In this document: in pieces, positions 1 to 64,000 of the stretch | How positions within the stretch are numbered: position 1 is the first letter of the stretch | Layout of the letters: each line of letters starts with the position of its first letter | Assembly (NCBI RefSeq): GCF_009258225.1 | Contig: NZ_CP043617.1 | Location: forward strand, 1,364,001-1,428,000 | Direction: 5' to 3' | DNA: 64,000 bases | Origin: Sulfurimonas lithotrophica | Lineage (GTDB): Bacteria; Campylobacterota; Campylobacteria; Campylobacterales; Sulfurimonadaceae | Notes under the pieces: generated by a model | The model's database searches: none | What the model saw: only the letters and a program-made list of their open reading frames with translations | What the model was told of the DNA's origin: nothing | Translations under genes and position numbers: made by a program

Positions 1-1
1 A

Positions 2-64
2 GAGAATGCTATCAAAAACTCTAACAGACCGGAAGAACTGTTAAAAATAATAGACAATCTGTAA
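2..64 (+). CDS. C-terminal end of an unidentified protein, cut by the window edge
   Basis: An open frame enters from the left edge and stops at TAA 62-64, giving about 20 residues that end in EELLKIIDNL. The residues look like an amphipathic helix, as expected for a real C-terminus, but are too few to assign a family. It lies on the same strand as the TonB receptor gene, with a 164-base gap that holds a likely promoter. It is therefore probably the last gene of a separate upstream unit. Confidence 0.45.
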   Translation, partial: ENAIKNSNRPEELLKIIDNL

Positions 65-149
65 ATCTTCTTTAATGTTTTGGGATTTTTCCTAAAACTA
101 AATTAACGATTAATCTCCATTTGATGTTTTTTTATGTTTTTTGATATTT

Positions 150-228
150 TAGTTGTTAACTTTATTTAACACTTTTGTAACACTTTAAAAATATACTTAC
201 ATAAATATTTTAAAGTTTAGGAAAGTAT
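150..228 (+). promoter_or_regulatory. Promoter region of the TonB/polyferredoxin operon, with phased TAAC repeats
   Basis: The leader holds a -10-like TATACT at 192-197 and a ribosome binding site AGGA at 219-222, six bases before the ATG at 229. Upstream, TTAAC at 156-160, TTAAC at 166-170 and GTAAC at 177-181 recur at 10-11 base spacing, and the nonamer TAACACTTT occurs at 167-175 and 178-186. Direct repeats phased to the helical turn are typical operators of OmpR/PhoB-type regulators. The identity of any regulator is unknown; no regulator gene is adjacent. Confidence 0.4.
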
Positions 229-2430
229 ATGAAAAAGATAACTGCTATATCTGTTGTATGTGCTATCGCCATAAGTACATACGCATCAGACTTAGGAACG
301 ATAAAAGTAGAGTCGTCAACTATTGATGATAAATTTGAAACAAAAAAAAGTGAAATCTCAAGTACTACAACCGTTAGCGGTGAGAAAGTTGACAAATCAC
401 ATATTTCAAATATTCAACAAATTCTTCAATCAATTCCCGGTATTACAACCGAATCATCGACGGGTGACAGTTTAAAAATACACTTAAGAGGTGTAGAAAA
501 TCAAATGTATATGGGTGAAAAACCGGGTGTTGCAGTTGTAATCGACGGTGTACCTGTGTTTGAGAGAACCGGTAAAGTAAATATAGACCTTGATAATATT
601 GAGAGTATAAAAGTTATAAAGGGTGGTGCTTCATATCTTTTTGGTGATGATGCATTATCGGGTGCTGTTATTATTACAACTAAAAGAGGGGCAAAATACA
701 ACCATAACTACGGTGCAGTTGAAGTGGGAAGCTACGGTTATAAAAAAGCAGTTGCCAGAACCGGATATGCAAACGATGATTTAAGCTTTCACGTTCAAGC
801 AAGCCAAAGATCGTCTGATGGTTATCATGAAGATTCAGATTATGAGACAAGTTATCTAAACGGTAAACTTCAGTATTATATTGATGATTCTTCAGATATT
901 AATGTAGGACTTGAATACTCAAAAAGAGAAAAAGACTCTCACGGTACTGTCGGAGGAGAGACACAAGCTAAAATCAACCCTGAGTCTATTTACACGGGTG
1001 ACCAAGATAGCCGTGACTATACAAGAAAATACGATGTTGAACTAATGAAAGCCTTTTTAACGTATTCAAAAGACTTTGATTATGGAGCAAACCTTTTAGT
1101 AAATACTTACATTTATACCGACACTACTGAGTTTATGTCTTCTCCTCAGACTAAAGATTCCAGCGGTAATAACGATGCTACTCTTACAGATGATAATTAT
1201 GTATATGATAATCACTACGAGCAAGTTCAAAAAGGTGTAAAAAGTGAGTATAGAGATTCGTTTAAAAACTCTGCAGCACTTCTAGGAGTTGATTTACGTG
1301 CGAATGAATACGAAAATAAAACCACATACAGAGCGGCACAAGCTTTAGTAATTTATGGCGGACCAATGGCAGGTGTATATCCTGATTATTATCAGCCGGG
1401 TGATTTTAAAAGTAATGATAAAACAGATGAAAACGTATATGCATTATACGGTGAATATAAATATGCATTTACGGATTCTATCAGTGCTACAACGAACTTA
1501 AGATACGACAAAATTAAACTTGACTATACTGATTCTGCTGCAAACAGCTTAAAAAAAGACTTTTCAGTTTATTCTTATAGAATTGGAATGAATTATCAAA
1601 TGAGTCAAAATTCTACACTGTTTTTAAACTATTCAACAGGCTTTCGTGCACCTACTATCAGCCAGCTTTTTGCAGGTGACGTAAGTACGTGGGGCTCGAC
1701 ACAAAATAATCCAAACTTAGACCCTGAAGAATCTTTTAACTATGAGATAGGTGTTAGAGCACTCATGAATAATATAAAATACGAAGCTTCCGTATTTCAA
1801 ATAGACAGAAAAGATTTTATTATGAAAACATCCGGAAACTATGGCGATACGGATACAAACGATATGTGGGATAATGTCGGTGGAGCTAGACATAGAGGAT
1901 TTGAATTATCTGCTGTTGGTAATATAATAGATTCGCTATCGTTTAATATGGCATATACATACTTAAGAGCTAAGTACACAAACTATAGAAATTTCGGTAT
2001 TACAATGGGTTCAGATGTTTATTTTCCTGTTTTTACACCTGCTCCTGTAATGACATACGATGCTACAGGAAATACAATCCCAAGAACTTCAAAACATAAT
2101 GTTAACCTTATTATGAACTATCAAGTTTTAAAAGATCTTACTTTAATGGCTGAAGTAAATGCAAAAAGCAAATATTATGCGGACGATCTAAACAAAATAG
2201 AAATAGCAGGTCACGGCATACTTAATTTAATGGCTACATATAATAAAAAACTCGGCATGTTTGATACAAGCTTCTTTGTTAGAGCTGACAACGTATTTGA
2301 TAAACAATATTATACTTCGGCAAGATCTAGTTCTGATAGAAACGAAGACGGTGTATTTAATGCTGAAGATTTATCAATTACGGTTAATCCGGGAAGAGTC
2401 TTAACGGCAGGGCTTGCTGCTAAGTTTTAA
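229..2430 (+). CDS. TonB-dependent outer-membrane receptor
   Basis: This is a TonB-gated outer-membrane channel for a scarce substrate such as a metal chelate. The 733 residues begin with a signal peptide (about 1-19, cleavage after STYA). A TonB-box-like stretch LGTIKVESS follows near residue 22, then a plug domain (about 40-155, with LRGVENQ, VVIDGVPVF and IESIKVIKGGASYLFG) and a 22-strand-type barrel ending in the terminal Phe expected for outer-membrane insertion. The barrel lacks the Met/His-rich tracts of copper receptors such as OprC/NosA, so the substrate is not evident. It heads a ten-gene run and is followed 16 bases later by exbB. The AGGAAAG ribosome binding site supports the ATG start. 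Confidence 0.93.
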   Translation: MKKITAISVVCAIAISTYASDLGTIKVESSTIDDKFETKKSEISSTTTVSGEKVDKSHISNIQQILQSIPGITTESSTGDSLKIHLRGVENQMYMGEKPGVAVVIDGVPVFERTGKVNIDLDNIESIKVIKGGASYLFGDDALSGAVIITTKRGAKYNHNYGAVEVGSYGYKKAVARTGYANDDLSFHVQASQRSSDGYHEDSDYETSYLNGKLQYYIDDSSDINVGLEYSKREKDSHGTVGGETQAKINPESIYTGDQDSRDYTRKYDVELMKAFLTYSKDFDYGANLLVNTYIYTDTTEFMSSPQTKDSSGNNDATLTDDNYVYDNHYEQVQKGVKSEYRDSFKNSAALLGVDLRANEYENKTTYRAAQALVIYGGPMAGVYPDYYQPGDFKSNDKTDENVYALYGEYKYAFTDSISATTNLRYDKIKLDYTDSAANSLKKDFSVYSYRIGMNYQMSQNSTLFLNYSTGFRAPTISQLFAGDVSTWGSTQNNPNLDPEESFNYEIGVRALMNNIKYEASVFQIDRKDFIMKTSGNYGDTDTNDMWDNVGGARHRGFELSAVGNIIDSLSFNMAYTYLRAKYTNYRNFGITMGSDVYFPVFTPAPVMTYDATGNTIPRTSKHNVNLIMNYQVLKDLTLMAEVNAKSKYYADDLNKIEIAGHGILNLMATYNKKLGMFDTSFFVRADNVFDKQYYTSARSSSDRNEDGVFNAEDLSITVNPGRVLTAGLAAKF

Positions 2431-2446
2431 TTAGAGAGTTATTGAG

Positions 2447-2890
2447 ATGGATATTGAACTTTTAAAAAATCTTGTCGATTACGGTGTAATTGGGCTTTTA
2501 GGTCTTATGAGTTTTATTGCTTTATGGTTTTGGGTTGAAAGAGTTTTATTTTATAAAACTTTGGATATCTCAAAATACAATACAAAAGAAGCTTTAGAGA
2601 TTGATGTTACAAACAATATTAACATCATCTCCACCTTTGGTTCAAATGCACCGTATATAGGTTTACTTGGAACAGTGTTTGGAATTATCATTACATTTTA
2701 TGTAATGGGACAAAGCGGTGATTTGGATGCAAAGATGATTATGACTTCATTGGCACTTGCACTAAAAGCTACTGCTATGGGCTTACTAGTGGCAATTCCA
2801 TCTATAATTTTTTATAACCATCTTAGCAGAAGAATAGAAGTAATACTTGCAAAATGGGATATCTATCAAAAGGAAAAACTTGCAAACTAA
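2447..2890 (+). CDS. exbB: ExbB/TolQ/MotA-family proton channel protein
   Basis: This is the inner-membrane component that, with ExbD and TonB, uses the proton gradient to power the receptor upstream. The 147-residue protein is short for ExbB. It keeps three membrane segments (about 12-32, 66-88 and 100-122), the SNAPYIGLLGTVFGI motif after the first cytoplasmic region, and LALALKATAMGLLVAIPS in the third helix. It starts 16 bases after the receptor stop and its 3' end overlaps the exbD start. The matching tonB gene is not adjacent but closes the operon at 12825, which suggests the genes in between belong to one functional unit. Confidence 0.92.
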   Translation: MDIELLKNLVDYGVIGLLGLMSFIALWFWVERVLFYKTLDISKYNTKEALEIDVTNNINIISTFGSNAPYIGLLGTVFGIIITFYVMGQSGDLDAKMIMTSLALALKATAMGLLVAIPSIIFYNHLSRRIEVILAKWDIYQKEKLAN

Positions 2891-3263
2891 AAAGTTTGAC
2901 TCTATAAACGTCGTACCTTTTATAGACATTATGTTGGTTCTTCTGGTAATCGTTTTGACGACTGCATCATTTGTGGCAAAAGGAATTATCCCCGTCGATT
3001 TGCCTGATTCTAAAAGTGCCGCTAAACAAGAAGATATAAAAAATCTTACTATTACTATCAAAAAAAACGGAGAGATTTTATTTGATAAAGAGAAGGTGTT
3101 AAAAAAAGATATTGAGAGTAAACTCTCTTCTTATAAAACAAAAACACCTATCCATATCAACTGTGATAAAGATGCGAAGTTTGATTTGTTTGTTGATTTA
3201 TTGGATATTTTAAAATTAAAAAATTTTAAAAACCTTGGAATTATTACGCAAAAAGATAAGTAA
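2880..3263 (+). CDS. exbD: ExbD/TolR-family protein
   Basis: This is the ExbD partner of the energy-transducing complex. It has a short cytoplasmic N-terminus, one membrane helix beginning with the diagnostic INVVPFIDIMLVLLVI (the membrane Asp needed for proton coupling is present) and a periplasmic domain ending near ITQKDK. The frame is open from a TTG at 2847. I prefer the TTG at 2880, which sits five bases after AGGA (2871-2874) and gives the usual short MQTKKFDSINVVPF start. On that choice it overlaps exbB by 11 bases, implying coupled translation. The gene family is certain; only the start is in doubt. Confidence 0.9.
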   Translation: MQTKKFDSINVVPFIDIMLVLLVIVLTTASFVAKGIIPVDLPDSKSAAKQEDIKNLTITIKKNGEILFDKEKVLKKDIESKLSSYKTKTPIHINCDKDAKFDLFVDLLDILKLKNFKNLGIITQKDK

Positions 3264-3267
3264 ACGA

Positions 3268-3927
3268 ATGGAATATGCAACATTTTTTTCAATTTTCATA
3301 ATTGGTCTCTCTTATGGGGCTACCGCATGTATGTTTTCCTGTATGCCTTTTTTAAGTCCGTTATTGGTAAAAAATTCAGGAAATTCCAAAGAAGCATTAA
3401 GTGTGATACTGCCTTTTAGTGCAGGAAGAATAGTCTCTTATACTTTTATAGCAATTATTGCATATTTAAGCTCGGCTTGGGTAAAACAGATGTTAAACAA
3501 CAATACGCTATTTAGCTTTATTTTAGGAATAAGTACTATCGGTATGGGTTTATACTTACTATATAAAAGCTATAAGCCTTCATTCTCCTGCGGACATACT
3601 ACATCAATAATAAAACAACCAAAACTAAATAAATTCGGTTTTTTTACTATCGGTGCAACGATGTCGATCAATCCGTGTGCACCTATAATGGCTCTTTTAG
3701 CCGTAGCTGCAAACAGCACTAATATATATAACACTATCGGTTTGGGAATTTTTTTCGGACTCGGGGCGGTTATATTTTCAATTTTATTTTACGGGTTTAT
3801 AGTTTCTAAACTTATCAATGGTTTATTACAACAATTTAGTTCATATAAACTCATAGTGGAAAGAACGGCGGCACTTTTACTTATTGTAGTAGGTGTGCTT
3901 GTTCTAAACGGTATTTTAATACTTTAA
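3268..3927 (+). CDS. DsbD/CcdA- or UreH-like six-helix membrane protein
   Basis: This membrane protein has about six helices and resembles the transmembrane domain of the DsbD/CcdA and sulfite-exporter/UreH-like superfamily. Two helix-start motifs face each other: SYGATACMFSCMPFLSPLLV near the N-terminus and SINPCAPIMALLAVAA in the second half. Each contains Cys and Pro, as in thiol-electron or metal-translocating members. A CGHT motif sits in the loop between halves. It could pass reducing equivalents across the membrane to Cys-containing partners such as the NosL domain next door, or move a metal ion. The ATG at 3268, four bases after the exbD stop, is chosen; a TTG at 3235 is also in frame. 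Confidence 0.8.
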   Translation: MEYATFFSIFIIGLSYGATACMFSCMPFLSPLLVKNSGNSKEALSVILPFSAGRIVSYTFIAIIAYLSSAWVKQMLNNNTLFSFILGISTIGMGLYLLYKSYKPSFSCGHTTSIIKQPKLNKFGFFTIGATMSINPCAPIMALLAVAANSTNIYNTIGLGIFFGLGAVIFSILFYGFIVSKLINGLLQQFSSYKLIVERTAALLLIVVGVLVLNGILIL

Positions 3928-3939
3928 CAAAGGTAAAAA

Positions 3940-6702
3940 ATGGTAAATTTTATAAAACGCGACAAAGACGATATTTATGCAAAGCCTATATTAGGCTTTT
4001 TTTTTAAAAATCAAAAATTTTTACTAACACTTAAATTAGTTGTCTTATTTATATTTTTATATGCAATATACTACGGATTTGCATATACGGGCAAAGATAA
4101 TAATTTTACATATGCAGTATTTTGGGGAATATTTTGGTCTTTATTTATGGTCATAACCCTTCCGACTTTGGGTCGTATATTTTGCGGTATTTGTCCACAC
4201 GGTTTTATGGGAAAATATATCACTAAATTCGGTTTAAAAAAGACGATGCCAAAGTGGATGCAAAACCGCTATATAGGAATACTACTGCTTGTTATAGGAT
4301 GGTGGGGCATCTACTATATGTTTCCAAACCTTTACAGAACACCGCTAGGAACAGCTACTCTTTTTACGGTTATGACTTTAATATCTTTTGTAGTATATTT
4401 TTTATATAAAGATATGAGCTATTGTAAATACATTTGTCCAATTGGAACCTTGACACGTGCATATTCCAAACTCTCCTTTACATGGCTTGGCACATACAAA
4501 AGTGCCTGCACGGATTGTAAAACTTTTGAATGTGCTACGGCTTGTCCGTACAACTTAAAACCTTTTACATTTGATAACAGAAATTCTATGACGGATTGTA
4601 CCTTGTGTATGGATTGTTCAGCTGCTTGTGAGGCTATAAGCTTTAAAACTAAGAAACCATCTTTTTCACTCTTTTCTAAATTTCAAACTCTAAAAGCTGA
4701 AGTATGGGCATTTATTTTAATTTTGGCATCTATTCCAATTACAATGTCGTTTCATCACGGAATCGGAAGAAGTAATGCCGCTAACGATATGATTTGGTCA
4801 AAAACAGCCGAGTTTTTAAAAAATTATATAAGTTTTGGTTCTGTAGATGCGGTAGGTCTGTTTGCCTTTCTTTATGCTCTTGTTTTTACGATAATAGCTG
4901 CACTAATCGGTATGTTTATAGCTTCTAAAATTTTACAAAAAGATTTTAAAAAAATATTTTACGATCTTGGATATTCATATGCACCTTTATTTATTTTAGG
5001 CTCAATCGCACACTCTTTAGAGACTTTTTTTATGCGTGGTTATGAACGTATAGTCGAGGGCTTTGCACAGGCTTTTGGTTTTAACGTAGATGTAGCATCT
5101 CTTGCGAATAGAGGTGATAGTTGGTTACATATGTTTGGTATTTTAAAATGGGTAGCTATAGCATGGGCACTTATAATACTTTACAAAAGAATGAAACTAT
5201 TGGATGCAAATAAAACACGCAAGATTTTAGCCTATCCTTTTGCCGCATCTTTGATTATATTTTTTCTTAGCGTTAACCTATACAGAGGATATATTATAGA
5301 CACATACGGTAGAGCTTCAGGCGGTCATGGCGGTCATTCAAATCATGGCGGAGCAATGTTTCAGAGTGTATCTAAAGATAAAGCTATTATTTTACAATCA
5401 GGTAATGATAAACACTTATGTAGCAACTGTTCTATGAATCTAGCAAAATTTTACAAGACAAACCATGCTGCACATTTAAAAGATAAAACAAAACAGTACT
5501 GTTCTATACACTGTTTGAGTGAAGCTAAATATATCAAAAAAATGCCGCTTGAAAATTTAAAGGTAGTCAATGTTTCAAGCCTTAAATTCATAGATGCTAC
5601 AAAAGCGTTTTATGTAGTCGGCAGTAAGAAAAAAGCAACTATGAGTGAAGTAAGCAAGTATGCATTTGCTTTAAAAGCAGATGCTATGAACTTTGTCAAA
5701 AGATATAAAGGGAGAGTTGTAAATTTCGAAGAAGCCCAAAAAATTGCTATGAGAGACTTTGATTCACCGGCAAAAGATATGGCTAAACAACCTTCATTTT
5801 CCAGTGTAGTATATTTTAGCGACAAAAATCCGATTCCTAAAAAAGCAAAAGGCTCCCACGGCGGACACTCTCACGGTGGATGGGGCAAAGTTCCAAGTAA
5901 AAAGGTATGGCCTTTATTTGAAGACGAATCAAACAAGCTGAACTGTTTTGATGACATTAAAGCTGAGTTATACCTTCTAGATGCAAACCTTAGTACGTCA
6001 AAATTAAAACAATCAAGAGACAGAGGATGTAAAAGCGTAAGTTTTCAGATGCCTGAAAACGGATACTACAATCTATTTTACGTGGATAGAAATATTGATA
6101 ATAAAACTCTATATATTACAACAAGCAAATATGAATATATGAGATTTAACCACAGTAACGATGCAGTATATGATAATGAAAAAATGGCAGCCCATAGCAT
6201 AAAAGAAGTACCTTTTGATATTTTAAGATTAAGAGAAGAAGGTGAGACATTTTATCATCGCCTCTATTCTGGCGAAAAAATAAGATTTAAAGTATTACTT
6301 GACTCAAAAGAGATTAAAGGGGCAAATATAACTTTATCTACAAAAACAGGCTGGTCAAAAACTATAAAAACAGACGAAAACGGAGTTGCAGTTTTTACAC
6401 TGATTCAAGATTATTTTCCTGATTGGAATAAATTTGACAGAAGACATCAAAACAAGTTTTTAATAACTGCAACATATACAAAAGATGCCAAAGGTGAATA
6501 CGAATATGAAGATTACGAAAATATAAAATATACATCTACATATTCAAGTATTTATTATCCCGGTGACAGTTCATATAAGTCCTATGCTTACGGTTTATTA
6601 GCGGCAATATTTACTATGATTTTAAGCGGATTTATTATTTACATCTATAGAAAAAGAAGAGAACAACCCTTTAAAGAGGTAAAATTTAATGAAAAAAATT
6701 AG
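3940..6702 (+). CDS. Polyferredoxin-NosL-DUF4198-like fusion membrane protein
   Basis: This 920-residue protein combines modules normally encoded separately. The N-terminal 450 residues form a NapH/CcoG-like membrane polyferredoxin: CGICP at 82-86, CKYICP at 162-167, CTDC...CATACP at 190-203 and CTLCMDCSAAC at 220-230, between about eight helices. A His/Gly-rich linker (about 460-471) leads to a periplasmic NosL-like domain with CSNCSM (494-499) and CSIHC (521-525), as in copper-binding NosL. A second His-rich stretch (about 639-646) precedes a beta-sandwich resembling DUF4198 (about 755-850), a family linked to nickel and cobalt uptake. The C-terminal helix is 885-903. Likely roles are transmembrane electron transfer plus periplasmic metal binding. 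The last 14 bases overlap the next gene. Confidence 0.85.
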   Translation: MVNFIKRDKDDIYAKPILGFFFKNQKFLLTLKLVVLFIFLYAIYYGFAYTGKDNNFTYAVFWGIFWSLFMVITLPTLGRIFCGICPHGFMGKYITKFGLKKTMPKWMQNRYIGILLLVIGWWGIYYMFPNLYRTPLGTATLFTVMTLISFVVYFLYKDMSYCKYICPIGTLTRAYSKLSFTWLGTYKSACTDCKTFECATACPYNLKPFTFDNRNSMTDCTLCMDCSAACEAISFKTKKPSFSLFSKFQTLKAEVWAFILILASIPITMSFHHGIGRSNAANDMIWSKTAEFLKNYISFGSVDAVGLFAFLYALVFTIIAALIGMFIASKILQKDFKKIFYDLGYSYAPLFILGSIAHSLETFFMRGYERIVEGFAQAFGFNVDVASLANRGDSWLHMFGILKWVAIAWALIILYKRMKLLDANKTRKILAYPFAASLIIFFLSVNLYRGYIIDTYGRASGGHGGHSNHGGAMFQSVSKDKAIILQSGNDKHLCSNCSMNLAKFYKTNHAAHLKDKTKQYCSIHCLSEAKYIKKMPLENLKVVNVSSLKFIDATKAFYVVGSKKKATMSEVSKYAFALKADAMNFVKRYKGRVVNFEEAQKIAMRDFDSPAKDMAKQPSFSSVVYFSDKNPIPKKAKGSHGGHSHGGWGKVPSKKVWPLFEDESNKLNCFDDIKAELYLLDANLSTSKLKQSRDRGCKSVSFQMPENGYYNLFYVDRNIDNKTLYITTSKYEYMRFNHSNDAVYDNEKMAAHSIKEVPFDILRLREEGETFYHRLYSGEKIRFKVLLDSKEIKGANITLSTKTGWSKTIKTDENGVAVFTLIQDYFPDWNKFDRRHQNKFLITATYTKDAKGEYEYEDYENIKYTSTYSSIYYPGDSSYKSYAYGLLAAIFTMILSGFIIYIYRKRREQPFKEVKFNEKN

Positions 6703-7669
6703 AGACTTCATAAACAAAGCAGACATAAAAAAGTTTCGTTTTTGGTTACAACTATTTTTCTTTGTCATCTTTATATACGGCGGATACTTTGCTATTAATT
6801 TAGGAAATTCAATACCGGTATTTTCATGCGGTTACGATAGAGAAGTCGGTGGAATGTGTTATTTTCTACCGCTTCAACACCAATTGGCGAGACCTCTGGA
6901 TGTACTCTTTAGCGTTGCCAGCATCTCGGTTCTTATTGGGTTTATAACATTTTTACTATGGTTTATCGTATTTAACAAAGCTTGGTGTGGATATGCCTGT
7001 CCGCTTGGTACTATGCAAGACTGGCTGACAGGACTTAGAAAAAAACTCGGCATCAGATACAGCACATATACACAGCCTCAATTTGATAAGTTAAAAAAGA
7101 TAAAGTATATTATGCTTGCCATCGTTATTTTATCTCCTATCGCAGTTGGAATGGGTCTTCTTGGGGGTGAATGGAGGACGGCATTTTGTAGCATCTGTCC
7201 GGGAAGAATGATAACACCTTTATTTGTAGGAGATACATCTCAATGGGCACTTGATTTTTCTACTAAAAGTGCGATGATTTTAACTTCCTTGGGTCTAATT
7301 TTTACAGGTTTATTCGTAGTCGGTTCATTTATCAAAAAACGCTTTTTTTGTTTCTTTTGCCCGATGAGTGCAATGCATTATATTTTTAGCGATGCAGCAC
7401 TTTTAAAACTAAAAAAAGACGGTGATAAATGTACAAAATGCGGTGATTGCTACAATGTTTGCGATATGCAGATAAAAGATATTGCAGATGATGTTAAAAG
7501 CACAAATATTTTAAGAGATGACTGCATTATGTGCTTAAAATGCGTAGCAGCTTGCCCTGAAGACGATGCTTTGCATGTGGATCTTGTAAATTATCCTATT
7601 TTTAAATCAACAAAAGGCGGGTTTGTTAAAAGAATGGAAATACAAGAGCTGGAGAAAAAAAATGACTAA
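6689..7669 (+). CDS. NapH-like membrane-bound polyferredoxin
   Basis: This 326-residue inner-membrane Fe-S protein is of the NapH/NosR-C type. It has about four to five helices, Cys motifs CGYACPLG (100-107), CSICP (167-171) and CFFCP (221-225) near membrane ends, and a C-terminal double [4Fe-4S] ferredoxin domain (Cys 248/251/254/258 and 279/282/285/289). Two further Cys, 47 and 57, lie in the first periplasmic loop. Family members carry electrons between the quinone pool or periplasm and cytoplasmic partners. The ferredoxin domain next to an ATP-dependent Fe-S reductase makes it a plausible electron donor to that reductase (inference). The gene overlaps both neighbours, by 14 and 8 bases. 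Confidence 0.88.
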   Translation: MKKIRDFINKADIKKFRFWLQLFFFVIFIYGGYFAINLGNSIPVFSCGYDREVGGMCYFLPLQHQLARPLDVLFSVASISVLIGFITFLLWFIVFNKAWCGYACPLGTMQDWLTGLRKKLGIRYSTYTQPQFDKLKKIKYIMLAIVILSPIAVGMGLLGGEWRTAFCSICPGRMITPLFVGDTSQWALDFSTKSAMILTSLGLIFTGLFVVGSFIKKRFFCFFCPMSAMHYIFSDAALLKLKKDGDKCTKCGDCYNVCDMQIKDIADDVKSTNILRDDCIMCLKCVAACPEDDALHVDLVNYPIFKSTKGGFVKRMEIQELEKKND

Positions 7670-8936
7670 AAGAGCCGGACACAAAATAGAGACTCCTAAA
7701 GAGAAACAAAATCGTCATAAAGCGATGGAAGCCATAACGGTACTTGAAAAGATAAAACATGAGTTTAAAAAGCCTCCAGAAGCAATGGAATATTTTTATG
7801 ATTTGTATGAGAGTGTACATTGCAAACACGAACCTTTACATAAAGATAAAGTAAAAGTCGGAACTATGTGCATCCAAGTACCATCCGAAATAGTTTATGC
7901 ACTGGATGCAGTACCTATTAGGATGTGTAACGGTTTTTATACAGACGATGAGATAGGAAGCGACTTATTACCTTCAAAATCATGTCCACTCGTAAAAGCT
8001 ACCGTAGGACTTTTTGCATCCGATAATTTTTCCGATAAACCGGATGTTGTAGTATCTCCTACTACCTGTGACCAAAAAGCAAAATCGGGCGCTATTATAG
8101 AAGATATGGGCTATAGCATCTTCGATATGGAATTTCCAAGAACAAAAGAGAGTGAAGAAAGCCGTGAATACTGGAGACGCAGTGTAAGAAAATTTACAAA
8201 AGAGTTATCAAATGATTTGGGAAAAAAGATTACTAAAAAAGCTTTAAGAGAATCTATCAAAAAGGTAGGTTTGGCACAGCATCTGTACCATAAACTAAAT
8301 ATCTTACGAAAAAATGAAAATTCTCCAATTTTGGGGCTTGATATGTTTTTAGTTACAAATGCTTTTTTCTTTGACAAAATAGACAACTGGATTAATGCGG
8401 TGGATACACTGGTAAAAGAGTGTGAACAAAGGGTTAAGGATGAGTTTAACGCCGCACATAAAAGAAGTCCGAGAATCGTATATACGGGTTCACCTCCGAT
8501 ATTTCCAAATCTAAAAATTCCTTTAATTATAGAACAATCAGATGCAATAATAGTTGCAGATGAGACTTGCTCGTCCAACAGAATGTTTAACGACATGGTA
8601 AGTGTAGATGAGTGGTTTGTAAACGATATGATAGACGGTGTCGCAGATAGATATTTAAAAGGTTGCACCTGCCCTATCTTTACAAAAAATGATGACAGAA
8701 AAAGAAGAATACTGGACTTGGTAAAAGAATATAACGCCGACGGTGTAGTGTATCAGGCATTTGCAGGTTGTCAAGTTTACGAGATGGAACAAAGATCGGT
8801 TTTAGAGGCTATGGAAAAAGAAGGGATACCGATAATTTATCTTGAAAGTGACTATTCTCCAAGTCATCTTGGACAATTAACAACAAGGATAGAAGCTTTT
8901 ATAGAGTCTCTTAAAAATAGAAGAAGGAAAAAGTAA
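7662..8936 (+). CDS. HgdB/FldC-family (2-hydroxyacyl-CoA dehydratase-like, double-cubane type) Fe-S protein
   Basis: This cytoplasmic 424-residue protein belongs to the 2-hydroxyacyl-CoA dehydratase D-component family, which includes the double-cubane [8Fe-9S] protein of Carboxydothermus and E. coli YjiM. Conserved Cys sites are visible at SKSCPLVK (C108), TTCDQK (C136), DETCSSNR (C303), KGCTCP (C335, C337) and AGCQVYEMEQR (C370), with extra Cys at 54, 70, 89 and 254. There is a single subunit gene plus an activase, rather than the paired subunits of true dehydratases, which favours the double-cubane branch. No CoA-ester genes are nearby, so dehydratase activity is unlikely. The ATG at 7662 follows GGAG; a TTG at 7623 would give 13 extra residues that look like noise. 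Confidence 0.85.
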   Translation: MTKRAGHKIETPKEKQNRHKAMEAITVLEKIKHEFKKPPEAMEYFYDLYESVHCKHEPLHKDKVKVGTMCIQVPSEIVYALDAVPIRMCNGFYTDDEIGSDLLPSKSCPLVKATVGLFASDNFSDKPDVVVSPTTCDQKAKSGAIIEDMGYSIFDMEFPRTKESEESREYWRRSVRKFTKELSNDLGKKITKKALRESIKKVGLAQHLYHKLNILRKNENSPILGLDMFLVTNAFFFDKIDNWINAVDTLVKECEQRVKDEFNAAHKRSPRIVYTGSPPIFPNLKIPLIIEQSDAIIVADETCSSNRMFNDMVSVDEWFVNDMIDGVADRYLKGCTCPIFTKNDDRKRRILDLVKEYNADGVVYQAFAGCQVYEMEQRSVLEAMEKEGIPIIYLESDYSPSHLGQLTTRIEAFIESLKNRRRKK

Positions 8937-9745
8937 TGCAGTATTTTGCAGGAATAGATATAGGCTCGACAGCCATAAAAATCGCACTCGTAGATGAAAA
9001 TAAAAATCTTGTAGCACATAAAATAAGTGCAAGCGGAAGTATGTTTTATAAATATGCAAAACAAAGTTTAAGTGAACTTTTACGTGAATATAATATTGAT
9101 GAAAGTGATTTAGTATATACGGTTGCTACGGGCTATGGCAGGAAACTTTTTAAAGAAGCAGATGAAAACATAAGTGAAATTACGGCAAATGCACTTGGAG
9201 CGAGGGCTGCTGCAAAAGATAAATGTGAGATAAAGACCATTATTAATATAGGCGGGCAAGATTCTAAAGCGATTTCACTCGATAGCGAGGGAAATGTGGT
9301 AAATTTTGCTATGAATGACAGATGTGCGGCAGGAACAGGGAAATTTTTAGACGTAGTAGCGATGAACTTAGAGCTTGAAGTCGATGAATTAGGAGAATAC
9401 CATTTTAAATCAAAGGGAACTCCTTTAGCTATTAACAGTACCTGTGCCGTATTTGCAGAATCCGAAATAATAGGTCTTCTTGGAAACGATAATTCCGTCG
9501 AAGACATAGTTGCCGGGGTACATTACTCTATAGCAAAAAGAATTATCAAACTTGTAAAGAGAGTCGGTATAAAAGAAAATATCTATTTTGACGGTGGACC
9601 TGCTCTTAATGAAGGTTTGGTTAATGCGATTGAAAATGAGCTCGGAAAAGAGATATTTATACCTGAATTTCCACAAATAACTACTTCGTACGGAGCGGCT
9701 ATTTTAGCACACGAATCTTATGAATATGAAAATAAAGCGAGATAA
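8936..9745 (+). CDS. BadF/BadG/HgdC-family ATPase (activator of the double-cubane/dehydratase-like protein)
   Basis: This 269-residue ASKHA-fold ATPase drives electrons from a reduced ferredoxin into its Fe-S partner at very low potential. Visible motifs are GIDIGSTAIK (phosphate loop 1, residues 6-15), IGGQDSKAI (105-113) and FDGGPALN (phosphate 2). The two Cys that bridge one [4Fe-4S] cluster between subunits are present in NDRCAAGTG (C130) and NSTCAVF (C170). Its ATG overlaps the stop of the partner gene by one base, so the two are translationally coupled. The domain is complete and of normal length. Confidence 0.92.
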   Translation: MQYFAGIDIGSTAIKIALVDENKNLVAHKISASGSMFYKYAKQSLSELLREYNIDESDLVYTVATGYGRKLFKEADENISEITANALGARAAAKDKCEIKTIINIGGQDSKAISLDSEGNVVNFAMNDRCAAGTGKFLDVVAMNLELEVDELGEYHFKSKGTPLAINSTCAVFAESEIIGLLGNDNSVEDIVAGVHYSIAKRIIKLVKRVGIKENIYFDGGPALNEGLVNAIENELGKEIFIPEFPQITTSYGAAILAHESYEYENKAR

Positions 9746-9748
9746 TTA

Positions 9749-12700
9749 ATGTTTAACAAGGTGCTTAAATTTTTTATTGAAAACTATAAAATAAATTATA
9801 CGTTATTTTTTCTAATTTTTGCACTTGGAATATATGCATACAACCATATACCAAAAGAGATATCCCCTACGATTGAACCAAATTCTGTATCTATAAGAGG
9901 CTCTTACAACGGGGCTTCGGTTGATACTCTTAATACAATGGCCGTTCAAGAGATAGAAGATGAAGTAAAAAATATAATCGGTGTGGATAATATAACATCC
10001 GTTATTTCTCCGGGTAGATTTACCGTAATACTTGAACTGCAAAAAGGTGTAAACAAAACAAACTTTGTAAGAGACGTTGAAGATGCGCTGGCACTTATAA
10101 GACAAAATTTACCAAGTGATATGGATGATCCGGTAATTAGAGGAGTACCACATTCAAGAAGCATCATGCATGTATCTATGTTATCTTCCGAAGTACCAAG
10201 AAGTGAGCTAAAAAAGTTATCCAAAAAATTTAAAAGCAGACTTCTTTCCATAAAAGATGTATCTGATGTCACTATATTCGGAGACTCCGATCTTTTTTAT
10301 GAAGTATTGATAGATGAAAAAAAAGTAAATGCTTATAATCTGTCTTTAGACGATACCGTAAGAATATTTTCTGAAATCTCCTATATATTTCCTTTGGGAA
10401 TGATAGACAATGCCAAAGAACAATACTATATATCTTTACAAAACGATAAAAAAATTTCCGAACAGTTTGAAAATACGATTATTAATATTAACGACCAACA
10501 GATTGCCATAAAAGATATTGCAAAAGTAAAAAAACGTTATGAAGATTCATCAACTCTTGCGAGCATGAACGGAAGCAATTCTATAACACTTGCAGTATCT
10601 CAAAATCCAAAAGGCGATGCTATTTTAATAGCAAAAAAAATTAAAAAACTTATCTCTGATATGAGTATTAAAGGTGTTGAATTTAATATAAGAATGGATA
10701 AATCCACAGTTATAAAAGACAGACTTAACATTGTAATATCAAATATCTTATTTGGCATTATTTTAATAACACTTTTAACGGCTATACTGATAAATATACG
10801 CATAGCTTTTATAATAGCGTTAGGAATACCTACTTCATTTGTAATAGGTGCTATATATTTTTACTTTACGGGACATAGCATCAATGTAAACTCACTTATA
10901 GGTGTACTAATTGCTATAGGTATCATAGTTGACGATGCTATAGTGGTAAGTGAAAATATACAACAATATATTGAAAAAGGCCATTCTGCAAAAGAAGCTG
11001 CATATTTAGGTACAAAAGAGGTGGCAAAACCGGTAACCATAGCATCTTTGACTACCCTATTTTCATTTATTCCCTTACTGATGCTAAGTGGAAAACTCGG
11101 CGAGATAATACAGCTTATCCCTATTGCATTTTCCGCTTTGGTAATTGCTTCGCTGATAGAATCATTTATATTTTTACCTATTCATGCCACGCATACTCTC
11201 TCTGTAAATTCAAAAACACTCTCATGGGAGAAGGTAAATCTACTATATGCTAAAGCCTTAAAACAAATCGTAAAATATCAAAAAAGTTTTTTACTTATTT
11301 TTTTGATAATAGTACCCGCATTAATTTTTTACGGTATAAAAAGTTCAAAGTTTCAAATGTTCAAACCTTTTGATACTACGTCTATAAATATTACATTTAA
11401 AGCAAATCCTACAACTACACTTGAAGAATCTTTAAAGATTGTACAAACTTTAGAGAAAAACATTTTAGAAAATAAAGATAGATTTTTTGTAAAACACGTC
11501 AGTTCTACGGCAGGTTATAGAAGAAGTGCTACAGGCTCAGCTGAGATGTATCCATATGTCGGATATATATCTATAGAACTTCAAAAAATGAAGCCTATGA
11601 ACTTTGTCGATAAATTTATAACACCATATCTAAGTTTTTATTATGATCCAAAAGGGAGAATTAGAGACAAATCTTCACAAGATATTTCTCAAGATTTAAG
11701 AACTTGGCTAAAAGAGCAAGGCTATAAAAAAAGATTTAAACTTAGTAACCTGATGGTAGTTGAGAATAAAATGGGAAATACTAAAGCCGACATTAGAATA
11801 GGTATTGTAAGCGATGACTATAAAAAGGCACTAAAAGCAATCAATGATATTGAAGAAGCTTTTTCAAAGATAAAGGGTATTAAATATTACGGAGATAATG
11901 TAAAACTCGGCATCGATGAAGTTAAGCTAAAAGTAAATAGTTACGGTGAAGCTCTCGGTGTTACGGAAAAATATGTAGGAAACTATATATCTCAACTATA
12001 TTTATCAAAAAAAATCGGAACAATCTATGACAATAATGAACTAGTAGATGTAAAAATAAAATCCGTCAACTTTAGTAATGATTTGGAGAGTTTTAAATCT
12101 TTGCAAATCCCTTTAAAAAATAAAACATATGTCAGATTAAAAGATATATGTGAATTTAAAAAAGTACAATCATTAGAAAAACTTGTAAAAGATGACGGAA
12201 AAATAAATTTTTATGTTTTTGCAAACGTAGATCCGTCTGTTATAACTCCCGGTGAAGTAGTTGATGAAATAATTCCAATAACAAACAGACTAGAAAAAGA
12301 AGGACTTAAAATAAAGTTTAAAGGTGAAAAGGAACAAACAAAAACATTGCAAACCGAAATGGTACTGGCATCTGTTCTAGCTATTATTTTGATATTTATC
12401 TCAATACTTTATCTATTTAATTCTCTTAGGGAGACACTAATTGTTATGTCTGTTATACCATTTTCTTTGCTTGGTGTATTTATAGGTCATTATCTTATGG
12501 GGCTTAATATATCACTGCCATCTTTGATAGGTGCACTGGGACTTGCAGGAGTTATTGTAAATGATGGAATTATAATGATGGCAACACTCAATAAAGCAAC
12601 AGATAAAAACAATATATATACACTTGCTGCAAGAAGATTCAGACCAATCATTCTTACCTCAGTTACGACTATAATAGGTTTATCTTCATTGATATTTTTT

Positions 12701-12832
12701 GCAACTGCAGAGGCTGTATCTTTTCAACCACTTGCAGTTACTTTAGGTTTTGGTTTACTATGGGGTACTATTTTAAACCTGTTTTACCTGCCTACAATGT
12801 ATAATTTTTTAAAGAGTTTCAGCCATGAATAG
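9749..12832 (+). CDS. RND-superfamily efflux transporter (inner-membrane pump)
   Basis: This 1027-residue proton-driven RND pump has twelve predicted helices in the AcrB/MexB arrangement. There is one N-terminal helix (about 14-32), a large periplasmic loop, a helix block with the proton-relay pair D395-D396 in IAIGIIVDDAIVVSENI, a second periplasmic loop and a final helix block with LGLAGVIVNDGIIMMA. It is about full length for hydrophobe or metal RND pumps. It starts three bases after the ATPase stop, and its end overlaps tonB by eight bases. No adaptor or outer-membrane channel is in this operon. HlyD-like (18693) and TolC-like (14542) genes in the convergent operon may supply them. The substrate is unknown. 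Confidence 0.92.
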   Translation: MFNKVLKFFIENYKINYTLFFLIFALGIYAYNHIPKEISPTIEPNSVSIRGSYNGASVDTLNTMAVQEIEDEVKNIIGVDNITSVISPGRFTVILELQKGVNKTNFVRDVEDALALIRQNLPSDMDDPVIRGVPHSRSIMHVSMLSSEVPRSELKKLSKKFKSRLLSIKDVSDVTIFGDSDLFYEVLIDEKKVNAYNLSLDDTVRIFSEISYIFPLGMIDNAKEQYYISLQNDKKISEQFENTIININDQQIAIKDIAKVKKRYEDSSTLASMNGSNSITLAVSQNPKGDAILIAKKIKKLISDMSIKGVEFNIRMDKSTVIKDRLNIVISNILFGIILITLLTAILINIRIAFIIALGIPTSFVIGAIYFYFTGHSINVNSLIGVLIAIGIIVDDAIVVSENIQQYIEKGHSAKEAAYLGTKEVAKPVTIASLTTLFSFIPLLMLSGKLGEIIQLIPIAFSALVIASLIESFIFLPIHATHTLSVNSKTLSWEKVNLLYAKALKQIVKYQKSFLLIFLIIVPALIFYGIKSSKFQMFKPFDTTSINITFKANPTTTLEESLKIVQTLEKNILENKDRFFVKHVSSTAGYRRSATGSAEMYPYVGYISIELQKMKPMNFVDKFITPYLSFYYDPKGRIRDKSSQDISQDLRTWLKEQGYKKRFKLSNLMVVENKMGNTKADIRIGIVSDDYKKALKAINDIEEAFSKIKGIKYYGDNVKLGIDEVKLKVNSYGEALGVTEKYVGNYISQLYLSKKIGTIYDNNELVDVKIKSVNFSNDLESFKSLQIPLKNKTYVRLKDICEFKKVQSLEKLVKDDGKINFYVFANVDPSVITPGEVVDEIIPITNRLEKEGLKIKFKGEKEQTKTLQTEMVLASVLAIILIFISILYLFNSLRETLIVMSVIPFSLLGVFIGHYLMGLNISLPSLIGALGLAGVIVNDGIIMMATLNKATDKNNIYTLAARRFRPIILTSVTTIIGLSSLIFFATAEAVSFQPLAVTLGFGLLWGTILNLFYLPTMYNFLKSFSHE

Positions 12833-13523
12833 ATACTTTTCATCTTTTGTAATCAGTCTTTTTGTTTATGTTAGTTTATTTGCCGGTGCAGTAGTTTTTT
12901 TTAACAAAAACGATACTTTTTCCGATAAAGAGATAAAAAAACCTAATGTTGTCACTGTATGCATGGTAGCCCCTCAACCAAAGCTTATAAAAGAGCCTAT
13001 TAAAAAGAAGATAGTAAAAAAGAAAAAAGTTGTAAAAAAGAAAAAACCTATCAAGAAAAAAATAATAAAAAAAGAGTTACCTAAACCTTCACAATCTTTG
13101 AAAAAAGAAGAAATTATTAAAGAAAAAATCGTCAAAGAAGAAGTTGTAAAAGAACAGGTAGCTATGGAACAACCCGAAATAAAAAAAACTCAACAAGTAG
13201 TTGCAAAAGAAAAACCATATATAAATCCGGATGAAATAAAAGCGAAACAAAATCTATTTTTTACAGAACTTAGAAATAAAATCAATAAAAACAAATCATA
13301 TCCAAGACGTGCAAGAAGAAGAGGGATAGAGGGTAATGTAGAAGTTAAATTTTTTCTACAAAGTGATGGAAGTGTAAAAAGTATCGAGTTTGTATCAGGT
13401 AAAAATATCTTTAAAAAATCAGTAATAGAAGCTATAGAAAACAGCTTTCCGGTTGAAGTAGATAAAACACTATTTAGCTTTCCAAAAGAGTTTAAAATAT
13501 CTATAGAATATATATTAAGTTGA
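12825..13523 (+). CDS. tonB: TonB-family energy transducer
   Basis: This is the TonB protein that links the ExbB/ExbD motor to an outer-membrane receptor. The 232 residues comprise an N-terminal membrane anchor (about 6-25), a long Lys/Pro/Glu-rich periplasmic spacer (about 45-135, with KKKVVKKKKP-type repeats) and a C-terminal TonB domain (about 140-232) with the YPRRARRRGIEGNVEVKFFL signature. It overlaps the RND gene by eight bases. Its 3' end overlaps the convergent methyltransferase gene by nine bases, so it closes the operon that the receptor opens at 229. Confidence 0.92.
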   Translation: MNRYFSSFVISLFVYVSLFAGAVVFFNKNDTFSDKEIKKPNVVTVCMVAPQPKLIKEPIKKKIVKKKKVVKKKKPIKKKIIKKELPKPSQSLKKEEIIKEKIVKEEVVKEQVAMEQPEIKKTQQVVAKEKPYINPDEIKAKQNLFFTELRNKINKNKSYPRRARRRGIEGNVEVKFFLQSDGSVKSIEFVSGKNIFKKSVIEAIENSFPVEVDKTLFSFPKEFKISIEYILS

Positions 13524-14540
13524 TTTGTCTTTTCGAAACCTTATCATCTTAAACCTTTCGCCTAAGAAGTTGGGCATTATAAGCATTTTTGCTTTTTCCA
13601 ACTCTTGTTTATAGATTTTTTCATCTACATTTTCTTTTAACATTTCAAGTAAATCAAGTATTCCCATATCGACAAGTGCTACCATCTGCGCTTTGAATTC
13701 TATAAACTTTATACCTGCTTCCTCATATGCATCTTTGACATGCTCAAAAGTTACATCATAAGTTATATCTGTAGTACCAAAAAGCTCAGCTCTGTTTATT
13801 TGCTTACCGTTTTCATCCTCTTTTTGAAAAAAAGGTATAACATCATGTTTTTTATATACACGAAGTGAAAAGTCCGGACGTGCCTGCATCTCGCCATAAT
13901 CAAAGCTCATAAACTCAAACTTATCACAAGTTGCTTGCATCTCTTTTGCAAACTCTTCATAACCTAGAGCTATTTCACCGCGGTCTTTATGATATTTTTT
14001 AGCTTTGTTATCTACCCATTTGTTATCTACATCAAACTCTACATTATGATTATCTTCAACTCTGGCAGTTTTACCTTTATAGTAAAGTTCACAAGGAAAC
14101 GCATCAAATATCTCATTTGCTATAAAAAAAGCATTTTCACACTTTAACTCACTTAAGGATTTGTAATGTGTTAGATGCACGGCATCTGAAAAGCTTTCTT
14201 GGAAGTAGTTGCGTTGAAATTCCTGTAATTTATCAAAACGCTCTATTATTACGAACTTTAGACTCTTTAAAAGTTCAGGACGAAGTGTATATATAAACTG
14301 TACTACATCCGCTAAAAAATAACCGTGATGTGCACCAATCTCACATATTACTGCATCTTTATTCAAAAATCCTTCATCTATTAAAGAGATAATATGTTTT
14401 GCTATGCTACCTCCGAAAAAACGACTTGTACTTACAGCAGTGTAAAAATCTCCCTCTTTCCCTATTTGTTTATAAGATGCATAGTAGCCATTTTTACCAT
14501 ATAACCATTCGGTCATATATTCACTAAATTTTTTATCCAT
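13515..14540 (-). CDS. MidA/NDUFAF7-like SAM-dependent methyltransferase (DUF185)
   Basis: The 341-residue protein resembles the MidA/NDUFAF7 (COG1565) methyltransferase family, whose mitochondrial member methylates an arginine of complex I. Visible features are the N-terminal FSEYMTEWLYGKNGYY and GDFYTAVSTSRFFG signature, a SAM-binding ICEIGAHHGYFLADVV motif (about 81-96) and FIANEIFDAFPCE after it. It is the last gene of the minus-strand run that starts with hlyD, one base from the TolC gene. Its stop overlaps the opposing tonB stop by nine bases. The substrate in bacteria is not established. Confidence 0.82.
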   Translation of the reverse strand: MDKKFSEYMTEWLYGKNGYYASYKQIGKEGDFYTAVSTSRFFGGSIAKHIISLIDEGFLNKDAVICEIGAHHGYFLADVVQFIYTLRPELLKSLKFVIIERFDKLQEFQRNYFQESFSDAVHLTHYKSLSELKCENAFFIANEIFDAFPCELYYKGKTARVEDNHNVEFDVDNKWVDNKAKKYHKDRGEIALGYEEFAKEMQATCDKFEFMSFDYGEMQARPDFSLRVYKKHDVIPFFQKEDENGKQINRAELFGTTDITYDVTFEHVKDAYEEAGIKFIEFKAQMVALVDMGILDLLEMLKENVDEKIYKQELEKAKMLIMPNFLGERFKMIRFRKDKST

Positions 14541-14541
14541 T

Positions 14542-15783
14542 TTAATCTTTTTTATACATCTCGTATAGAGTCAATAATTCTAACTGTTTGTCTATCTCAT
14601 ATATCTTAAAATCTATACCTGCTATCTCATAAGAATTTCTTAGTAAATCTACATCATATTCTGTTTTATAACCCGCAGCAAACAATTCTTTAGTTTCATC
14701 AAGAAGCTTTTCGTATATATCTTTGTTTTCTATACTTAGTTGTTTTTTCTTCTCTAAGTTATCTATATTTTGCATAACTTGGTCATATATAGCACTAAGT
14801 TCACGTTTTTTATCTTCTATGACAACTTTAGATTTTAAATACTCTATGCGTGATGAAGATATATCGTCAAAAGTATTTATATCAAGTGGAATACTAGCCG
14901 TAACACCGTAATTGTATGACGTATTTTCAGCTTTATCGAAACTACCCAGTATTTTTGTTTCCGCCTGCCATGTATATCCGGCATTAAAACTTATTTTAGG
15001 AAGATATTTTGCAGTTGTTACGTCTTTGAAATAGTTATTTTTTTCTATCTCGCTTTCATTCATCTTTAAAACTATATTATTAGATAAAAAGTTTTTTTTA
15101 TCCAACAAATCAAGTCTAGGTATGGCAGCTTGTTTGTAATCCATATCGCTTAAGGCTTCAAACTTTGAGATTAAACGCTCTTTATTTGTTTCTATATCAT
15201 ATAAAGCTTGAATAACCAGGTTTCTATCGATTATTGCATTATCTAAAAAGCTGGAATCTAGTTGACCGTTTAAGTATTGTTCTTTTTTTTGTTCGAGTGC
15301 AATTTCTGCATTTTTTATTTGAAGGTTTTGACGCTCAATTTTTAAATCTATCTGCTTTATCTGCATAAGTATAGATATAGTATCTTTTACAAGTTTGCGT
15401 TTTGTAACATCAACGGATAAGTCGGCATATTTTCCACTGGCTTCTGCATACTTGATGCCGTAGTAGATTCCACCGCTTTGAAAAACAGTCTGACTCCATG
15501 AAATTGATGCACTCTCTTGATCCCATTCACTCTCTTTAGCTGCCGTAGTACCTATAGCTTCTGAATCCTGTTTGTTTTTTGAGAAAGTGTAACTCAATGA
15601 AAAAGGAGAGATCCAAGAGTCACGAAGTTTTGAACTCTCGGCTTCATTTTTTTCATAAGTATAGTCAAATTGTTTTTGCTTAGAGTCACTTATATATCCC
15701 TCTAACGACTCACTAGAGTTTTCATCTGCATAAGATATACTAGATAGAGCTAAGAGCGTTATCCAAAGATTTAAAACCTTCAT
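14542..15783 (-). CDS. TolC-like outer-membrane efflux protein
   Basis: This is an outer-membrane channel of the TolC family, predicted to form the exit duct of a tripartite pump. The protein has a signal peptide (about 1-19, ending SISYA) and long coiled-coil repeats with two similar halves, typical of this family, though at 413 residues it is slightly short. I use the ATG at 15783, five bases after GAGGA; a TTG one codon earlier is possible. The start lies inside the end of argD, giving a 44-base overlap. With the HlyD-like gene upstream and the RND gene across the junction it could make a full pump. Confidence 0.85.
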   Translation of the reverse strand: MKVLNLWITLLALSSISYADENSSESLEGYISDSKQKQFDYTYEKNEAESSKLRDSWISPFSLSYTFSKNKQDSEAIGTTAAKESEWDQESASISWSQTVFQSGGIYYGIKYAEASGKYADLSVDVTKRKLVKDTISILMQIKQIDLKIERQNLQIKNAEIALEQKKEQYLNGQLDSSFLDNAIIDRNLVIQALYDIETNKERLISKFEALSDMDYKQAAIPRLDLLDKKNFLSNNIVLKMNESEIEKNNYFKDVTTAKYLPKISFNAGYTWQAETKILGSFDKAENTSYNYGVTASIPLDINTFDDISSSRIEYLKSKVVIEDKKRELSAIYDQVMQNIDNLEKKKQLSIENKDIYEKLLDETKELFAAGYKTEYDVDLLRNSYEIAGIDFKIYEIDKQLELLTLYEMYKKD

Positions 15784-16921
15784 CAATTTCCTCTTTTGTA
15801 ATTGTAAGCGGAGGTAAAAATCTTAAAGTATTTCTACCCGCTCTTAGGACCATAACTCCATTTTCTCTTGCGGAGTTTATAATAGCCGCTAAAGTATCTG
15901 CATCTTTTACTCGTAATCCGCACATCATCCCTATGCCTACCTTTTGGGTAAATAGGTTTGTATATTTTTTATATATTTTCTCAACGGCTTTATTAAAAAG
16001 CAATGTATTAATCTCTAAATCACCGCTTTTTTTATAATCGTTTAAAATATCAATAACCGTACAAGCAGCACTAGAACTTAAATAGTTACCGCCAAATGTA
16101 GAACCGTGATCGCCTGCACCCATAACACCTTTTAGGTTTGTCATAACTACACCTATAGGTACACCGCCTCCAAGACCTTTTGCTAAAGTTATAATATCAG
16201 GCTCAATTTCATAAAGATTTGAAGCTAAAAACTCTCCCGTTCTGTAAATACCTGTTTGTACTTCATCAACTATCAAAAGTACACCTTTTTCTTTAAGCAT
16301 CTTTGCCAGTGCTTTGACTTCATCTTTATCTTGAGGCTGAACACCGCCCTCGCCTTGAACAAGTTCTATCATTACCGCACAAGTATGATCATCTATCAAA
16401 CTCTCTACATGATTCATATCATCGGCATATACAAAACCATCGGGAAAAGGTCCAAAATAGTTATGCATTGCTTCTTGTCCTGTAGCTTTTACGGTAGTTA
16501 TCGTTCTTCCGTGAAATGATTGTTTAAGCGTTATAACTTTATATCTTTTTATCTTACCGTCACGTTCACCCCATTTTCGTGCTATTTTTAAAGCACCTTC
16601 ATTTGCCTCAGCTCCACTGTTACCAAAGAAACACTGCATATCATATCCGCTCGTCTCAACAATTTTTTGTGCAGCTTTTGCTTGAGGTGCGATATTATAT
16701 AAGTTTGATATATGCGTAATATTTGATATCTGCTCTGTTATTGCGGTATTTAAAAGCTCATTTGCGTGACCGACACTGCATACACCTATACCCGATGTGA
16801 AATCTATATATTTTTTCCCGTTTACATCTTTAAGTGTTGCATTTTTACCGCTTACAAACTCGACATCTGCACGTGCATACGTCGGAAGTACATATTTTTT
16901 ATCTAAATCTTGCGTATTCAT
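15740..16921 (-). CDS. argD: Acetylornithine aminotransferase
   Basis: This PLP-dependent class III aminotransferase (393 residues) converts N-acetylglutamate semialdehyde to N-acetylornithine in arginine synthesis. Diagnostic regions are the TSGIGVCSVGH substrate loop, FFGNSGAEANEGALKIARKW, IVDEVQTGIYRTGEF (the PLP-pyridine Asp) and TLAKGLGGGVPIGV (the PLP-binding Lys). A TATAAT lies 30 bases upstream, so it may have its own promoter although it sits between pump-related genes. argB for the same pathway is at 61259. The pump neighbours probably reflect chance operon assembly rather than function. Confidence 0.93.
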   Translation of the reverse strand: MNTQDLDKKYVLPTYARADVEFVSGKNATLKDVNGKKYIDFTSGIGVCSVGHANELLNTAITEQISNITHISNLYNIAPQAKAAQKIVETSGYDMQCFFGNSGAEANEGALKIARKWGERDGKIKRYKVITLKQSFHGRTITTVKATGQEAMHNYFGPFPDGFVYADDMNHVESLIDDHTCAVMIELVQGEGGVQPQDKDEVKALAKMLKEKGVLLIVDEVQTGIYRTGEFLASNLYEIEPDIITLAKGLGGGVPIGVVMTNLKGVMGAGDHGSTFGGNYLSSSAACTVIDILNDYKKSGDLEINTLLFNKAVEKIYKKYTNLFTQKVGIGMMCGLRVKDADTLAAIINSARENGVMVLRAGRNTLRFLPPLTITKEEIDEGFKSLDNALSSI

Positions 16922-16950
16922 TATTAGCCTAATATTATTTTTTAAATTAG

Positions 16951-16956
16951 ATTATA
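16951..16956 (-). promoter_or_regulatory. -10 box of an argD promoter
   Basis: On the minus strand TATAAT stands 30 bases before the argD ATG, inside the short palindrome TTAGATTATATCTAA. The 45-base gap to the oxidoreductase gene upstream is long enough for a separate promoter. No convincing -35 element is seen, which is usual in this phylum. Confidence 0.45.
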
Positions 16957-16966
16957 TCTAAAATAA

Positions 16967-18700
16967 TCAAATAGATTTTACAACAACCATCTCCTCTTGA
17001 AAGATAGCGTTTTTACCTTCATAACTGTGCAAAGAGCTTGTAAGATTATTTACACCTTTAGTACCGCTGTATATAAGGACACAATCATTTCGCAAGTCAT
17101 TATTTATTTTTACTTTTAACTTAACATTGCCTACCGAGGACTCTATTTCTACCAAGTCGCCTTCTGCAAAACCAAGTGAACTATTTAAATAAACATTTTC
17201 TTCCCTGTTAAATTGTGAATTTAAACTTTTAGGACTTTTTGAAGTGATTAAAAACAGTTTCTCCTCTTTATAGTCGTGAACTTCAAATTCATCTAAAAAA
17301 ACAAATTCATTATCATCTGTATCAAAACCTTCTTTGTACGGGATGTCTTCCCTGTTTTCAACATAAAAAGCACCGTCTATATTTTGAACGGAAAAATTTT
17401 TAAAATGTTTTATATAATCATCTTCACTTTTAATCTCAATTCCAAATTCTTTACATAAAAATTTGCTCAAATCGTATTCGCTTATACCTATGTCCGTATC
17501 TTTTTGCTTATGCATACTTATCATTGCATTATGTGAATATGATGTACGAATATCGTTTTTATATAAAAAACTTTTTGCCGGTATAACTAAAGAAGCCGCT
17601 TCACTTGTTTCATTTTCATATAAACCAAAATAGACGACGTTTTCAACCTTTGAAATATCAGATACAACTCTTGAAGAATTTGGCATTTGAGAGAGTGGAT
17701 TTGCACCTTGGATAAAAACTGTTTTAAAGTCGGAAAATTTAGTATCTACTTTTGATACTCTTTTTGCTTTTGTATTAAAAGGTGACTCTATAGCTTCTTT
17801 TGAGTTACCCAGATATGCTACTCCACTCCCCTCTTTGCCAAAAAGACCTAAATTAGTTGCAAAGGCATCTATTGCACGTATAACTTCAGAACCGTTTCTG
17901 TATTTTTGAACTCCAATCCCACAAACTATAGCTACTTTTTTACCTTTAACCATGGCGAGTATATCGCCTATATCACCAAGAGTTACACCTATTTTATCAA
18001 GTACTGCTTTAATACGTATATTTTGAGTAAGCTCATAAAAGTCTTCCGCTTCACTTGCATACTCTTCTAAAAACTGCTCGTCACAACCGTGTTCAATATG
18101 TAAAAAACGACTAAGCAACATTGCCAGTTCTAAATCACCGCGCGGTTGAATTTGTATATATAAATCCGATATCTTTGCAGCCTTTGTTTTTACAGGGTCT
18201 ATAACGACTATCTGCTTGTCTTTTAAAAGCGGTAAAAGATGTGATGAAGTAGTATGCGGGTTTCTACCCCATAAAATTACAACTTCTGATTTTGCTATTT
18301 GTGAAAGCGGCATATTTTTATTTGAACCGCGACCTTCAATTATTCCTGCTTCACCTGCACCGTCACATAAACTGCCTTCTGTAAGTGTAGCACCGTAAGA
18401 TGCAAAGAAATGGTCAGTCACTCCTTGCATTAGAGCAAAATTACCGGACCCTCTATAATGTAAAATTTCATTTTTTTCACCCAATTCAATAAGCTCTTTT
18501 AATTTTAAAAGAGCTTCATCCATACTAATTTCAACACCTTTATATCTTGGGCTTTGTATCTGCTGGTTTTTTTCGTAATGGTTAAGATGCGGACATAAAA
18601 ATCCTCTTGTATGCCCTGATTTTTTAGCTTTAATTTTATGATCTTCATATATTATTTCACAAGCATCATAACAATCAAGAGGACAAGCTGTATTATTCAT
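16967..18700 (-). CDS. Molybdopterin-dependent oxidoreductase (DMSO reductase family)
   Basis: This 577-residue Mo/W-bisPGD enzyme is of the formate dehydrogenase/thiosulfate-reductase type. The N-terminus carries a [4Fe-4S] motif with Cys 6, 10, 14 and 36 (CPLDCYDAC...FLCPH). A SLCDGAGEAG stretch near residue 113 contains the likely Mo-ligand Cys, followed by VILWGRNPHTT and a C-terminal molydopterin-dinucleotide-binding barrel. It has no Tat or Sec signal, so it should be cytoplasmic, and it is shorter than respiratory members (700-900). It overlaps hlyD by eight bases. The substrate cannot be told from sequence. No electron-transfer or membrane subunit adjoins it. Confidence 0.85.
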   Translation of the reverse strand: MNNTACPLDCYDACEIIYEDHKIKAKKSGHTRGFLCPHLNHYEKNQQIQSPRYKGVEISMDEALLKLKELIELGEKNEILHYRGSGNFALMQGVTDHFFASYGATLTEGSLCDGAGEAGIIEGRGSNKNMPLSQIAKSEVVILWGRNPHTTSSHLLPLLKDKQIVVIDPVKTKAAKISDLYIQIQPRGDLELAMLLSRFLHIEHGCDEQFLEEYASEAEDFYELTQNIRIKAVLDKIGVTLGDIGDILAMVKGKKVAIVCGIGVQKYRNGSEVIRAIDAFATNLGLFGKEGSGVAYLGNSKEAIESPFNTKAKRVSKVDTKFSDFKTVFIQGANPLSQMPNSSRVVSDISKVENVVYFGLYENETSEAASLVIPAKSFLYKNDIRTSYSHNAMISMHKQKDTDIGISEYDLSKFLCKEFGIEIKSEDDYIKHFKNFSVQNIDGAFYVENREDIPYKEGFDTDDNEFVFLDEFEVHDYKEEKLFLITSKSPKSLNSQFNREENVYLNSSLGFAEGDLVEIESSVGNVKLKVKINNDLRNDCVLIYSGTKGVNNLTSSLHSYEGKNAIFQEEMVVVKSI

Positions 18701-19490
18701 CTTTTAGCTCAACCTTAACAAGGTTTGAGAAAACTTTTGGAGATTTTATAATAATTTGAGCCATATATTTAGATATGTTTTTTGAGTCGGCTATATTTAC
18801 AACTCTACTGATTTTATACTTTGTTTTTTCTCCATCAAGATAGATAGTTTTTTTGCTTGCATCGTCTAAGTCGTCTCTGTTTAAATATATAGTTAATTTT
18901 GCTTTTGATATATCGGCTACTTTTGCCAAAGGAGTTGAAAGATTTACGACTTGTCCCGGTTTAACATTTAGTTCATAAAGTATAAAACCTTCGGCTTTTA
19001 AATTTTTATCATTTATACTTCGATTTAAAACTGCATATCTTAGCTTTAAATCCGTAATCTGAACTTTTAAATTCTGAATCTCTTTTTTTGTACTTAACAA
19101 CTGGTTTTCACTACTGATTAAGTCATAATATTCCCTGTCTTTTTCAATTTGGGACTTTATTTTAAGTTTTTCTACTCTATCGTAGTTTTTTCTTTTTCTA
19201 ACGAGTGAACTATCAAGGTTTTTTACTATTTCCTCGTTAGTCTCAACCGTATTTCTTAAATACTCAAGTTTGTCTTTTATATAATTTAATTCTTTTGTAT
19301 CTAATTCCGAATCAATTTCTATATATGCTTCGTCTAAGAGCAATGTACCTAAATTTTTTTCATCGGCACTAATAACTAAACCTGATACGTTTGAGCTTAT
19401 CTCTCTAATCTCTATAGGTTCTACTTTTGCATAATATTCACTAGCGAAAATTATTGAAAAACTAAAAAATAAAATAGCTATTAATTTCAT
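18693..19490 (-). CDS. HlyD-like periplasmic adaptor (membrane fusion) protein
   Basis: This is a periplasmic adaptor for a secretion or efflux pump. The 265 residues have a signal peptide (about 1-16, ending IIFA), a half-lipoyl motif at the start, a coiled-coil hairpin (about 65-150, rich in Lys/Glu/Leu), the returning lipoyl half (LKAEGFILYELNVKPGQVVN) and a beta-barrel segment. It is shorter than AcrA-type adaptors. It is the first gene of the minus-strand operon that also holds tolC, and no inner-membrane pump is in that operon. The RND gene ending at 12832 is the nearest candidate partner. Confidence 0.82.
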   Translation of the reverse strand: MKLIAILFFSFSIIFASEYYAKVEPIEIREISSNVSGLVISADEKNLGTLLLDEAYIEIDSELDTKELNYIKDKLEYLRNTVETNEEIVKNLDSSLVRKRKNYDRVEKLKIKSQIEKDREYYDLISSENQLLSTKKEIQNLKVQITDLKLRYAVLNRSINDKNLKAEGFILYELNVKPGQVVNLSTPLAKVADISKAKLTIYLNRDDLDDASKKTIYLDGEKTKYKISRVVNIADSKNISKYMAQIIIKSPKVFSNLVKVELKDE

Positions 19491-19582
19491 TTATAACCCT
19501 GTCTAATTCAAATTTTAAAGCTATTTTACCATTTCATTATTAATATAATTTCATATTCATCTTTATTTCATTTATTTTTCGC

Positions 19583-19588
19583 TATGAT
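19583..19588 (+). promoter_or_regulatory. -10 box of the cheV promoter
   Basis: GCTATGAT with core TATGAT lies about 30 bases before the cheV ATG in T-rich DNA. AAAGGGAA follows as a good ribosome binding site. The gap 19491-19617 also carries the divergent hlyD promoter, for which no clear box was seen. Confidence 0.45.
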
Positions 19589-19617
19589 TTAACAATAAAT
19601 AGATAAAGGGAATTCGT

Positions 19618-20562
19618 ATGTCTATACTAGAAAATGTAGATGCTGCAACAAATCTCGCAAAGAACAATGAACTTCAACTATTAGTTTTTAGAATAAGTGA
19701 AAGTCAAGAGTCTGCTTTTTATGCAATTAATGTTTTTAAGACAAGGGAAGTAGTTGAGGCAAAAAACCATTTTTTGACTCAAATACCTTCATCACATCCT
19801 CTTCTTGAAGGTACGATTACCTTACGCGGATTACAGATACCTATATTAAATCTTCCTGCTTGGCTGGATGTAAACCTTTCTAAAGAATCTGTACAAAAAT
19901 CTAATATACTTATTTGTGATTTTAACGGTGTAATTATAGGTCTTAGAATTATGTCTGCATACAGAGTAGTTAAGAAAAACTGGAATGAGATGCATGCCCC
20001 AGACAGTTACCGCCAAGAAGGCGGTGTCGTAATGAATCATACACGTCTTGAAGACGGCTCACTTTGTTTAATTTTAGATTATGAAAAACTTTTATCGGAC
20101 GTAATACCTCAAGCTATGGTTGATGTATTTGAATCACCTGGCAATCTTAAAGATTTAGATATCCCTGCCAAATTAAAAGCAGGTACCGTTTTAATAGCAG
20201 AAGACTCTAAAACGGCTCAGAGACACCTTATTCAAATATTTAAAAACTCAAATATAGATATGAAACTCTTTGAAAACGGAAAACTTTTAATAGATTACAT
20301 TAAAAAAATGTCTGATCCTTCTCTGATACCGGCAATAATTACCGATATTGAGATGCCGGAGATGAGTGGATTTACCGTTATTCAAGAGTTGCATAAAAAT
20401 CCTCTGACAAAAAATATCCCTATAATCGTAAACTCATCCATGACTGGTGATAATAATAAAAGAGAAGCTGAGTCATTAGGTGCTAACGGATTTATAGATA
20501 AGACTAAAAGTCATAATATTATCCCGTTAATTGTGGATGTTATGAATAGAGTAAAAAAATAA
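19618..20562 (+). CDS. cheV: Chemotaxis coupling/response-regulator protein CheV
   Basis: CheV couples chemoreceptors to the CheA kinase and tunes signalling. The 314-residue protein has a CheW-like domain (about 15-165, with EGTITLRGLQIPILNLPAWL) followed by a receiver domain (about 185-314) with TVLIAEDSKTAQ and the phosphoacceptor Asp 243 in ITDIEMPEMSG, then NSSMTGDN and the conserved Lys in FIDKTK. It is a single gene with its own promoter. No other chemotaxis gene is in the window. Campylobacterota often carry several CheV paralogues. Confidence 0.93.
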   Translation: MSILENVDAATNLAKNNELQLLVFRISESQESAFYAINVFKTREVVEAKNHFLTQIPSSHPLLEGTITLRGLQIPILNLPAWLDVNLSKESVQKSNILICDFNGVIIGLRIMSAYRVVKKNWNEMHAPDSYRQEGGVVMNHTRLEDGSLCLILDYEKLLSDVIPQAMVDVFESPGNLKDLDIPAKLKAGTVLIAEDSKTAQRHLIQIFKNSNIDMKLFENGKLLIDYIKKMSDPSLIPAIITDIEMPEMSGFTVIQELHKNPLTKNIPIIVNSSMTGDNNKREAESLGANGFIDKTKSHNIIPLIVDVMNRVKK

Positions 20563-20575
20563 AACTCTCTTATGT

Positions 20576-20697
20576 AATGCATTTTTGCATTGCATTCTTT
20601 CAAAAAATATTCCATACGTTTAAGGTATTTGAGGCGCTTAATGAGGAAAGATACTAAAAGTATCTGACGAGTGTAGCAACGCTAAAGATGCGTTGCT
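20576..20697. terminator. Structured gap between convergent cheV and oadB, several hairpins
   Basis: Three perfect stems lie in the 161-base gap: AATGCA/TGCATT with a TTTT loop (20576-20591), AGATAC/GTATCT (20649-20665) and AGCAACGC/GCGTTGCT (20675-20697). The first is close to the cheV stop. The third is the first met by transcription coming from oadB. None has a clean T-run, so intrinsic termination is plausible but not proven. A structured small RNA is an alternative. Confidence 0.4.
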
Positions 20698-20723
20698 ATT
20701 TAAATTTTATAATATTTAAAATA

Positions 20724-22043
20724 CTATTGGAATAGAGAGATTAATACACCCGCCGCAACGGCTGAACCGATAACACCTGCAACATTTGGACCCATTGCAT
20801 GCATTAAAAGCATATTTTGTCTATCATACTCCATACCGACTTTATTTGAAACACGAGCAGCCATAGGTACTGCCGATACACCTGCCGAACCAATTAAAGG
20901 ATTGATTTTTTCACCAGGGAAAAGGTTCATAATTTTAGCCATAATTACACCTGCCGCAGTACCTACCGAAAAGGCAATAATACCTAGTCCGAGAATAGCT
21001 AAAGTTTCAGCTACTAAGAACTGATCGGATGCTAGTTTTGAACCAACTGCTAAACCTAAGAAAATAGTAACAATATTTATAAGCTCATTTTGCATAGTAT
21101 TGCTTAATCTATCAACGACTCCTGATTCTTTTAAAAAGTTTCCAAACATAAATGCACCGATAAGTGGTGTAGCATCCGGTAATACTAAGATAGCAAGAAC
21201 TAAAACCATAATAGGAAAAACAAGTTTCTCTAAACGGGATACGTGACGACGAGTAGTCATTTTTATTTTACGCTCGTCATCGTTTGTTAAAGCTTTCATA
21301 ATTGGAGGTTGAATAATAGGTACCATAGCCATGTAACTATAAGATGCAACAGCAATAGCTCCTAATAATTCAGGTGCAAGAGCTGAAGCGATAAATATAG
21401 ATGTAGGACCGTCTGCTCCACCGATAATTGAAATTGCGGATGCTTGACGCAGGGTAAAATCAAATATAGTAGTATATTGCGAAAGTGCAACCGCACCGAC
21501 AAGTGTTCCAAATATACCAAACTGTGCCGCAGCACCTAAAAGAGCGGTTTTAGGATTGGAAAGAAGAGGACCAAAGTCTGTCATTGCTCCAACACCCATA
21601 AAAATTAAAATCGGAAATAACTGGTTAGAAAGACCCATTTCATAAATAATTCCCAAGAAGCCTTCAGGTCCTGCAATTCCGGCTACAGGAATATTAGCTA
21701 AAAGACCTCCAAAGCCTATAGGTAATAATAAAAGTGGCTCAAATCCCTTTGCAATAGCAAGATAAAAAAGACCAAATGTAACCAGAATCATTATAATACG
21801 ACCCCAAGATTTATGAAAATCACTCATCTTTTCACCGTGTGAATTTAATTCATTCGGATTAGGATTTACCATGGCATTGATACCTGTTGAATTTAAGAAA
21901 CCATTTATCATTTGAGTAAACGGTTTCGCTTCATAAGGTTTTAACTCTTTTGTTTGTTCAGGTGCCGGATGAGCAGCTGCAAATGCACTAGTAAGACCTA
22001 GAAGCATAAACAAAGCAAGAATTTTTACTAAAAATTTTTTCAT
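20724..22043 (-). CDS. oadB: Sodium-pumping oxaloacetate decarboxylase beta subunit
   Basis: This inner-membrane subunit decarboxylates carboxybiotin and exports sodium ions. The 439-residue protein has an N-terminal signal-like segment (1-23), then many helices. Conserved OadB stretches include [40 protein letters not shown] and [17 protein letters not shown]. It lies five bases after oadA and ends the gene order G-A-B. The extra 50-residue stretch before the usual start, including [17 protein letters not shown], is common in this phylum as far as I recall. Confidence 0.93.
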
Positions 22044-22048
22044 AAAGA

Positions 22049-23845
22049 CTATCCTATTACAGCTACGACTTGACCTTCAACTACTTTATCATTTGTAGCA
22101 ACATTGATTGATTTGATTACACCACCGCGAGTAGCTACTATATCAATTTCCATTTTCATAGATTCCAAAATCATAATAACATCTCCTTCATTAACACTTT
22201 GACCAGGATTCATTATAATTTTCCAAACATTACCCGGTACTAATGCTTTAATATCATCACCGGCACCGCCTGCTGCAGGAGCAGGAGCTGAAGTAGAAGC
22301 ACTTTCTCCGTTTACGGCAGTTACTTGAATATCTGCATCACCCTCTGCTACTTGAACACTAAACTTTTGACCATCTACTACTACAGTATAATTTCCACTC
22401 ATCTCTTTACTTCCTTCTTTACAATCTTCTTTCATTTGAGAAATTTTTCTAACATTTAATTCGCTTTCACCTTTTAAGAATGCGATACCTTTATCTTGAC
22501 ATGCCGCTGCTATAAAAATATTTTCTTCTGTAATTTCAATATTTTCTTCTTTTAGTTTGTTAATCCAAGTCTCTAAAGATTTAGATTCATCAGCATTTGC
22601 CAAATCAAGTGCTTTTTCTTTAGTAGGTTCTAAATTTAACTTTTCAGAAGCAATCTTTACAACTTCAGGATCCGGTTCAACCGGAGTCTTACCAAAGTAT
22701 CCCAGCACCATTTTTCCGTAACCTGGAGCAATAGCTTTCCATGGACCTTGCATAACATTATTAAGAGCCTGTTGGAAGTAAAACTGTGAAACAGGAGTTA
22801 CAGAAGTACCGTAACCACCTTTTTCAACAACCTCAGTCATAGCAGCAATAACTTCCGGAAATTTATCTAAAATATCGTTATCGCGCATCATTTGAGTATT
22901 TGCAGTTAATGCACCGCCCGGCATTGGAGAAAACGGTATAACAGGTGAAACCATTGTAGCCTCAGGCGGCATAAAATAGTCACTCAAACATGATTGTAAT
23001 TCTTTTTCATAAGTTAAGATTTTTTCAATCTCTAATCCACCTAAATCAAAGTCCATACCTTTAGTAGCATGAAGCATTGTTAAAATATCAGGTTGGCTAG
23101 TTCCGCCACTTACAGGTGCAGCTGCCATATCTATACCGTCAACTCCAGCCTCAAGCGCTGCCATATAAGCAGAAACAGATACACCTGCTGTCTCATGTGT
23201 ATGAAGACGTAGATGCGTATCTTCAGGAACTAAACTGCGAGCCATCTTGATAGTTTCAAAAACTTTCTGAGGAGATGACGTACCTGAAGCATCTTTAAAA
23301 CAGATGCTGTCATATGGAATACCGCTGTCTAAAATCTCACGAAGAGTTTTTTCGTAAAAAGCAACATCATGTGCACCGTGGCATCCAGGAGGAAGGTCCA
23401 TCATTGTTACAACAACTTCGTGTTTAAGTCCGTGATGAGATATTCTCTCACCCGAATATTTTAAATTTTCTACGTCGTTTAATGCGTCAAAATTACGAAT
23501 AGTAGTAGTACCGTGTTTTTTGAATAGTTTTGCATGTAAATCAATTAATTCTTTACTTCCCGTATCTAACATTACAGTGTTAACACCACGAGCCAATGTT
23601 TGAAGGTTTGCATCCGGTCCTACTATTTTACGGAATTTATCCATCATCTCAAATGCATCTTCTTTTAAATAAAAGTATAAAGACTGAAATCTAGCCCCTC
23701 CACCAAATTCAAAGTGGTTTATACCTGCTGTTTTCGCAGCTTCAACAGCCGGAAAAAAGTCATCCATAAGTACACGACCACCATATACAGACTGAAAACC
23801 ATCTCTAAAGGTTGTATCCATTACATCTATAAATTTTTTAGCCAT
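22049..23845 (-). CDS. oadA: Oxaloacetate decarboxylase alpha / pyruvate carboxylase subunit B
   Basis: This biotin-dependent carboxyltransferase moves CO2 between oxaloacetate and biotin. The 598 residues have a DRE-TIM carboxyltransferase barrel (about 5-300) with [10 protein letters not shown], metal-binding [10 protein letters not shown] and the catalytic Lys in [12 protein letters not shown] conserved carboxylase region follows, then an Ala/Pro linker and a C-terminal biotinyl domain with the biotinylated Lys 564 in ESMKMEID. The first motif reads FRDGFQS where the family usually has RDAHQS. It sits between oadG and oadB, so the decarboxylase pump role is favoured over pyruvate carboxylase; no biotin carboxylase gene is in the window. 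Confidence 0.9.
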
Positions 23846-23853
23846 TTTTATCC

Positions 23854-24090
23854 TTAACCTTCTCTATGATGTTTTATAGCAGCCGATATTGCCGCAATCA
23901 CTTTTTTATTATCGTTATTATTTGCATTACCGTTTGATGATGCATTACTAGCCTGTGGCTCTGGGAAAAATTTATGAATCAGCGTTGACATAACGTTCAT
24001 AAGAACGATTAACACCATTAGGAATATGAACACCGTTCCCATTCCAAGACCCAAAAATTTAAAACCCTCAATTACGAGGTTAGTTTCCAT
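23854..24090 (-). CDS. oadG: Oxaloacetate decarboxylase gamma subunit
   Basis: This small (78-residue) assembly subunit has one membrane helix (about 12-36, with LGMGTVFIFLMVLIVLM), then an Asn-rich linker and the C-terminal IAAISAAIKHHREG, whose His residues fit the metal-binding tail of OadG. It is the first gene of the G-A-B operon, eight bases before oadA. The 140-base gap upstream should contain the operon promoter. Confidence 0.88.
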   Translation of the reverse strand: METNLVIEGFKFLGLGMGTVFIFLMVLIVLMNVMSTLIHKFFPEPQASNASSNGNANNNDNKKVIAAISAAIKHHREG

Positions 24091-24212
24091 AAATCTACCT
24101 TTATTTCATAATTTGGGTGCATTATAATACAAAGATGTTTAAATTTACTTTTGGCATCTTTTTAATTTAAAAAATCATACTTTTTTGTTACTTTTTACAC
24201 TTACATAAATTC

Positions 24213-24218
24213 TATAAT
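24213..24218 (+). promoter_or_regulatory. -10 box upstream of the 24231 membrane protein gene
   Basis: TATAAT ends 12 bases before the TTG at 24231, so the transcript would begin only about five bases before that codon. This either means a near-leaderless TTG start or supports use of the in-frame ATG at 24282. Confidence 0.35.
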
Positions 24219-24230
24219 AAAATAAAAAGA

Positions 24231-24578
24231 TTGTTTTGGATAGAATTATTTTTTATAATTATTTATGGAGTATTTTTACATATGATTGCAGGAATGTATG
24301 AACAAGAATTTATAGCATACCTAATTTTTGGATTGACACTTAACTTTTTATTTTCTATATTGTTTGGAGTGTATTTAACAAAAAACATAGGTATCGAAGA
24401 CATGATAAAACTTAAAGGCGATAAAGAACAATCGTTGCTGGTAAGTATAAGTCTTTTTATCCCTTTTGCCAAGATGCTAATTACATTATACAGAGTCGGC
24501 ATACTTCAAATATATTTTTTAAACAGAGGTTATTCTCACAAAGAGTTTTGGATATATATGACACATAAAAGAGATTAA
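24231..24578 (+). CDS. Hypothetical membrane protein, three to four helices
   Basis: I do not recognise this 115-residue protein. It shows hydrophobic segments at about 2-18, 26-48 and 68-92 and a basic C-terminus. The first helix is only present if the TTG at 24231 is used, but that codon has no good ribosome binding site. The in-frame ATG at 24282 (codon 18) lies 11 bases after GGAG. It is convergent with the nuclease-like gene, the stops lying next to each other. Nothing in the neighbourhood indicates a function. Confidence 0.6.
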   Translation: MFWIELFFIIIYGVFLHMIAGMYEQEFIAYLIFGLTLNFLFSILFGVYLTKNIGIEDMIKLKGDKEQSLLVSISLFIPFAKMLITLYRVGILQIYFLNRGYSHKEFWIYMTHKRD

Positions 24579-25094
24579 TTAGTTTTTATTTAATTCTGAT
24601 ATACATTTATCACTTATATTGTTTTTAAACAAACCTATTTTATTCTCTTTGGCATAGATTTGTGCCTGTATCAGAGAATATTCAAACTCTTCACTTTTTG
24701 CAAGCGGATTTTTAAGTGCTAATCCGTTTTTAACCAAAAGCTCGGACATTGTCATTTTTCCTTTTGCATAAAGAATACATTTTTCTTCTTTAAATTCTAT
24801 ATGATACAGCTGTCTGTTTTTTAGCAAATTTTGTGTAAAATATTTACTCATGGGATTTTGAAAATAAAACTCTTGAATATTTTTTTTACATTCTGAATTA
24901 AACTCCGCCCTATTATATAATTCATCCACCGTTATAACACCGTATGGTCTGCATATAAATTCATATAATCCTATGCTGAATTTTTGAAATTCATTTGTAC
25001 TTACAGACCTTAGTGTGGCGAGTGTAGGCTCTTTTGCAAAGGATAAAGAAACAAAAAGACTTAAAAATGCGATATGCAACAATATTTTACTCAT
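24579..25094 (-). CDS. Secreted thermonuclease (SNase)-like protein, degenerate
   Basis: The C-terminal half (KGKMTMSELLVKNGLALKNP followed by AQIYAKENKIGLFKNN) matches the last part of the staphylococcal-nuclease fold, where an Ala/Gly-rich helix ends in GLW or GLF. The N-terminal half lacks the usual catalytic Arg/Asp/Glu pattern, so it may be a non-catalytic relative. A signal peptide (SKILLHIAFLSLFVSLSFA) is present if translation starts at the ATG at 25094. An ATG five codons earlier (25109) is possible; neither has a clear ribosome binding site. It diverges from the small gene at 25124. Confidence 0.65.
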   Translation of the reverse strand: MSKILLHIAFLSLFVSLSFAKEPTLATLRSVSTNEFQKFSIGLYEFICRPYGVITVDELYNRAEFNSECKKNIQEFYFQNPMSKYFTQNLLKNRQLYHIEFKEEKCILYAKGKMTMSELLVKNGLALKNPLAKSEEFEYSLIQAQIYAKENKIGLFKNNISDKCISELNKN

Positions 25095-25111
25095 ATAACA
25101 TACTAACATGA

Positions 25112-25117
25112 TATAAT
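25112..25117 (+). promoter_or_regulatory. -10 box immediately upstream of the 25124 small gene
   Basis: TATAAT is followed by only six bases before the ATG at 25124, so the transcript start should fall on or next to the start codon. This suggests a leaderless message, or use of the in-frame ATG at 25145. Confidence 0.4.
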
Positions 25118-25123
25118 AAATTT

Positions 25124-25288
25124 ATGAAAGATTTTAAGTTAAAAATGATTCTTAGTATTTTGTCAGGGATTATTTTTTCATTTGTATTTATAATTTTAGC
25201 CCTCTCTTTACCGGTAAGAGAAAAAACAGTTACTAAAAAACCAAATGAAAATTTATTGGAGAAAATTTCAGGTTCTATTAGAAAATAA
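25124..25288 (+). CDS. Small single-pass membrane protein
   Basis: A 54-residue frame encodes a short basic N-terminus (MKDFKLKM), one strong membrane helix (about 9-30) and a Lys-rich tail ending ISGSIRK. The composition (positive-inside N-terminus, hydrophobic core, charged tail) is that of a real bitopic protein and the gap is otherwise empty. A TATAAT box lies just in front. It is convergent with the gene at 25296-25805. The function is unknown. Confidence 0.55.
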   Translation: MKDFKLKMILSILSGIIFSFVFIILALSLPVREKTVTKKPNENLLEKISGSIRK

Positions 25289-25295
25289 TTGAAAA

Positions 25296-25805
25296 TTAGA
25301 GCGAGTCTTTTACTTTTTTTAACTTTAAAACATCATATGCATAACTAGGATTCAGTTTAAAGGCACACGCCATCAAAGCTTCTATACATCTTTTTAAATG
25401 TTCTAAATCATCATGTTTATTCATCAAATCCGTTAATAAAACCTGAGCATCTTCTATTCTCAAATTTCTAGCTACACCCAAGTTTTTATGTGCAAGGTTT
25501 TTAAGTTCTAATTTTTTCAACTCTTTTTCTGAACCTATAGTTTTTGAAATATTTTCTAAACTATCATGAAACATATTATATGTCTTAAAAATTTGTGAAA
25601 TATAGTCTTCAATAAGCTGAATAATTAGTTTTTTATCCAAGCCTAATTCGTTAGCAGGTATTGAATAATCATAAATGTAAGGAATCCTAAAGGAAGTTTC
25701 TTTATCTCTGAATACATTATCGCATACGGATTTTGCAAGTTCTAATATTGATGCAATATTATCTTCTTTTGAAATAGTGTCATCAATTTCTACTTTATTT
25801 AACAT
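25296..25805 (-). CDS. Hypothetical cytoplasmic helical protein
   Basis: This 169-residue, mostly helical, acidic protein has no signal peptide or membrane segment. The stretch YIYDYSIPANELGLDKKLI followed by a long helix resembles segments I associate with histidine-phosphotransfer-like helical bundles in Campylobacterota, but I cannot see a clear phosphoacceptor motif, so no function is assigned. It is transcribed away from htpG's end and has its own 5' region (25806-25850). Confidence 0.6.
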   Translation of the reverse strand: MLNKVEIDDTISKEDNIASILELAKSVCDNVFRDKETSFRIPYIYDYSIPANELGLDKKLIIQLIEDYISQIFKTYNMFHDSLENISKTIGSEKELKKLELKNLAHKNLGVARNLRIEDAQVLLTDLMNKHDDLEHLKRCIEALMACAFKLNPSYAYDVLKLKKVKDSL

Positions 25806-25889
25806 AAACTTCCCAGATTTTATTTAATTAAGATTATAGTCAAATTTAACTGAGAATTCAATCATTTTGTAGAATTGATTCACATAAAT

Positions 25890-25924
25890 CAATATATGAG
25901 TGCTACAAAAACACACATATATTG
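25890..25924 (-). terminator. Inverted repeat after htpG, possible terminator
   Basis: CAATATATG (25890-25898) and CATATATTG (25916-25924) form a nine-base stem just beyond the htpG stop. The stem is AT-rich and has no long T-run, so it is only a weak terminator candidate. Confidence 0.3.
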
Positions 25925-25931
25925 TTAATTT

Positions 25932-27827
25932 CTATATAGCTTTTGTGATAATCCTATTTAAACGTGATATAAAATCTGCGGTATCATCAAGTTCTTGTCC
26001 GTCAAACAGTTTAGCTTGATCCAGTAAGACATGTGCAGCATCGTTAACTAAGTTTACATCAGAAGAATCTTTTAGTTTTTCAAGCAACTCATGTTTAGGA
26101 TTTATTTGTAAAATCGGTTTTGGAGCAGGATGGTCACCACCGTCTTGACCCATCTGTTTCATCATCTGTGCCATCATATATGCGGGGTCTTCTTTATCCT
26201 CTTTTAACTTAACAGGTGAATCTACCAAATCCGTTGTAGTCTCAACATCTTTAACACTCTCACCTAAAGCTTCTTTAAACTGCCCTACTAAACCTTCATA
26301 AGTTTTAGCAGTCTCTTCTTGGGCTTTTGTCTCTTGTTCATCTAACTCAAATTTTGCATCTGAAATATGAACCAGTTTATACTCTTTATATTCAGTTACC
26401 ATCGGGAAAATAATTCCGTCAACCTCTTCATTTAAAATTAATACATCGATACCTTTAGCTTTAAAACGCTCCAAAGACGGAGATGCTTTTAACATCTCAA
26501 CAGAAGTTTTACCCGTAATGTAATATATCTCTTTTTTTTCTTCATCTACATTTTTGACAAAATCTTCTATCATCACTTTTTCAGAAGAATTTAGAGTGTT
26601 AAACTGTAAAAGCTCTAAAATCTTTTCACGGTTTGCAAAGTCGTTGTAAAGACCTTCTTTAAGAACATTTCCAAATTCCCCGTAGAATTTATCATAATTT
26701 TCTTTATCTTTTTTGCTCATTTTAGCAAGTTCAGATAAAACTTTTTTAACAGATGCATTTTTAATTTTAGCCATTACTGCATTTGATTGTAAAATTTCAC
26801 GAGATACGTTTAAAGGTAAATCTTTTGAATCAATTACACCGCGTAAGAAACGTAAGTATGTAGGCATTAACTCTTTTTCATCATCCGTAATAAATACACG
26901 ATTGATATATAGTTTAATTCCTGTTTGATAATCAACTCTGTATAAATCCATCGGAGCTTTACTAGGGATATAAAAAAGAGTTGTATATTCTATTGCACCT
27001 TCTGCTTTATTGTGCATCCAAGTAAGAGGTTCTTCGCTTGAATGTGCAAACGAGCTGTAAAAATCCTTGTATTCTTCATCTTTGATATCTTTTTTCGCAA
27101 TAGTCCAAAGAGCGTTTGCTTTGTTTATCTGTTTGTTTTCAATCTCGGTTTTACTAGGCTCTGTCTCTTTTCCTTCATCATCAGTTACTGCAGGGATATA
27201 CTTTTCTTTATCCATAAAAATAGGGAAAGGTATGTGGTTAGAATACTTTTTAATAATGCTCTCTACTCTATACTCTTCTAAAAATTCACTTTCATCATCT
27301 TTTAAGTGCATAACGATAGTAGTACCGTGTCCGTCCTGAGTTGCATTTTCTATCTCAAACTCACCAGCACCGGTACTTGTCCAGATGTAAGCCTGATCTT
27401 CTCCTGCTTTTTTTGTAGTTACTTCTACTTTATCAGCTACCATAAAACATGCATAAAAACCAACACCGAATTGACCGATAAGTTGAGAGTCTTTTTTCTG
27501 ATCACCCGTCATATTTTCTAAGAATGCTTTAGTACCGCTCTTTGCGATAGTACCGAGGTTATTCATCAGATCCTCTTCATTCATACCGATACCGCTATCT
27601 TTGATTGTAAGAGTTTTTGCTTCTTTATTTGCTACTATATCTATACGAGGTGAGAAAGTCACATCTTTGTACTTTTCATCTGTTAAAACAAGCATATTTA
27701 ACTTATCTAACGCATCCGATGCATTTGACACTAACTCACGAATAAAAATTTCTTTGTTTGAGTAAAGTGAATGTGTCATTAAGTGTAATATTTGATCTGC
27801 TTCTGTTTGAAACTGATGTTTTGCCAT
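25932..27827 (-). CDS. htpG: Hsp90-family molecular chaperone HtpG
   Basis: This ATP-dependent dimeric chaperone of the cytoplasm is 631 residues long, the normal length. It has the GHKL ATPase domain with IRELVSNASDAL, IKDSGIGMNEEDL, and GQFGVGFYACFMVAD, followed by the middle domain (YRVDYQTGIKLYINRVFI and LPLNVSREILQ) and a C-terminal dimerisation domain. It is a single gene with AAAAGGA as ribosome binding site. No CIRCE element is visible in the 199-base upstream gap, so any heat-shock control uses another signal. Confidence 0.97.
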   Translation of the reverse strand: MAKHQFQTEADQILHLMTHSLYSNKEIFIRELVSNASDALDKLNMLVLTDEKYKDVTFSPRIDIVANKEAKTLTIKDSGIGMNEEDLMNNLGTIAKSGTKAFLENMTGDQKKDSQLIGQFGVGFYACFMVADKVEVTTKKAGEDQAYIWTSTGAGEFEIENATQDGHGTTIVMHLKDDESEFLEEYRVESIIKKYSNHIPFPIFMDKEKYIPAVTDDEGKETEPSKTEIENKQINKANALWTIAKKDIKDEEYKDFYSSFAHSSEEPLTWMHNKAEGAIEYTTLFYIPSKAPMDLYRVDYQTGIKLYINRVFITDDEKELMPTYLRFLRGVIDSKDLPLNVSREILQSNAVMAKIKNASVKKVLSELAKMSKKDKENYDKFYGEFGNVLKEGLYNDFANREKILELLQFNTLNSSEKVMIEDFVKNVDEEKKEIYYITGKTSVEMLKASPSLERFKAKGIDVLILNEEVDGIIFPMVTEYKEYKLVHISDAKFELDEQETKAQEETAKTYEGLVGQFKEALGESVKDVETTTDLVDSPVKLKEDKEDPAYMMAQMMKQMGQDGGDHPAPKPILQINPKHELLEKLKDSSDVNLVNDAAHVLLDQAKLFDGQELDDTADFISRLNRIITKAI

Positions 27828-28000
27828 TTTATATCCTTTTTATAGTGTAAATCTATATTTTATAATTGAAATATTAGCAAAAAAAAGTTAATAATTGCAA
27901 ATTAAATCAAGTTTATTTAGTCTATATGACTAAAGTTAATTTAGCTTATTTTGCTTTATCTTAATATTATAATTTAAGCACTATAAAAAAATATTCTTAC

Positions 28001-28006
28001 TATAAT
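28001..28006 (+). promoter_or_regulatory. -10 box of the 5'-nucleotidase operon
   Basis: TATAAT lies 20 bases before the ATG at 28027, followed by AAAGGA as ribosome binding site. It likely drives the three overlapping genes to 30708. Confidence 0.5.
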
Positions 28007-28026
28007 ACTTTTTTCAAAGGATATAT

Positions 28027-29004
28027 ATGCCGATAGATCTTTCTGAATCACTTGTAATAGGGATTTCTGCCACAGCTTTATTTGATTTATCAGAATCTGA
28101 TAAAATTTTTCAAAGCAAAATTATAAATGATCCCGATACTGCAATAGAAGAGTACAGAAACTATATGCTTAAAAATGAAAACGAACCCCTTGAAGACGGA
28201 ACAGGCATGCCTCTTGTCAAAGCACTTTTAAATCTAAACAAACACAAAAAAGACGGTGATGCTCCAATAGTTGAAGTGGTCGTAATGTCAAGAAACAGCC
28301 CTGAAACAGGTGTACGTGTTTTAAACGAGATACGCAGACGAAATTTAAATATTTCACGTTCGGCATTTACCGCGGGTGAATCAAACGTAGATTATTTAGA
28401 AGCTTTTTATGTCGATTTGTTTTTAACTACGAGCGAAGAAGATGCACAAAAAGTAATAGACAGTAATGTTTGTGCGGCAGCTATCGTAAAAGCACCGCCT
28501 AAATCAAATAAGCATCTAAAAGAAGACCAAGTTCGTTTTGCATTTGATGCAGATGCAGTTATATTTAATGAAGATAGTGAAATAGTTAACCAGACAAAAG
28601 GTTTACCCTCCTTTCATGAAAATGAAGATAAAAATCAAGATGAACCTTTAGCTCAAGGTCCACATGCCAATCTTCTAAAAAAACTATCTAAAATCCAAGA
28701 AAGACTACCCGGACGTATAGAATACTCACCTATAAAACTGGCAATTATGACGGCACGAAACTCACCTGCGGAGATGCGGGTTATAAAAACATTAAGAAGC
28801 TGGAACGTATATGTAGATGAAGCATTTTTTTTAGGTGGGTTAGAAAAAAGCAGGTTTTTAAAAGCTTACAAACCGCATATATTTTTTGACGACCAAGATT
28901 CCCATTTAGACCCTGCTTCAGGTGATGTACCATCCGCAAAAGTACTCTATCCGACTATATCTCCTCTTAAGAAGATAATTGAGAGTAAAAAGAGTAGCAA
29001 ATGA
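28027..29004 (+). CDS. Cytosolic 5'-nucleotidase (NT5C1-like)
   Basis: This 325-residue protein resembles the 5'-nucleotidase family that also contains eukaryotic NT5C1A/B, HAD-fold enzymes that release nucleosides from nucleoside monophosphates. Family signatures are LVIGISATALFDLSES near the N-terminus (the HAD nucleophile region, here DLSES), VVVMSRNSPETGVRV, FDADAVIFNEDSE and FLGGLEKSRFLKAYKPHIFFDDQ near the C-terminus. It overlaps the next gene by four bases. It is unrelated to the metal exporter two genes later except by position. Confidence 0.85.
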   Translation: MPIDLSESLVIGISATALFDLSESDKIFQSKIINDPDTAIEEYRNYMLKNENEPLEDGTGMPLVKALLNLNKHKKDGDAPIVEVVVMSRNSPETGVRVLNEIRRRNLNISRSAFTAGESNVDYLEAFYVDLFLTTSEEDAQKVIDSNVCAAAIVKAPPKSNKHLKEDQVRFAFDADAVIFNEDSEIVNQTKGLPSFHENEDKNQDEPLAQGPHANLLKKLSKIQERLPGRIEYSPIKLAIMTARNSPAEMRVIKTLRSWNVYVDEAFFLGGLEKSRFLKAYKPHIFFDDQDSHLDPASGDVPSAKVLYPTISPLKKIIESKKSSK

Positions 29005-29312
29005 CAAACGATATAATAGATATGATTGAACAAACACCAAAATTACACTCTTTTAAGTGCAAAGCTGTCTCTTATATAATATGGGTATTTTTAAAGTTCA
29101 CTACTTATATTGCAACACTCGTTGTATGGTATATATATGATTATTTTATAGCTTTTTTCACATTTATTTTATCTTTTATAGTTGTAGGAATTATACGCTC
29201 AAAAATGAGAAACAGTGCAATTCCTCTAAAACAACAGGAGTATCAATATAACGATAAAGGCATAGCTGACTGGTTCAGTGCAAGAGAGATATGTGTAGGT
29301 TATGACAATTAA
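29001..29312 (+). CDS. Small membrane protein of unknown function
   Basis: This 103-residue protein has a soluble N-terminus of about 20 residues and two adjoining membrane helices (about 24-43 and 46-65), and its C-terminal half is soluble and polar (KGIADWFSAREICVGYDN). I do not recognise a family. It overlaps the nucleotidase by four bases and the NicO gene by 11, so it is translated with them and could be an accessory factor of either. Confidence 0.7.
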   Translation: MTNDIIDMIEQTPKLHSFKCKAVSYIIWVFLKFTTYIATLVVWYIYDYFIAFFTFILSFIVVGIIRSKMRNSAIPLKQQEYQYNDKGIADWFSAREICVGYDN

Positions 29313-30708
29313 AACTATTATTTTTACGGCTCTATTGTCTTATAATCTTTTTGCATGTGCGACATGTGCATTAATGGTACCTACGGCAGAGGTTAAACTG
29401 CAACTCGATATTAAAGATAAAAGTGTTAAAAACATCCATTTTGTATGGGAATTTTCGGATATTTATATAGATGAGATTAGAGCCCAATACGATAAAAACA
29501 AGAACTCAAAATTAGACAAAGAAGAGTTAGACATCATTTTAGATATAAAAAACAACTATCTGCAAAATAAAAATATGTTAAGCAAAATAAAATTAATAGA
29601 TTCAAATGAAAATTCCAAAACACTTTCCCCTGTTTATGAAAATTTTAGCCTGCATATAAAAAACAATCAGCTAATATATACTTTCGATGGCAAGGTAGAT
29701 GCGTCCCTACAAGAAAAGTCTAGATTATCTTTTGTTTTTGAAGATGATGAAGCTTTTTTTAGTTTTGTCGTTACAGATATAAATACAACTTCTAAAGAGC
29801 CGTTTTATGAGGCTAATCCATATCTATTTACCGCAAACATCCTCTTCTCCTATAGCGGTTTTAACGATAAAAAAATCCAAGTTCAGAAAAAAAACAAAAC
29901 AGTAGATGCAAGTTCAGATATAAATAAAACGCTTGTAAAAGAGAAACTTTCACAGGAAAATATACTGAAAAAGAGTATAGAAAAAATAAAATCTCTTTTT
30001 GAATCTATAAAAGACGAATCAAATCCATTGACATATATCTCTCTTCTTCTATTTGCATATATATACGGGGTTGTACACGCCCTTGGACCTGGACACGGAA
30101 AAACATTGGTAGCTAGCTACTTTTTAACAAATGACAAATCATATCTAAAAGCTCTTTTTATATCGTTGGCAATCGGTGTAGTCCATACTTTTTCGGCATT
30201 TTTTCTGACACTAGCTATATACTTCTTTATTGATGCATTGTTTGCACAGTTTATAGATAATGCCGTTTTTTATACTACCAAGATATCCGCACTTATTATT
30301 ATTTTTATAGCGGTATATCTGCTTTTGAAAAAACACAAGCTATATAAAGAGTTGGCAAAACCGAAATTTACTTTCTCAACTGCTCCACATCCTCAAACTT
30401 GCGGATGCGGTTCATGCAAGGTTGATAAAGACTCGACGGATGCAGCACTTATAATCTCTGCCGGCATCATACCCTGCCCAGGAACTATAACTATTTTTAT
30501 ATTTTCTCTATCGCTTGGACTATACTATGCCGGCTTTTTATCCGCACTCGTTATGAGTCTTGGTATGAGTACTATTATATTTTTATCTGCAGTTTTGAGT
30601 GTATATATGCGTAAAAAAACAGATACGAATCTAAAAGTTAAAAAGTTTTTGGAATATGGAAGTTTATCTATTATACTTATTCTTGGGCTGATTTTGCTTA
30701 TTGGATAA
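29302..30708 (+). CDS. NicO/RcnA-type nickel-cobalt exporter with periplasmic DUF1007-like domain
   Basis: This 468-residue fusion joins an N-terminal periplasmic domain to a NicO-type metal permease. After a signal peptide (1-18) comes CATC (19-22), where DUF1007 proteins usually carry a His motif; LFAC also fits a lipobox. A canonical EF-hand loop, DKNKNSKLDKEE (64-75), lies in the periplasmic part. The permease half has YGVVHALGPGHGKTLVASYF and AGIIPCPGTITIFIFSLSLG, the two NicO signature helices, with a CGCGSC loop between them. Members export Ni or Co; direction and metal are inferred. Translation is coupled to the gene before. Confidence 0.88.
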   Translation: MTIKTIIFTALLSYNLFACATCALMVPTAEVKLQLDIKDKSVKNIHFVWEFSDIYIDEIRAQYDKNKNSKLDKEELDIILDIKNNYLQNKNMLSKIKLIDSNENSKTLSPVYENFSLHIKNNQLIYTFDGKVDASLQEKSRLSFVFEDDEAFFSFVVTDINTTSKEPFYEANPYLFTANILFSYSGFNDKKIQVQKKNKTVDASSDINKTLVKEKLSQENILKKSIEKIKSLFESIKDESNPLTYISLLLFAYIYGVVHALGPGHGKTLVASYFLTNDKSYLKALFISLAIGVVHTFSAFFLTLAIYFFIDALFAQFIDNAVFYTTKISALIIIFIAVYLLLKKHKLYKELAKPKFTFSTAPHPQTCGCGSCKVDKDSTDAALIISAGIIPCPGTITIFIFSLSLGLYYAGFLSALVMSLGMSTIIFLSAVLSVYMRKKTDTNLKVKKFLEYGSLSIILILGLILLIG

Positions 30709-30795
30709 TTTTTTACCAAAAAACTAAAAATACAACACAAATTTTCTCAAAATAAGAGTATAATTTCTAACTCATATGAGTGGTTTTTTCGGCTG

Positions 30796-30824
30796 TGTTT
30801 GATATCTTCTATCAAACAACATTT
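30796..30824 (+). terminator. Intrinsic terminator after the NicO gene
   Basis: TGTTTGATA and TATCAAACA form a perfect nine-base stem with a five-base loop (30796-30818), followed by ACATTTTT. It lies between the NicO stop and the next start, and is the cleanest intrinsic terminator in the window. Confidence 0.65.
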
Positions 30825-30860
30825 TTCTAATATATAGATTTATTTTTTATTGAGGACACA

Positions 30861-31109
30861 ATGAACATTTCAGATATGGTATTTGACATGGAACTTGCCG
30901 GCGTTGATGCTGAACATATTGCAGGCATCGTTGAACTTTGCAAAAACAAAGGTTTTAGTAGTGAGATGGTTGATGAAGAGTTAATAAAACTTGGTTATCC
31001 AAAAATTTTCACTATAGAATATGATGATTATGATGAGTATAATAGTTTTGACGATGAAGACTATTATTCAATGGAAAAATTTTCACATAAACGTCAATTG
31101 AGAGATTAA
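30861..31109 (+). CDS. Small acidic protein of unknown function
   Basis: This 82-residue protein has a helical N-terminal half (VFDMELAGVDAEHIAGIVEL and KGFSSEMVDEELIKLGYPKIF, UBA-like in pattern) and a very acidic Tyr/Asp-rich segment (50-68, YDDYDEYNSFDDEDYY) before a basic tail. GAGGA seven bases upstream of the ATG supports the start. It is followed eight bases later by a cyclase-like gene. I do not recognise the family. Confidence 0.7.
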   Translation: MNISDMVFDMELAGVDAEHIAGIVELCKNKGFSSEMVDEELIKLGYPKIFTIEYDDYDEYNSFDDEDYYSMEKFSHKRQLRD

Positions 31110-31116
31110 GAAGATT

Positions 31117-31515
31117 ATGATGACAAACAGAGAAATCGTATCGGCTTATTATCAAATGTGGAATGAAAAAGATTTTGATAAAGCGGATAAACTTTGCGAT
31201 GAAGATATTCGTTTTCGAGGTTCACTCGATATTACGGCAAACGGAATTGAAGGTTTTAAAGAGTATGCTCAAATGCTAACAAAAGCATTTCCAAATCTTT
31301 ATCATGCCATAGAAATATCTGTTTTTGAAAACGATATGGCAGCGATATACGTTACATACTCAGGTACGCACGAGGGTAAAATATTCGATTATGAACCAAC
31401 AGGAAGAAGGATATCATACTCCGGTGCTTCATTTATACATATAAAAAACGAAAAGATTTACAGTATAAATATATTGGGTGACTTAAATTCGCTACATAAA
31501 CAACTCAGTTCCTAA
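31117..31515 (+). CDS. SnoaL-like / ester cyclase-family protein
   Basis: This 132-residue alpha+beta-barrel protein of the SnoaL/NTF2-like superfamily has the typical start NREIVSAYYQMWNEKDFDKAD, a central FKEYAQMLTKAFPNLYHAIE and the strand AAIYVTYSGTHEGKIF, then PTGRRISYSGASFIHIKNEKI. Such proteins include polyketide cyclases and small hydrolases or isomerases; the substrate here is unknown. Two adjacent ATG codons (31117 and 31120) make the exact start uncertain by one residue. A hairpin right after the stop probably ends transcription. Confidence 0.8.
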   Translation: MMTNREIVSAYYQMWNEKDFDKADKLCDEDIRFRGSLDITANGIEGFKEYAQMLTKAFPNLYHAIEISVFENDMAAIYVTYSGTHEGKIFDYEPTGRRISYSGASFIHIKNEKIYSINILGDLNSLHKQLSS

Positions 31516-31538
31516 GATATTTTAATTTAAATATCTTT
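31514..31538 (+). terminator. Hairpin after the SnoaL-like gene
   Basis: AAGATATTT (31514-31522) and AAATATCTT (31529-31537) form a nine-base stem that begins within the stop codon. It is AT-rich with a few T after it. Confidence 0.4.
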
Positions 31539-31556
31539 AGACTCCTTTTACCACAA

Positions 31557-31590
31557 CTAGGGTATCATTTCATACTTTAAGATACTCTAG
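31557..31590 (+). promoter_or_regulatory. Inverted repeat in the leader of the ABC-F gene
   Basis: CTAGGGTATC and GATACTCTAG pair over ten bases with one mismatch around a 14-base loop. The right arm runs into AGGAA (31589-31593), the only ribosome-binding-like sequence before the ATG at 31606. The repeat could be an operator or a translational switch; ABC-F genes elsewhere are often controlled through their leaders. Confidence 0.35.
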
Positions 31591-31605
31591 GAAATTCAAA
31601 AACTC

Positions 31606-33555
31606 ATGGCTTTAATAGACCTATTAAATATATCAAAACATTACGAAGCACAAAAAATTTTAACAGAGATAAATTTTCATATAGATGAGGGTGAACGTAT
31701 CGTTGTCATAGGTAAAAACGGCAGCGGTAAATCTACACTTATGAAAATTGTAAACGGCACGCTTGAGCAAGATGACGGTGAGCGTATAATTCGTCAGGGC
31801 TTAGAAGTTAAAATGCTAGATCAGCGTCCAGTATTTGAGCCTGAGCATAATGTAAGAGATGCTGTTGAAGCAGGACTAAAAGAGATAAACAAAGCCAAAA
31901 AAAGATATGATGAACTCTCACACCTTATAGCTGAAGATTTTGAAAATAAAAAACTTATAGATGAGCATGAGAAACTATCAAAATATATAGAGCATCACTC
32001 TGCTTGGAATTTGGATGATAAAATTGAACGCATCATCCAACATTTTGATTTAAAGCGATATGAGAATAAAAATATAAACCTCTTAAGCGGTGGGGAACAA
32101 CGCCGTGTAGCCTTAGCTTCACTACTACTTCAAAAGCCCGACATATTACTACTTGATGAACCTACAAACCACCTTGACGTATATATGGTTGAGTTTTTAG
32201 AACAGCTTCTTTTAAAGGAGCGTTTTACTCTTGTGTTTATCTCTCACGATAGATATTTTATAGATAAAGTCGCAACAAAGACTATAGAAGTTGAAGATGA
32301 AAAACTAAGACAATATTCCGGCGGTTATTCAGACTACCTTACACAAAAAGAGGAATATTTACGTACACTGCAAAAGCAACATGAAAATATGCTTGGTCTT
32401 TTAAAAAGAGAAAATGAATGGTATTCCCGCGGAGTACGTGCAAGACTTAAAAGAAACGAAGGTCGAAAAGAACGTTTGATGGAGCTCCGCGAAGCTGCAA
32501 AAACAAATCCTGCTCAAATCCGTAAGATGAGCTTGGAACTTCAACGCGAAGCTAAACACTTCAACCGTGACAAAAGCGTAAATAAACAAAAGATGCTTTT
32601 TGAAGTTGAAGATTTGGGTTTAACTCTGGGTGATAAGGAACTTTTACACGATTTTAATACACGCATACTCCAAAAAGACGTAATAGCCATAGTAGGACCA
32701 AACGGAAGCGGAAAATCTACACTTCTTAAAGCCCTTCTTGGACGTATAAAACCAACACACGGTACTATAAAACAGGGTGAATTTAAAATAGGTTATTTTG
32801 ACCAGCACCGTGAGATGCTAGATGATGATAAAAACCTTATAGAGACTTTTTGCCCTTTTGGCGGAGACAGGGTTGAAGTTCGCGGAAAAAATATGCATGT
32901 TTACGGATACCTTAAAAACTTTCTTTTTCCACGTGAATATCTGGATAAAAAGATAGGCGTACTCAGCGGAGGAGAAAAAAACCGTATAGCACTTGCCCTA
33001 CTCTTTACCAAAAATGTAGATATTTTAATTCTTGATGAACCTACAAACGACTTAGACATTCCAACTATCAATATACTTGAAGAACAGCTTGTCAATTTCT
33101 CCGGTGCAGTCATAATAGTTAGTCACGATAGATATTTTGTAGATAAAATTGCAAAAAAATTATTTATATTTAAAAAAGATAAGACCATTGAGGAATCTTA
33201 CCAAAACTATTCTGAGTATCTTGAAATCGAGAGTGAGTTAAAACAGCTAGACGAAATGGAAAGAGAGGCAGAATCTACATCTAAAAAAGTGGAAATAAAA
33301 GAGCAAAAAAGTAAACCTCTAAGACTGACATATAAAGAAAAAATAGCTTTGGAAAAACTACCTGCAGAAATAGAGGAACTCGAAGCTAAAATAGATGAAA
33401 AAAATAACTGTATAGCTAATCCTGATTGTTACCAAGAGATTGGGCTTACAAAACTAGCATCTGAGCTTGAGGAGTTAGAAACTACTTATGAGCAAAAAGT
33501 TGAAGAGCTACTTACCATAGAGGAAAAAATTGAAGAGATAGAGAATCAAAGTTAA
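31606..33555 (+). CDS. ABC-F family ATPase (Uup/EttA-like ribosome-associated factor)
   Basis: This 649-residue soluble tandem ABC ATPase has no membrane domain. Both cassettes are complete: Walker A VIGKNGSGKST and VGPNGSGKST, signatures LLSGGEQRR and VLSGGEKNR, Walker B ILLLDEPTNHLD and ILILDEPTNDLD. The first cassette has a charged linker (about 240-330) with the ABC-F interdomain helices. A C-terminal coiled coil (about 575-649) resembles Uup. ABC-F proteins act on stalled ribosomes; the exact subfamily is not resolved. It is convergent with the Bax-like gene, with a four-base overlap of stops. Confidence 0.93.
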   Translation: MALIDLLNISKHYEAQKILTEINFHIDEGERIVVIGKNGSGKSTLMKIVNGTLEQDDGERIIRQGLEVKMLDQRPVFEPEHNVRDAVEAGLKEINKAKKRYDELSHLIAEDFENKKLIDEHEKLSKYIEHHSAWNLDDKIERIIQHFDLKRYENKNINLLSGGEQRRVALASLLLQKPDILLLDEPTNHLDVYMVEFLEQLLLKERFTLVFISHDRYFIDKVATKTIEVEDEKLRQYSGGYSDYLTQKEEYLRTLQKQHENMLGLLKRENEWYSRGVRARLKRNEGRKERLMELREAAKTNPAQIRKMSLELQREAKHFNRDKSVNKQKMLFEVEDLGLTLGDKELLHDFNTRILQKDVIAIVGPNGSGKSTLLKALLGRIKPTHGTIKQGEFKIGYFDQHREMLDDDKNLIETFCPFGGDRVEVRGKNMHVYGYLKNFLFPREYLDKKIGVLSGGEKNRIALALLFTKNVDILILDEPTNDLDIPTINILEEQLVNFSGAVIIVSHDRYFVDKIAKKLFIFKKDKTIEESYQNYSEYLEIESELKQLDEMEREAESTSKKVEIKEQKSKPLRLTYKEKIALEKLPAEIEELEAKIDEKNNCIANPDCYQEIGLTKLASELEELETTYEQKVEELLTIEEKIEEIENQS

Positions 33556-34190
33556 TATTTATAAAGCTTATTATACTTTATAACTTTAATTAGTTCTTCA
33601 CTGTATTTGGAACGCTTTTCTGAATACATATCAAGCTTTTTAACAAGTTTAAACGGGTCATCGGTTTTCATCTTCAATTCACGAAACTCCGCATATGCAT
33701 AGCCGGTTGCTAAAACAAAGTAATAATCTCTTATAGAGTCGGTTAGACTAGGATATTTTTTTACATATACAGTCTTATCTACTCGTTTTACGCTTGCAGG
33801 AATTCTTGGTTCATTTTTGTTATATGACCAAATACCAAAAAGATTATTTGCAACTTTTGTAAAACGTGAAGTTGCCCATCCACTCTCCATAGCAGCTTGA
33901 GCTATAGCTATACTTTTTGGATGCGGTTTAACTCTTTTTAGTAAATCTTTATAGTTTTTTGCTTTATATTTTTTCATATACTTAAGGACAACAGAACTGT
34001 TTGTATTGTTATTATCTATATTTTTTTTGAGAGTTTTGTATCTGTAGTCTAGTTCTGCGTACACTTTATTTACGGCAGGGACTACCAATTTATAAAAGCT
34101 TTGTTTTTTTACTTTTGTTTCATTTGAAAAAGCTAAGACCGGGAAAACCAACCCCAAACACAGGATTAGTTTTAAAACCTGTGTTTGCAA
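33552..34190 (-). CDS. Bax-like peptidoglycan glucosaminidase (GH73)
   Basis: This secreted 212-residue protein has a signal peptide (about 1-21, ending LAFS) and a glucosaminidase domain (about 70-210). The catalytic region reads AIAQAAMESGWATSRFTKVANNLFGIWSY, with the GH73 Glu in MESGW. It resembles E. coli Bax and flagellar-type glucosaminidases that cleave peptidoglycan. It lies two bases from the DAHP synthase gene and is co-transcribed with it, although no functional link is apparent. Confidence 0.85.
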   Translation of the reverse strand: MQTQVLKLILCLGLVFPVLAFSNETKVKKQSFYKLVVPAVNKVYAELDYRYKTLKKNIDNNNTNSSVVLKYMKKYKAKNYKDLLKRVKPHPKSIAIAQAAMESGWATSRFTKVANNLFGIWSYNKNEPRIPASVKRVDKTVYVKKYPSLTDSIRDYYFVLATGYAYAEFRELKMKTDDPFKLVKKLDMYSEKRSKYSEELIKVIKYNKLYKY

Positions 34191-34192
34191 GC

Positions 34193-35542
34193 TTATTTTC
34201 TAACTTCTTTTAAAGTGTCGGCAATTAAAAATGCCAGTTCTAAAGATTGGTCTGCATTTAAACGCGGGTCACAATGTGTGTGATAACGAGAACTCAAATC
34301 CTCTTCTCTTACTACAAACGAACCGCCTATACACTCGGTTACATTCTTACCTGTCATCTCCAGATGCACACCACCGCCGTACGTACCTTCTGATTTATGA
34401 ACTTGGAAGAACTGTTTCATCTCTTTTAAAACTGCATCTACGGGACGAGTTTTATAATTGTTAGATGATTTTATAGTATTACCGTGCATCGGATCACACG
34501 ACCAAAGTACATTTAATCCTTCACGCTCAACCGCACGAATCAGTTTAGGCATACCCTCACCTACTTTATCTGCACCCATACGAACTATCACATTTAATCT
34601 TCCAGCTTCATTTTTAGGATTTAATACATTAGCTAGCTTGATTAAGTCTTCAGGATCCATAGAAGGTCCCGCTTTTATCCCTATAGGATTATTAATACCC
34701 TTCATATATTCAACGTGAGCACCGTCAAGCTGACGAGTTCTATCCCCAATCCAAACCATATGTGCGGCAGTATTGTACCATTCACCGCTAAGTGAATCTT
34801 TTCTCGTAAATGCTTCTTCATACGGAAGCAAAAGAGCTTCATGCGATGTGTAAAAATCTGTTTCACGCAAATTTCTATAAGTTTTTGACGTAATTCCGCA
34901 TGCCTGCATGAATTTTAAAGAAGTTTCAATCTCTTCTGCCAGCTTTTCATAGTGTTCCGCTGCTTCACTTTTATGCGCAAAATCAAGGTTCCACTGGTGA
35001 ACTTTATGTAAATCCGCCATACCGCCCGTAGCAAAAGCACGAAGTAGGTTTTGTGTAGCTGATGCTTGGTTATAAGCTTTTATCATACGTTCAGGATCCG
35101 GTACGCGAGCCTCTTTTGAGAACTCAACACCGTTTATAATATCTCCACGGTATGAATCAAGTGTAACACCGTCTATCGTTTCAGTATCGGATGAGCGAGG
35201 TTTTGCAAACTGTCCTCCCAAACGACCGACTTTTACAACAGGGACACCACCTGCATATGTCATAACAACAGCCATTTGCATCAGTACTTTGAAAGTATCG
35301 CGAATATTATTGGCATGAAACTCGCTAAAACTCTCAGCACAGTCACCGCCTTGAAGTAAAAATGCTTCTCCGCGAACAACATCTGCCAATTGTTCTTTTA
35401 ATCTTTTTGCTTCCCCTGCAAATACAAGTGGTGGGTAAGTTTTTAACTCTGCTAGAACTCTGTTTAAATGTTCTTTATCTTGATATGTCGGTTGTTGTAA
35501 AATCGGTTTACTTCTCCAGCTTTCCGGTGTCCAAATACCCAT
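34193..35542 (-). CDS. Class II 3-deoxy-7-phosphoheptulonate (DAHP) synthase
   Basis: This enzyme condenses phosphoenolpyruvate with erythrose 4-phosphate in the first step of aromatic amino-acid synthesis. The 449-residue protein belongs to the plant/Helicobacter-type class II, not to the AroF/G/H class. Signatures are [50 protein letters not shown] and [17 protein letters not shown] with metal-binding His and Glu. Later steps of the pathway in this window are aroE (43274) and trpE (41871). Confidence 0.95.
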
Positions 35543-35689
35543 AATTTATACCTTAATTTATAATTTTCGTAATTTTATCCAAAAATACCTAAGTTATACT
35601 TTATATCGTGTCTTAAATCCTTTAGTATCCATAAAGCTTAAAAGTGTATAATGTCGGAAAATAAAATTTATGAATAAAGAAATTTCACA

Positions 35690-36604
35690 ATGGCAATAAA
35701 TGAATTAAAACCTCTCCTAGATGAATTGTGTTTAAATATAACGGATTTTCTTAACGAAAACACAGAAATAACCAAAGAACATTTATCCGAGTACTTAAAA
35801 AATTCTGCTAAATTAATATCTGATATTTCCGATAACGATTTAACTTCTTATAACACCCAAAAAAACTTACTTGCCGATAACTATAAAAACATTGCAAAAG
35901 AGTGTCTTACTTCTTATGAAAAAACCAGTTCTAAAATCTCTAAACTTTCCGAGAAACATAAAGAAGCCATAGCTGCATGTGAAATAGAACCTATTAATTT
36001 GCCTAAATTAACTTCGAAATTTAACGAAATTCAAAATCATATGGTTGATGAAGTAGCAAGAGCAAATTTTATAATCTCTGAACTCTCTACGCAAATTAAA
36101 GATTTAGAAGAAAAATCAAATCTTGACCCGCTTACAAAAATATACAACAGGGGTGCACTAAATAAATACTTGGCTGATATGTGTGAAAATGCAACCGATA
36201 AATACGAAACACATCTTTTGGTAATAGATATAGATGATTTTAAGCAGATAAATGATGAATTCGGGCATATAGCAGGCGATAAAATTCTTATTTATATATC
36301 AAAAATATTAAAAAGAACTCTAAGAGACGGAGATAAAGTTTTTAGATTCGGAGGCGAAGAATTTATAGTTATTCTAAACAGGATAAAAGACGGTGAATGT
36401 ATAACAATCGCAAAAAGACTTTTAAGACTCGTAAGTGAGAATAAACTGATTTATAAAGGTAACAATATAGGTGTTACAATAAGTATAGGCGCTACAAAGC
36501 TCAAAGTAGGCGATACTCCGGAATCATTTATTACAAGAGCGGACAAAGCTTTATACAGATCAAAGCATTCAGGCAAAAATAAAATATCTACGGAGCCTAT
36601 ATAA
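35690..36604 (+). CDS. Diguanylate cyclase with helical sensor region
   Basis: The 304-residue protein makes cyclic di-GMP. Residues 1-140 are helical without a known domain or membrane segment, and 145-304 form a GGDEF domain with DPLTKIYNRGALNKYL and active-site FRFGGEEF. No RxxD inhibitory site is evident immediately before the motif. It is followed three bases later by cvpA, and probably shares a transcript with cvpA and fur. The input signal is unknown. Confidence 0.92.
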   Translation: MAINELKPLLDELCLNITDFLNENTEITKEHLSEYLKNSAKLISDISDNDLTSYNTQKNLLADNYKNIAKECLTSYEKTSSKISKLSEKHKEAIAACEIEPINLPKLTSKFNEIQNHMVDEVARANFIISELSTQIKDLEEKSNLDPLTKIYNRGALNKYLADMCENATDKYETHLLVIDIDDFKQINDEFGHIAGDKILIYISKILKRTLRDGDKVFRFGGEEFIVILNRIKDGECITIAKRLLRLVSENKLIYKGNNIGVTISIGATKLKVGDTPESFITRADKALYRSKHSGKNKISTEPI

Positions 36605-36607
36605 AAT

Positions 36608-37258
36608 ATGGAAGTGAACTATTTTGATATTATTGCGAGTGCGATAATTCTACTTTTGGGATTAAAAGGAATTTTAAACGGTTTTTTTAAAGAAGTTTTC
36701 GGTTTACTGGGTATCATCGGAGGTATATTTATAGCTTCCAGATTCGGTCCTGAAGTAGGAGAATATTTAAATAATCTTATTTTTAATTTTGACAACAAAG
36801 GTGCTATAGGCTTTACCGGTTTTTTAGTTACCTTGGGTATCTTTTGGTTACTGATGATAAGTACAGGTTTAGCGTTTAAAAAATTAAGCAAGATAAGTGG
36901 ACTTGGTGTATATGATAGAATTTTAGGCTTTACGTTCGGTGCAAGTAAGTTCTTTCTTATTGCTGCCGTAATTGCACATGCCGTTTATAACGTAAACTCG
37001 TTAAGACCTACCATTGATTCCGCAATGCAAAATTCATTTTTATTTCCTATACTTACCAAAACCGGTTCGGTTATAATGAAAATTGATCCGGTATCCGTTA
37101 GCGACGATATAAATAAGACTATCGATAATGCGACAAAAACAATTGAAAAACAAACTCAGACTATAATCGATGAGAAAGCAAAAGAGATCGCTAAAGATGT
37201 AGATAATCAAATCAAAGAGCAATTTGAAACAAATCAAAAGGAGATATTTAATGAGTGA
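36608..37258 (+). CDS. cvpA: CvpA-family membrane protein
   Basis: This inner-membrane protein of the colicin V production family has 216 residues. Four helices lie in the first 140 residues, with the typical opening FDIIASAIILLLGLKGILNGFFKEVFGLLG. The C-terminal 60 residues form a charged coiled coil (ATKTIEKQTQTIIDEKAKEI). CvpA proteins affect envelope homeostasis in other bacteria. The end overlaps the fur start by eight bases. Confidence 0.88.
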   Translation: MEVNYFDIIASAIILLLGLKGILNGFFKEVFGLLGIIGGIFIASRFGPEVGEYLNNLIFNFDNKGAIGFTGFLVTLGIFWLLMISTGLAFKKLSKISGLGVYDRILGFTFGASKFFLIAAVIAHAVYNVNSLRPTIDSAMQNSFLFPILTKTGSVIMKIDPVSVSDDINKTIDNATKTIEKQTQTIIDEKAKEIAKDVDNQIKEQFETNQKEIFNE

Positions 37259-37736
37259 TATTTCAACGAATTTTTCAGAACGTACAGTTGAGTATAATAA
37301 ACTTTTAGAAGACTTTAAAAAACTTCTTAAAAAAAACAATCTAAAATTTACTATCCAAAGAGAAGTGATATTGGAATCTTTATACAATTCCAATGAGCAT
37401 CTGACTCCTGAATCTTTGCATCAGGTACTGCAAAAAAAGTATTCTGAACTAAATATAGGGATAGCTACGGTTTATAGAACACTCTCCTTACTTGAAGATT
37501 CTAAAATGGTTACGTCTTTATCTTTTGGAGCACAAGGTAAAAAATATGAACTCGGGGCTAAAAACCATCATGACCATCTTATATGTACAAGATGTTCAAA
37601 GATAACAGAGTTTGTTGATGAACAGATAGAAGCCAGACAACATAAAATTGCTGATGAATTAGGTTTCAAGATGCAAGACCATTCCATGCAGATATACGGT
37701 ATATGTAAAGAATGCCAAGAAAAAGAAAATAAATAA
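37251..37736 (+). CDS. fur: Ferric uptake regulator
   Basis: This metal-dependent repressor of iron uptake has 161 residues from the ATG at 37251, which follows AGGAG; upstream in-frame codons back to 37224 lack such a site. The DNA-binding winged helix ([27 protein letters not shown]) is followed by the metal-sensing domain with [10 protein letters not shown] (Cys pair) and the second Cys pair in ICKECQ. The 20-residue N-terminal extension is typical of Campylobacterota Fur. It may control the TonB systems in this window, although I found no clear Fur box. Confidence 0.93.
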
Positions 37737-37755
37737 ACAAATTAAGGAAGAAATA

Positions 37756-39276
37756 TTGGCTTTTGAAAATAAATTTATACAACAAAGAATCCAAAAAGCA
37801 CAAACACTAAAAGAATCTGGATACAATCCATATTCAAATGATTCAAAAAGAAATACGACTATAGCAAAATATTTAAACGTAAATGCAGATATTGAACATA
37901 AAGAAGATAAACGTGATGAAAATCGTCACTACACTGTAAGTGGACGCATAAAACTTCAACGTATTATGGGTAAGGCAAGTTTTATAAAAATCGAAGATGA
38001 GAGCGGGATGCTTCAAGTATATGTAGCACGCGACAATTTACCTGAAGGCTTTTATAACGATATATTCAAGAAAAATATTGAAGTAGGTGATATTGTAGAA
38101 GTAGAAGGTTATCCCTTTGTAACCGGTAAAGGTGAACTCTCCCTTCATGCAAACGATCTTAAACTTTTAACAAAAGCTATAGCACCGTTACCTGAAAAGT
38201 TTCACGGTGTAACTGATAAAGAGATTAGGTATAGAAAAAGATATTTAGACCTTATCATGAATGCCGAAGTTAGAAAAACCTTCCAAATTCGTTCACGTGT
38301 AATTTCCCTGACTCGTCACTTTTTTGAAGACAAAGGTTTCTTGGAAGTTGAGACTCCTATGATGCATCCGATTGCCGGTGGAGCAAATGCAAAACCTTTT
38401 GTTACGCATCACAATGCACTAGGTATCGACAGATATTTAAGAATAGCACCGGAGTTGTATTTAAAACGTCTTATAGTCGGTGGTTTTGAAGCTGTATTTG
38501 AGATTAACCGCAACTTTAGAAATGAAGGTATGGATGCTACCCACAATCCTGAGTTTACATCTATAGAATTTTACTGGGCATATAAAACATACAGAGATTT
38601 AATCACTATTACAAAAGAGTATTTTGAGTATCTTTTTGAACACTTAGACCTTCCAAAACGTCTTCCTTACGGGGATATGGAAGTAGATTTTGATAAATTT
38701 ACAGAGATTCCTTTAATTCAGTCGCTTACGGATATAGGTGGTGTTCCATCTGATGTAGTTAACGATAAAGAAAAGATACTAGATTATTTAAGAAGTAAAA
38801 ATCTTGAAGCAGATGCGAATATGACACTTGGTTACCTGCAGGGTGAACTGTTTGATGAATTTGTTGAAGAAAAACTAATCAACCCTACTTTTATAACTGA
38901 ATATCCTGTTGACTTATCTCCACTAGCAAGAAGAAACGATGAAAATCCTGATATTACAGAGAGATTTGAACTGTTTATTGCAGGTCGAGAAATTGCAAAT
39001 GCATTTAGCGAGCTTAACGATCCTGTTGACCAATATGAGCGTTTTGTTGCACAAGGTGCGGCAAAAGAAGGCGGTGACGACGAAGCTCATGAAATGGATA
39101 TGGATTTTGTAGATGCACTTAGTTACGGTATGGCTCCAACAGCAGGTCAAGGTATAGGTATAGACAGACTCGTTATGCTGCTTTCAAATGAACACAGCAT
39201 CCGAGATGTACTTCTTTTCCCTGCTATGAAACCACTCAGTGAAAGCACTTCAATAGAAGAAACTGAAGAAGATTAA
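37756..39276 (+). CDS. lysS: Lysyl-tRNA synthetase, class II
   Basis: This enzyme charges tRNA-Lys. The 506 residues have an N-terminal anticodon-binding OB fold (about 55-155, [16 protein letters not shown]-like) and a class II catalytic core with [19 protein letters not shown] (motif 2) and [13 protein letters not shown] (motif 3). Translation starts at TTG 37756, seven bases after AAGGAAG. It forms a run with fur and glyA, as in other Campylobacterota. Confidence 0.96.
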
Positions 39277-39284
39277 TCTTCTTC
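39265..39284. terminator. Perfect 20-base palindrome over the lysS stop
   Basis: GAAGAAGATT and AATCTTCTTC form a loopless perfect palindrome that contains the lysS TAA. It could act as a weak terminator or a decay barrier. A promoter for glyA follows, so partial termination is reasonable. Confidence 0.35.
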
Positions 39285-39303
39285 ATCTATCTATTCAGTC
39301 GTT

Positions 39304-39325
39304 TATAATTATTTTTTTTGTAAAA
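39304..39325 (+). promoter_or_regulatory. Promoter of glyA
   Basis: TATAAT (39304-39309) and TAAAAT (39320-39325) flank a run of T, about 35-55 bases before the glyA ATG. AAGGA at 39345-39349 is the ribosome binding site. The second hexamer, directly after the T-run, fits the phylum's usual promoter pattern best. Confidence 0.4.
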
Positions 39326-39359
39326 TCGCCCTATTTAAACCTACAAGGAATTTTGTAAC

Positions 39360-40607
39360 ATGAGTTTTTTACAAGAATTTGATAAAGAGATTTTCGATTT
39401 ATGCGAAAAAGAGTTGGAAAGACAAACCGATCATTTAGAGATGATTGCATCTGAGAACTTTACGCTTCCTGCAGTTATGGAAGCTATGGGTTCTGTTTTT
39501 ACAAATAAATATGCCGAGGGTTATCCTGCTAAACGTTACTACGGCGGTTGTGAATATGCCGACAGCGTTGAACAATTGGCAATTGACCGTGCATGTGAAC
39601 TTTTTGGATGTAAATATGCAAATGTCCAACCTCACTCAGGTTCTCAAGCTAACGCTGCCGTTTATGCGGGTCTTTTAAAAGCAGGTGATAAGCTTTTAGG
39701 TATGGATTTAAGTCACGGCGGTCACTTAACTCATGGTTCAAAACCAAGTTTTTCCGGTCAAAACTATTCAAGTTTTACTTATGGTGTTGAGCTTGACGGT
39801 CGTATGAACTATGATAAAATCATGGAAATAGCAAAAGCCGTTAAACCAAAAATTATAGTTTGTGGTGCTTCCGCATATGCTCGTGAAATAGACTTTAAAA
39901 AATTCCGTGAGATAGCTGACGAAGTAGGAGCTATAATGTTTGCGGATATAGCTCACGTTGCTGGTTTAGTTGCTGCCGGCGAACACCCTAGTCCATTCCC
40001 TCATGCACACGTAGTAACTACTACTACGCATAAAACTCTTGCAGGACCACGCGGTGGTATGATTATGACAAACGATGAAGAGATTGCTAAAAAAATGAAC
40101 TCTGCAATCTTCCCTGCTCTACAAGGTGGACCTTTAGTGCATGTAATTGCTGCAAAAGCAGTTGGATTTAAACATAACCTAAGCCCTGCTTGGAAAGAGT
40201 ATGCTAAACAAGTTAAAGCTAATGCAAAAGTTTTAGCCGAAGTACTTATAAAACGCGGTTATGATGTAGTAAGCGACGGTACTGATAATCACTTAGTATT
40301 AGTTTCTTTTGTTGGTCGTGAAATATCAGGTAAAGATGCAGATGCAGCACTTGGCAATGCAGGTATTACCGTAAATAAAAACACTGTTCCCGGTGAGACA
40401 AGAAGCCCGTTTGTAACTTCAGGTATCAGAGTAGGTTCTCCTGCACTTACAAGTCGTGGTATGAAAGAGAAAGAGTTTGAGATTATTGCGAACAAAATAG
40501 CAGATGTTTTAGATGATATAAATAACACAGAATTACAGGCAAAAGTAAAAGAAGAGTTAAAAGAGTTAGCTCAAAACTTTGTTATTTACAACCAATCAAC
40601 TTACTAA
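39360..40607 (+). CDS. glyA: Serine hydroxymethyltransferase
   Basis: This PLP enzyme interconverts serine and glycine and supplies one-carbon units. It is 415 residues long with [38 protein letters not shown] and the PLP-binding Lys in [16 protein letters not shown]. It is highly conserved and complete. A DUF1882 gene follows 25 bases later, as in related genomes. Confidence 0.97.
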
Positions 40608-40632
40608 TAAAAATAAAAAAAGGGATATTTAA

Positions 40633-41175
40633 ATGACTGCTATGGATATGAAACTTATTAAAATGATTACCAGCCACTATTGGCAAAAAAGTGATTCGGT
40701 AGTTGATAAGATTTCTTTTAAAGGACGTACTTTTTACAATAAATTTAAAAAAGTAAACGCTCCTTTAAACTCGCAAGTCATAAATAAACACCTTAAAGGC
40801 GAAATTACCGTCGCGCATTCTTTAGTAAACGCCCGCGGAAAAGTTGAAAATATAGTTATAGACTATAACGGTAGAGATCCTGAAAGGTTTTATCACAAGG
40901 CACAACTTTTGCTACGGGAAGAGGGATATATAAACTTTACGGCATACAAGACGAAAACAGAGGGTCATCTTCACGTATATATACATAAAGGTCATACCAC
41001 TTTACAAGAGGCTATACAACTTGGTAAAATGATTAGTATGAAACTAGCTGCAAAACAACCAAAGCAGTGGCGTATGTTTCCAAATAACGATATGCCTAAC
41101 GAGTATAACATACTTACGCTACCTTATGAGGTATATGCTAAAGAACGCGGTGCTTCTTGGTCGAAGCATATGTAA
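40633..41175 (+). CDS. DUF1882-family protein
   Basis: This 180-residue basic cytoplasmic protein is of a family I associate with Campylobacterota (DUF1882), commonly found next to glyA. Features are [11 protein letters not shown]-like N-terminal residues, [26 protein letters not shown] in the middle and [21 protein letters not shown] after it. The function is not established. An AAAAAGGGA ribosome binding site supports the ATG at 40633. Confidence 0.8.
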
Positions 41176-41195
41176 AATAAAAATAGGAGTTTAAA

Positions 41196-41864
41196 ATGGA
41201 AGAGAAAAACGAGTTAAACGATATTATATTAAACAAAGGTAATAGTTCTAGTTCAAACAAAAAAGTAGTGCTGGCTGTTGCTACTTTAGGAGTAGTGCTA
41301 ATAATAGTTGTTATGCTTATGAATACCCTTAACTCAACAGATGGCGAAAACTTGCCAAAACCTGTTCCTCTTCCGACTCCGCAAAGTGTAGCTGAAAAAT
41401 CAGTAGTAGAAGAGACACCTAAAGAAGAAGCTCTTTTTGAAGAAGTTGAAGTTGTTCAAGAAAAAGCAATTGAAGAGAATAACCTTGATCAAATCGCACA
41501 AAAACTAAAACAAGAAAGTATGGCGGAATCTACCAAGGAGATTAAAAAAACGCAAAGTAAATCTGAAAATTCAGAAGCTTCAAAAAAACCTGTAACACAG
41601 CAAAAACAGCAATTTACTAAAACAACACAGACAAAATCTTCAGGTGAACAGTATTTTGTTCAAGTTGGTTCTTTTTCAAAGTATAAACCAAACAAAAAGT
41701 TTTTAGATTCAATTACAAGTAAAGGTTATACGTACCAATTCCATAAAGTAGGCAAACTAAACAAAGTATTAGTAGGTCCTTTCGCAAATGAAAGAGAAGC
41801 AAGAACTGCACTTAGAACTATTAGAAGCAATATTGAAGCCGGAGCTTTTTTAACAAAAAAATAG
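41196..41864 (+). CDS. SPOR-domain protein (septal peptidoglycan-binding)
   Basis: This 222-residue bitopic membrane protein has a cytoplasmic N-terminus, one helix (about 27-46, VVLAVATLGVVLIIVVMLM), a long acidic/Gln-rich periplasmic linker and a C-terminal SPOR domain (about 150-222, YFVQVGSFSKYKPNKKF to KVLVGPFANEREARTAL). SPOR domains bind denuded glycan strands at division sites, so a role in cell division is likely. It stands between the DUF1882 gene and trpE. Confidence 0.88.
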   Translation: MEEKNELNDIILNKGNSSSSNKKVVLAVATLGVVLIIVVMLMNTLNSTDGENLPKPVPLPTPQSVAEKSVVEETPKEEALFEEVEVVQEKAIEENNLDQIAQKLKQESMAESTKEIKKTQSKSENSEASKKPVTQQKQQFTKTTQTKSSGEQYFVQVGSFSKYKPNKKFLDSITSKGYTYQFHKVGKLNKVLVGPFANEREARTALRTIRSNIEAGAFLTKK

Positions 41865-41870
41865 ACTAAT

Positions 41871-43274
41871 ATGATATATTCAAAAAAATTTATACAAGAT
41901 ATGCTTGCACCGATTGCGGTGTATGAAAAAATTAAAGCACTATATCCACATGAAATAACTTGTCTCTTAGAGAGTGCAGGTCAAAGTGAAGGCAACTATA
42001 GCTTTATAGCTATTGGGGCTCGCGAAAGACTGCAATATATAGATGATAAAACAGTATATACGGATGCAGAAGGGGAAAAACATACAAAAGAAGAAAATCC
42101 TTTTGATTTTTTAAAAAACTACTATAAAAATATAGATAGCGATGAATATAAGAAAGCAACTTCTGAGTTAAAAATTGGTTATGTTGATGGTTTTTTAGGT
42201 TACATAGGTTACGATATGGTAAAAGTGTTCGAGCCAAAACTACACTCTAGTATGGATAACTTAAAAGATGAGCTAAATACACCAGATTTAGACTTAATCT
42301 TACCAAAACTGGTCATTGTATATTCACACAAGAACCATGAGATAACTTTAGTATCTACCTTAGAAAAATATTCTAAACAGTTTCAAAACATAGAAAATGA
42401 ACTAAAATCACCATCTGAATATATAGAGATGGTTAAAAATATAGGTAATGACGAAGGAAGCTTTGCACACTCAAAAGAGAAATTTTTCAAAATGATTGAT
42501 GACTCCAAAGAGATGATAAAAAGCGGAGATGTTTTTCAGATACTTATGACAAATCGATTTACAAGAAATATAAAAGTAGATCCGTTTAGTTTTTACCGAA
42601 TTTTAAGAACTAAAAACCCATCTCCTTATATGTTTTTAATGGAATACGAAGATTTTAGTATAGTAGGAAGTTCACCAGAAGTTATGGTTAGACTAAATGA
42701 AGGCGAACTTTTACTTCGTCCTATTGCAGGTACTAGAAAACGCGGAGCTACTAAACAAAGAGACCGTGAACTAGAAGAAGAACTTTTAGCCGATCCAAAA
42801 GAATTAGCCGAGCATCTGATGCTTATAGACTTAGGCAGAAACGATGTAAGCCGTGTTGCAAAGACGGGTACCGTAAAAGTAGAAGATATGATGCATATCG
42901 AGAGATTTAGCCATGTTATGCACATAGTATCTGATGTTGTTGCAGAGATAAGTGATGATAAAGATATGTTTGATTTGTTTATGGCAACTTTTACGGCAGG
43001 TACTATGACAGGTGCTCCAAAAATTCGTGCCATGGAATTAATAGCCGAATATGAAGGTATAAAACGCGGTTTTTACAGTGGAAGTATAGGTTACTTTGGT
43101 TTTGATGGAAATATGGATACCGCCATAACAATTAGAACGGCAATGGTTAAAGAAGACAAAGTTATTCTTCAAGCCGGAGCAGGAGTTGTAGCAGATAGTC
43201 AAAATGAACTTGAATATCTTGAAGTAACAAATAAACTCGGAGCATTAGTTCATTCACTCAAGGATTTAGACTAG
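41871..43274 (+). CDS. trpE: Anthranilate synthase component I
   Basis: This chorismate-utilising enzyme for tryptophan synthesis has 467 residues. It has the N-terminal regulatory region with LLESAGQSEGNYSFIA and the catalytic domain with VFQILMTNRFT, SPYMFLMEYEDFSIVGSSPE, RPIAGTRKRG, and GRNDVSRVAKTGTVKV plus AGTMTGAPKIRAMELI. The regulatory LLES matches the Trp-binding motif, so feedback inhibition is expected. Aminodeoxychorismate synthase (PabB) is a less likely alternative. Its TAG overlaps the GTG start of aroE by one base. No glutamine amidotransferase partner (trpG) is in the window. Confidence 0.9.
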   Translation: MIYSKKFIQDMLAPIAVYEKIKALYPHEITCLLESAGQSEGNYSFIAIGARERLQYIDDKTVYTDAEGEKHTKEENPFDFLKNYYKNIDSDEYKKATSELKIGYVDGFLGYIGYDMVKVFEPKLHSSMDNLKDELNTPDLDLILPKLVIVYSHKNHEITLVSTLEKYSKQFQNIENELKSPSEYIEMVKNIGNDEGSFAHSKEKFFKMIDDSKEMIKSGDVFQILMTNRFTRNIKVDPFSFYRILRTKNPSPYMFLMEYEDFSIVGSSPEVMVRLNEGELLLRPIAGTRKRGATKQRDRELEEELLADPKELAEHLMLIDLGRNDVSRVAKTGTVKVEDMMHIERFSHVMHIVSDVVAEISDDKDMFDLFMATFTAGTMTGAPKIRAMELIAEYEGIKRGFYSGSIGYFGFDGNMDTAITIRTAMVKEDKVILQAGAGVVADSQNELEYLEVTNKLGALVHSLKDLD

Positions 43275-44068
43275 TGTCTAAACTATTTGCCATTTTCGGC
43301 GATCCTGTTTCACATTCGCGTTCCCCTCTTATGCATAATAGTGTATTTAAAAACCTTAATTATCCTGCTTGTTATACTCGTGTGCATCTAAAAGACGGCT
43401 CAAAACTTCGTGAAACTTTTTTTAATCTAAAACTTAGCGGTGCAAATATAACAGTACCGCATAAAGAAGCAGCATATAACGCTTGTGATGAAATAAGAGG
43501 CTTCGCAAAAACTGTAGGTGTTGTAAATACCATTATAAATGAAAACGGTAGGCTTATAGGTTATAACACTGATGCCGATGGTTTTATATATGCTATAAGT
43601 GAATTTAGGGATATAAAAAGTATTTTAGTTATAGGCGCAGGCGGTACGGCTAAAGCACTTACTTCAAGATTTAAACAAGAGAACATATATGTAAGTGTCT
43701 TAAATAGAAGTGAATCCAGACTAAAAGAGTTTAAAACTGTAGTAGATGCTACATATATATGGGATACTTTCAAAGTACAAAAGTATGATTTAGTCGTAAA
43801 TACTACAAGTGCCGGTTTAAGTGACGATAATTATCCATGTCCAAAAGATATACTTGAAAATATACTAGATAATACTTCTTATGTAGCTGATGCAATATAC
43901 GGAAAACTAACACCCTTTTTACAACTTGCGGCTGATAAAAACATTACATATAAAGACGGTTCGGATATGTTACTTGGTCAAGGTGTTTTAGCTAACGAGT
44001 TGTTTGTGGATGGTGAGTTGAAAAAAGATGATATTCGTAAATATATGAAAAAAAGCTTCGAGCTTTAA
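43274..44068 (+). CDS. aroE: Shikimate dehydrogenase
   Basis: This enzyme reduces 3-dehydroshikimate to shikimate with NADPH. It is 264 residues with GDPVSHSRSPLMHN (substrate site), ANITVPHKE with the catalytic Lys, NTDADGF and the dinucleotide loop VIGAGGTAKA. The start is GTG at 43274, overlapping the trpE stop. It ends the housekeeping run; an accessory stretch follows. Confidence 0.95.
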   Translation: MSKLFAIFGDPVSHSRSPLMHNSVFKNLNYPACYTRVHLKDGSKLRETFFNLKLSGANITVPHKEAAYNACDEIRGFAKTVGVVNTIINENGRLIGYNTDADGFIYAISEFRDIKSILVIGAGGTAKALTSRFKQENIYVSVLNRSESRLKEFKTVVDATYIWDTFKVQKYDLVVNTTSAGLSDDNYPCPKDILENILDNTSYVADAIYGKLTPFLQLAADKNITYKDGSDMLLGQGVLANELFVDGELKKDDIRKYMKKSFEL

Positions 44069-44080
44069 AAGTTTTGTAAA

Positions 44081-44221
44081 CTAATCAATTTTTTTAGGTT
44101 TACAAAGCATAGCTTTTTTACTCGCTACCATTTTACACTTTTTACATTTGTACTTAGGGTTTTTATCAAACTTCATTACAATTCTTCTGTCTTCTTTGCT
44201 AAGTTTACAAAGTGTTTTCAT
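44081..44221 (-). CDS. Small basic Cys-rich protein (46 residues)
   Basis: A 46-residue frame on the minus strand reads MKTLCKLSKEDRRIVM, then YKCKKCKMVASKK and CKPKKID. It has a CxxC pair plus two further Cys (residues 5 and 40 approximately) in a Lys-rich context, as in small zinc-binding proteins. Short proteins of this kind occur in related genomes to my memory. The ribosome binding site is weak (AAAGAAA). It lies in an otherwise non-coding gap beside the cassette element. Confidence 0.55.
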   Translation of the reverse strand: MKTLCKLSKEDRRIVMKFDKNPKYKCKKCKMVASKKAMLCKPKKID

Positions 44222-44583
44222 AATTATTTCTTTAACTGAGCATTTAATATTTTTTGCTTTTTTTTACTTATCATTATTTACTCTTTTTAGTGTTTTATAA
44301 AACGAAAGTATTCCGATAAACTATAAATTATATCACATTCTTTTGTCTCAGCACTTGTTACAAAAGCTATATTTTTCATAAAAGACTCTTAAAAAATAAA
44401 TGACAAAATGATTAAATAACGGCAATTATATTTTAAATGTACATCGGTATTTTAAATATTTTGTACGCTTTTTGTCAAAACATGCCATTTCACACTAAAA
44501 GTATAATTTAAACTAACATTTTTAGTGTTCATTTATTTATCTAATTTCAAGCTAATCTATATATAATGTTCGTTGAATAAATA
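44222..44583. other. AT-rich gap with two tiny minus-strand frames, no clear gene
   Basis: On the minus strand a 30-residue frame (44287-44379, beginning MKNIAFVTSAETKECD) and a 16-residue Lys-rich frame (44224-44274) lie in order before the 46-residue gene. The 30-residue peptide looks like the start of a real protein that has been cut short. The rest (44380-44583) is AT-rich with no frame, repeat or RNA that I can recognise. It may be decayed sequence beside the cassette insertion. Confidence 0.3.
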
Positions 44584-44612
44584 GTTCATCCTCGCCGATG
44601 GCGAGGATGAAC
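44584..44612. repeat. Perfect 13-base inverted repeat at the left cassette end
   Basis: GTTCATCCTCGCC and GGCGAGGATGAAC pair perfectly around a three-base loop, GAT. Its right arm includes the left core box (GATGAAC) of the first attC-like site. The GC-rich stem stands out against the AT-rich surroundings. It may be part of the recombination fold or a terminator. Confidence 0.7.
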
Positions 44613-44764
44613 GGTCAAGCCGAGCGAGTTCTTGTTACCCTCCGCCTTACGGCTCCGATAACAAGTCGCTGGAGCGAATACTCTTCTCACTCTACCGTAT
44701 CAGCTCCGCATACTACGTATGCTTTACTGCTACTCACGAGTGTCGCTCGGCTTGACCGTTAGGC
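44606..44764 (+). other. attC-like recombination site 1 (long form)
   Basis: AACGGTCAAGCCGAGCGA (44610-44627) and its exact complement TCGCTCGGCTTGACCGTT (44743-44760) close a stem of 18 base pairs. The right side ends in GTTAGGC, a canonical R' core (GTTRRRY) with crossover after G44758. The inner 115 bases contain further stems (CTTGTTA/TAACAAG, TCGCT/AGCGA, GCATAC/GTATGC). The left core GATGAAC does not fit RYYYAAC. The length, 159 bases, is at the long end for attC sites. Confidence 0.65.
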
Positions 44765-44779
44765 ACAAAAGGAGAAGAG

Positions 44780-45319
44780 ATGTTAAAAAAAACAATTGCA
44801 CTAGCGATGCTATTCATTGGTGTGTTTGCTTATGCACAATCAATGTATGTAATTTCTGATGACTTAAATGTCAGATTGTTACCATCAAAATATGGGAAAA
44901 AAACAAGTGTTTTACTAAAAGGTCAAAGGGTTGATGTATATGAAACAAAAAATGGCTGGGCAAGGGTTACAGAATATTATGATGGGTATTCCGAAGAAGT
45001 AAATGGAAGAGTTGCAAGATGGGTTTATGCTAAATATCTTTCAAATACCAAACCAAAGAAAAAAATAATCAAATCCAATTCTCCTGTTGCTAAAGCATTA
45101 GAGGCTTCTGATGATTATGAAAAATATCATGAAAGCTTTATATCCGCATCAGAACAACTAATTAAAAATGGTACGTGTACAATCAAAAATTTTAATGAAC
45201 AAGGCGGTTGGGCACGTTCCACAACAAGAGGTAAGGGAGTTTATTTTACCTACTGTGGTGGAATGAGATTGAGTAACAAAGTCTATATCAATGTAGTTAC
45301 TGGAAAAATTTCTAGGTAG
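44780..45319 (+). CDS. Secreted SH3-domain protein carried on the cassette
   Basis: This 179-residue exported protein has a signal peptide (about 1-19, ending FAYA) and a bacterial SH3-type domain (about 23-90: MYVISDDLNVRLLPSKYGKK, QRVDVYETKNGWARVTEYY, VNGRVARWVYAKYL). A C-terminal region of about 60 residues follows, with CTIKNFNEQGGWARSTT and CGGMRLSNKVYINVVTG. An ideal ribosome binding site, AGGAGAAG, precedes the ATG, and the gene starts 16 bases after the GTTAGGC core, as cassette genes do. SH3-type secreted proteins are common cassette cargo. The function is unknown; cell-wall or surface binding is plausible. Confidence 0.8.
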   Translation: MLKKTIALAMLFIGVFAYAQSMYVISDDLNVRLLPSKYGKKTSVLLKGQRVDVYETKNGWARVTEYYDGYSEEVNGRVARWVYAKYLSNTKPKKKIIKSNSPVAKALEASDDYEKYHESFISASEQLIKNGTCTIKNFNEQGGWARSTTRGKGVYFTYCGGMRLSNKVYINVVTGKISR

Positions 45320-45348
45320 AGCAACATAAAGTCACATCGCACAAATGA

Positions 45349-45417
45349 GCCTAACAAATCAGAGGAGCCAATAAATTACTCTGCAGGCAATTCATTGGCT
45401 CATTTTAAACGTTATCA
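45349..45417 (+). other. attC-like recombination site 2 (short form)
   Basis: GCCTAAC (45349-45355) fits the R'' consensus RYYYAAC. GAGCCAAT (45365-45372) and ATTGGCTC (45394-45401) form the inner L-type stem, and GTTATCA (45411-45417) gives the GTT crossover triplet. The 69-base length is typical of attC. The distal half of GTTATCA departs from GTTRRRY, which is expected if bases after the crossover come from the chromosomal target. It starts 30 bases after the SH3 gene stop. Confidence 0.65.
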
Positions 45418-45449
45418 CTAGAAAAGTATTCAAATATCAAAAGTTAAAA

Positions 45450-45477
45450 TTCCTAAAAACTCTAAAGTTTTTTGGAA
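45450..45477. terminator. Hairpin between the cassette and the convergent DUF2018 gene
   Basis: TTCCTAAAAACT and AGTTTTTTGGAA pair over 12 bases with one mismatch and a four-base loop. T and A runs in the arms could serve termination in both directions. It ends eight bases before the stop of the minus-strand gene. Confidence 0.5.
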
Positions 45478-45485
45478 CTAATAAC

Positions 45486-45782
45486 TTAGTCGTTAACACG
45501 CTCTAATAAACTGCTAGCTAACTCCATATATACATTTTTTTTCATATGTTCAACTTCTGCAGAATTTTCTAAAACATAAGTTCTTATCATGTTGTCTATA
45601 TTTTCTATACCGTTACTCTCGGCTAATATAGCTTCCATTACGGCTATTTTTTCAACTATATTGTCAAACTCATCTTCAGCTAAATCTTTACTTACTTGGT
45701 TGTGAAAATCCCAGTATTTTGACTTTGGCGTACCGCCAAAAATATTATCTTCATCTTCTAATAGTGCTTCAAATTTTGCCAT
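45486..45782 (-). CDS. DUF2018-family protein (HP0242-like)
   Basis: This 98-residue helical protein matches the pattern of Helicobacter HP0242/DUF2018: an FxGxPKSKYWDF opening, then KDLAEDEFDNIVEKIAVMEAIL and a C-terminal helix. HP0242 is known as an intertwined, knotted-type homodimer; its cellular role is unknown. The identification rests on a remembered pattern. It is transcribed downstream of recR, 51 bases away. Confidence 0.7.
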   Translation of the reverse strand: MAKFEALLEDEDNIFGGTPKSKYWDFHNQVSKDLAEDEFDNIVEKIAVMEAILAESNGIENIDNMIRTYVLENSAEVEHMKKNVYMELASSLLERVND

Positions 45783-45833
45783 TATATATTCCTTAGTTTT
45801 TTAATTAGAGAATTTTATCTTCTCTTACTTGTT

Positions 45834-46403
45834 TTAAACTTTAACTCTTGTCTCTAGTGCTCTTGTTAAAGACAATATGTCTATATTTTCCAAACTAACG
45901 CCTGTGGGTACACCCTGAGCTATTTTAGAGAAGTTAATATTATACTTTTGTAGCTTATCTTCTATATACAAAATAACTGCATCGTTAGAAATAGACGGAG
46001 TGATCGCAAATACAATCTCTTTTACACCGTTTTTTACAATTTTTTCCAGATGCTCAATACTTAGATTTTCTAATGAATCAAGCACAAAGTATTTTCCATC
46101 AAAAAGTCCGTTTTCTTCAAGAAGCAAGATATCCTTTGCACTCTCAACTATACAAAGCAGTGATTCATCCCTACTCTCATCACAACATATAAAACAAAGT
46201 TCGTCTTCACTCATACCGCCGCAATTGTTACACTTTCTCAATGATCCAAGTGCATCTTCTATTGCATGAGATATTTGAATACCCGTATATGAATCGTTCA
46301 TAACCATATAGTATGCAAGTCTTGTAGCAGATTTTTTACCGATAGTAGGTAGTGCTTCAAGAGCTTCTACTAAACGGTTAAACTTTTCTAAAGAGCCTAT
46401 CAC
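45834..46403 (-). CDS. recR: Recombination mediator RecR
   Basis: This DNA-repair protein acts with RecO/RecF to load RecA at gaps. The 189 residues have an N-terminal helix-hairpin-helix (EALPTIGKKSATRLAYYMV), a four-Cys zinc site (CNNCGGMSEDELCFICC) and a Toprim domain (LCIVESAKDILLLEENG). It overlaps mltA by four bases. Confidence 0.95.
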   Translation of the reverse strand: MIGSLEKFNRLVEALEALPTIGKKSATRLAYYMVMNDSYTGIQISHAIEDALGSLRKCNNCGGMSEDELCFICCDESRDESLLCIVESAKDILLLEENGLFDGKYFVLDSLENLSIEHLEKIVKNGVKEIVFAITPSISNDAVILYIEDKLQKYNINFSKIAQGVPTGVSLENIDILSLTRALETRVKV

Positions 46404-47491
46404 ATATCACCTTTTGGTAAAAATATCCAAAGCTTTAACGGGGCTTTTAATCTTCCTGCTACACTTCTTGCATCATCTCCAAAACCAAGGAACATATCTG
46501 CACGTATCTCACCTTTTATCGCCCCACCCGTGTCTTGAGCCTGAACAATATGAGAAAACTTTGTAGCATTTTGTTCTGCAGAACAATAAAGCATACTACC
46601 TAAGGGTATATATCTTTTATCTACGGCTATTGAGCGTCTAGGTGTCAATTCAAGTCCAAGTGAACCTGTTGCAGGCTGTTCTTTTTGTTTAAAAAACACA
46701 AGAGAATCATTATAATTTAAAACTTCCTCTACTCTATCCGGATTTTCTCTAAACCATTTACGAATAGATTGAAGTGAGATATTTTCTAAAGGTATTTCAC
46801 CTTTGTCAACTAAATATTTACCTATAGATTTATATTTATGTCCGTTTTGATTGTCATACCCTATAAAGATTGTTTCATTGTTATCTAAAAGTACACGACC
46901 GGAACCTTGAACTTCTAAAAAGAAGAGATCTATTTTATTATCCACATAACAAATCACATCTGCTTCTATAACATCCTTAGAACTCTCTTTACGTGTATAA
47001 TAAGGCACTATTTTGTTATCTTGCAGACGACCTCTAAGTCTATAATGTTTCAAATCAGGATAAATAGAGCTAAGATCCACCGTAATTAAATCTTTTGGAG
47101 TTTCATATACAGGATAAATATATTGGTCATGTTTTGTGAGCGATCCTCTTAAGTAAGGCTCATAATATCCTGTTAGCAATCCTTCTTCTTCTCCCTCTTG
47201 AGTGTGTATCTCAAAAGGTAAAAAATTAGATATAAAAAACTCTCTTGCATCCTCAACATTCTCGGCTTTACTACACAAGTCTTTATAGATTTTTTTTGTT
47301 CTACCGCTCTTACAGCTATCTTTAAAACCTCTCAAAGCTAGATCATAATCTTCATCTTCCCAGTCTGGCAGATTCTCAAATTCCGTGCAAACAAGATTTG
47401 TTTTTGGTAGAGACTGAATCTTTACATACTCTTTTGTACTACAACCTATAAATATTAATAATATTACTAAAAAATTAACTATATACTTCAT
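46400..47491 (-). CDS. mltA: Membrane-bound lytic murein transglycosylase A (MltA)
   Basis: This lipoprotein cleaves peptidoglycan glycan strands. It has 363 residues with a lipobox near residue 17 (LLIFIGCS), the MltA-specific insert with GLLTGYYEPYLRG and FFLEVQGSGRVLL, and a C-terminal 3D domain with TPRRSIAVDKRYIPLGSMLYC and QAQDTGGAIKGEIRADMFLGFG, whose Asp residues are catalytic. A TATAAT box lies only seven bases before the ATG, which suggests a leaderless transcript. Confidence 0.93.
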   Translation of the reverse strand: MKYIVNFLVILLIFIGCSTKEYVKIQSLPKTNLVCTEFENLPDWEDEDYDLALRGFKDSCKSGRTKKIYKDLCSKAENVEDAREFFISNFLPFEIHTQEGEEEGLLTGYYEPYLRGSLTKHDQYIYPVYETPKDLITVDLSSIYPDLKHYRLRGRLQDNKIVPYYTRKESSKDVIEADVICYVDNKIDLFFLEVQGSGRVLLDNNETIFIGYDNQNGHKYKSIGKYLVDKGEIPLENISLQSIRKWFRENPDRVEEVLNYNDSLVFFKQKEQPATGSLGLELTPRRSIAVDKRYIPLGSMLYCSAEQNATKFSHIVQAQDTGGAIKGEIRADMFLGFGDDARSVAGRLKAPLKLWIFLPKGDM

Positions 47492-47498
47492 AATTGCG

Positions 47499-47504
47499 AT
47501 TATA
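47499..47504 (-). promoter_or_regulatory. -10 box for mltA, seven bases from its start codon
   Basis: On the minus strand TGTATAAT is followed by seven bases and then the mltA ATG, placing transcript initiation at the start codon. There is no ribosome binding site in the gap. Confidence 0.45.
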
Positions 47505-47525
47505 CAAAGATTAAATTAAAATGGG

Positions 47526-47531
47526 TATAAT
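47526..47531 (+). promoter_or_regulatory. -10 box for dnaJ
   Basis: GGTATAAT lies 32 bases before the dnaJ ATG, divergent from the mltA box and 21 bases from it. ATAGGA follows as ribosome binding site. Confidence 0.5.
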
Positions 47532-47563
47532 TGCGAAAAATTTAAATAGGATATGATGTATTT

Positions 47564-48691
47564 ATGGAAGAAATGAGTTATTATGAAATACTTGAAATAA
47601 GCACAACTGCAGATAAAAGTACGATTAAAAAAGCATACAGAAAACTAGCAAAAGAATATCATCCCGACAAAAATCCGGGTGATAAGGAAGCTGAACATAA
47701 ATTCAAACTTTGTAATGAAGCTTACCAATGTTTAAGTGATGACAAACAAAGAAGTATCTATGACCGTTACGGTAAAGAAGGTTTGCAGGGTATGGGCGGT
47801 GGTCGCTCATCCGGCATGGGTGGTTTTGATGATCTTGGTTCAATCTTTGAAGAGATGTTTAACGGTTTTGGAGGGAGAAGTTCACGCAGACGCCAAAACC
47901 CTGCCGATATGGATAAATATCAACTCGATATGAACATAAATATGTCTCTATCTTTTCATGAAGCCGTTTTTGGATGTGAAAAAGAGGTTACGTTTAACTA
48001 TAAAGATGCCTGTAAACCTTGTAAAGGAACAGGAGCAAAAGACGCTAAACTATCTACTTGTAAACAGTGTGGAGGTCAAGGTCAAGTTCATATGCAACAA
48101 GGCTTTATGACATTTTCTCAAACTTGTCCTGCTTGTAACGGTAGCGGAAGTGCACCAAGTGAGCCGTGTCCAAGTTGTAAAGGAAGCGGGTATGAAGAAA
48201 AAAGAGGTAGTGTTACACTAAAAGTTCCAAAAGGTATAGACGACGGTAACCGTTTAAGAGTTTCAGGTAAAGGTAACATAGGTAAACGTGGAAACCGCGG
48301 TGATTTATATGTTACATTCGAGGTTAAACCTGATAAACACTTTGTAAGAGACGGAAATAATATATACATAGAGATTCCCGTATTTTTTACTCAGGCAATT
48401 ACTGGTGAAACTATTACGATTCCATCACTTACGGGTGAGCTAGAGCTCAAACTTGAAACCGGAACAAGAGATAAACAACAGTTTACTTTCCGTGGTGAAG
48501 GTATTGAAGACGTGCACGGTCATGGGAAAGGTCACTTGATTGCACAAATCAATATTACATATCCAAAAAGTTTAGATTCCAAACAAAAAGAGCTTATTGC
48601 AGAACTTCAAGAATCTTTTGGAATAGAATCAAAACCACATGAAAGTGTGCTTGATTCTGCAATAGATAAAATGAAGAGTTGGTTTAAGTAA
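47564..48691 (+). CDS. dnaJ: Chaperone protein DnaJ
   Basis: This Hsp40 co-chaperone stimulates DnaK. The 375 residues have a J domain with HPD at 33-35, a Gly/Phe-rich linker (about 75-105), a zinc-binding domain with four CxxCxGxG-type repeats ([32 protein letters not shown]) and C-terminal substrate-binding domains. A start at the in-frame ATG 47573 (MSYYEIL) is also possible. dnaK and grpE are not in the window. Confidence 0.95.
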
Positions 48692-48710
48692 AGAAATAAA
48701 AGGATTAAAC

Positions 48711-49301
48711 ATGAATAGAAAACATATAAAAGATACTTTATCAAGCTTAGCACTATCCATGTTTAGAAAAGATTTCTTTGGAATATACCATGGCTCATTA
48801 TCTGCCAAAGTCGAATCAAACCGTTTTATTATAAATACAAAAGAGGCTGTTTTTGATGCTATAGATGATTCTTCTTTAATAGAGCTTTATTTTAAAAGAG
48901 ACTATCGATGGAACCAAGCGAGTATAGACTCGACTATTCATCACAGCATCTACTCTCAAATATCGGATGCAAAATTCATATCTTTTTCAATGCCGCCTTT
49001 TACGACTGCGTATTCATTAGAACACAACGTTATAACGCCTAAAGATTATTTCGGACATAGAGATATTGGCTCTATAGAGATTGTTAAACCGGGTAACTTT
49101 GATGACTGGTATGATCGTGCGCAAAGTACCATTACACACTACTTTCAAAAAAATAAAACTAATATTATGGTTGTTAGCGGTTACGGTGTTTATTCTTATA
49201 ATAGAGATATTCACGAAATGGCTAAAAAATTAGCTATATTGGAAAAAAGCTGCAGACTTTTAATGTTAGATGAGGCAAGTAAAGATTACCGTTTTGATTA
49301 G
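48711..49301 (+). CDS. Class II aldolase/adducin-like protein
   Basis: This 196-residue protein resembles the class II aldolase/adducin fold. It shows a GSLSAKVESNRFIINTKEAVFDAI opening, HHSIYSQISDAKFISFSMPPFTTAYSLEHN in the middle (the usual metal-site region) and a C-terminal IMVVSGYGVYSYNRDIHEMAKKLAILEKSCRLL. The typical His triad is not obvious, so enzyme activity is uncertain. It overlaps the TonB gene downstream by 32 bases. Confidence 0.75.
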   Translation: MNRKHIKDTLSSLALSMFRKDFFGIYHGSLSAKVESNRFIINTKEAVFDAIDDSSLIELYFKRDYRWNQASIDSTIHHSIYSQISDAKFISFSMPPFTTAYSLEHNVITPKDYFGHRDIGSIEIVKPGNFDDWYDRAQSTITHYFQKNKTNIMVVSGYGVYSYNRDIHEMAKKLAILEKSCRLLMLDEASKDYRFD

Positions 49302-49956
49302 GCTGGTTATATATTTTATTATTATCTCACTTTTGATAATAACACCGTTCAAACTACCTCAAAAAACAAATATAGAAAAAACAAAATTAACTAGCAATTC
49401 CGTAAAAATAACTTTAGTAAACCAAGCAAAGCCAAAGCCAAAACCAAAATCGAAGCCCAAGCCTAGACCAAAACCTAAAAAAAAGCCTAAGATTAAGCCT
49501 AAAATAAAACCAAAACCACAACCAAAGCCTATTCCTAAACCTACTTTAGAACCTAAACCCGAACCTATAAAAAAGATAGAACCCAAACCCGTAAAAGAAG
49601 TATTTGAAAAAGAAGAACTTCTACCTCAAATTGAAGAAGAGATTACCGCACCTTTAGTAGATAACACGCCGGAGATTAAACAGACATATTATACTTATAT
49701 TCGTTCGGTTATCGAACAAAACAAAATATACCCTAGAAAAGCAAGACGTTTTAAGCATCAAGATGATGTTAAAATAAGCTTTTTAGTAAACTTTGACGGC
49801 AGTGCAGATGCACTTGAAATAATACAACCATCAAGATACAATACGCTTAATAAAGCCGTAGAAACAATGTTTAATAATTTAACTTTTGAACCACCGCCAA
49901 AAGAATTGGAATCTCCGATAAAAATAATTATTACAATTAATTTTAAATTAAAATAG
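49270..49956 (+). CDS. tonB: TonB-family energy transducer with Pro/Lys-rich spacer
   Basis: This second TonB has 228 residues with an N-terminal membrane anchor (about 8-25), a long PK-repeat spacer (about 55-115, PKPKPKSKPKPRPKP-type) that spans the periplasm, and a C-terminal domain (about 145-228) with IYPRKARRFKHQDDVKISFLV. The ATG at 49270 lies inside the upstream gene; a TTG at 49294 is an alternative with only eight bases of overlap. exbB and exbD follow directly, so this set is self-contained. No receptor gene adjoins it. Confidence 0.9.
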   Translation: MRQVKITVLIRLVIYFIIISLLIITPFKLPQKTNIEKTKLTSNSVKITLVNQAKPKPKPKSKPKPRPKPKKKPKIKPKIKPKPQPKPIPKPTLEPKPEPIKKIEPKPVKEVFEKEELLPQIEEEITAPLVDNTPEIKQTYYTYIRSVIEQNKIYPRKARRFKHQDDVKISFLVNFDGSADALEIIQPSRYNTLNKAVETMFNNLTFEPPPKELESPIKIIITINFKLK

Positions 49957-49965
49957 GAAAAACAG

Positions 49966-50535
49966 ATGAGTATACTAGAAATTTGGACTGAACACGATTG
50001 GGTTGTAAAAACCCTAATTATAGCTTTTTCCATAGTCATTTTAATGTCTCTTGAAAAAGTTTATCACTATATTTTATACTATAAACACAATAAACAATTA
50101 GATGAACTGACAAGTTTAAATGAGCTCGAAAATCTTGATGATGGTATGGTAAAAAAAACACTGCAGGACATTAAAGACTATCCACATGATTCAAGCTCAT
50201 TTTTAAACTCTTACATAGGCGTTAAACTTGATTTATATGAACAATATATGATGAAATATGTATCTATAATAGGCGTTATAGCGGTTCTTAGTCCTATGCT
50301 TGGATTAATCGGTACATTTATAGGTGTATGGCATGTTTTTGAAGGCGTAGCGGATATCAGTCTAAGTGATCCTTCTATAATCGCAGGTGGTATTAAAGAG
50401 GTTATCGTCGATACTATGTCGGGACTTATCGTTGCCGTTGGTTCTATGATTTTATACAAAACATTTGAGTATATCAGTATGAAAAATGTTTCAAAATTTG
50501 AAGAGAAACTTTATAAGTTAGTTAAAGATGCGTAG
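49966..50535 (+). CDS. exbB: ExbB/TolQ-family proton channel protein
   Basis: This 189-residue ExbB has three membrane helices (about 17-35, 95-120 and 138-160), with VSIIGVIAVLSPMLGLIGTFIGV and GGIKEVIVDTMSGLIVAVGSMIL in the last two. It differs clearly from the 147-residue ExbB at 2447, so the two sets are not recent duplicates. It begins nine bases after tonB and overlaps exbD by eight bases. Confidence 0.92.
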   Translation: MSILEIWTEHDWVVKTLIIAFSIVILMSLEKVYHYILYYKHNKQLDELTSLNELENLDDGMVKKTLQDIKDYPHDSSSFLNSYIGVKLDLYEQYMMKYVSIIGVIAVLSPMLGLIGTFIGVWHVFEGVADISLSDPSIIAGGIKEVIVDTMSGLIVAVGSMILYKTFEYISMKNVSKFEEKLYKLVKDA

Positions 50536-50938
50536 AAACTCAAAAAGACCATCGGTAAATCTTGATATAGCACCCGTTAATCTTATAGATTTACTCCTTA
50601 TTTTACTGATTTTTTTTATAACTACTACGACATTTTTACAGTTAAAGATGATTGATTTAAATATACCCGTATCTAGTTCTAAAAAAGTAGTTTACAAAAA
50701 AAATATAACTCATATTGTAAATATTACAAAAGATTGTAAATATTTTATAGATAAAAAAGCTGTACAAAAAGAGGAATTGGCAAAAGAATTAAACTCTATT
50801 TATAAATCAAATAAAAATTCTATTTTTCAAGTTGGGGCGGATAAAGAATCACCACATAGATGCTTTGTAGATATCTTAGATATTTTTTCTACTGAGGGGA
50901 TAGGAAATATTTCTGTCTTAACTAAAAATAAAGAATAA
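50528..50938 (+). CDS. exbD: ExbD/TolR-family protein
   Basis: This 136-residue protein has one membrane helix starting with LDIAPVNLIDLLLILLIFF, which holds the essential Asp, and a periplasmic domain. Two Cys in the periplasmic part (DCKYF and HRCF) are unusual for ExbD and could form a disulfide. It ends the TonB-ExbB-ExbD set, and its stop lies in a strong hairpin shared with the convergent bioA. Confidence 0.92.
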   Translation: MRRNSKRPSVNLDIAPVNLIDLLLILLIFFITTTTFLQLKMIDLNIPVSSSKKVVYKKNITHIVNITKDCKYFIDKKAVQKEELAKELNSIYKSNKNSIFQVGADKESPHRCFVDILDIFSTEGIGNISVLTKNKE

Positions 50939-50966
50939 GTCGTGTCTTTATACGACAGACTTATTC
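50933..50966. terminator. Bidirectional terminator between exbD and bioA
   Basis: GAATAAGTC and GACTTATTC form a nine-base outer stem and TGTC/GACA an inner stem. In the bioA direction it is followed by a T-rich stretch, TTTATTTTTAG. The exbD stop lies in its left arm. Confidence 0.6.
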
Positions 50967-50975
50967 TCTAAAGTT

Positions 50976-52274
50976 TTACCGTAAATTATTTATGGCTTCT
51001 AATGTTGTATCCATCATCTTGTCAATCTCTTCATAAGAGATGATATACGGCGGCATAAAATATACAACGTGACCCAGTGGACGGATTAAAACACCGCGTT
51101 CTAAACAATACTGATGCACCTTTAGTCCTATTCTCTGTTCAGATGAATAACCTTTAAGTTCAACTACGCTGACCATTCCCGTTTGTCTGATTTCCAAAAC
51201 GTTTTCAAGCTTTTCAAACTCTTTTAACTTCTCTAACATATACGCAGATTTTTTCTCATTCTCTTTTATAACATTTTCATTCTCAAAAATATCAAGTGTA
51301 GCATTTGCAGCAGCACAAGCTAGTGCATTTCCCGTATATGAATGCGAATGCAAAAAAGCTTTATACTCTAAATAATCACAATAAAATTTTGCATAAACAT
51401 CATTTGAAGTAAGTACAACCGATAGAGGTAAATAACCGCCCGTTATACCTTTTGAGAGCACTAAAAAATCAGGTGTTATATCTGCGTATTCACATGCAAA
51501 AAGTTTACCAGTTCTTCCAAAACCCACCATCACTTCATCGGCTATTAGATGCACATCGTATCTGTTACATATGTCACGCACAAGTTCTAAAAAATGTGGA
51601 TGATACATATGCATATACCCTGCCCCTTGAATAAGAGGTTCAAGGATTATTGCACTTATCTCGTTTGATTTTTCTCTACATAAATTTTCAAACTCTTTTG
51701 CGGCAACCTTGGCTGCATCTATACTCATATCTTTTGGTGTAGGTGTTTGCATACTTTTTATAAGCAAAGGCTCGTATGTATCTTTGTAAAGTTCTACATC
51801 ACCTACACTTAAAGCACCTATAGTCTCACCGTGGTAAGAATTTGTAAGAGATACGAATATAGGCTTATTTTTGCCGTCATTTTTATGTGCATGAAAACTC
51901 ATCTTAAGTGCTACTTCAACGGCAGACGAGCCATTATCTGCATAAAAACATTTATCTAAACCATTAGGTGTTATTTTTACCAAGCGTTCAGAAAGTTTTA
52001 TGATAGGTTCATGTGTAAAACCGGCTATTATAACGTGTTCTAAGGTATCTAATTGCTCTTTTATTTTTTGATTTATATAATCGTTTGAGTGTCCAAAAAT
52101 ATTAACCCACCAAGAACTGATGCCGTCAATAAACTTATTGCCTTCAAAATCTTCAAGCCATACGCCTTTACCGCTTTTTACAGGAGTAAGGGGCAAACTT
52201 TCATAATCTTTCATCTGAGAACACGGATGCCACAAGACATCCAAGTCTCTATTTTTTAGTTCTTCATTTTTCAT
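50976..52274 (-). CDS. bioA: Adenosylmethionine-8-amino-7-oxononanoate aminotransferase
   Basis: This PLP enzyme of biotin synthesis transfers the amino group from SAM to KAPA. The 432-residue protein has LWHPCSQMKDYESLPL and GKGVWLEDFEGNKFIDGISSWW at the N-terminus (BioA-specific), LIADEVMVGFGRTGKLFA and the PLP-Lys motif LVLSKGITGGYLPLSVV. Biotin is needed for the OadA biotinyl domain in this genome. No other bio gene is nearby. Confidence 0.93.
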   Translation of the reverse strand: MKNEELKNRDLDVLWHPCSQMKDYESLPLTPVKSGKGVWLEDFEGNKFIDGISSWWVNIFGHSNDYINQKIKEQLDTLEHVIIAGFTHEPIIKLSERLVKITPNGLDKCFYADNGSSAVEVALKMSFHAHKNDGKNKPIFVSLTNSYHGETIGALSVGDVELYKDTYEPLLIKSMQTPTPKDMSIDAAKVAAKEFENLCREKSNEISAIILEPLIQGAGYMHMYHPHFLELVRDICNRYDVHLIADEVMVGFGRTGKLFACEYADITPDFLVLSKGITGGYLPLSVVLTSNDVYAKFYCDYLEYKAFLHSHSYTGNALACAAANATLDIFENENVIKENEKKSAYMLEKLKEFEKLENVLEIRQTGMVSVVELKGYSSEQRIGLKVHQYCLERGVLIRPLGHVVYFMPPYIISYEEIDKMMDTTLEAINNLR

Positions 52275-52331
52275 CGGGCAATTATAACAACTACTCTTTA
52301 AATATAAATTTATTAAAGCTAAATATTATAT

Positions 52332-52682
52332 CTATGAATATTTTTTAAAATCGCAGTATTCTTGTGTATGTGGGATACTTACACATTTAAGCAGTCCGTA
52401 AAGTTCAAAATCTCTACCGCTTAAATCGCAAAGTTCATTTCCTTTTTCTCCTAAAAAAATAAACTTCTCGTATTTATGATCACTTTTTTTTACGTAATTT
52501 GAAAAAACAACATAAACTGCATCTTTTAAAACTGGATATTCAAGACATACTTTTTTAAATTTATCGCAATTTTTATCCACACACATTATCTCTAATATTT
52601 CTGATTGTATAGTGTTTAACAATACTTCCGGTAGTTCCGGAAGTTCAATATCTAAATGGGCATACTTTTCAATACGATTCAT
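52332..52682 (-). CDS. Hypothetical cytoplasmic protein
   Basis: I do not recognise this 116-residue acidic protein. It has no signal peptide or membrane segment and six Cys, including IMCVDKNCDKFKKVC, which might bind a metal. It precedes a 57-base gap and bioA on the same strand, so it may share the transcript. Codon use resembles the neighbours. Confidence 0.65.
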   Translation of the reverse strand: MNRIEKYAHLDIELPELPEVLLNTIQSEILEIMCVDKNCDKFKKVCLEYPVLKDAVYVVFSNYVKKSDHKYEKFIFLGEKGNELCDLSGRDFELYGLLKCVSIPHTQEYCDFKKYS

Positions 52683-52852
52683 AACATATCCTTACAGTAT
52701 AGCTATTGAAAAACATTATACTAATTCATGTTATATCCCACTTAAAAAAATAATATATAATATTCATTTAAAGTAAAAAAACTACACTTTATGAAGCTTA
52801 AAGCCTAATTTACATAAAATACACAAAAATTATATACAAGGTTTATACATAG

Positions 52853-54181
52853 ATGATTACGTGGATGCAAAGACATAAAAAATACCTTATTATTACTATT
52901 TGGATATCAACAATAGCTTTTGTTGGTGCAGGATTTGTAGGTTGGGGACAGTATTCTTACGGCGATAAAGCAGGAGCCGTAGCGAAAGTCGGGGAAATTG
53001 AAGTAAGTATGGGTGATTTACAAAAAGCTTATTCAAGACTATATAACCAGTATAACAAAATGTTCCAAGGAAACTTTGATGAAGAAAAAGCAAAAAGTTT
53101 TGGTCTTCAAAAACAAGCACTTCAACAGTTAATCGACCAGTCATTAATTTTAAATTTAGCATCTGATTATGATCTTAGCGTTAATGATGAAGAGTTACTA
53201 GATGAAATTAAGTCTCAAGAATTTTTCTTTAAAGACGGAGTGTTTTCAAAAGAGGTTTATAAAACCATGCTATCAAGAAATAATCTTACTATGAAAGATT
53301 ATGAAAAAGATGTAAAAAAACAGCTATTAATCCAAAAAGTTTTAATTCTACTTCCTGTTAAAACTAATGAAAATGAAAATAAAATTCTCTCTACTATACT
53401 TAGCATCGCAGATAAAATAGACTATAAAGTTTTAAGTGATGAACAAATCAGTATAGATACTTCCGATAAAATGTTAAAACCTTACTGGGAAGGTATGAAA
53501 CAAAACTTTATGAATGAAGTAAGCTATGATATAAACTATATAAAGCACGATGCAAATACAAGCAAAAAAGACGCTTTAAGAACATATATTGACTTTAAAA
53601 AATCAAAATTATCAACTGAAGTAAAAACTACTAAAACTACTATTAGTAAAACAACTAATCCTTTTGATGCCGATACTTTAGAAAAAATATCTAATTTAAC
53701 ACTTGCAGCACCTTTCATGAAACCTGTTGAAATAGACGGAATTTTTTATACGGTTGAACTTGTAAAAGTAAACCAAGCTACTCCAAAATCTTACGAAGAT
53801 GCTAAAGAAGAAGTAAAGTCTCTTTACGTTCAAGAACAAAAAAGAATGAAACTTCAAGAATTGGCAAACAACTCTTATGCTACATTTAAAGGTACTACTA
53901 CAAAATTTGTAACGCAAGCAGATGCCTTAGAATTAACAAAACTACACCCTGATGAAGCAAAAGATTTTCTTTCTAAACTTTTTACTAAACAAGAAAAAAG
54001 AGGATTTGTCGATATAGGTAATGGAAAGATTGTTCTTTATAACATTTTGGAACAAAAGATGCTTAATAAATCTCAACAAAGCGATACACTTGCAAAGTTG
54101 AAAAGTTCGATGTTTAGCGAAGGTTTAATTAACAATTTACAAAGCAAGTATAAAACAGAAATTTTTATAGAAGGACTGTAG
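52853..54181 (+). CDS. PpiD/SurA-like periplasmic folding factor with membrane anchor
   Basis: The 442-residue protein starts with a PpiD-type anchor (MQRHKKYLIITIWISTIAFVGAGFVG), then a SurA-N-like chaperone region (about 35-170, with KVGEIEVSMGDLQKAYSRLYNQY and QALQQLIDQSLILNLASDY). A C-terminal part follows in which a parvulin domain is reduced (FMKPVEIDGIFYTVELVKVNQA). It helps fold outer-membrane or secreted proteins. It lies one base before ftsA and is probably co-transcribed with the division genes, as in relatives. Confidence 0.85.
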   Translation: MITWMQRHKKYLIITIWISTIAFVGAGFVGWGQYSYGDKAGAVAKVGEIEVSMGDLQKAYSRLYNQYNKMFQGNFDEEKAKSFGLQKQALQQLIDQSLILNLASDYDLSVNDEELLDEIKSQEFFFKDGVFSKEVYKTMLSRNNLTMKDYEKDVKKQLLIQKVLILLPVKTNENENKILSTILSIADKIDYKVLSDEQISIDTSDKMLKPYWEGMKQNFMNEVSYDINYIKHDANTSKKDALRTYIDFKKSKLSTEVKTTKTTISKTTNPFDADTLEKISNLTLAAPFMKPVEIDGIFYTVELVKVNQATPKSYEDAKEEVKSLYVQEQKRMKLQELANNSYATFKGTTTKFVTQADALELTKLHPDEAKDFLSKLFTKQEKRGFVDIGNGKIVLYNILEQKMLNKSQQSDTLAKLKSSMFSEGLINNLQSKYKTEIFIEGL

Positions 54182-54182
54182 T

Positions 54183-55541
54183 TTGGCAAGAACCGTACTA
54201 GCCATAGATATTGGGTCTACAAAAATATGTGCAATTATTGCAAGAATAGACGATGACAACTCTTGTGCAGCTATCGGTGCAGGAATTACCAAGGCACAAG
54301 GTCTTAAACGTGGAACAATAACCAACATCGAACTAGCCTCAAAGTCTATAAAACAAGCCGTTGACGATGCAAAACGCGTAGCTGCAACCGATGTTAAAAG
54401 TGCAATAGTATCTATTTCAGGTTCTTATACAAAAAGTCTTAACTCTTCAGGTATCGTAAATATCCAAAATAAAGAGATAAGCTTTAACGAAATTGAGCGT
54501 GTTATGCAGACATCATTGTATAATGCCAACATACCAAACGAGTATGAAGTACTTCATGCACTGCCTTATAACTTTAAAGTAGATGACCAAGATTATATAG
54601 AAGACCCACTGGGAATGAATGCAGCTCGCTTAGAGGTTGAAACTCATATCATCACTACACAAAAAGCAAATCTTAACAATCTTAAAAAAGCAGTTAGCGG
54701 TGCGGGAATAGAAGTTGAAAATATAATTCTTAGCGGATATGCATCTTCGATATCGACAATTAACGATGATGAAAAAGAGCTTGGTGTAGCTGTAATTGAT
54801 ATAGGCGGTAATACTTCAAACATAACTATACATTCAGGTAGTTCTATAAGACATAACGAATTTTTAGGCGTAGGAAGCAACCATGTAACAAATGACTTAT
54901 CTATGGCACTTCATACTCCTCTTAGCGTAGCTGAGAGTGTAAAGATTGATTACGGTTCACTCCTAACTCCTAGTAACGACTTAATAGAATTACCGATGAT
55001 TGGTGATGAAAAAACGACTCATGAAGTATCTCTTGAAGTTGTACATAACGTAATTTACGCTAGAGTTGAAGAGACACTTATGATTTTGGCTCAGTTTATT
55101 GAAAACAGCGGCTTAAAAGATCAGCTTGGTGCCGGTATAGTTCTAACGGGAGGGCTTTCAAAAATGGAAGGCATCCGTGAACTTGCCGTAGCTACATTTG
55201 ACAGTGGTCCGGTAAGACTGGCTCGCCCAAAAGAGATGGAAGGTCTATTTGACGATATAAGAGGACCGGAATTTGCTAGTGCTGTAGGATTGGTAATGTA
55301 TGCTGCAAAGAACTATACACCTTATGAAATAGATGTAAATAAGCATGTAAGACATTCAAACGAAACACCTCTTGAGAGTGTGAGTGTGAATTTCAAAGAA
55401 AATTCTGAAATACCTGTAGCCCCAATAGCGGAGGAAGACGTAAAAGAAACGCTAGTTTCTCTTCCTGATAAGAAAGAGAAAAAAAGTGATGAAGCTTCAT
55501 CATTTAATAAATTTTGGAACTGGGCTACCCAGTTATTTTAA
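54183..55541 (+). CDS. ftsA: Cell-division protein FtsA
   Basis: This actin-like ATPase tethers FtsZ to the membrane. It is 452 residues with VLAIDIGSTKICAI (phosphate 1), a 1C domain, IDIGGNTSNITIHS (phosphate 2), AGIVLTGGLSKMEGI (adenosine motif) and a C-terminal amphipathic helix (FNKFWNWATQLF) for membrane binding. The TTG at 54183 is used as start. ftsZ follows 12 bases later. Confidence 0.96.
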   Translation: MARTVLAIDIGSTKICAIIARIDDDNSCAAIGAGITKAQGLKRGTITNIELASKSIKQAVDDAKRVAATDVKSAIVSISGSYTKSLNSSGIVNIQNKEISFNEIERVMQTSLYNANIPNEYEVLHALPYNFKVDDQDYIEDPLGMNAARLEVETHIITTQKANLNNLKKAVSGAGIEVENIILSGYASSISTINDDEKELGVAVIDIGGNTSNITIHSGSSIRHNEFLGVGSNHVTNDLSMALHTPLSVAESVKIDYGSLLTPSNDLIELPMIGDEKTTHEVSLEVVHNVIYARVEETLMILAQFIENSGLKDQLGAGIVLTGGLSKMEGIRELAVATFDSGPVRLARPKEMEGLFDDIRGPEFASAVGLVMYAAKNYTPYEIDVNKHVRHSNETPLESVSVNFKENSEIPVAPIAEEDVKETLVSLPDKKEKKSDEASSFNKFWNWATQLF

Positions 55542-55553
55542 AGGAGAGTAAGT

Positions 55554-56672
55554 ATGAGTGATGCATTTGTAGTTGAAGAAGTTCAAGGATTAAACGGTGC
55601 AAGAATCATAGCTGTCGGTGTCGGCGGCGGCGGCGGAAATATGATTGGGCATATGTTAAACGAAGGAATTACAGGCATTGAAATGATTAGTGTAAATACT
55701 GATGCCCAAGTTCTACAAAACAGCCAGTCAACAAAGATTCAAATCGGTGCTAAACTTACTAAAGGTCTAGGGGCTGGAATGAAACCCGAGATAGGTAAAG
55801 AGAGTGCACTAGAGAGTTATGATGAGATTCGTGCAGCTCTTGATGGAGCCGACATAGTATTTATCTCTGCAGGTCTTGGCGGTGGAACAGGTACCGGTGC
55901 AGCGCCTGTTGTGGCACAGATTGCTAAAGATGTAGGTGCACTTACAATCAGTGTAGTTACAAAACCTTTTATGTTTGAGGGTAAAAAAAGACAAAAACTT
56001 GCTGAAAGCGGTCTTGAAGAATTAAAGCGTGAAAGTGACTCTATAGTTGTAATTCCAAACGATAAACTTTTATCTATCATAGATAGAAAACTGGGACTTA
56101 AAGACAGTTTTAAAATTGTTGACAGTGTACTTGCTCAAGCTGTAAGCGGAACAAGCGGTGTTATTTTATCTAGCGGGTCTAATGATATCAACCTTGACTT
56201 TGCCGACTTAAAAACCGTAATGAACCATAAAGGTATGGCTCTTATGGGTGTAGGTGAACATGAAGGTGACAATGCGGCATATGAAGCTATAAAATCGGCT
56301 ATTGAATCTCCGCTGCTTGATAATATGAGCATCAACGGTGCTATGGGTGTTCTTGTTCACTTCTCTATGCATCCTGATTTTCCGACTATGGAAATTTACT
56401 CTGCTATGGAAGTTGTAAATGAGTCTGCACACGAAGATGCCGACATCATCTTCGGTACATCTACAGATGAGTCTCTTAATGAAAACTATGTAAAAATCAC
56501 TATAGTAGCTACAGGATTTGAGCAAAAAGAGGAAAAACTTACTAACAATGAAGACTTTGTAAGTGAGACTCCTGCTCCTATAGCTAAATCACGCCCGCGT
56601 TTAGTTGTCGGCGGTGATATGGATGAGAGCCACTTAGATGTGCCTTCATATATGAGAAGACAGCAAGATTAG
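55554..56672 (+). CDS. ftsZ: Cell-division protein FtsZ
   Basis: This tubulin-like GTPase forms the division ring. It is 372 residues with GVGGGGGNMIGHM, the tubulin signature GGGTGTGAAPVVA, the T7 synergy loop NLDFADLKTVM and a C-terminal tail DVPSYMRRQQD that binds FtsA. A GGAGAG ribosome binding site precedes the ATG. It ends the ppiD-ftsA-ftsZ run. Confidence 0.97.
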   Translation: MSDAFVVEEVQGLNGARIIAVGVGGGGGNMIGHMLNEGITGIEMISVNTDAQVLQNSQSTKIQIGAKLTKGLGAGMKPEIGKESALESYDEIRAALDGADIVFISAGLGGGTGTGAAPVVAQIAKDVGALTISVVTKPFMFEGKKRQKLAESGLEELKRESDSIVVIPNDKLLSIIDRKLGLKDSFKIVDSVLAQAVSGTSGVILSSGSNDINLDFADLKTVMNHKGMALMGVGEHEGDNAAYEAIKSAIESPLLDNMSINGAMGVLVHFSMHPDFPTMEIYSAMEVVNESAHEDADIIFGTSTDESLNENYVKITIVATGFEQKEEKLTNNEDFVSETPAPIAKSRPRLVVGGDMDESHLDVPSYMRRQQD

Positions 56673-56771
56673 CCTTGCCCTTCTCTCCAACGAAGGGAAC
56701 AATTTTCTTTGGAAAAATGTTCACCGTAGTTGAAAGAGAGAGATGGGTACTTCAAAAATAAAGTCAATAAT

Positions 56772-56786
56772 ACTTCCAGAGGAAGT
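56772..56786. terminator. Hairpin between convergent ftsZ and the Cys-rich membrane gene
   Basis: ACTTCC and GGAAGT form a six-base stem with an AGA loop. The 137-base gap also shows imperfectly paired CT- and GA-rich stretches (56688-56742). A terminator is likely here but its limits are unclear. Confidence 0.4.
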
Positions 56787-56809
56787 CTATCCAAGCTTCC
56801 TCTCTCCCC

Positions 56810-57748
56810 TTACAAAAACACACCATTTTTCAAATAGTAAACTACAACATATCCACTTACCAAAAGTACAAACAACAAGTTTGATATAAATGAAAGTTTA
56901 AAAAATTTATCTTTAAAAAGAACTATAAGACCGTTAAATGTACCTATAAATAAAAGTGCATAAATTAGATAACCGACATAGTAATAATCACTCTGCAAAT
57001 AACAAAACGGGCAGTGATGGCTAGGGAGTTCATATATATAAGTCCCAAAGAACATAATCATGGAGATTATCGAAACTATAATAAAGATTAAGTTTGAGAT
57101 TGCATAAACATACTTAGATTTAAATACATATGCAAAAGTTATTAAAGCAAAATTGGCATAAAATACACTTACTAAAATATTATTATCGATTGAGAATAAA
57201 CTAGATACTATAGAGTCCGATGTAGATGAGTAAAGTGTCCCACAACACGATACCAGCTTATCTATCTCAAAATTGTAAAATGTATAAAATTCTATTAGTA
57301 TCTCAGATAAAAACAAAGCAAACAACACTATAAAAAGTGCAAATTTCATCTTAATATACGGTTGCTTTTCATTTTTTACATCTTCCGTGTTTAAAACAAG
57401 CCAGAAAGCAAAAAGATATATATTTAACACTTTAAGGGTAATAAGCATCGTTCCATAATCAGTTGCGTCCAGCACTCCTGCTCCACACATAGCACCGCTT
57501 AATACGTTTGAGAGTTTATCGAGTGTAAATATAAAAAATAAAAAAAGAGGAACTTTAACTATAAATATATATTTAATTATAGTAGTCGCAAGATAGCTTT
57601 GACGCTCTAGCGAATACTGTAATGGATCGGATGAGTTCTTATCGTATTTTAGGTATATTTTTACACTAAGATACAATGCAATCAAACCAAATACAAAAAA
57701 TAAAAAATCCAGTATATATATGGTTAATATCTCAGGTGAGAGTATCAT
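56810..57748 (-). CDS. Polytopic membrane protein with paired Cys motifs (ABC operon partner)
   Basis: I do not recognise a named family. The 312-residue protein has about eight helices. Loops facing the same side carry Cys motifs: MCGAGVLD (about 87), VSCCGTLYSSTSD (about 166) and SHHCPFCYLQSDYYYVGY (about 245). The CPFC motif after two His resembles metal- or thiol-active sites. It overlaps the ABC ATPase gene by four bases and is the last gene of the four-gene operon. It could handle a cysteine-linked or metal-linked substrate of the transporter (inference). Confidence 0.75.
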   Translation of the reverse strand: MILSPEILTIYILDFLFFVFGLIALYLSVKIYLKYDKNSSDPLQYSLERQSYLATTIIKYIFIVKVPLFLFFIFTLDKLSNVLSGAMCGAGVLDATDYGTMLITLKVLNIYLFAFWLVLNTEDVKNEKQPYIKMKFALFIVLFALFLSEILIEFYTFYNFEIDKLVSCCGTLYSSTSDSIVSSLFSIDNNILVSVFYANFALITFAYVFKSKYVYAISNLIFIIVSIISMIMFFGTYIYELPSHHCPFCYLQSDYYYVGYLIYALLFIGTFNGLIVLFKDKFFKLSFISNLLFVLLVSGYVVVYYLKNGVFL

Positions 57749-58413
57749 ACAATAGACCCGTTTTTCATCTCAATATATTTATCTACAATATCCAAATCAA
57801 AAAACAAAGGATCGTGTGTAGCTATTATGATTGTCTTATTTTTTTCTTTTAAATCTTTTATGATATTTATAAAATTAAGTGAGAGTTTTTCATCCAGATT
57901 TGCCGTAGGCTCATCCGCTATTATAATTTTAGGAGAGTTTATATAAGCTCTCGCGATTGCCACGCGTTGTTGTTCACCTCCTGAGAGGTTTTTAACGGTC
58001 GTGTGTTTATAATGTTTTATATCAAACATCTCCAGGGCTGCATCTACCTTGTTCTCAACTAAATCCGAGTTCATGTTTTTAGGAATCAAAGGTAAGATTA
58101 CATTTTGTTCAACCGATATATCTTCAACTAGATTATACTTTTGAAAAACTATACCGATGTTGTTTAGTCTATACTCAGATGCAAACCTGTCCGTGAGTTT
58201 TGATATCTGTTTATTATCTACTATAACTTCACCGCTAGTAGGCTTGGATATAGCCGATACAAGTGAGAGTATGCTACTTTTACCGCTACCGCTTGCACCT
58301 TTTAGTACAACCAAACTACCCTCTTTTATATCTATATTTATATCTTTTAAAGCAGTTACTACATTGTTTTTTCCAAGTTTATAGCTTTTGTTAATATTTT
58401 TAAACTCTATCAT
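57745..58413 (-). CDS. ABC transporter ATPase of the LolD/MacB type
   Basis: This ATP-binding subunit has 222 residues from the ATG at 58413, which overlaps the permease stop (ATGA). It has Walker A GASGSGKSS, Q-loop NIGIVFQKYNLVEDISV, signature LSGGEQQRVAIARAY, Walker B IIIADEPTANLD and an H-loop in ATHDP. It is of the class that pairs with FtsX-like permeases. A longer frame back to 58452 would lie inside the permease gene. Confidence 0.92.
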   Translation of the reverse strand: MIEFKNINKSYKLGKNNVVTALKDINIDIKEGSLVVLKGASGSGKSSILSLVSAISKPTSGEVIVDNKQISKLTDRFASEYRLNNIGIVFQKYNLVEDISVEQNVILPLIPKNMNSDLVENKVDAALEMFDIKHYKHTTVKNLSGGEQQRVAIARAYINSPKIIIADEPTANLDEKLSLNFINIIKDLKEKNKTIIIATHDPLFFDLDIVDKYIEMKNGSIV

Positions 58414-59588
58414 CTCATCACCTCGTCTGCATCCATAGTAGCTACACGCCAAGACGGTATTATGATAGATGCTATGTATATAGGTACACTTAGGAAAAAT
58501 ACTAGCACCATTGTCTGTATATCGAAAACAAAAGGCAATTCAAATGCCACCTTTAACTCGCTGTAACCGCTAAATATGTCTCTTAAAAGAGGAGCTCCCA
58601 GTCCGTAAACAAAACCAAGTGCTAAAAATATTCCCAAAAGATAAGCAAATATTGAGATAAGTGCACCCTCGTAAAACTTCTCTTTAAGGACATCATCCAA
58701 GCTCCATCCTATTGCTTTAAGAACGCCTATCTCTTTTCTCTCGCTTGAACTGAGTCCGCTTGATTTATCAAACACTATTATAAAAAAAGTAAAAAGACTT
58801 ACGATAAAAAGAGCTAAAAATACTCCGCTTTTATAATCAAAAATGTTTTGATACGATACTTTTAAGTCATTTTTTGTAATAACTCTGGTATCGGGATATA
58901 AAAGTTTTATCTTAGCAGCTACGGTAACTACTTCATCAGGATTTGCAACTTTCACCACTATATCCGTTGCATATTCATCGCTCATACCGTAGATGCTACG
59001 CATATTTTCTTTTGAGAGCACTATTACGTCATTTGATTCCAAGTTAGTATCTGATTTAAATGTACCGCCAATGTCTATCTTTTTTAGTGAACCATCAGGA
59101 AGTATAAAATTAAAATACTCTTTAAAGTAGTTTTTACTCATTATCTCTTTAACACCCTGTCCTACATATGCATTAGATTCATCGAAATTTTTTGTAGCAT
59201 CTACCAGATTTTGAAGTGAATTTTTATACTGCTTCTCAAACTGCTCGATTCCCACAAGGGTAAAGTTAACACCTGCATTTACAAAGTAGTAATACCCCCA
59301 TACCCTTGCCGTTACATCGTTTACACCGGTTATTGAGAGTATTTCATCAACTCTGCTTACTTCAATATCATAGTGTTTTCCAGATATAAGTTTTTGAACC
59401 GTAATCTCAGGAAGTGATTCAACACTGTATTGGAGTTCATTTTTTATGGATGATGTTATGAAAAACATACTCGATAAAATAAAAATCAAAAAAGTAAGTA
59501 TCGTAGTTATAAAAATATTTTTATATTTTTGACGTAATAAGGAGTTTATTGAATACTCAAGGAGATAAAGGTTTATATATCTATTCAT
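58410..59588 (-). CDS. FtsX-like (MacB/LolC-type) ABC permease
   Basis: This 392-residue permease has the four-helix FtsX layout: helix 1 (about 22-48), a periplasmic domain of about 210 residues (ELQYSVESLPEITVQKLISG onward) and three C-terminal helices with SSSERKEIGVLKAIGWSL, the coupling-helix region. It overlaps its neighbours by four bases on either side (ATGA junctions). Members move or release lipoproteins or peptides, or act on the cell wall, rather than import solutes. Confidence 0.88.
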   Translation of the reverse strand: MNRYINLYLLEYSINSLLRQKYKNIFITTILTFLIFILSSMFFITSSIKNELQYSVESLPEITVQKLISGKHYDIEVSRVDEILSITGVNDVTARVWGYYYFVNAGVNFTLVGIEQFEKQYKNSLQNLVDATKNFDESNAYVGQGVKEIMSKNYFKEYFNFILPDGSLKKIDIGGTFKSDTNLESNDVIVLSKENMRSIYGMSDEYATDIVVKVANPDEVVTVAAKIKLLYPDTRVITKNDLKVSYQNIFDYKSGVFLALFIVSLFTFFIIVFDKSSGLSSSERKEIGVLKAIGWSLDDVLKEKFYEGALISIFAYLLGIFLALGFVYGLGAPLLRDIFSGYSELKVAFELPFVFDIQTMVLVFFLSVPIYIASIIIPSWRVATMDADEVMR

Positions 59589-59884
59589 TTAATATTTCCG
59601 TTTTTTGCGTTCATTATGATAAAGCTAGACGGAAAGTACTCACGTAAAATACCGTCATCTTTGTATATTTCAAATGTTGAAGAAAGACTTCTATGTCTGA
59701 TAAACGTAGCTTCTGTGGATATTGCCAAATCCGGTAGGCCCAATAGAGAAACAAACTCTTTTTTAGCTTCTATTTGAGATTTTGAGACAGCCTTAGTTTT
59801 ATCTAAATAAAGATACTCAACTACTAAAGCCATAATCAAAAATACAAACGTATATATACTTAATTTTGCTTTTTTATTTAACAA
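59585..59884 (-). CDS. Small membrane-anchored periplasmic protein of the ABC operon
   Basis: This 99-residue protein has one N-terminal helix (about 9-27) and a periplasmic domain with LPDLAISTEATFIRHRSLSS and FEIYKDDGILREYFPSSFII. It is the first gene of the ABC operon, and its TGA overlaps the permease ATG. I recognise no family. It might be the substrate-side partner of the permease. Confidence 0.7.
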   Translation of the reverse strand: MLNKKAKLSIYTFVFLIMALVVEYLYLDKTKAVSKSQIEAKKEFVSLLGLPDLAISTEATFIRHRSLSSTFEIYKDDGILREYFPSSFIIMNAKNGNIK

Positions 59885-59948
59885 AAATTACCCTTTAAAA
59901 TAAGGGGTTTATTTTATCAAACTAGTATTAAATGTTTGTTAAATATAT

Positions 59949-60428
59949 TTATCTTGTACGCATAAGCATTAAGCGTCTTATAAACAAAAGAAGAAGACCC
60001 ACTGCAAGTATTTTAAAATCTATCTCACTTGCCATGTGAACAGACAAGAAAGTATCACTTTGCGTAGCTTCACGACCCAAACTCTGCATACTCAAAATTT
60101 TAGGAGCATAAACTGCCGAAAACATTAAAGCGCTAAATGAAACAAGCGTAGCACCTACAAATACATAAGTATCTCTCTGCCCTATTTTGTACATATACAA
60201 CTCATAAGCAAGTACATAAAAAGATACAAAATAAAGCCAGTAAGAAAAACGATGAAAAATTTCAGCCATCATAATTCCTGCATTGTGCTTATCTACAAAA
60301 ACTTCCATTCCCAAAGAAGAGTTATGAAATACTACGGGGGCGACTAAAGTTCCAAGAACTAAAACGCCACCTAAAGTAGCCGATAAAACTAACAAATAAC
60401 TAAAATCCAAATAAATATTTCTTCTCAT
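59949..60428 (-). CDS. DUF4149-family membrane protein
   Basis: This 159-residue protein has four helices and the DUF4149/TMEM205 pattern: LLVLSATLGGVLVLGTLVAPVVF in the first helix and IFHRFSYWLYFVSF in the second. Its function is unknown. It lies seven bases after prmC and ends that operon. Confidence 0.78.
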   Translation of the reverse strand: MRRNIYLDFSYLLVLSATLGGVLVLGTLVAPVVFHNSSLGMEVFVDKHNAGIMMAEIFHRFSYWLYFVSFYVLAYELYMYKIGQRDTYVFVGATLVSFSALMFSAVYAPKILSMQSLGREATQSDTFLSVHMASEIDFKILAVGLLLLFIRRLMLMRTR

Positions 60429-60435
60429 ATCATAC

Positions 60436-61257
60436 CTATAGTATAAGCGTAAAACCTCTATCGAACTCTGAATAATCTTTGTAAAAAGTTAAGGTTTTAA
60501 ACTCTTTTTCTTTTAAATAATATGAAATTCTATCCTTTTGGTCATAACCCATCTCACAAGAAAAAAACTTAATATCTCTTCTTAAGACTTCATCAAGTAA
60601 CTCTTTTATGATTTCATCCCCCACTTTTCCTCCATACAAGGCATTTTGAGGCTCATAATCAAGATTAGATTCGAGTTTTATACCATCTTCTATATATGGA
60701 GGATTTGATACTAAATAATCTATTTTTTCCTTTACAGGCTCTAACAACGAACCCTCTCTTAGCTCTATTCTATCTTCAAGTCCAAATTTTTCTATATTTT
60801 TTTTGGCAATTTTAAGTGCATCTGGAGATATATCTACTGCTATGAATTTTGCATTTTTGTAATGAAGTGCAAGCATAATAGAGATAATACCACTTCCGAC
60901 TCCAACTTCTGCAAACTGTATATCTGCATCTCTATTTGGAAAATGTTTAAGTATATCATCTATCAGAAGTTCCGTTTCCGGTCTTGGTATTAACGCACCC
61001 TCAGCTATATAAAACTCTTCTGAATAAAAACTGACCTTATTTGTAATATATTCAAAAGGTTCATTTTTACTTCTGCGTTGAACCATTTCAAAAAGTTTAT
61101 CCGTATTTTCAACTGTAGTATTTTGATTTGTCAGAAGCCATAATTCATCTACAGCTAAATGATGCATTAAAAAAAGTTGAGCTTCACGGGAAGCTCTTGG
61201 TATATGTGGGTCTAGCTTACGAGTTATCTCACTCAAAAGCTCTTTTACTGTACTCAA
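60436..61257 (-). CDS. prmC: Release-factor glutamine methyltransferase
   Basis: This enzyme methylates the GGQ glutamine of release factors RF1/RF2. The 273 residues have an N-terminal helical domain, PRPETELLIDDIL, a SAM-binding site FAEVGVGSGIISIMLA and the catalytic NPPY in LVSNPPYIEDG. It starts one base after argB ends, within the lpxK-argB-prmC run. Confidence 0.94.
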   Translation of the reverse strand: MSTVKELLSEITRKLDPHIPRASREAQLFLMHHLAVDELWLLTNQNTTVENTDKLFEMVQRRSKNEPFEYITNKVSFYSEEFYIAEGALIPRPETELLIDDILKHFPNRDADIQFAEVGVGSGIISIMLALHYKNAKFIAVDISPDALKIAKKNIEKFGLEDRIELREGSLLEPVKEKIDYLVSNPPYIEDGIKLESNLDYEPQNALYGGKVGDEIIKELLDEVLRRDIKFFSCEMGYDQKDRISYYLKEKEFKTLTFYKDYSEFDRGFTLIL

Positions 61258-61258
61258 T

Positions 61259-62110
61259 TTATTTTACTATCTCTGTTCCCACACCCGCAGATGTAAAAAG
61301 CTCTAGTAGCATAGAATGTTCTAATCTTCCATCAATTATGTGTGCTTTTGCTACACCGCCGTCAATAGCTTCCAAACAAGCATCTACTTTTGGAACCATA
61401 CCGCCGTGAATGGTCCCGTCTTTTTTAAGTGCTATAACTTCATCTTCCGTAAGTGAGCTTAAAAGTTCTTTGTCTTTGTTTAACACGCCCGGAGTATCCG
61501 TTAAAAAGATTATTTTATTTGCACCTATTGCTTTTGCAACTTGAGATGCTGCCAGGTCTGCATTTATATTATATCCCGGATGTCCAAGTTCCGATCCCGC
61601 TGCAATAGGAGCTATAACAGGTATAAACTTATCATCAATCAGTTTATGAACAACAGAAGCTTTTACTTCTGTTATATTTCCGGTAAGTCCCCACTTTTCA
61701 AAGTCTTTAGGCTCACCTGAAATAAAATGTGCATCTTTACCGCTTACACCGATAGCTTTAGCTCCGTGAGAATTTAAAAGTGAGACTATCTCTTTATTTA
61801 TCTCACCGCTTAAGATCATCTCTGCTATCCTCATAACCTCTTTAGTCGTTACACGTTGCCCCTCAATAAAAGTTGTATCTATATTGAGAGCATCCAGCAT
61901 ATCGGTTATCTTTTTGCCGCCGCCGTGAATGATAACAGGCTTAATCCCAACAAGATACATAAGCAAGATATCTTCAGCAAACTTTTCTTTTAACTGTGGA
62001 GACGTTTGAGCACTTCCTCCATATTTTATTACAACTATTTCTTTGTTAAACTCTTTTATAAACGGCAGGGCATCAAGCAGCGTTTTTACTGTTTCAATCT
62101 TTTTTTGCAC
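61259..62110 (-). CDS. argB: Acetylglutamate kinase
   Basis: This enzyme phosphorylates N-acetylglutamate, the second step of arginine synthesis. It has 283 residues with VVIKYGGSAQ, VIIHGGGKKITDML, INADLAASQVAKAIGANKIIFLTDTPGVL and DGTIHGGMVPKV. The length and extended N-terminal helix suggest the arginine-inhibited hexameric form. It overlaps lpxK by 17 bases. Confidence 0.95.
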   Translation of the reverse strand: MQKKIETVKTLLDALPFIKEFNKEIVVIKYGGSAQTSPQLKEKFAEDILLMYLVGIKPVIIHGGGKKITDMLDALNIDTTFIEGQRVTTKEVMRIAEMILSGEINKEIVSLLNSHGAKAIGVSGKDAHFISGEPKDFEKWGLTGNITEVKASVVHKLIDDKFIPVIAPIAAGSELGHPGYNINADLAASQVAKAIGANKIIFLTDTPGVLNKDKELLSSLTEDEVIALKKDGTIHGGMVPKVDACLEAIDGGVAKAHIIDGRLEHSMLLELFTSAGVGTEIVK

Positions 62111-63005
62111 GATAATCCTCTATATATTTAAATACTTTTTCATCTACTTCCATCTCTAAATCCAATAAAGAAAGAGGCAGATTAAATTGTTCTAGTTTTA
62201 CATAATCTTTGTACGTTACCAAAGCACTATCACTTTTATCTCTTTTTAATATATCTTCAATTTCATTTTTAGTAAAATTATAATGGTCTGCAAAATAATT
62301 CTTGCTAACCACATCCGGAAGATATTTATCTAAACGGCTTGGACGCGCTATGGCTGTTATAAGCGACATTTTATCACATCTATCTTTAAGAGCTGTTTTT
62401 CTCTTAAAATCAAATTCTTCCCTTAGTAAAACAACCTCTTTTGATTTCCATAATCTCTCACGATACGGTCCTGATGGAAGACAATAGTTGTTTATAAAAT
62501 TTGATTCTATAAGGATATCTAGCTTTTTTATATCGTGTTTTGAATATGCATCATCTAAAAATACAATCTCTGCACCCATATCTTTAGCTTTGTCTATAGC
62601 TTCTTTTCTGTCTTCACTTACTATGACTATTGCATTTGGCAGTTTATTGGCATATATCATAGCTTCATCACCGCTTACACTTACATCTTCAAGTATTTTT
62701 TTCCCATCACTAACTACATGAAGTCCTAACGATTCTCTCCCAAATCCTCTAAGTATAACTGCAACATTTTCATATCTGGATGCAAGTGCGGTTACAAGGG
62801 GTGTTTTTCCGCTACCTCCCACATTTAAGTTGCCTACACTTATTATATCTACATCAAAATCATGCGGTTTTTGAAGTTTGAAATTTAACCACATAAAAAA
62901 GCAGTATAACCAACTAAGAGGCAATAAAAAAAATGACACTATTTTTTGAAAAAAATTTGGATTGTAAAAGTATCTCTCAACCCAAAATATAAAACTATTA
63001 TTCAT
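62094..63005 (-). CDS. lpxK: Tetraacyldisaccharide 4'-kinase
   Basis: This inner-membrane kinase makes lipid IVA during lipid A synthesis. The 303-residue protein has an N-terminal membrane segment (about 22-42), a P-loop GNLNVGGSGKTPL (about 57-69), ILRGFGRES and a Walker-B-like FLDDAYSKHDIKKLD. In most LpxK proteins the last motif reads DDGFQH. It lies 33 bases after the NosL gene. Confidence 0.9.
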   Translation of the reverse strand: MNNSFIFWVERYFYNPNFFQKIVSFFLLPLSWLYCFFMWLNFKLQKPHDFDVDIISVGNLNVGGSGKTPLVTALASRYENVAVILRGFGRESLGLHVVSDGKKILEDVSVSGDEAMIYANKLPNAIVIVSEDRKEAIDKAKDMGAEIVFLDDAYSKHDIKKLDILIESNFINNYCLPSGPYRERLWKSKEVVLLREEFDFKRKTALKDRCDKMSLITAIARPSRLDKYLPDVVSKNYFADHYNFTKNEIEDILKRDKSDSALVTYKDYVKLEQFNLPLSLLDLEMEVDEKVFKYIEDYRAKKD

Positions 63006-63038
63006 GCCAAAATTATAGCTAAATAGATGCTTAAATTA

Positions 63039-64000
63039 TTAATAATCTAACTCATATACCTCTTTTTCTTTTATGTCGCGAAACTGCACTATTTTTTTAC
63101 CTTTATGGTCCATACTAAACACTTCGGCATCTTCGAGTTTTTTAAAAGGTATCAACTCGTCTCCCATCGGTCCATATACGTCACTGCCGATAACATAGTA
63201 AGCTTCTTTTGCATCTATAGCTTTTTGAGAGTAGTAATCCGTCACAAGGATTTTTGAAATACTTTCTTTTGTGGATGTTTTGTAATCTCCCCATTTCATA
63301 GGGTCAAAATAAAACTTCATCATATCTTTTACACCGTCAAACGAGTAGTGATGCTCATGTCTGTCGTGTTTATAAAATATTTGGGCTGCCCACTTTGGAT
63401 ATTTATATGTAAACATACCGCAAACCGGACATTTTTCACCGTCTTTTAGTTCAATCTTTCCTGCTATAGAATCTAAGTCTCCAAACTTTTTTACATCCCA
63501 AAGATATAATGATAAAGAGTGAAGATATTTTTCTTTTATCGGTTTACAAAGTTTTTTATTTTTTATATCTGCTTTTAATTCGTTAATCTCTAAATAATTA
63601 CTTAAATCTATATCTTTTTTACATTTAGCTTCATAAATCTTTTTACCCATCGGGTATATCTTTTTTTCTTTTGTTTTCTTTTGTTTTAATAAATCTTTTT
63701 TAAGTGTCTCTTGAGTATTTTTTAATGCCGTATTAAGATCAACAATCTCACCTGAATATTTTTTTTGAAAGTTTTGGGCATCTGCTTTTGAAGCAAAAGC
63801 GAACTTTGAAATACTACTCATAGTCCCTTTAATATTTGAGTCTATTACATAAAAAGCTTTTTTGGCATCTATTAGTTTTTGAGTATGGGCATCTACAACT
63901 TTAATATAGTTTTTATCTATCCCATACTCTTGCATATCAACTGCCAAACAGTGCATAGAACAATATTGTCTATGCGTACCGTTATTGAGTTTTGAGGCGT
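63039..64000 (-). CDS. Tandem NosL-domain protein, N-terminus beyond the window
   Basis: The frame is open to the window edge. The visible part has two NosL-like domains. The first (beginning before the edge) reads RQYCSMHCLAVDMQEYG then KKAFYVIDSNIKGTMSSISK and SKADAQNFQKKYSGEIVDL. The second holds GEKCPVCGMFTYKYPKW, a His-rich KHDRHEHHY and KEAYYVIGSDVYGPMGDELI. NosL proteins bind copper at Cys/Met and deliver it to periplasmic enzymes. The first domain closely matches the NosL domain of the 3940-6702 fusion protein (about 518-596). An ATG at 63956 is internal. It is the upstream gene of the lpxK-argB-prmC run. Confidence 0.85.
   Translation of the reverse strand, partial: ASKLNNGTHRQYCSMHCLAVDMQEYGIDKNYIKVVDAHTQKLIDAKKAFYVIDSNIKGTMSSISKFAFASKADAQNFQKKYSGEIVDLNTALKNTQETLKKDLLKQKKTKEKKIYPMGKKIYEAKCKKDIDLSNYLEINELKADIKNKKLCKPIKEKYLHSLSLYLWDVKKFGDLDSIAGKIELKDGEKCPVCGMFTYKYPKWAAQIFYKHDRHEHHYSFDGVKDMMKFYFDPMKWGDYKTSTKESISKILVTDYYSQKAIDAKEAYYVIGSDVYGPMGDELIPFKKLEDAEVFSMDHKGKKIVQFRDIKEKEVYELDY

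Follow-up and report, generated by a model that had tools for sequence, protein, structure and literature searches.

A probable copper-uptake operon with an ATP-driven reductase in Sulfurimonas lithotrophica

A run of ten co-directional genes in the genome of Sulfurimonas lithotrophica (positions 229-13523 on the plus strand of the window, the whole stretch of 64,000 nucleotides that was analysed) is probably a copper-uptake operon equipped with an ATP-driven reductase. It combines a TonB-dependent receptor with metal-binding domains, iron-sulfur membrane proteins, a homologue of the double-cubane cluster protein (DCCP) and an HgdC-type ATPase (Table 1). With moderate confidence we read it as a TonB-dependent system for acquiring a copper-type metal, in which an ATP-powered reductive module sends electrons outward through a NapH-like relay to the imported metal complex. 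All ten open reading frames were confirmed by the ORF listing where an initial annotation of this DNA had placed them, with gaps of at most 16 nt or overlaps between neighbours when DCCP is started at the ATG at 7662 (its frame is open from 7623, and this start gives an 8-nt overlap with the NapH-like gene). The gene after the ten is convergent (13515-14540, minus strand). A scan for internal promoters and for terminators stayed at shuffle level, with 65 promoter-like sites compared with 63.9 in shuffles.

Table 1. Positions in the window of the operon, its promoter box and further box-associated genes
Feature	Position	Strand	Basis or remarks
Direct-repeat box TTAACACTTTTGTAACACTT, 11-bp period, predicted response-regulator site	166..185	+	Ends ~44 nt 5' of receptor gene
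TonB-dependent receptor	229..2430	+	Pfam/NCBIfam; 50-sequence alignment
ExbB2	2447..2890	+	TIGR02805 180.4 bits, above cut-off
ExbD	2847..3263	+	PF02472 above its cut-off; TIGR02804 113.6 bits, under its cut-off 123.45
DsbD_2/CcdA-like membrane protein	3235..3927	+	Pfam; 48-sequence alignment
Fusion (NapH-like + NosL + C-domain)	3940-6702	+	Profile matches, alignments, fold comparison
Fusion N-part, membrane protein	3940..5349	+	Two CxxCP/CxxxCP motifs, 2x[4Fe-4S] ferredoxin-type segment, further helices
Fusion NosL copper-chaperone domain, optional in relatives	5350..5784	+	Pfam NosL + fold
Fusion C-part	5785..6699	+	His-rich linker, DUF4198-like domain (predicted periplasmic), C-terminal TM helix
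NapH-like iron-sulfur membrane protein	6689..7669	+	51-sequence alignment
DCCP (double-cubane cluster protein) homologue	7662..8936	+	HGD-D; NF040772 (double_cubane) 348.8 bits
HgdC-type ATP-dependent electron activator (CoA_E_activ ATPase)	8936..9745	+	TIGR00241 236.1 bits, cut-off 125.4
RND permease	9749..12832	+	Pfam; adaptor gene absent among the ten
TonB	12825..13523	+	Pfam
Probable second regulon member	57745..59942	-	Box 59923-59942, two mismatches
ABC ATPase of second regulon member	57745-58452	-	Same box-led run
FtsX-type permease of second regulon member	58410-59588	-	Same box-led run
99-aa protein of second regulon member	59585-59884	-	Downstream of two-mismatch box
NosL protein gene, runs off window	63039..64000	-	Box before pair's first gene, genome position 1428906, two mismatches

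The order of these genes is far beyond chance. The 397 Campylobacteria genomes compared, a subset drawn from the class, show 30 occurrences of a core made up of the TonB receptor, the DUF4198-like periplasmic domain, the NapH-like protein, DCCP and the HgdC-type ATPase, spread over 28 of them; many of the listed loci are the same contigs (L025 and L086, for example). This co-occurrence check, proposed by the initial annotation, excludes an order peculiar to the strain and bears out its view of one conserved unit joining TonB import with a low-potential reductive module; literature searches turned up no published description of this gene set either, in agreement with the annotation's own remark. 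The NapH-like gene lies inside the run at every one of the 30 DCCP loci, and the ATPase gene is adjacent at 28, the two exceptions (L080 and L085) coming from genomes that hold a second operon that has it. NapH-like proteins of at least 50% identity and a close DCCP occur in the same 28 genomes and in none of the 369 others, among first-look candidates numbering at most five per genome for the NapH-like protein and two in another search. The DsbD_2-like protein is found at 27 of the 30 loci and a TonB gene at 12, while the RND permease is optional (8 of 30, one of these being only a 22% match upstream of the receptor). The pump therefore stands outside the core, which leaves the export of product or chelator that had been proposed for it a weak idea, and it was rejected as a core step.

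Members of the receptor family with up to 77% identity also lie in operons that lack DCCP by tblastn, as 13 of 49 relatives do (receptors of 690-800 aa and more than 33% identity were kept; two further loci, L008 and L044, end at a contig edge), and distant NapH-like proteins (34-39%) occur in five genomes without a close DCCP, so that DCCP would be at most a booster. An obligatory role of DCCP in ligand handling was rejected on the same 13 receptor loci. At three loci of one genus (L073, L075 and L078) two receptor-DUF4198-NapH sets have one common DCCP, and at L028 two DUF4198-NapH sets do, as expected if DCCP were a common electron source.

The element that we rank as most informative is the direct-repeat box upstream of the receptor gene, which the initial annotation had missed. 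Its consensus is TTAACA-N5-KTAACACTT, drawn from an alignment that includes the window copy, and this copy is the only exact match in the genome. Of 71 receptor operons, some containing DCCP and some not, 66 are preceded by a copy scoring 10 out of 12 or better; the set includes near-duplicates and one OprC-like receptor (L069, score 9). Once the six promoters that were more than 80% alike are set aside, TAACA-N6-TAACA is present in 43 of the 65 that remain, whereas 20 Markov samples gave a mean of 0.0. Ahead of the OprC-like receptor the box reaches 11 or more in 26 of 28 genomes, compared with 8 of 410 background upstream regions, and ahead of NosL genes it scores at least 11 at 11 of 20 loci, five of the 20 being misparsed. 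Below the thresholds used fell 5 of the 71 receptor promoters and 2 of the 28 OprC-like ones. Box scores in individual genomes were weak or nil for 4 of 28 OprC-like or receptor promoters.

All 45 matches to the box with at most two mismatches in the S. lithotrophica genome were classified, and eight lie between genes and have a gene on the same strand no more than 300 nt away. They precede the DCCP operon, a receptor with a PepSY protein (a one-mismatch copy), the OprC-like receptor, a response regulator/kinase, the 99-aa protein with its FtsX ABC genes, a NosL pair, an uncharacterised membrane protein and a 76-aa ORF. Homologues of the FtsX-type permease (68%) and of the 99-aa protein (56%) recur at L005, where the DCCP operon is flanked by NosL, kinase, regulator and ABC genes; at L069 and L071 it is flanked by an OprC-like receptor. 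Membership of the operon in a copper-type regulon is well supported by these sequence comparisons, and a two-component system is the candidate regulator of the box.

The OprC-like receptor encoded elsewhere in the genome (L160) scores 204.4 bits against the TonB-copper family TIGR01778, the best of five matches and under the cut-off of 472.45, and its six PDB matches are all OprC. The CxxxM-HxM residues, described as the four copper ligands of OprC in the available part of the source (PMC8610252), are kept in 29 of 29 OprC-like receptor sequences. The likeness of the regulon to the OprC/NosA and NosL systems lies in this box-led receptor and in the NosL domain fused within the operon, whereas the operon's own receptor stands outside the OprC family, having no match to TIGR01778 at E <= 0.001. 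Its best NCBIfam match is TonB-siderophor (193.5 bits, under the 223.5 cut-off), and His85 and Met95 of its plug are invariant in the 50-sequence alignment. Family names gave no substrate, as the window receptor and ten compared receptors all fell below curated cut-offs.

Metal-binding domains in the operon had been proposed by the initial annotation, and the NosL call is upheld by both sequence (57.5 bits in Pfam against a gathering score of 24) and fold (7og7, Z 10.7, 28% identity over 114 residues). The DUF4198 call stands by fold, with best matches to Zcp (Z 17.6-18.4) and to the Ni-bound DUF4198 9gcb (Z 16.2), but not by the Pfam cut-off, the 21.6 bits lying under a gathering score of 34; a sequence profile of this part gave nothing credible against the PDB, and fold comparison alone helped. 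His738 of this domain (fusion numbering) is invariant, as are His273 and His358 of the N-part, in the helices after the ferredoxin-type segment. Relatives of the N-part on archaeal and Deinococcus plasmids have uninformative neighbours. NosL occurs in the run at 5 of the 30 DCCP loci. In the DsbD_2/CcdA-like protein Cys32, Cys36, Cys119 and Cys148 are invariant in 48 sequences (numbered from the TTG at 3235), and two of the four form a CxxxC pair, as in thiol-redox relatives.

The NapH-like protein shares with the ferredoxin-type quinol dehydrogenases NapH/MauN (TIGR02163) four predicted transmembrane helices, CxxCP/CxxxCP motifs and a 2x[4Fe-4S] C-terminal segment, but additionally has four cysteines and one histidine (Cys47, Cys57, His64, Cys167 and Cys170) on what is predicted to be its periplasmic face. 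These are invariant in 51 sequences and absent from the two canonical NapH proteins of the same genome that were compared. With 78.7 bits it lies far under the family cut-off of 213.05, which three proteins elsewhere in the genome exceed, and judged by its sequence it is not a canonical NapH. An AlphaFold2 model (mean pLDDT 48) was too poor for judging cluster sites or electron route.

The DCCP score compares with a curated cut-off of 350 and with 83 bits for the next family. Residues 38-418 align with 6eno and 7yyl, which we take to be the DCCP of C. hydrogenoformans, and seven of its cysteines (70, 89, 108, 136, 303, 337 and 370) are aligned with 6eno, all seven being unchanged across 46 sequences. 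Five of the BzdN ligands Cys36/73/100/263/293/327 align with DCCP Cys 70, 108, 303, 337 and 370, and BzdN Cys100 lies one residue off DCCP Cys136 in an ungapped stretch of an alignment read by eye; the six cysteine ligands of a predicted [8Fe-9S] cluster thus appear to be present. Cys130 and Cys170 of the ATPase are invariant in 44 sequences. The seven aligned cysteines and the HgdC-type partner are shared with the C. hydrogenoformans system, from which the operon DCCP differs in its linkage to a TonB receptor, a metal-binding fusion and a membrane relay. The E. coli pair yjiM/yjiL is likewise annotated as a double-cubane reductase with its activator; it is ~31% identical, and TonB or metal-uptake genes are not annotated beside it. 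For BzdN, the [8Fe-9S] cluster has been proposed to serve as an electron relay or store, and the available part of the same source still calls the physiological relevance of DCCP reactions unclear in 2025 (PMC11971306).

The initial annotation had electrons pass from the polyferredoxins through the ATPase to the substrate. The route from ATPase through DCCP and the NapH-like relay to the periplasm is likelier, since the ten genes include no inner-membrane ABC importer and the extra set of cysteines on the predicted periplasmic side is invariant. Expression of the operon, the OprC-type receptor, the NosL chaperones and the receptor-PepSY pair would be turned on by a two-component system, in response to a presumed signal, at the TTAACA direct-repeat box that these genes have in common. 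The receptor, powered by ExbBD-TonB, would take a metal complex into the periplasm, as its family suggests, while in the cytoplasm the ATPase would charge DCCP with electrons of very low potential, by analogy with the characterised DCCP system. DCCP would then hand them to the NapH-like protein. Clusters held by the cytoplasmic cysteines of that protein and by its additional periplasmic ones could carry them across the membrane, alongside the iron-sulfur segment of the fusion and a thiol route through the CcdA-like protein. Reduced and freed in the periplasm, the metal would be caught by the DUF4198-like domain, and by NosL if present, and then handed on to copper enzymes; an RND pump, if present, might clear the ligand, which is a weak proposal. 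That the ATPase and DCCP form an outward electron pump, working below ferredoxin potential through a relay with clusters on both faces and stripping copper from imported complexes, is offered tentatively. N2O reductase is found in only 15 of the 28 DCCP genomes and in 113 of the 369 others, a difference that is suggestive only and confounded by kinship; as a single client it was rejected.

A TonB receptor paired with a protein suspected of reducing copper in the periplasm has been published before, in CrtA/CrpH of Bordetella. There, in the available parts of the two accounts, the receptor lies beside an inner-membrane haem PepSY_TM protein proposed for copper reduction on the periplasmic side, sometimes with ExbBD/TonB, under copper-starvation control (PMC12914433, PMC13038864). 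Here, by contrast, there are iron-sulfur NapH-like proteins with an ATP-driven DCCP, NosL and DUF4198, and no PepSY_TM gene is among the operon's ten.

Within the same regulon, DCCP might instead be a cytoplasmic enzyme that breaks down the imported ligand by reducing it (an isonitrile, for instance, or another unsaturated chelator), with the DsbD_2-like protein or another carrier as importer and the NapH-like protein feeding the ATPase. We hold this to be somewhat unlikely: the presence of the DsbD_2-like protein at most loci would suit it, but that protein keeps the four cysteines, two of them as a CxxxC pair, of its thiol-redox relatives, an ABC importer is absent, the tandem loci repeat DUF4198 and NapH yet have one DCCP, and the electrons of a NapH-like protein, being at quinol level, are thermodynamically insufficient for a donor of the ferredoxin type. 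Import of nickel does not normally involve reduction, the box is common to OprC-type receptors and NosL genes, and in the window the protein with the DUF4198-like domain also carries NosL, all of which makes a TonB/DUF4198 system for nickel (or cobalt) with reductive release improbable. Such a system could nevertheless appeal to the Zcp structures, solved with Zn, Co and Cu according to their PDB titles, and to the characterised IsDUF4198, which in the available part of its description binds Ni best, is not stabilised by Cu and has relatives adjoining TonB receptors and NikR (PMC12537917). That metal preference also counts against copper, as do the N2O reductase and NosL counts and the receptor's lack of a TonB-copper match.

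That the DCCP pair only rides along, as a module for housekeeping or redox stress transcribed by chance with a metal operon, seems decidedly improbable. Related-receptor operons without the pair would fit, as would the long and short operons at the same chromosomal spot (window, L004 and L064 versus L032), but the NapH-like gene accompanies DCCP at all 30 places, close forms of both occur in the same 28 genomes, and genes overlap in the window. The receptor's best family match would be expected of an ordinary ferric-siderophore system, yet Fur-like sites upstream of the 71 receptor operons, sought with one E. coli-type consensus alone, were in no case clearly better than shuffles (smallest fraction 0.15), while such matches do exist elsewhere in the genome (16 versus 4 in the control, strand-counted) and a different box, common to copper-type genes, precedes the receptors; the iron reading is very improbable and was rejected. 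Of the substrates listed by the initial annotation, copper is the favoured candidate on the regulatory evidence, with nickel still a candidate, whereas iron, molybdenum, acetylene and azide are not supported, and its interpretation as a whole is partly supported.

The copper reading suggests that some bacteria spend ATP on pushing a very strong reductant towards captured metal, and we know of no precedent for an ATP-powered reductase in metal uptake. If the outward pump is true, a free-standing double-cubane protein would gain a first physiological role, and outward electron flow would make ATP-powered reductive metal release a new principle in nutrient uptake. With DCCP placed in a conserved operon under a box common to a copper receptor and chaperones, its role becomes testable, and the box itself points to a candidate regulon for copper acquisition in Campylobacterota, genomes with N2O reductase among them.

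The initial annotation had proposed a ten-gene operon, and this stands as claimed, with every open reading frame at its proposed position, on one strand, and either overlapping its neighbor or separated from it by at most 16 nt. Pfam and NCBIfam identify genes 1 to 4 as a TonB receptor, ExbB2, ExbD and a DsbD_2/CcdA-like protein, genes 5 and 6 as a 920-residue fusion protein and a NapH-like protein, genes 7 and 8 as a 2-hydroxyacyl-CoA dehydratase D-component protein (the double-cubane cluster protein homologue, DCCP) and an HgdC-type ATPase, and genes 9 and 10 as an RND permease and TonB. The top NCBIfam model for DCCP is "double-cubane-cluster-containing anaerobic reductase", at 348.8 bits against a cut-off of 350. 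The fusion comprises a NapH-like N-part, a NosL domain and a DUF4198-like C-part, and its AlphaFold2 model has a mean pLDDT of 70, with residues 651–870 mostly at 79–94 and the ferredoxin-type segment (178–249) below 50. In fold comparisons with this model, the top matches of the C-part are Zcp structures with Zn, Cu or Co (Z 17.6–18.4 over 196–201 residues, rmsd 2.8–3.0); Ni-bound DUF4198 gives Z 16.2, compared with at most 7.6 for unrelated entries, and the NosL domain matches solved NosL with Z 10.7.

The fusion retrieved 49 loci in named genomes, chiefly of Sulfurimonas, Sulfurovum and Arcobacter and nearly all metagenome-assembled, and every title naming a taxon belongs to the Campylobacterota. 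Across 397 genomes of the class Campylobacteria, close DCCP homologues (at least 58% identity) occur at 30 places in 28 genomes, and all remaining matches are at or below 34%. A second, distant DCCP-like family (about 29–34% identity) is found in other Campylobacteria (genomes G224, G006, G167 and others). Counting genes in same-strand runs in which gaps stay below 450 nt, the NapH-like protein accompanies DCCP at all 30 places, a DUF4198-like protein at 29 (the thirtieth, locus L078, carries one past a gap), a TonB receptor and the ATPase at 28 each, and a DsbD_2-like protein at 27. The two places lacking the ATPase (L080 and L085) lie in genomes (G254 and G288) with a second operon that has it. 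The fusion N-part is present at 21 of the 30, ExbB and ExbD at 13 each, TonB at 12, RND at eight (one of them, at L087, matching at 22% and lying ahead of the receptor) and NosL at five. At 50% identity or more, the NapH-like protein was found at 33 places in exactly the 28 genomes with close DCCP, and the other 369 gave no such match; seven more matches at 34–39% include five genomes without close DCCP. The operon is also plasmid-borne: Sulfurovum mangrovi carries it on a plasmid of 395 kb, where the first receptor is annotated as two genes.

The operon has a modular construction. Short forms, in which the receptor precedes the fusion N-part, an optional NosL and TonB, are common, and members of one receptor family, with identities of up to 77%, occur with DCCP at 34 of 49 loci and without it at 13, the other two lying at contig ends. 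At locus L032 the short form lies between neighbors that also flank the long form in L004, in L064 and in the window; a single chromosomal site has therefore gained or lost the DCCP module. In three loci of one genus (L073, L075 and L078) two sets of receptor, DUF4198-like and NapH-like genes precede a single DCCP, while L028 has two DUF4198–NapH sets per DCCP with one receptor between them. Loci L076 and L079 hold a third unit of receptor, His-rich 272-residue protein with a C-terminal transmembrane helix and NapH-like protein, with no DCCP of its own; these NapH-like proteins retain the extra cysteines described below.

In an alignment of 51 NapH-like sequences, Cys47, Cys57 and His64 between predicted helices 1 and 2, and Cys167 and Cys170 between predicted helices 3 and 4, are invariant, as are Cys100/104/221/224 on the opposite face and two ferredoxin motifs. 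The helices were placed by judging the sequence, and the N-terminus we take to be inside, as for NapH, making the first set periplasmic. Two canonical NapH proteins of the window's genome lack this extra set. The sequence thus suggests a relay with an additional iron–sulfur or metal site on the predicted periplasmic face; the AlphaFold2 model (pLDDT 48) is too poor to judge such a site. DCCP residues 38–418 align with 6eno and 7yyl, including seven cysteines invariant in 46 sequences. Five of the six [8Fe-9S] ligands of BzdN align with DCCP Cys70, 108, 303, 337 and 370; the remaining ligand is offset from Cys136 by a single residue. The accessible text of PMC11971306 has the BzdN cluster as a presumed electron relay or store.

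No Fur-like site stood out upstream of 71 receptor operons. In an unbiased count of dyads, 43 of the 65 non-redundant promoters carry TAACA-N6-TAACA as a direct repeat; the mean over 20 Markov samples is 0.0. Long and short operons alike carry the box TTAACA-N5-TTAACA, whose score out of 12 is 10 or more at 66 of the 71 and 11 or more at 60; the remaining five reach 9 or less. The only exact TTAACA-N5-KTAACACTT in the window's genome precedes this operon. Allowing two mismatches gives 45 matches (20 in the control), of which 34 lie within reading frames and 11 are intergenic; eight of the latter, listed in the first eight rows of the table, have a same-strand gene within 300 nt. Six matches have at most one mismatch, and the four intergenic ones head the table. 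One 20-base site occurs near both ends of the small 36.6-kb contig (G000:C2) and once in the main contig (the three copies at L219, L227 and L228), inside reading frames of 426–433 residues, as either a repeated element or a contig-end repeat.

Genes under the box in the window's genome, and positions of other features
Feature	Location	Box	Setting
Ten-gene operon	window 229–13523 (+); box 166–185 (+)	exact	intergenic
TonB receptor, then PepSY_TM protein	L157:3–2751 (−)	one mismatch	intergenic
OprC-like receptor	own genome	≤1 mismatch	intergenic
OmpR-type response regulator and kinase, then small secreted-looking protein	L165:2178–4324	≤1 mismatch	intergenic
99-aa membrane protein and FtsX-type ABC transporter	window 57745–59942 (−)	two mismatches	
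NosL gene pair	own genome	≤2 mismatches	
Uncharacterised membrane protein	own genome	≤2 mismatches	
76-aa ORF	own genome	≤2 mismatches	
Third units	L076:2369–4181; L079:13546–15358		
Plasmid operon, S. mangrovi	L103:9815–23594		

The response regulator at L165:2178–2810 and its kinase are candidate regulators of the whole box-bearing set. Related pairs, 35–39% identical, lie near the operon in L018, L025/L086 (one contig), L088, L091 and L097, and in L005 the permease, 99-residue protein, NosL, kinase and regulator are all nearby. The OprC-like receptor has TonB-copper as its best model (204.4 bits, under the cut-off of 472.45), and each of its six PDB matches is OprC. The copper ligands of OprC, given in the accessible text of PMC8610252 as Cys143, Met147, His323 and Met325, are kept in 29 of 29 sequences. 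Of 28 genomes, 26 have a box scoring at least 11 ahead of this receptor; among background upstream regions the figure is 8 of 410. The receptor adjoins the operon in L069 and L071. The box also precedes NosL genes at 11 of 20 loci (five of the 20 misparsed), and in G219, G221 and G225 a nosZ match starts 362–520 nt past the OprC-like receptor on the same strand. We consider it likely that the operon belongs to a copper-type acquisition regulon. The metal could instead be nickel; the main indication against copper is a DUF4198 protein preferring nickel, as reported in the accessible part of PMC12537917. L157-type receptors also serve DCCP operons of other genomes (72% identity in L080).

Within a copper-linked system, electrons would pass outward from ATPase to DCCP, to the NapH-like protein and on to the periplasm. 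Three observations favor this direction: none of the operon's genes encodes an inner-membrane ABC importer, the NapH-like protein and close DCCP turned up only in the same 28 genomes, and DUF4198/NapH sets repeat while DCCP is shared. It is favored too because quinol-linked electrons are thermodynamically insufficient for a ferredoxin-type donor and so could not feed one. Outward supply by the ATPase/DCCP module is nevertheless a tentative proposal.

As far as the accessible text of PMC12914433 and PMC13038864 goes, in the Bordetella CrtA/CrpH system a copper receptor of the TonB type is paired with what is suspected to be a periplasmic copper reductase. The L157 receptor–PepSY_TM pair has a similar arrangement, and the operon resembles CrtA/CrpH in coupling TonB uptake to a reductive part but differs in that this part relies on iron–sulfur proteins, with an ATP-driven module behind them. 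Among the matches listed from the open-access literature, we found no paper whose listing links a double-cubane protein to TonB or copper genes, no description of the cluster in Sulfurimonas, and no precedent for an ATP-driven iron–sulfur module in a metal-acquisition operon. The operon is real and conserved, and is probably a copper-linked acquisition system equipped with such a module.
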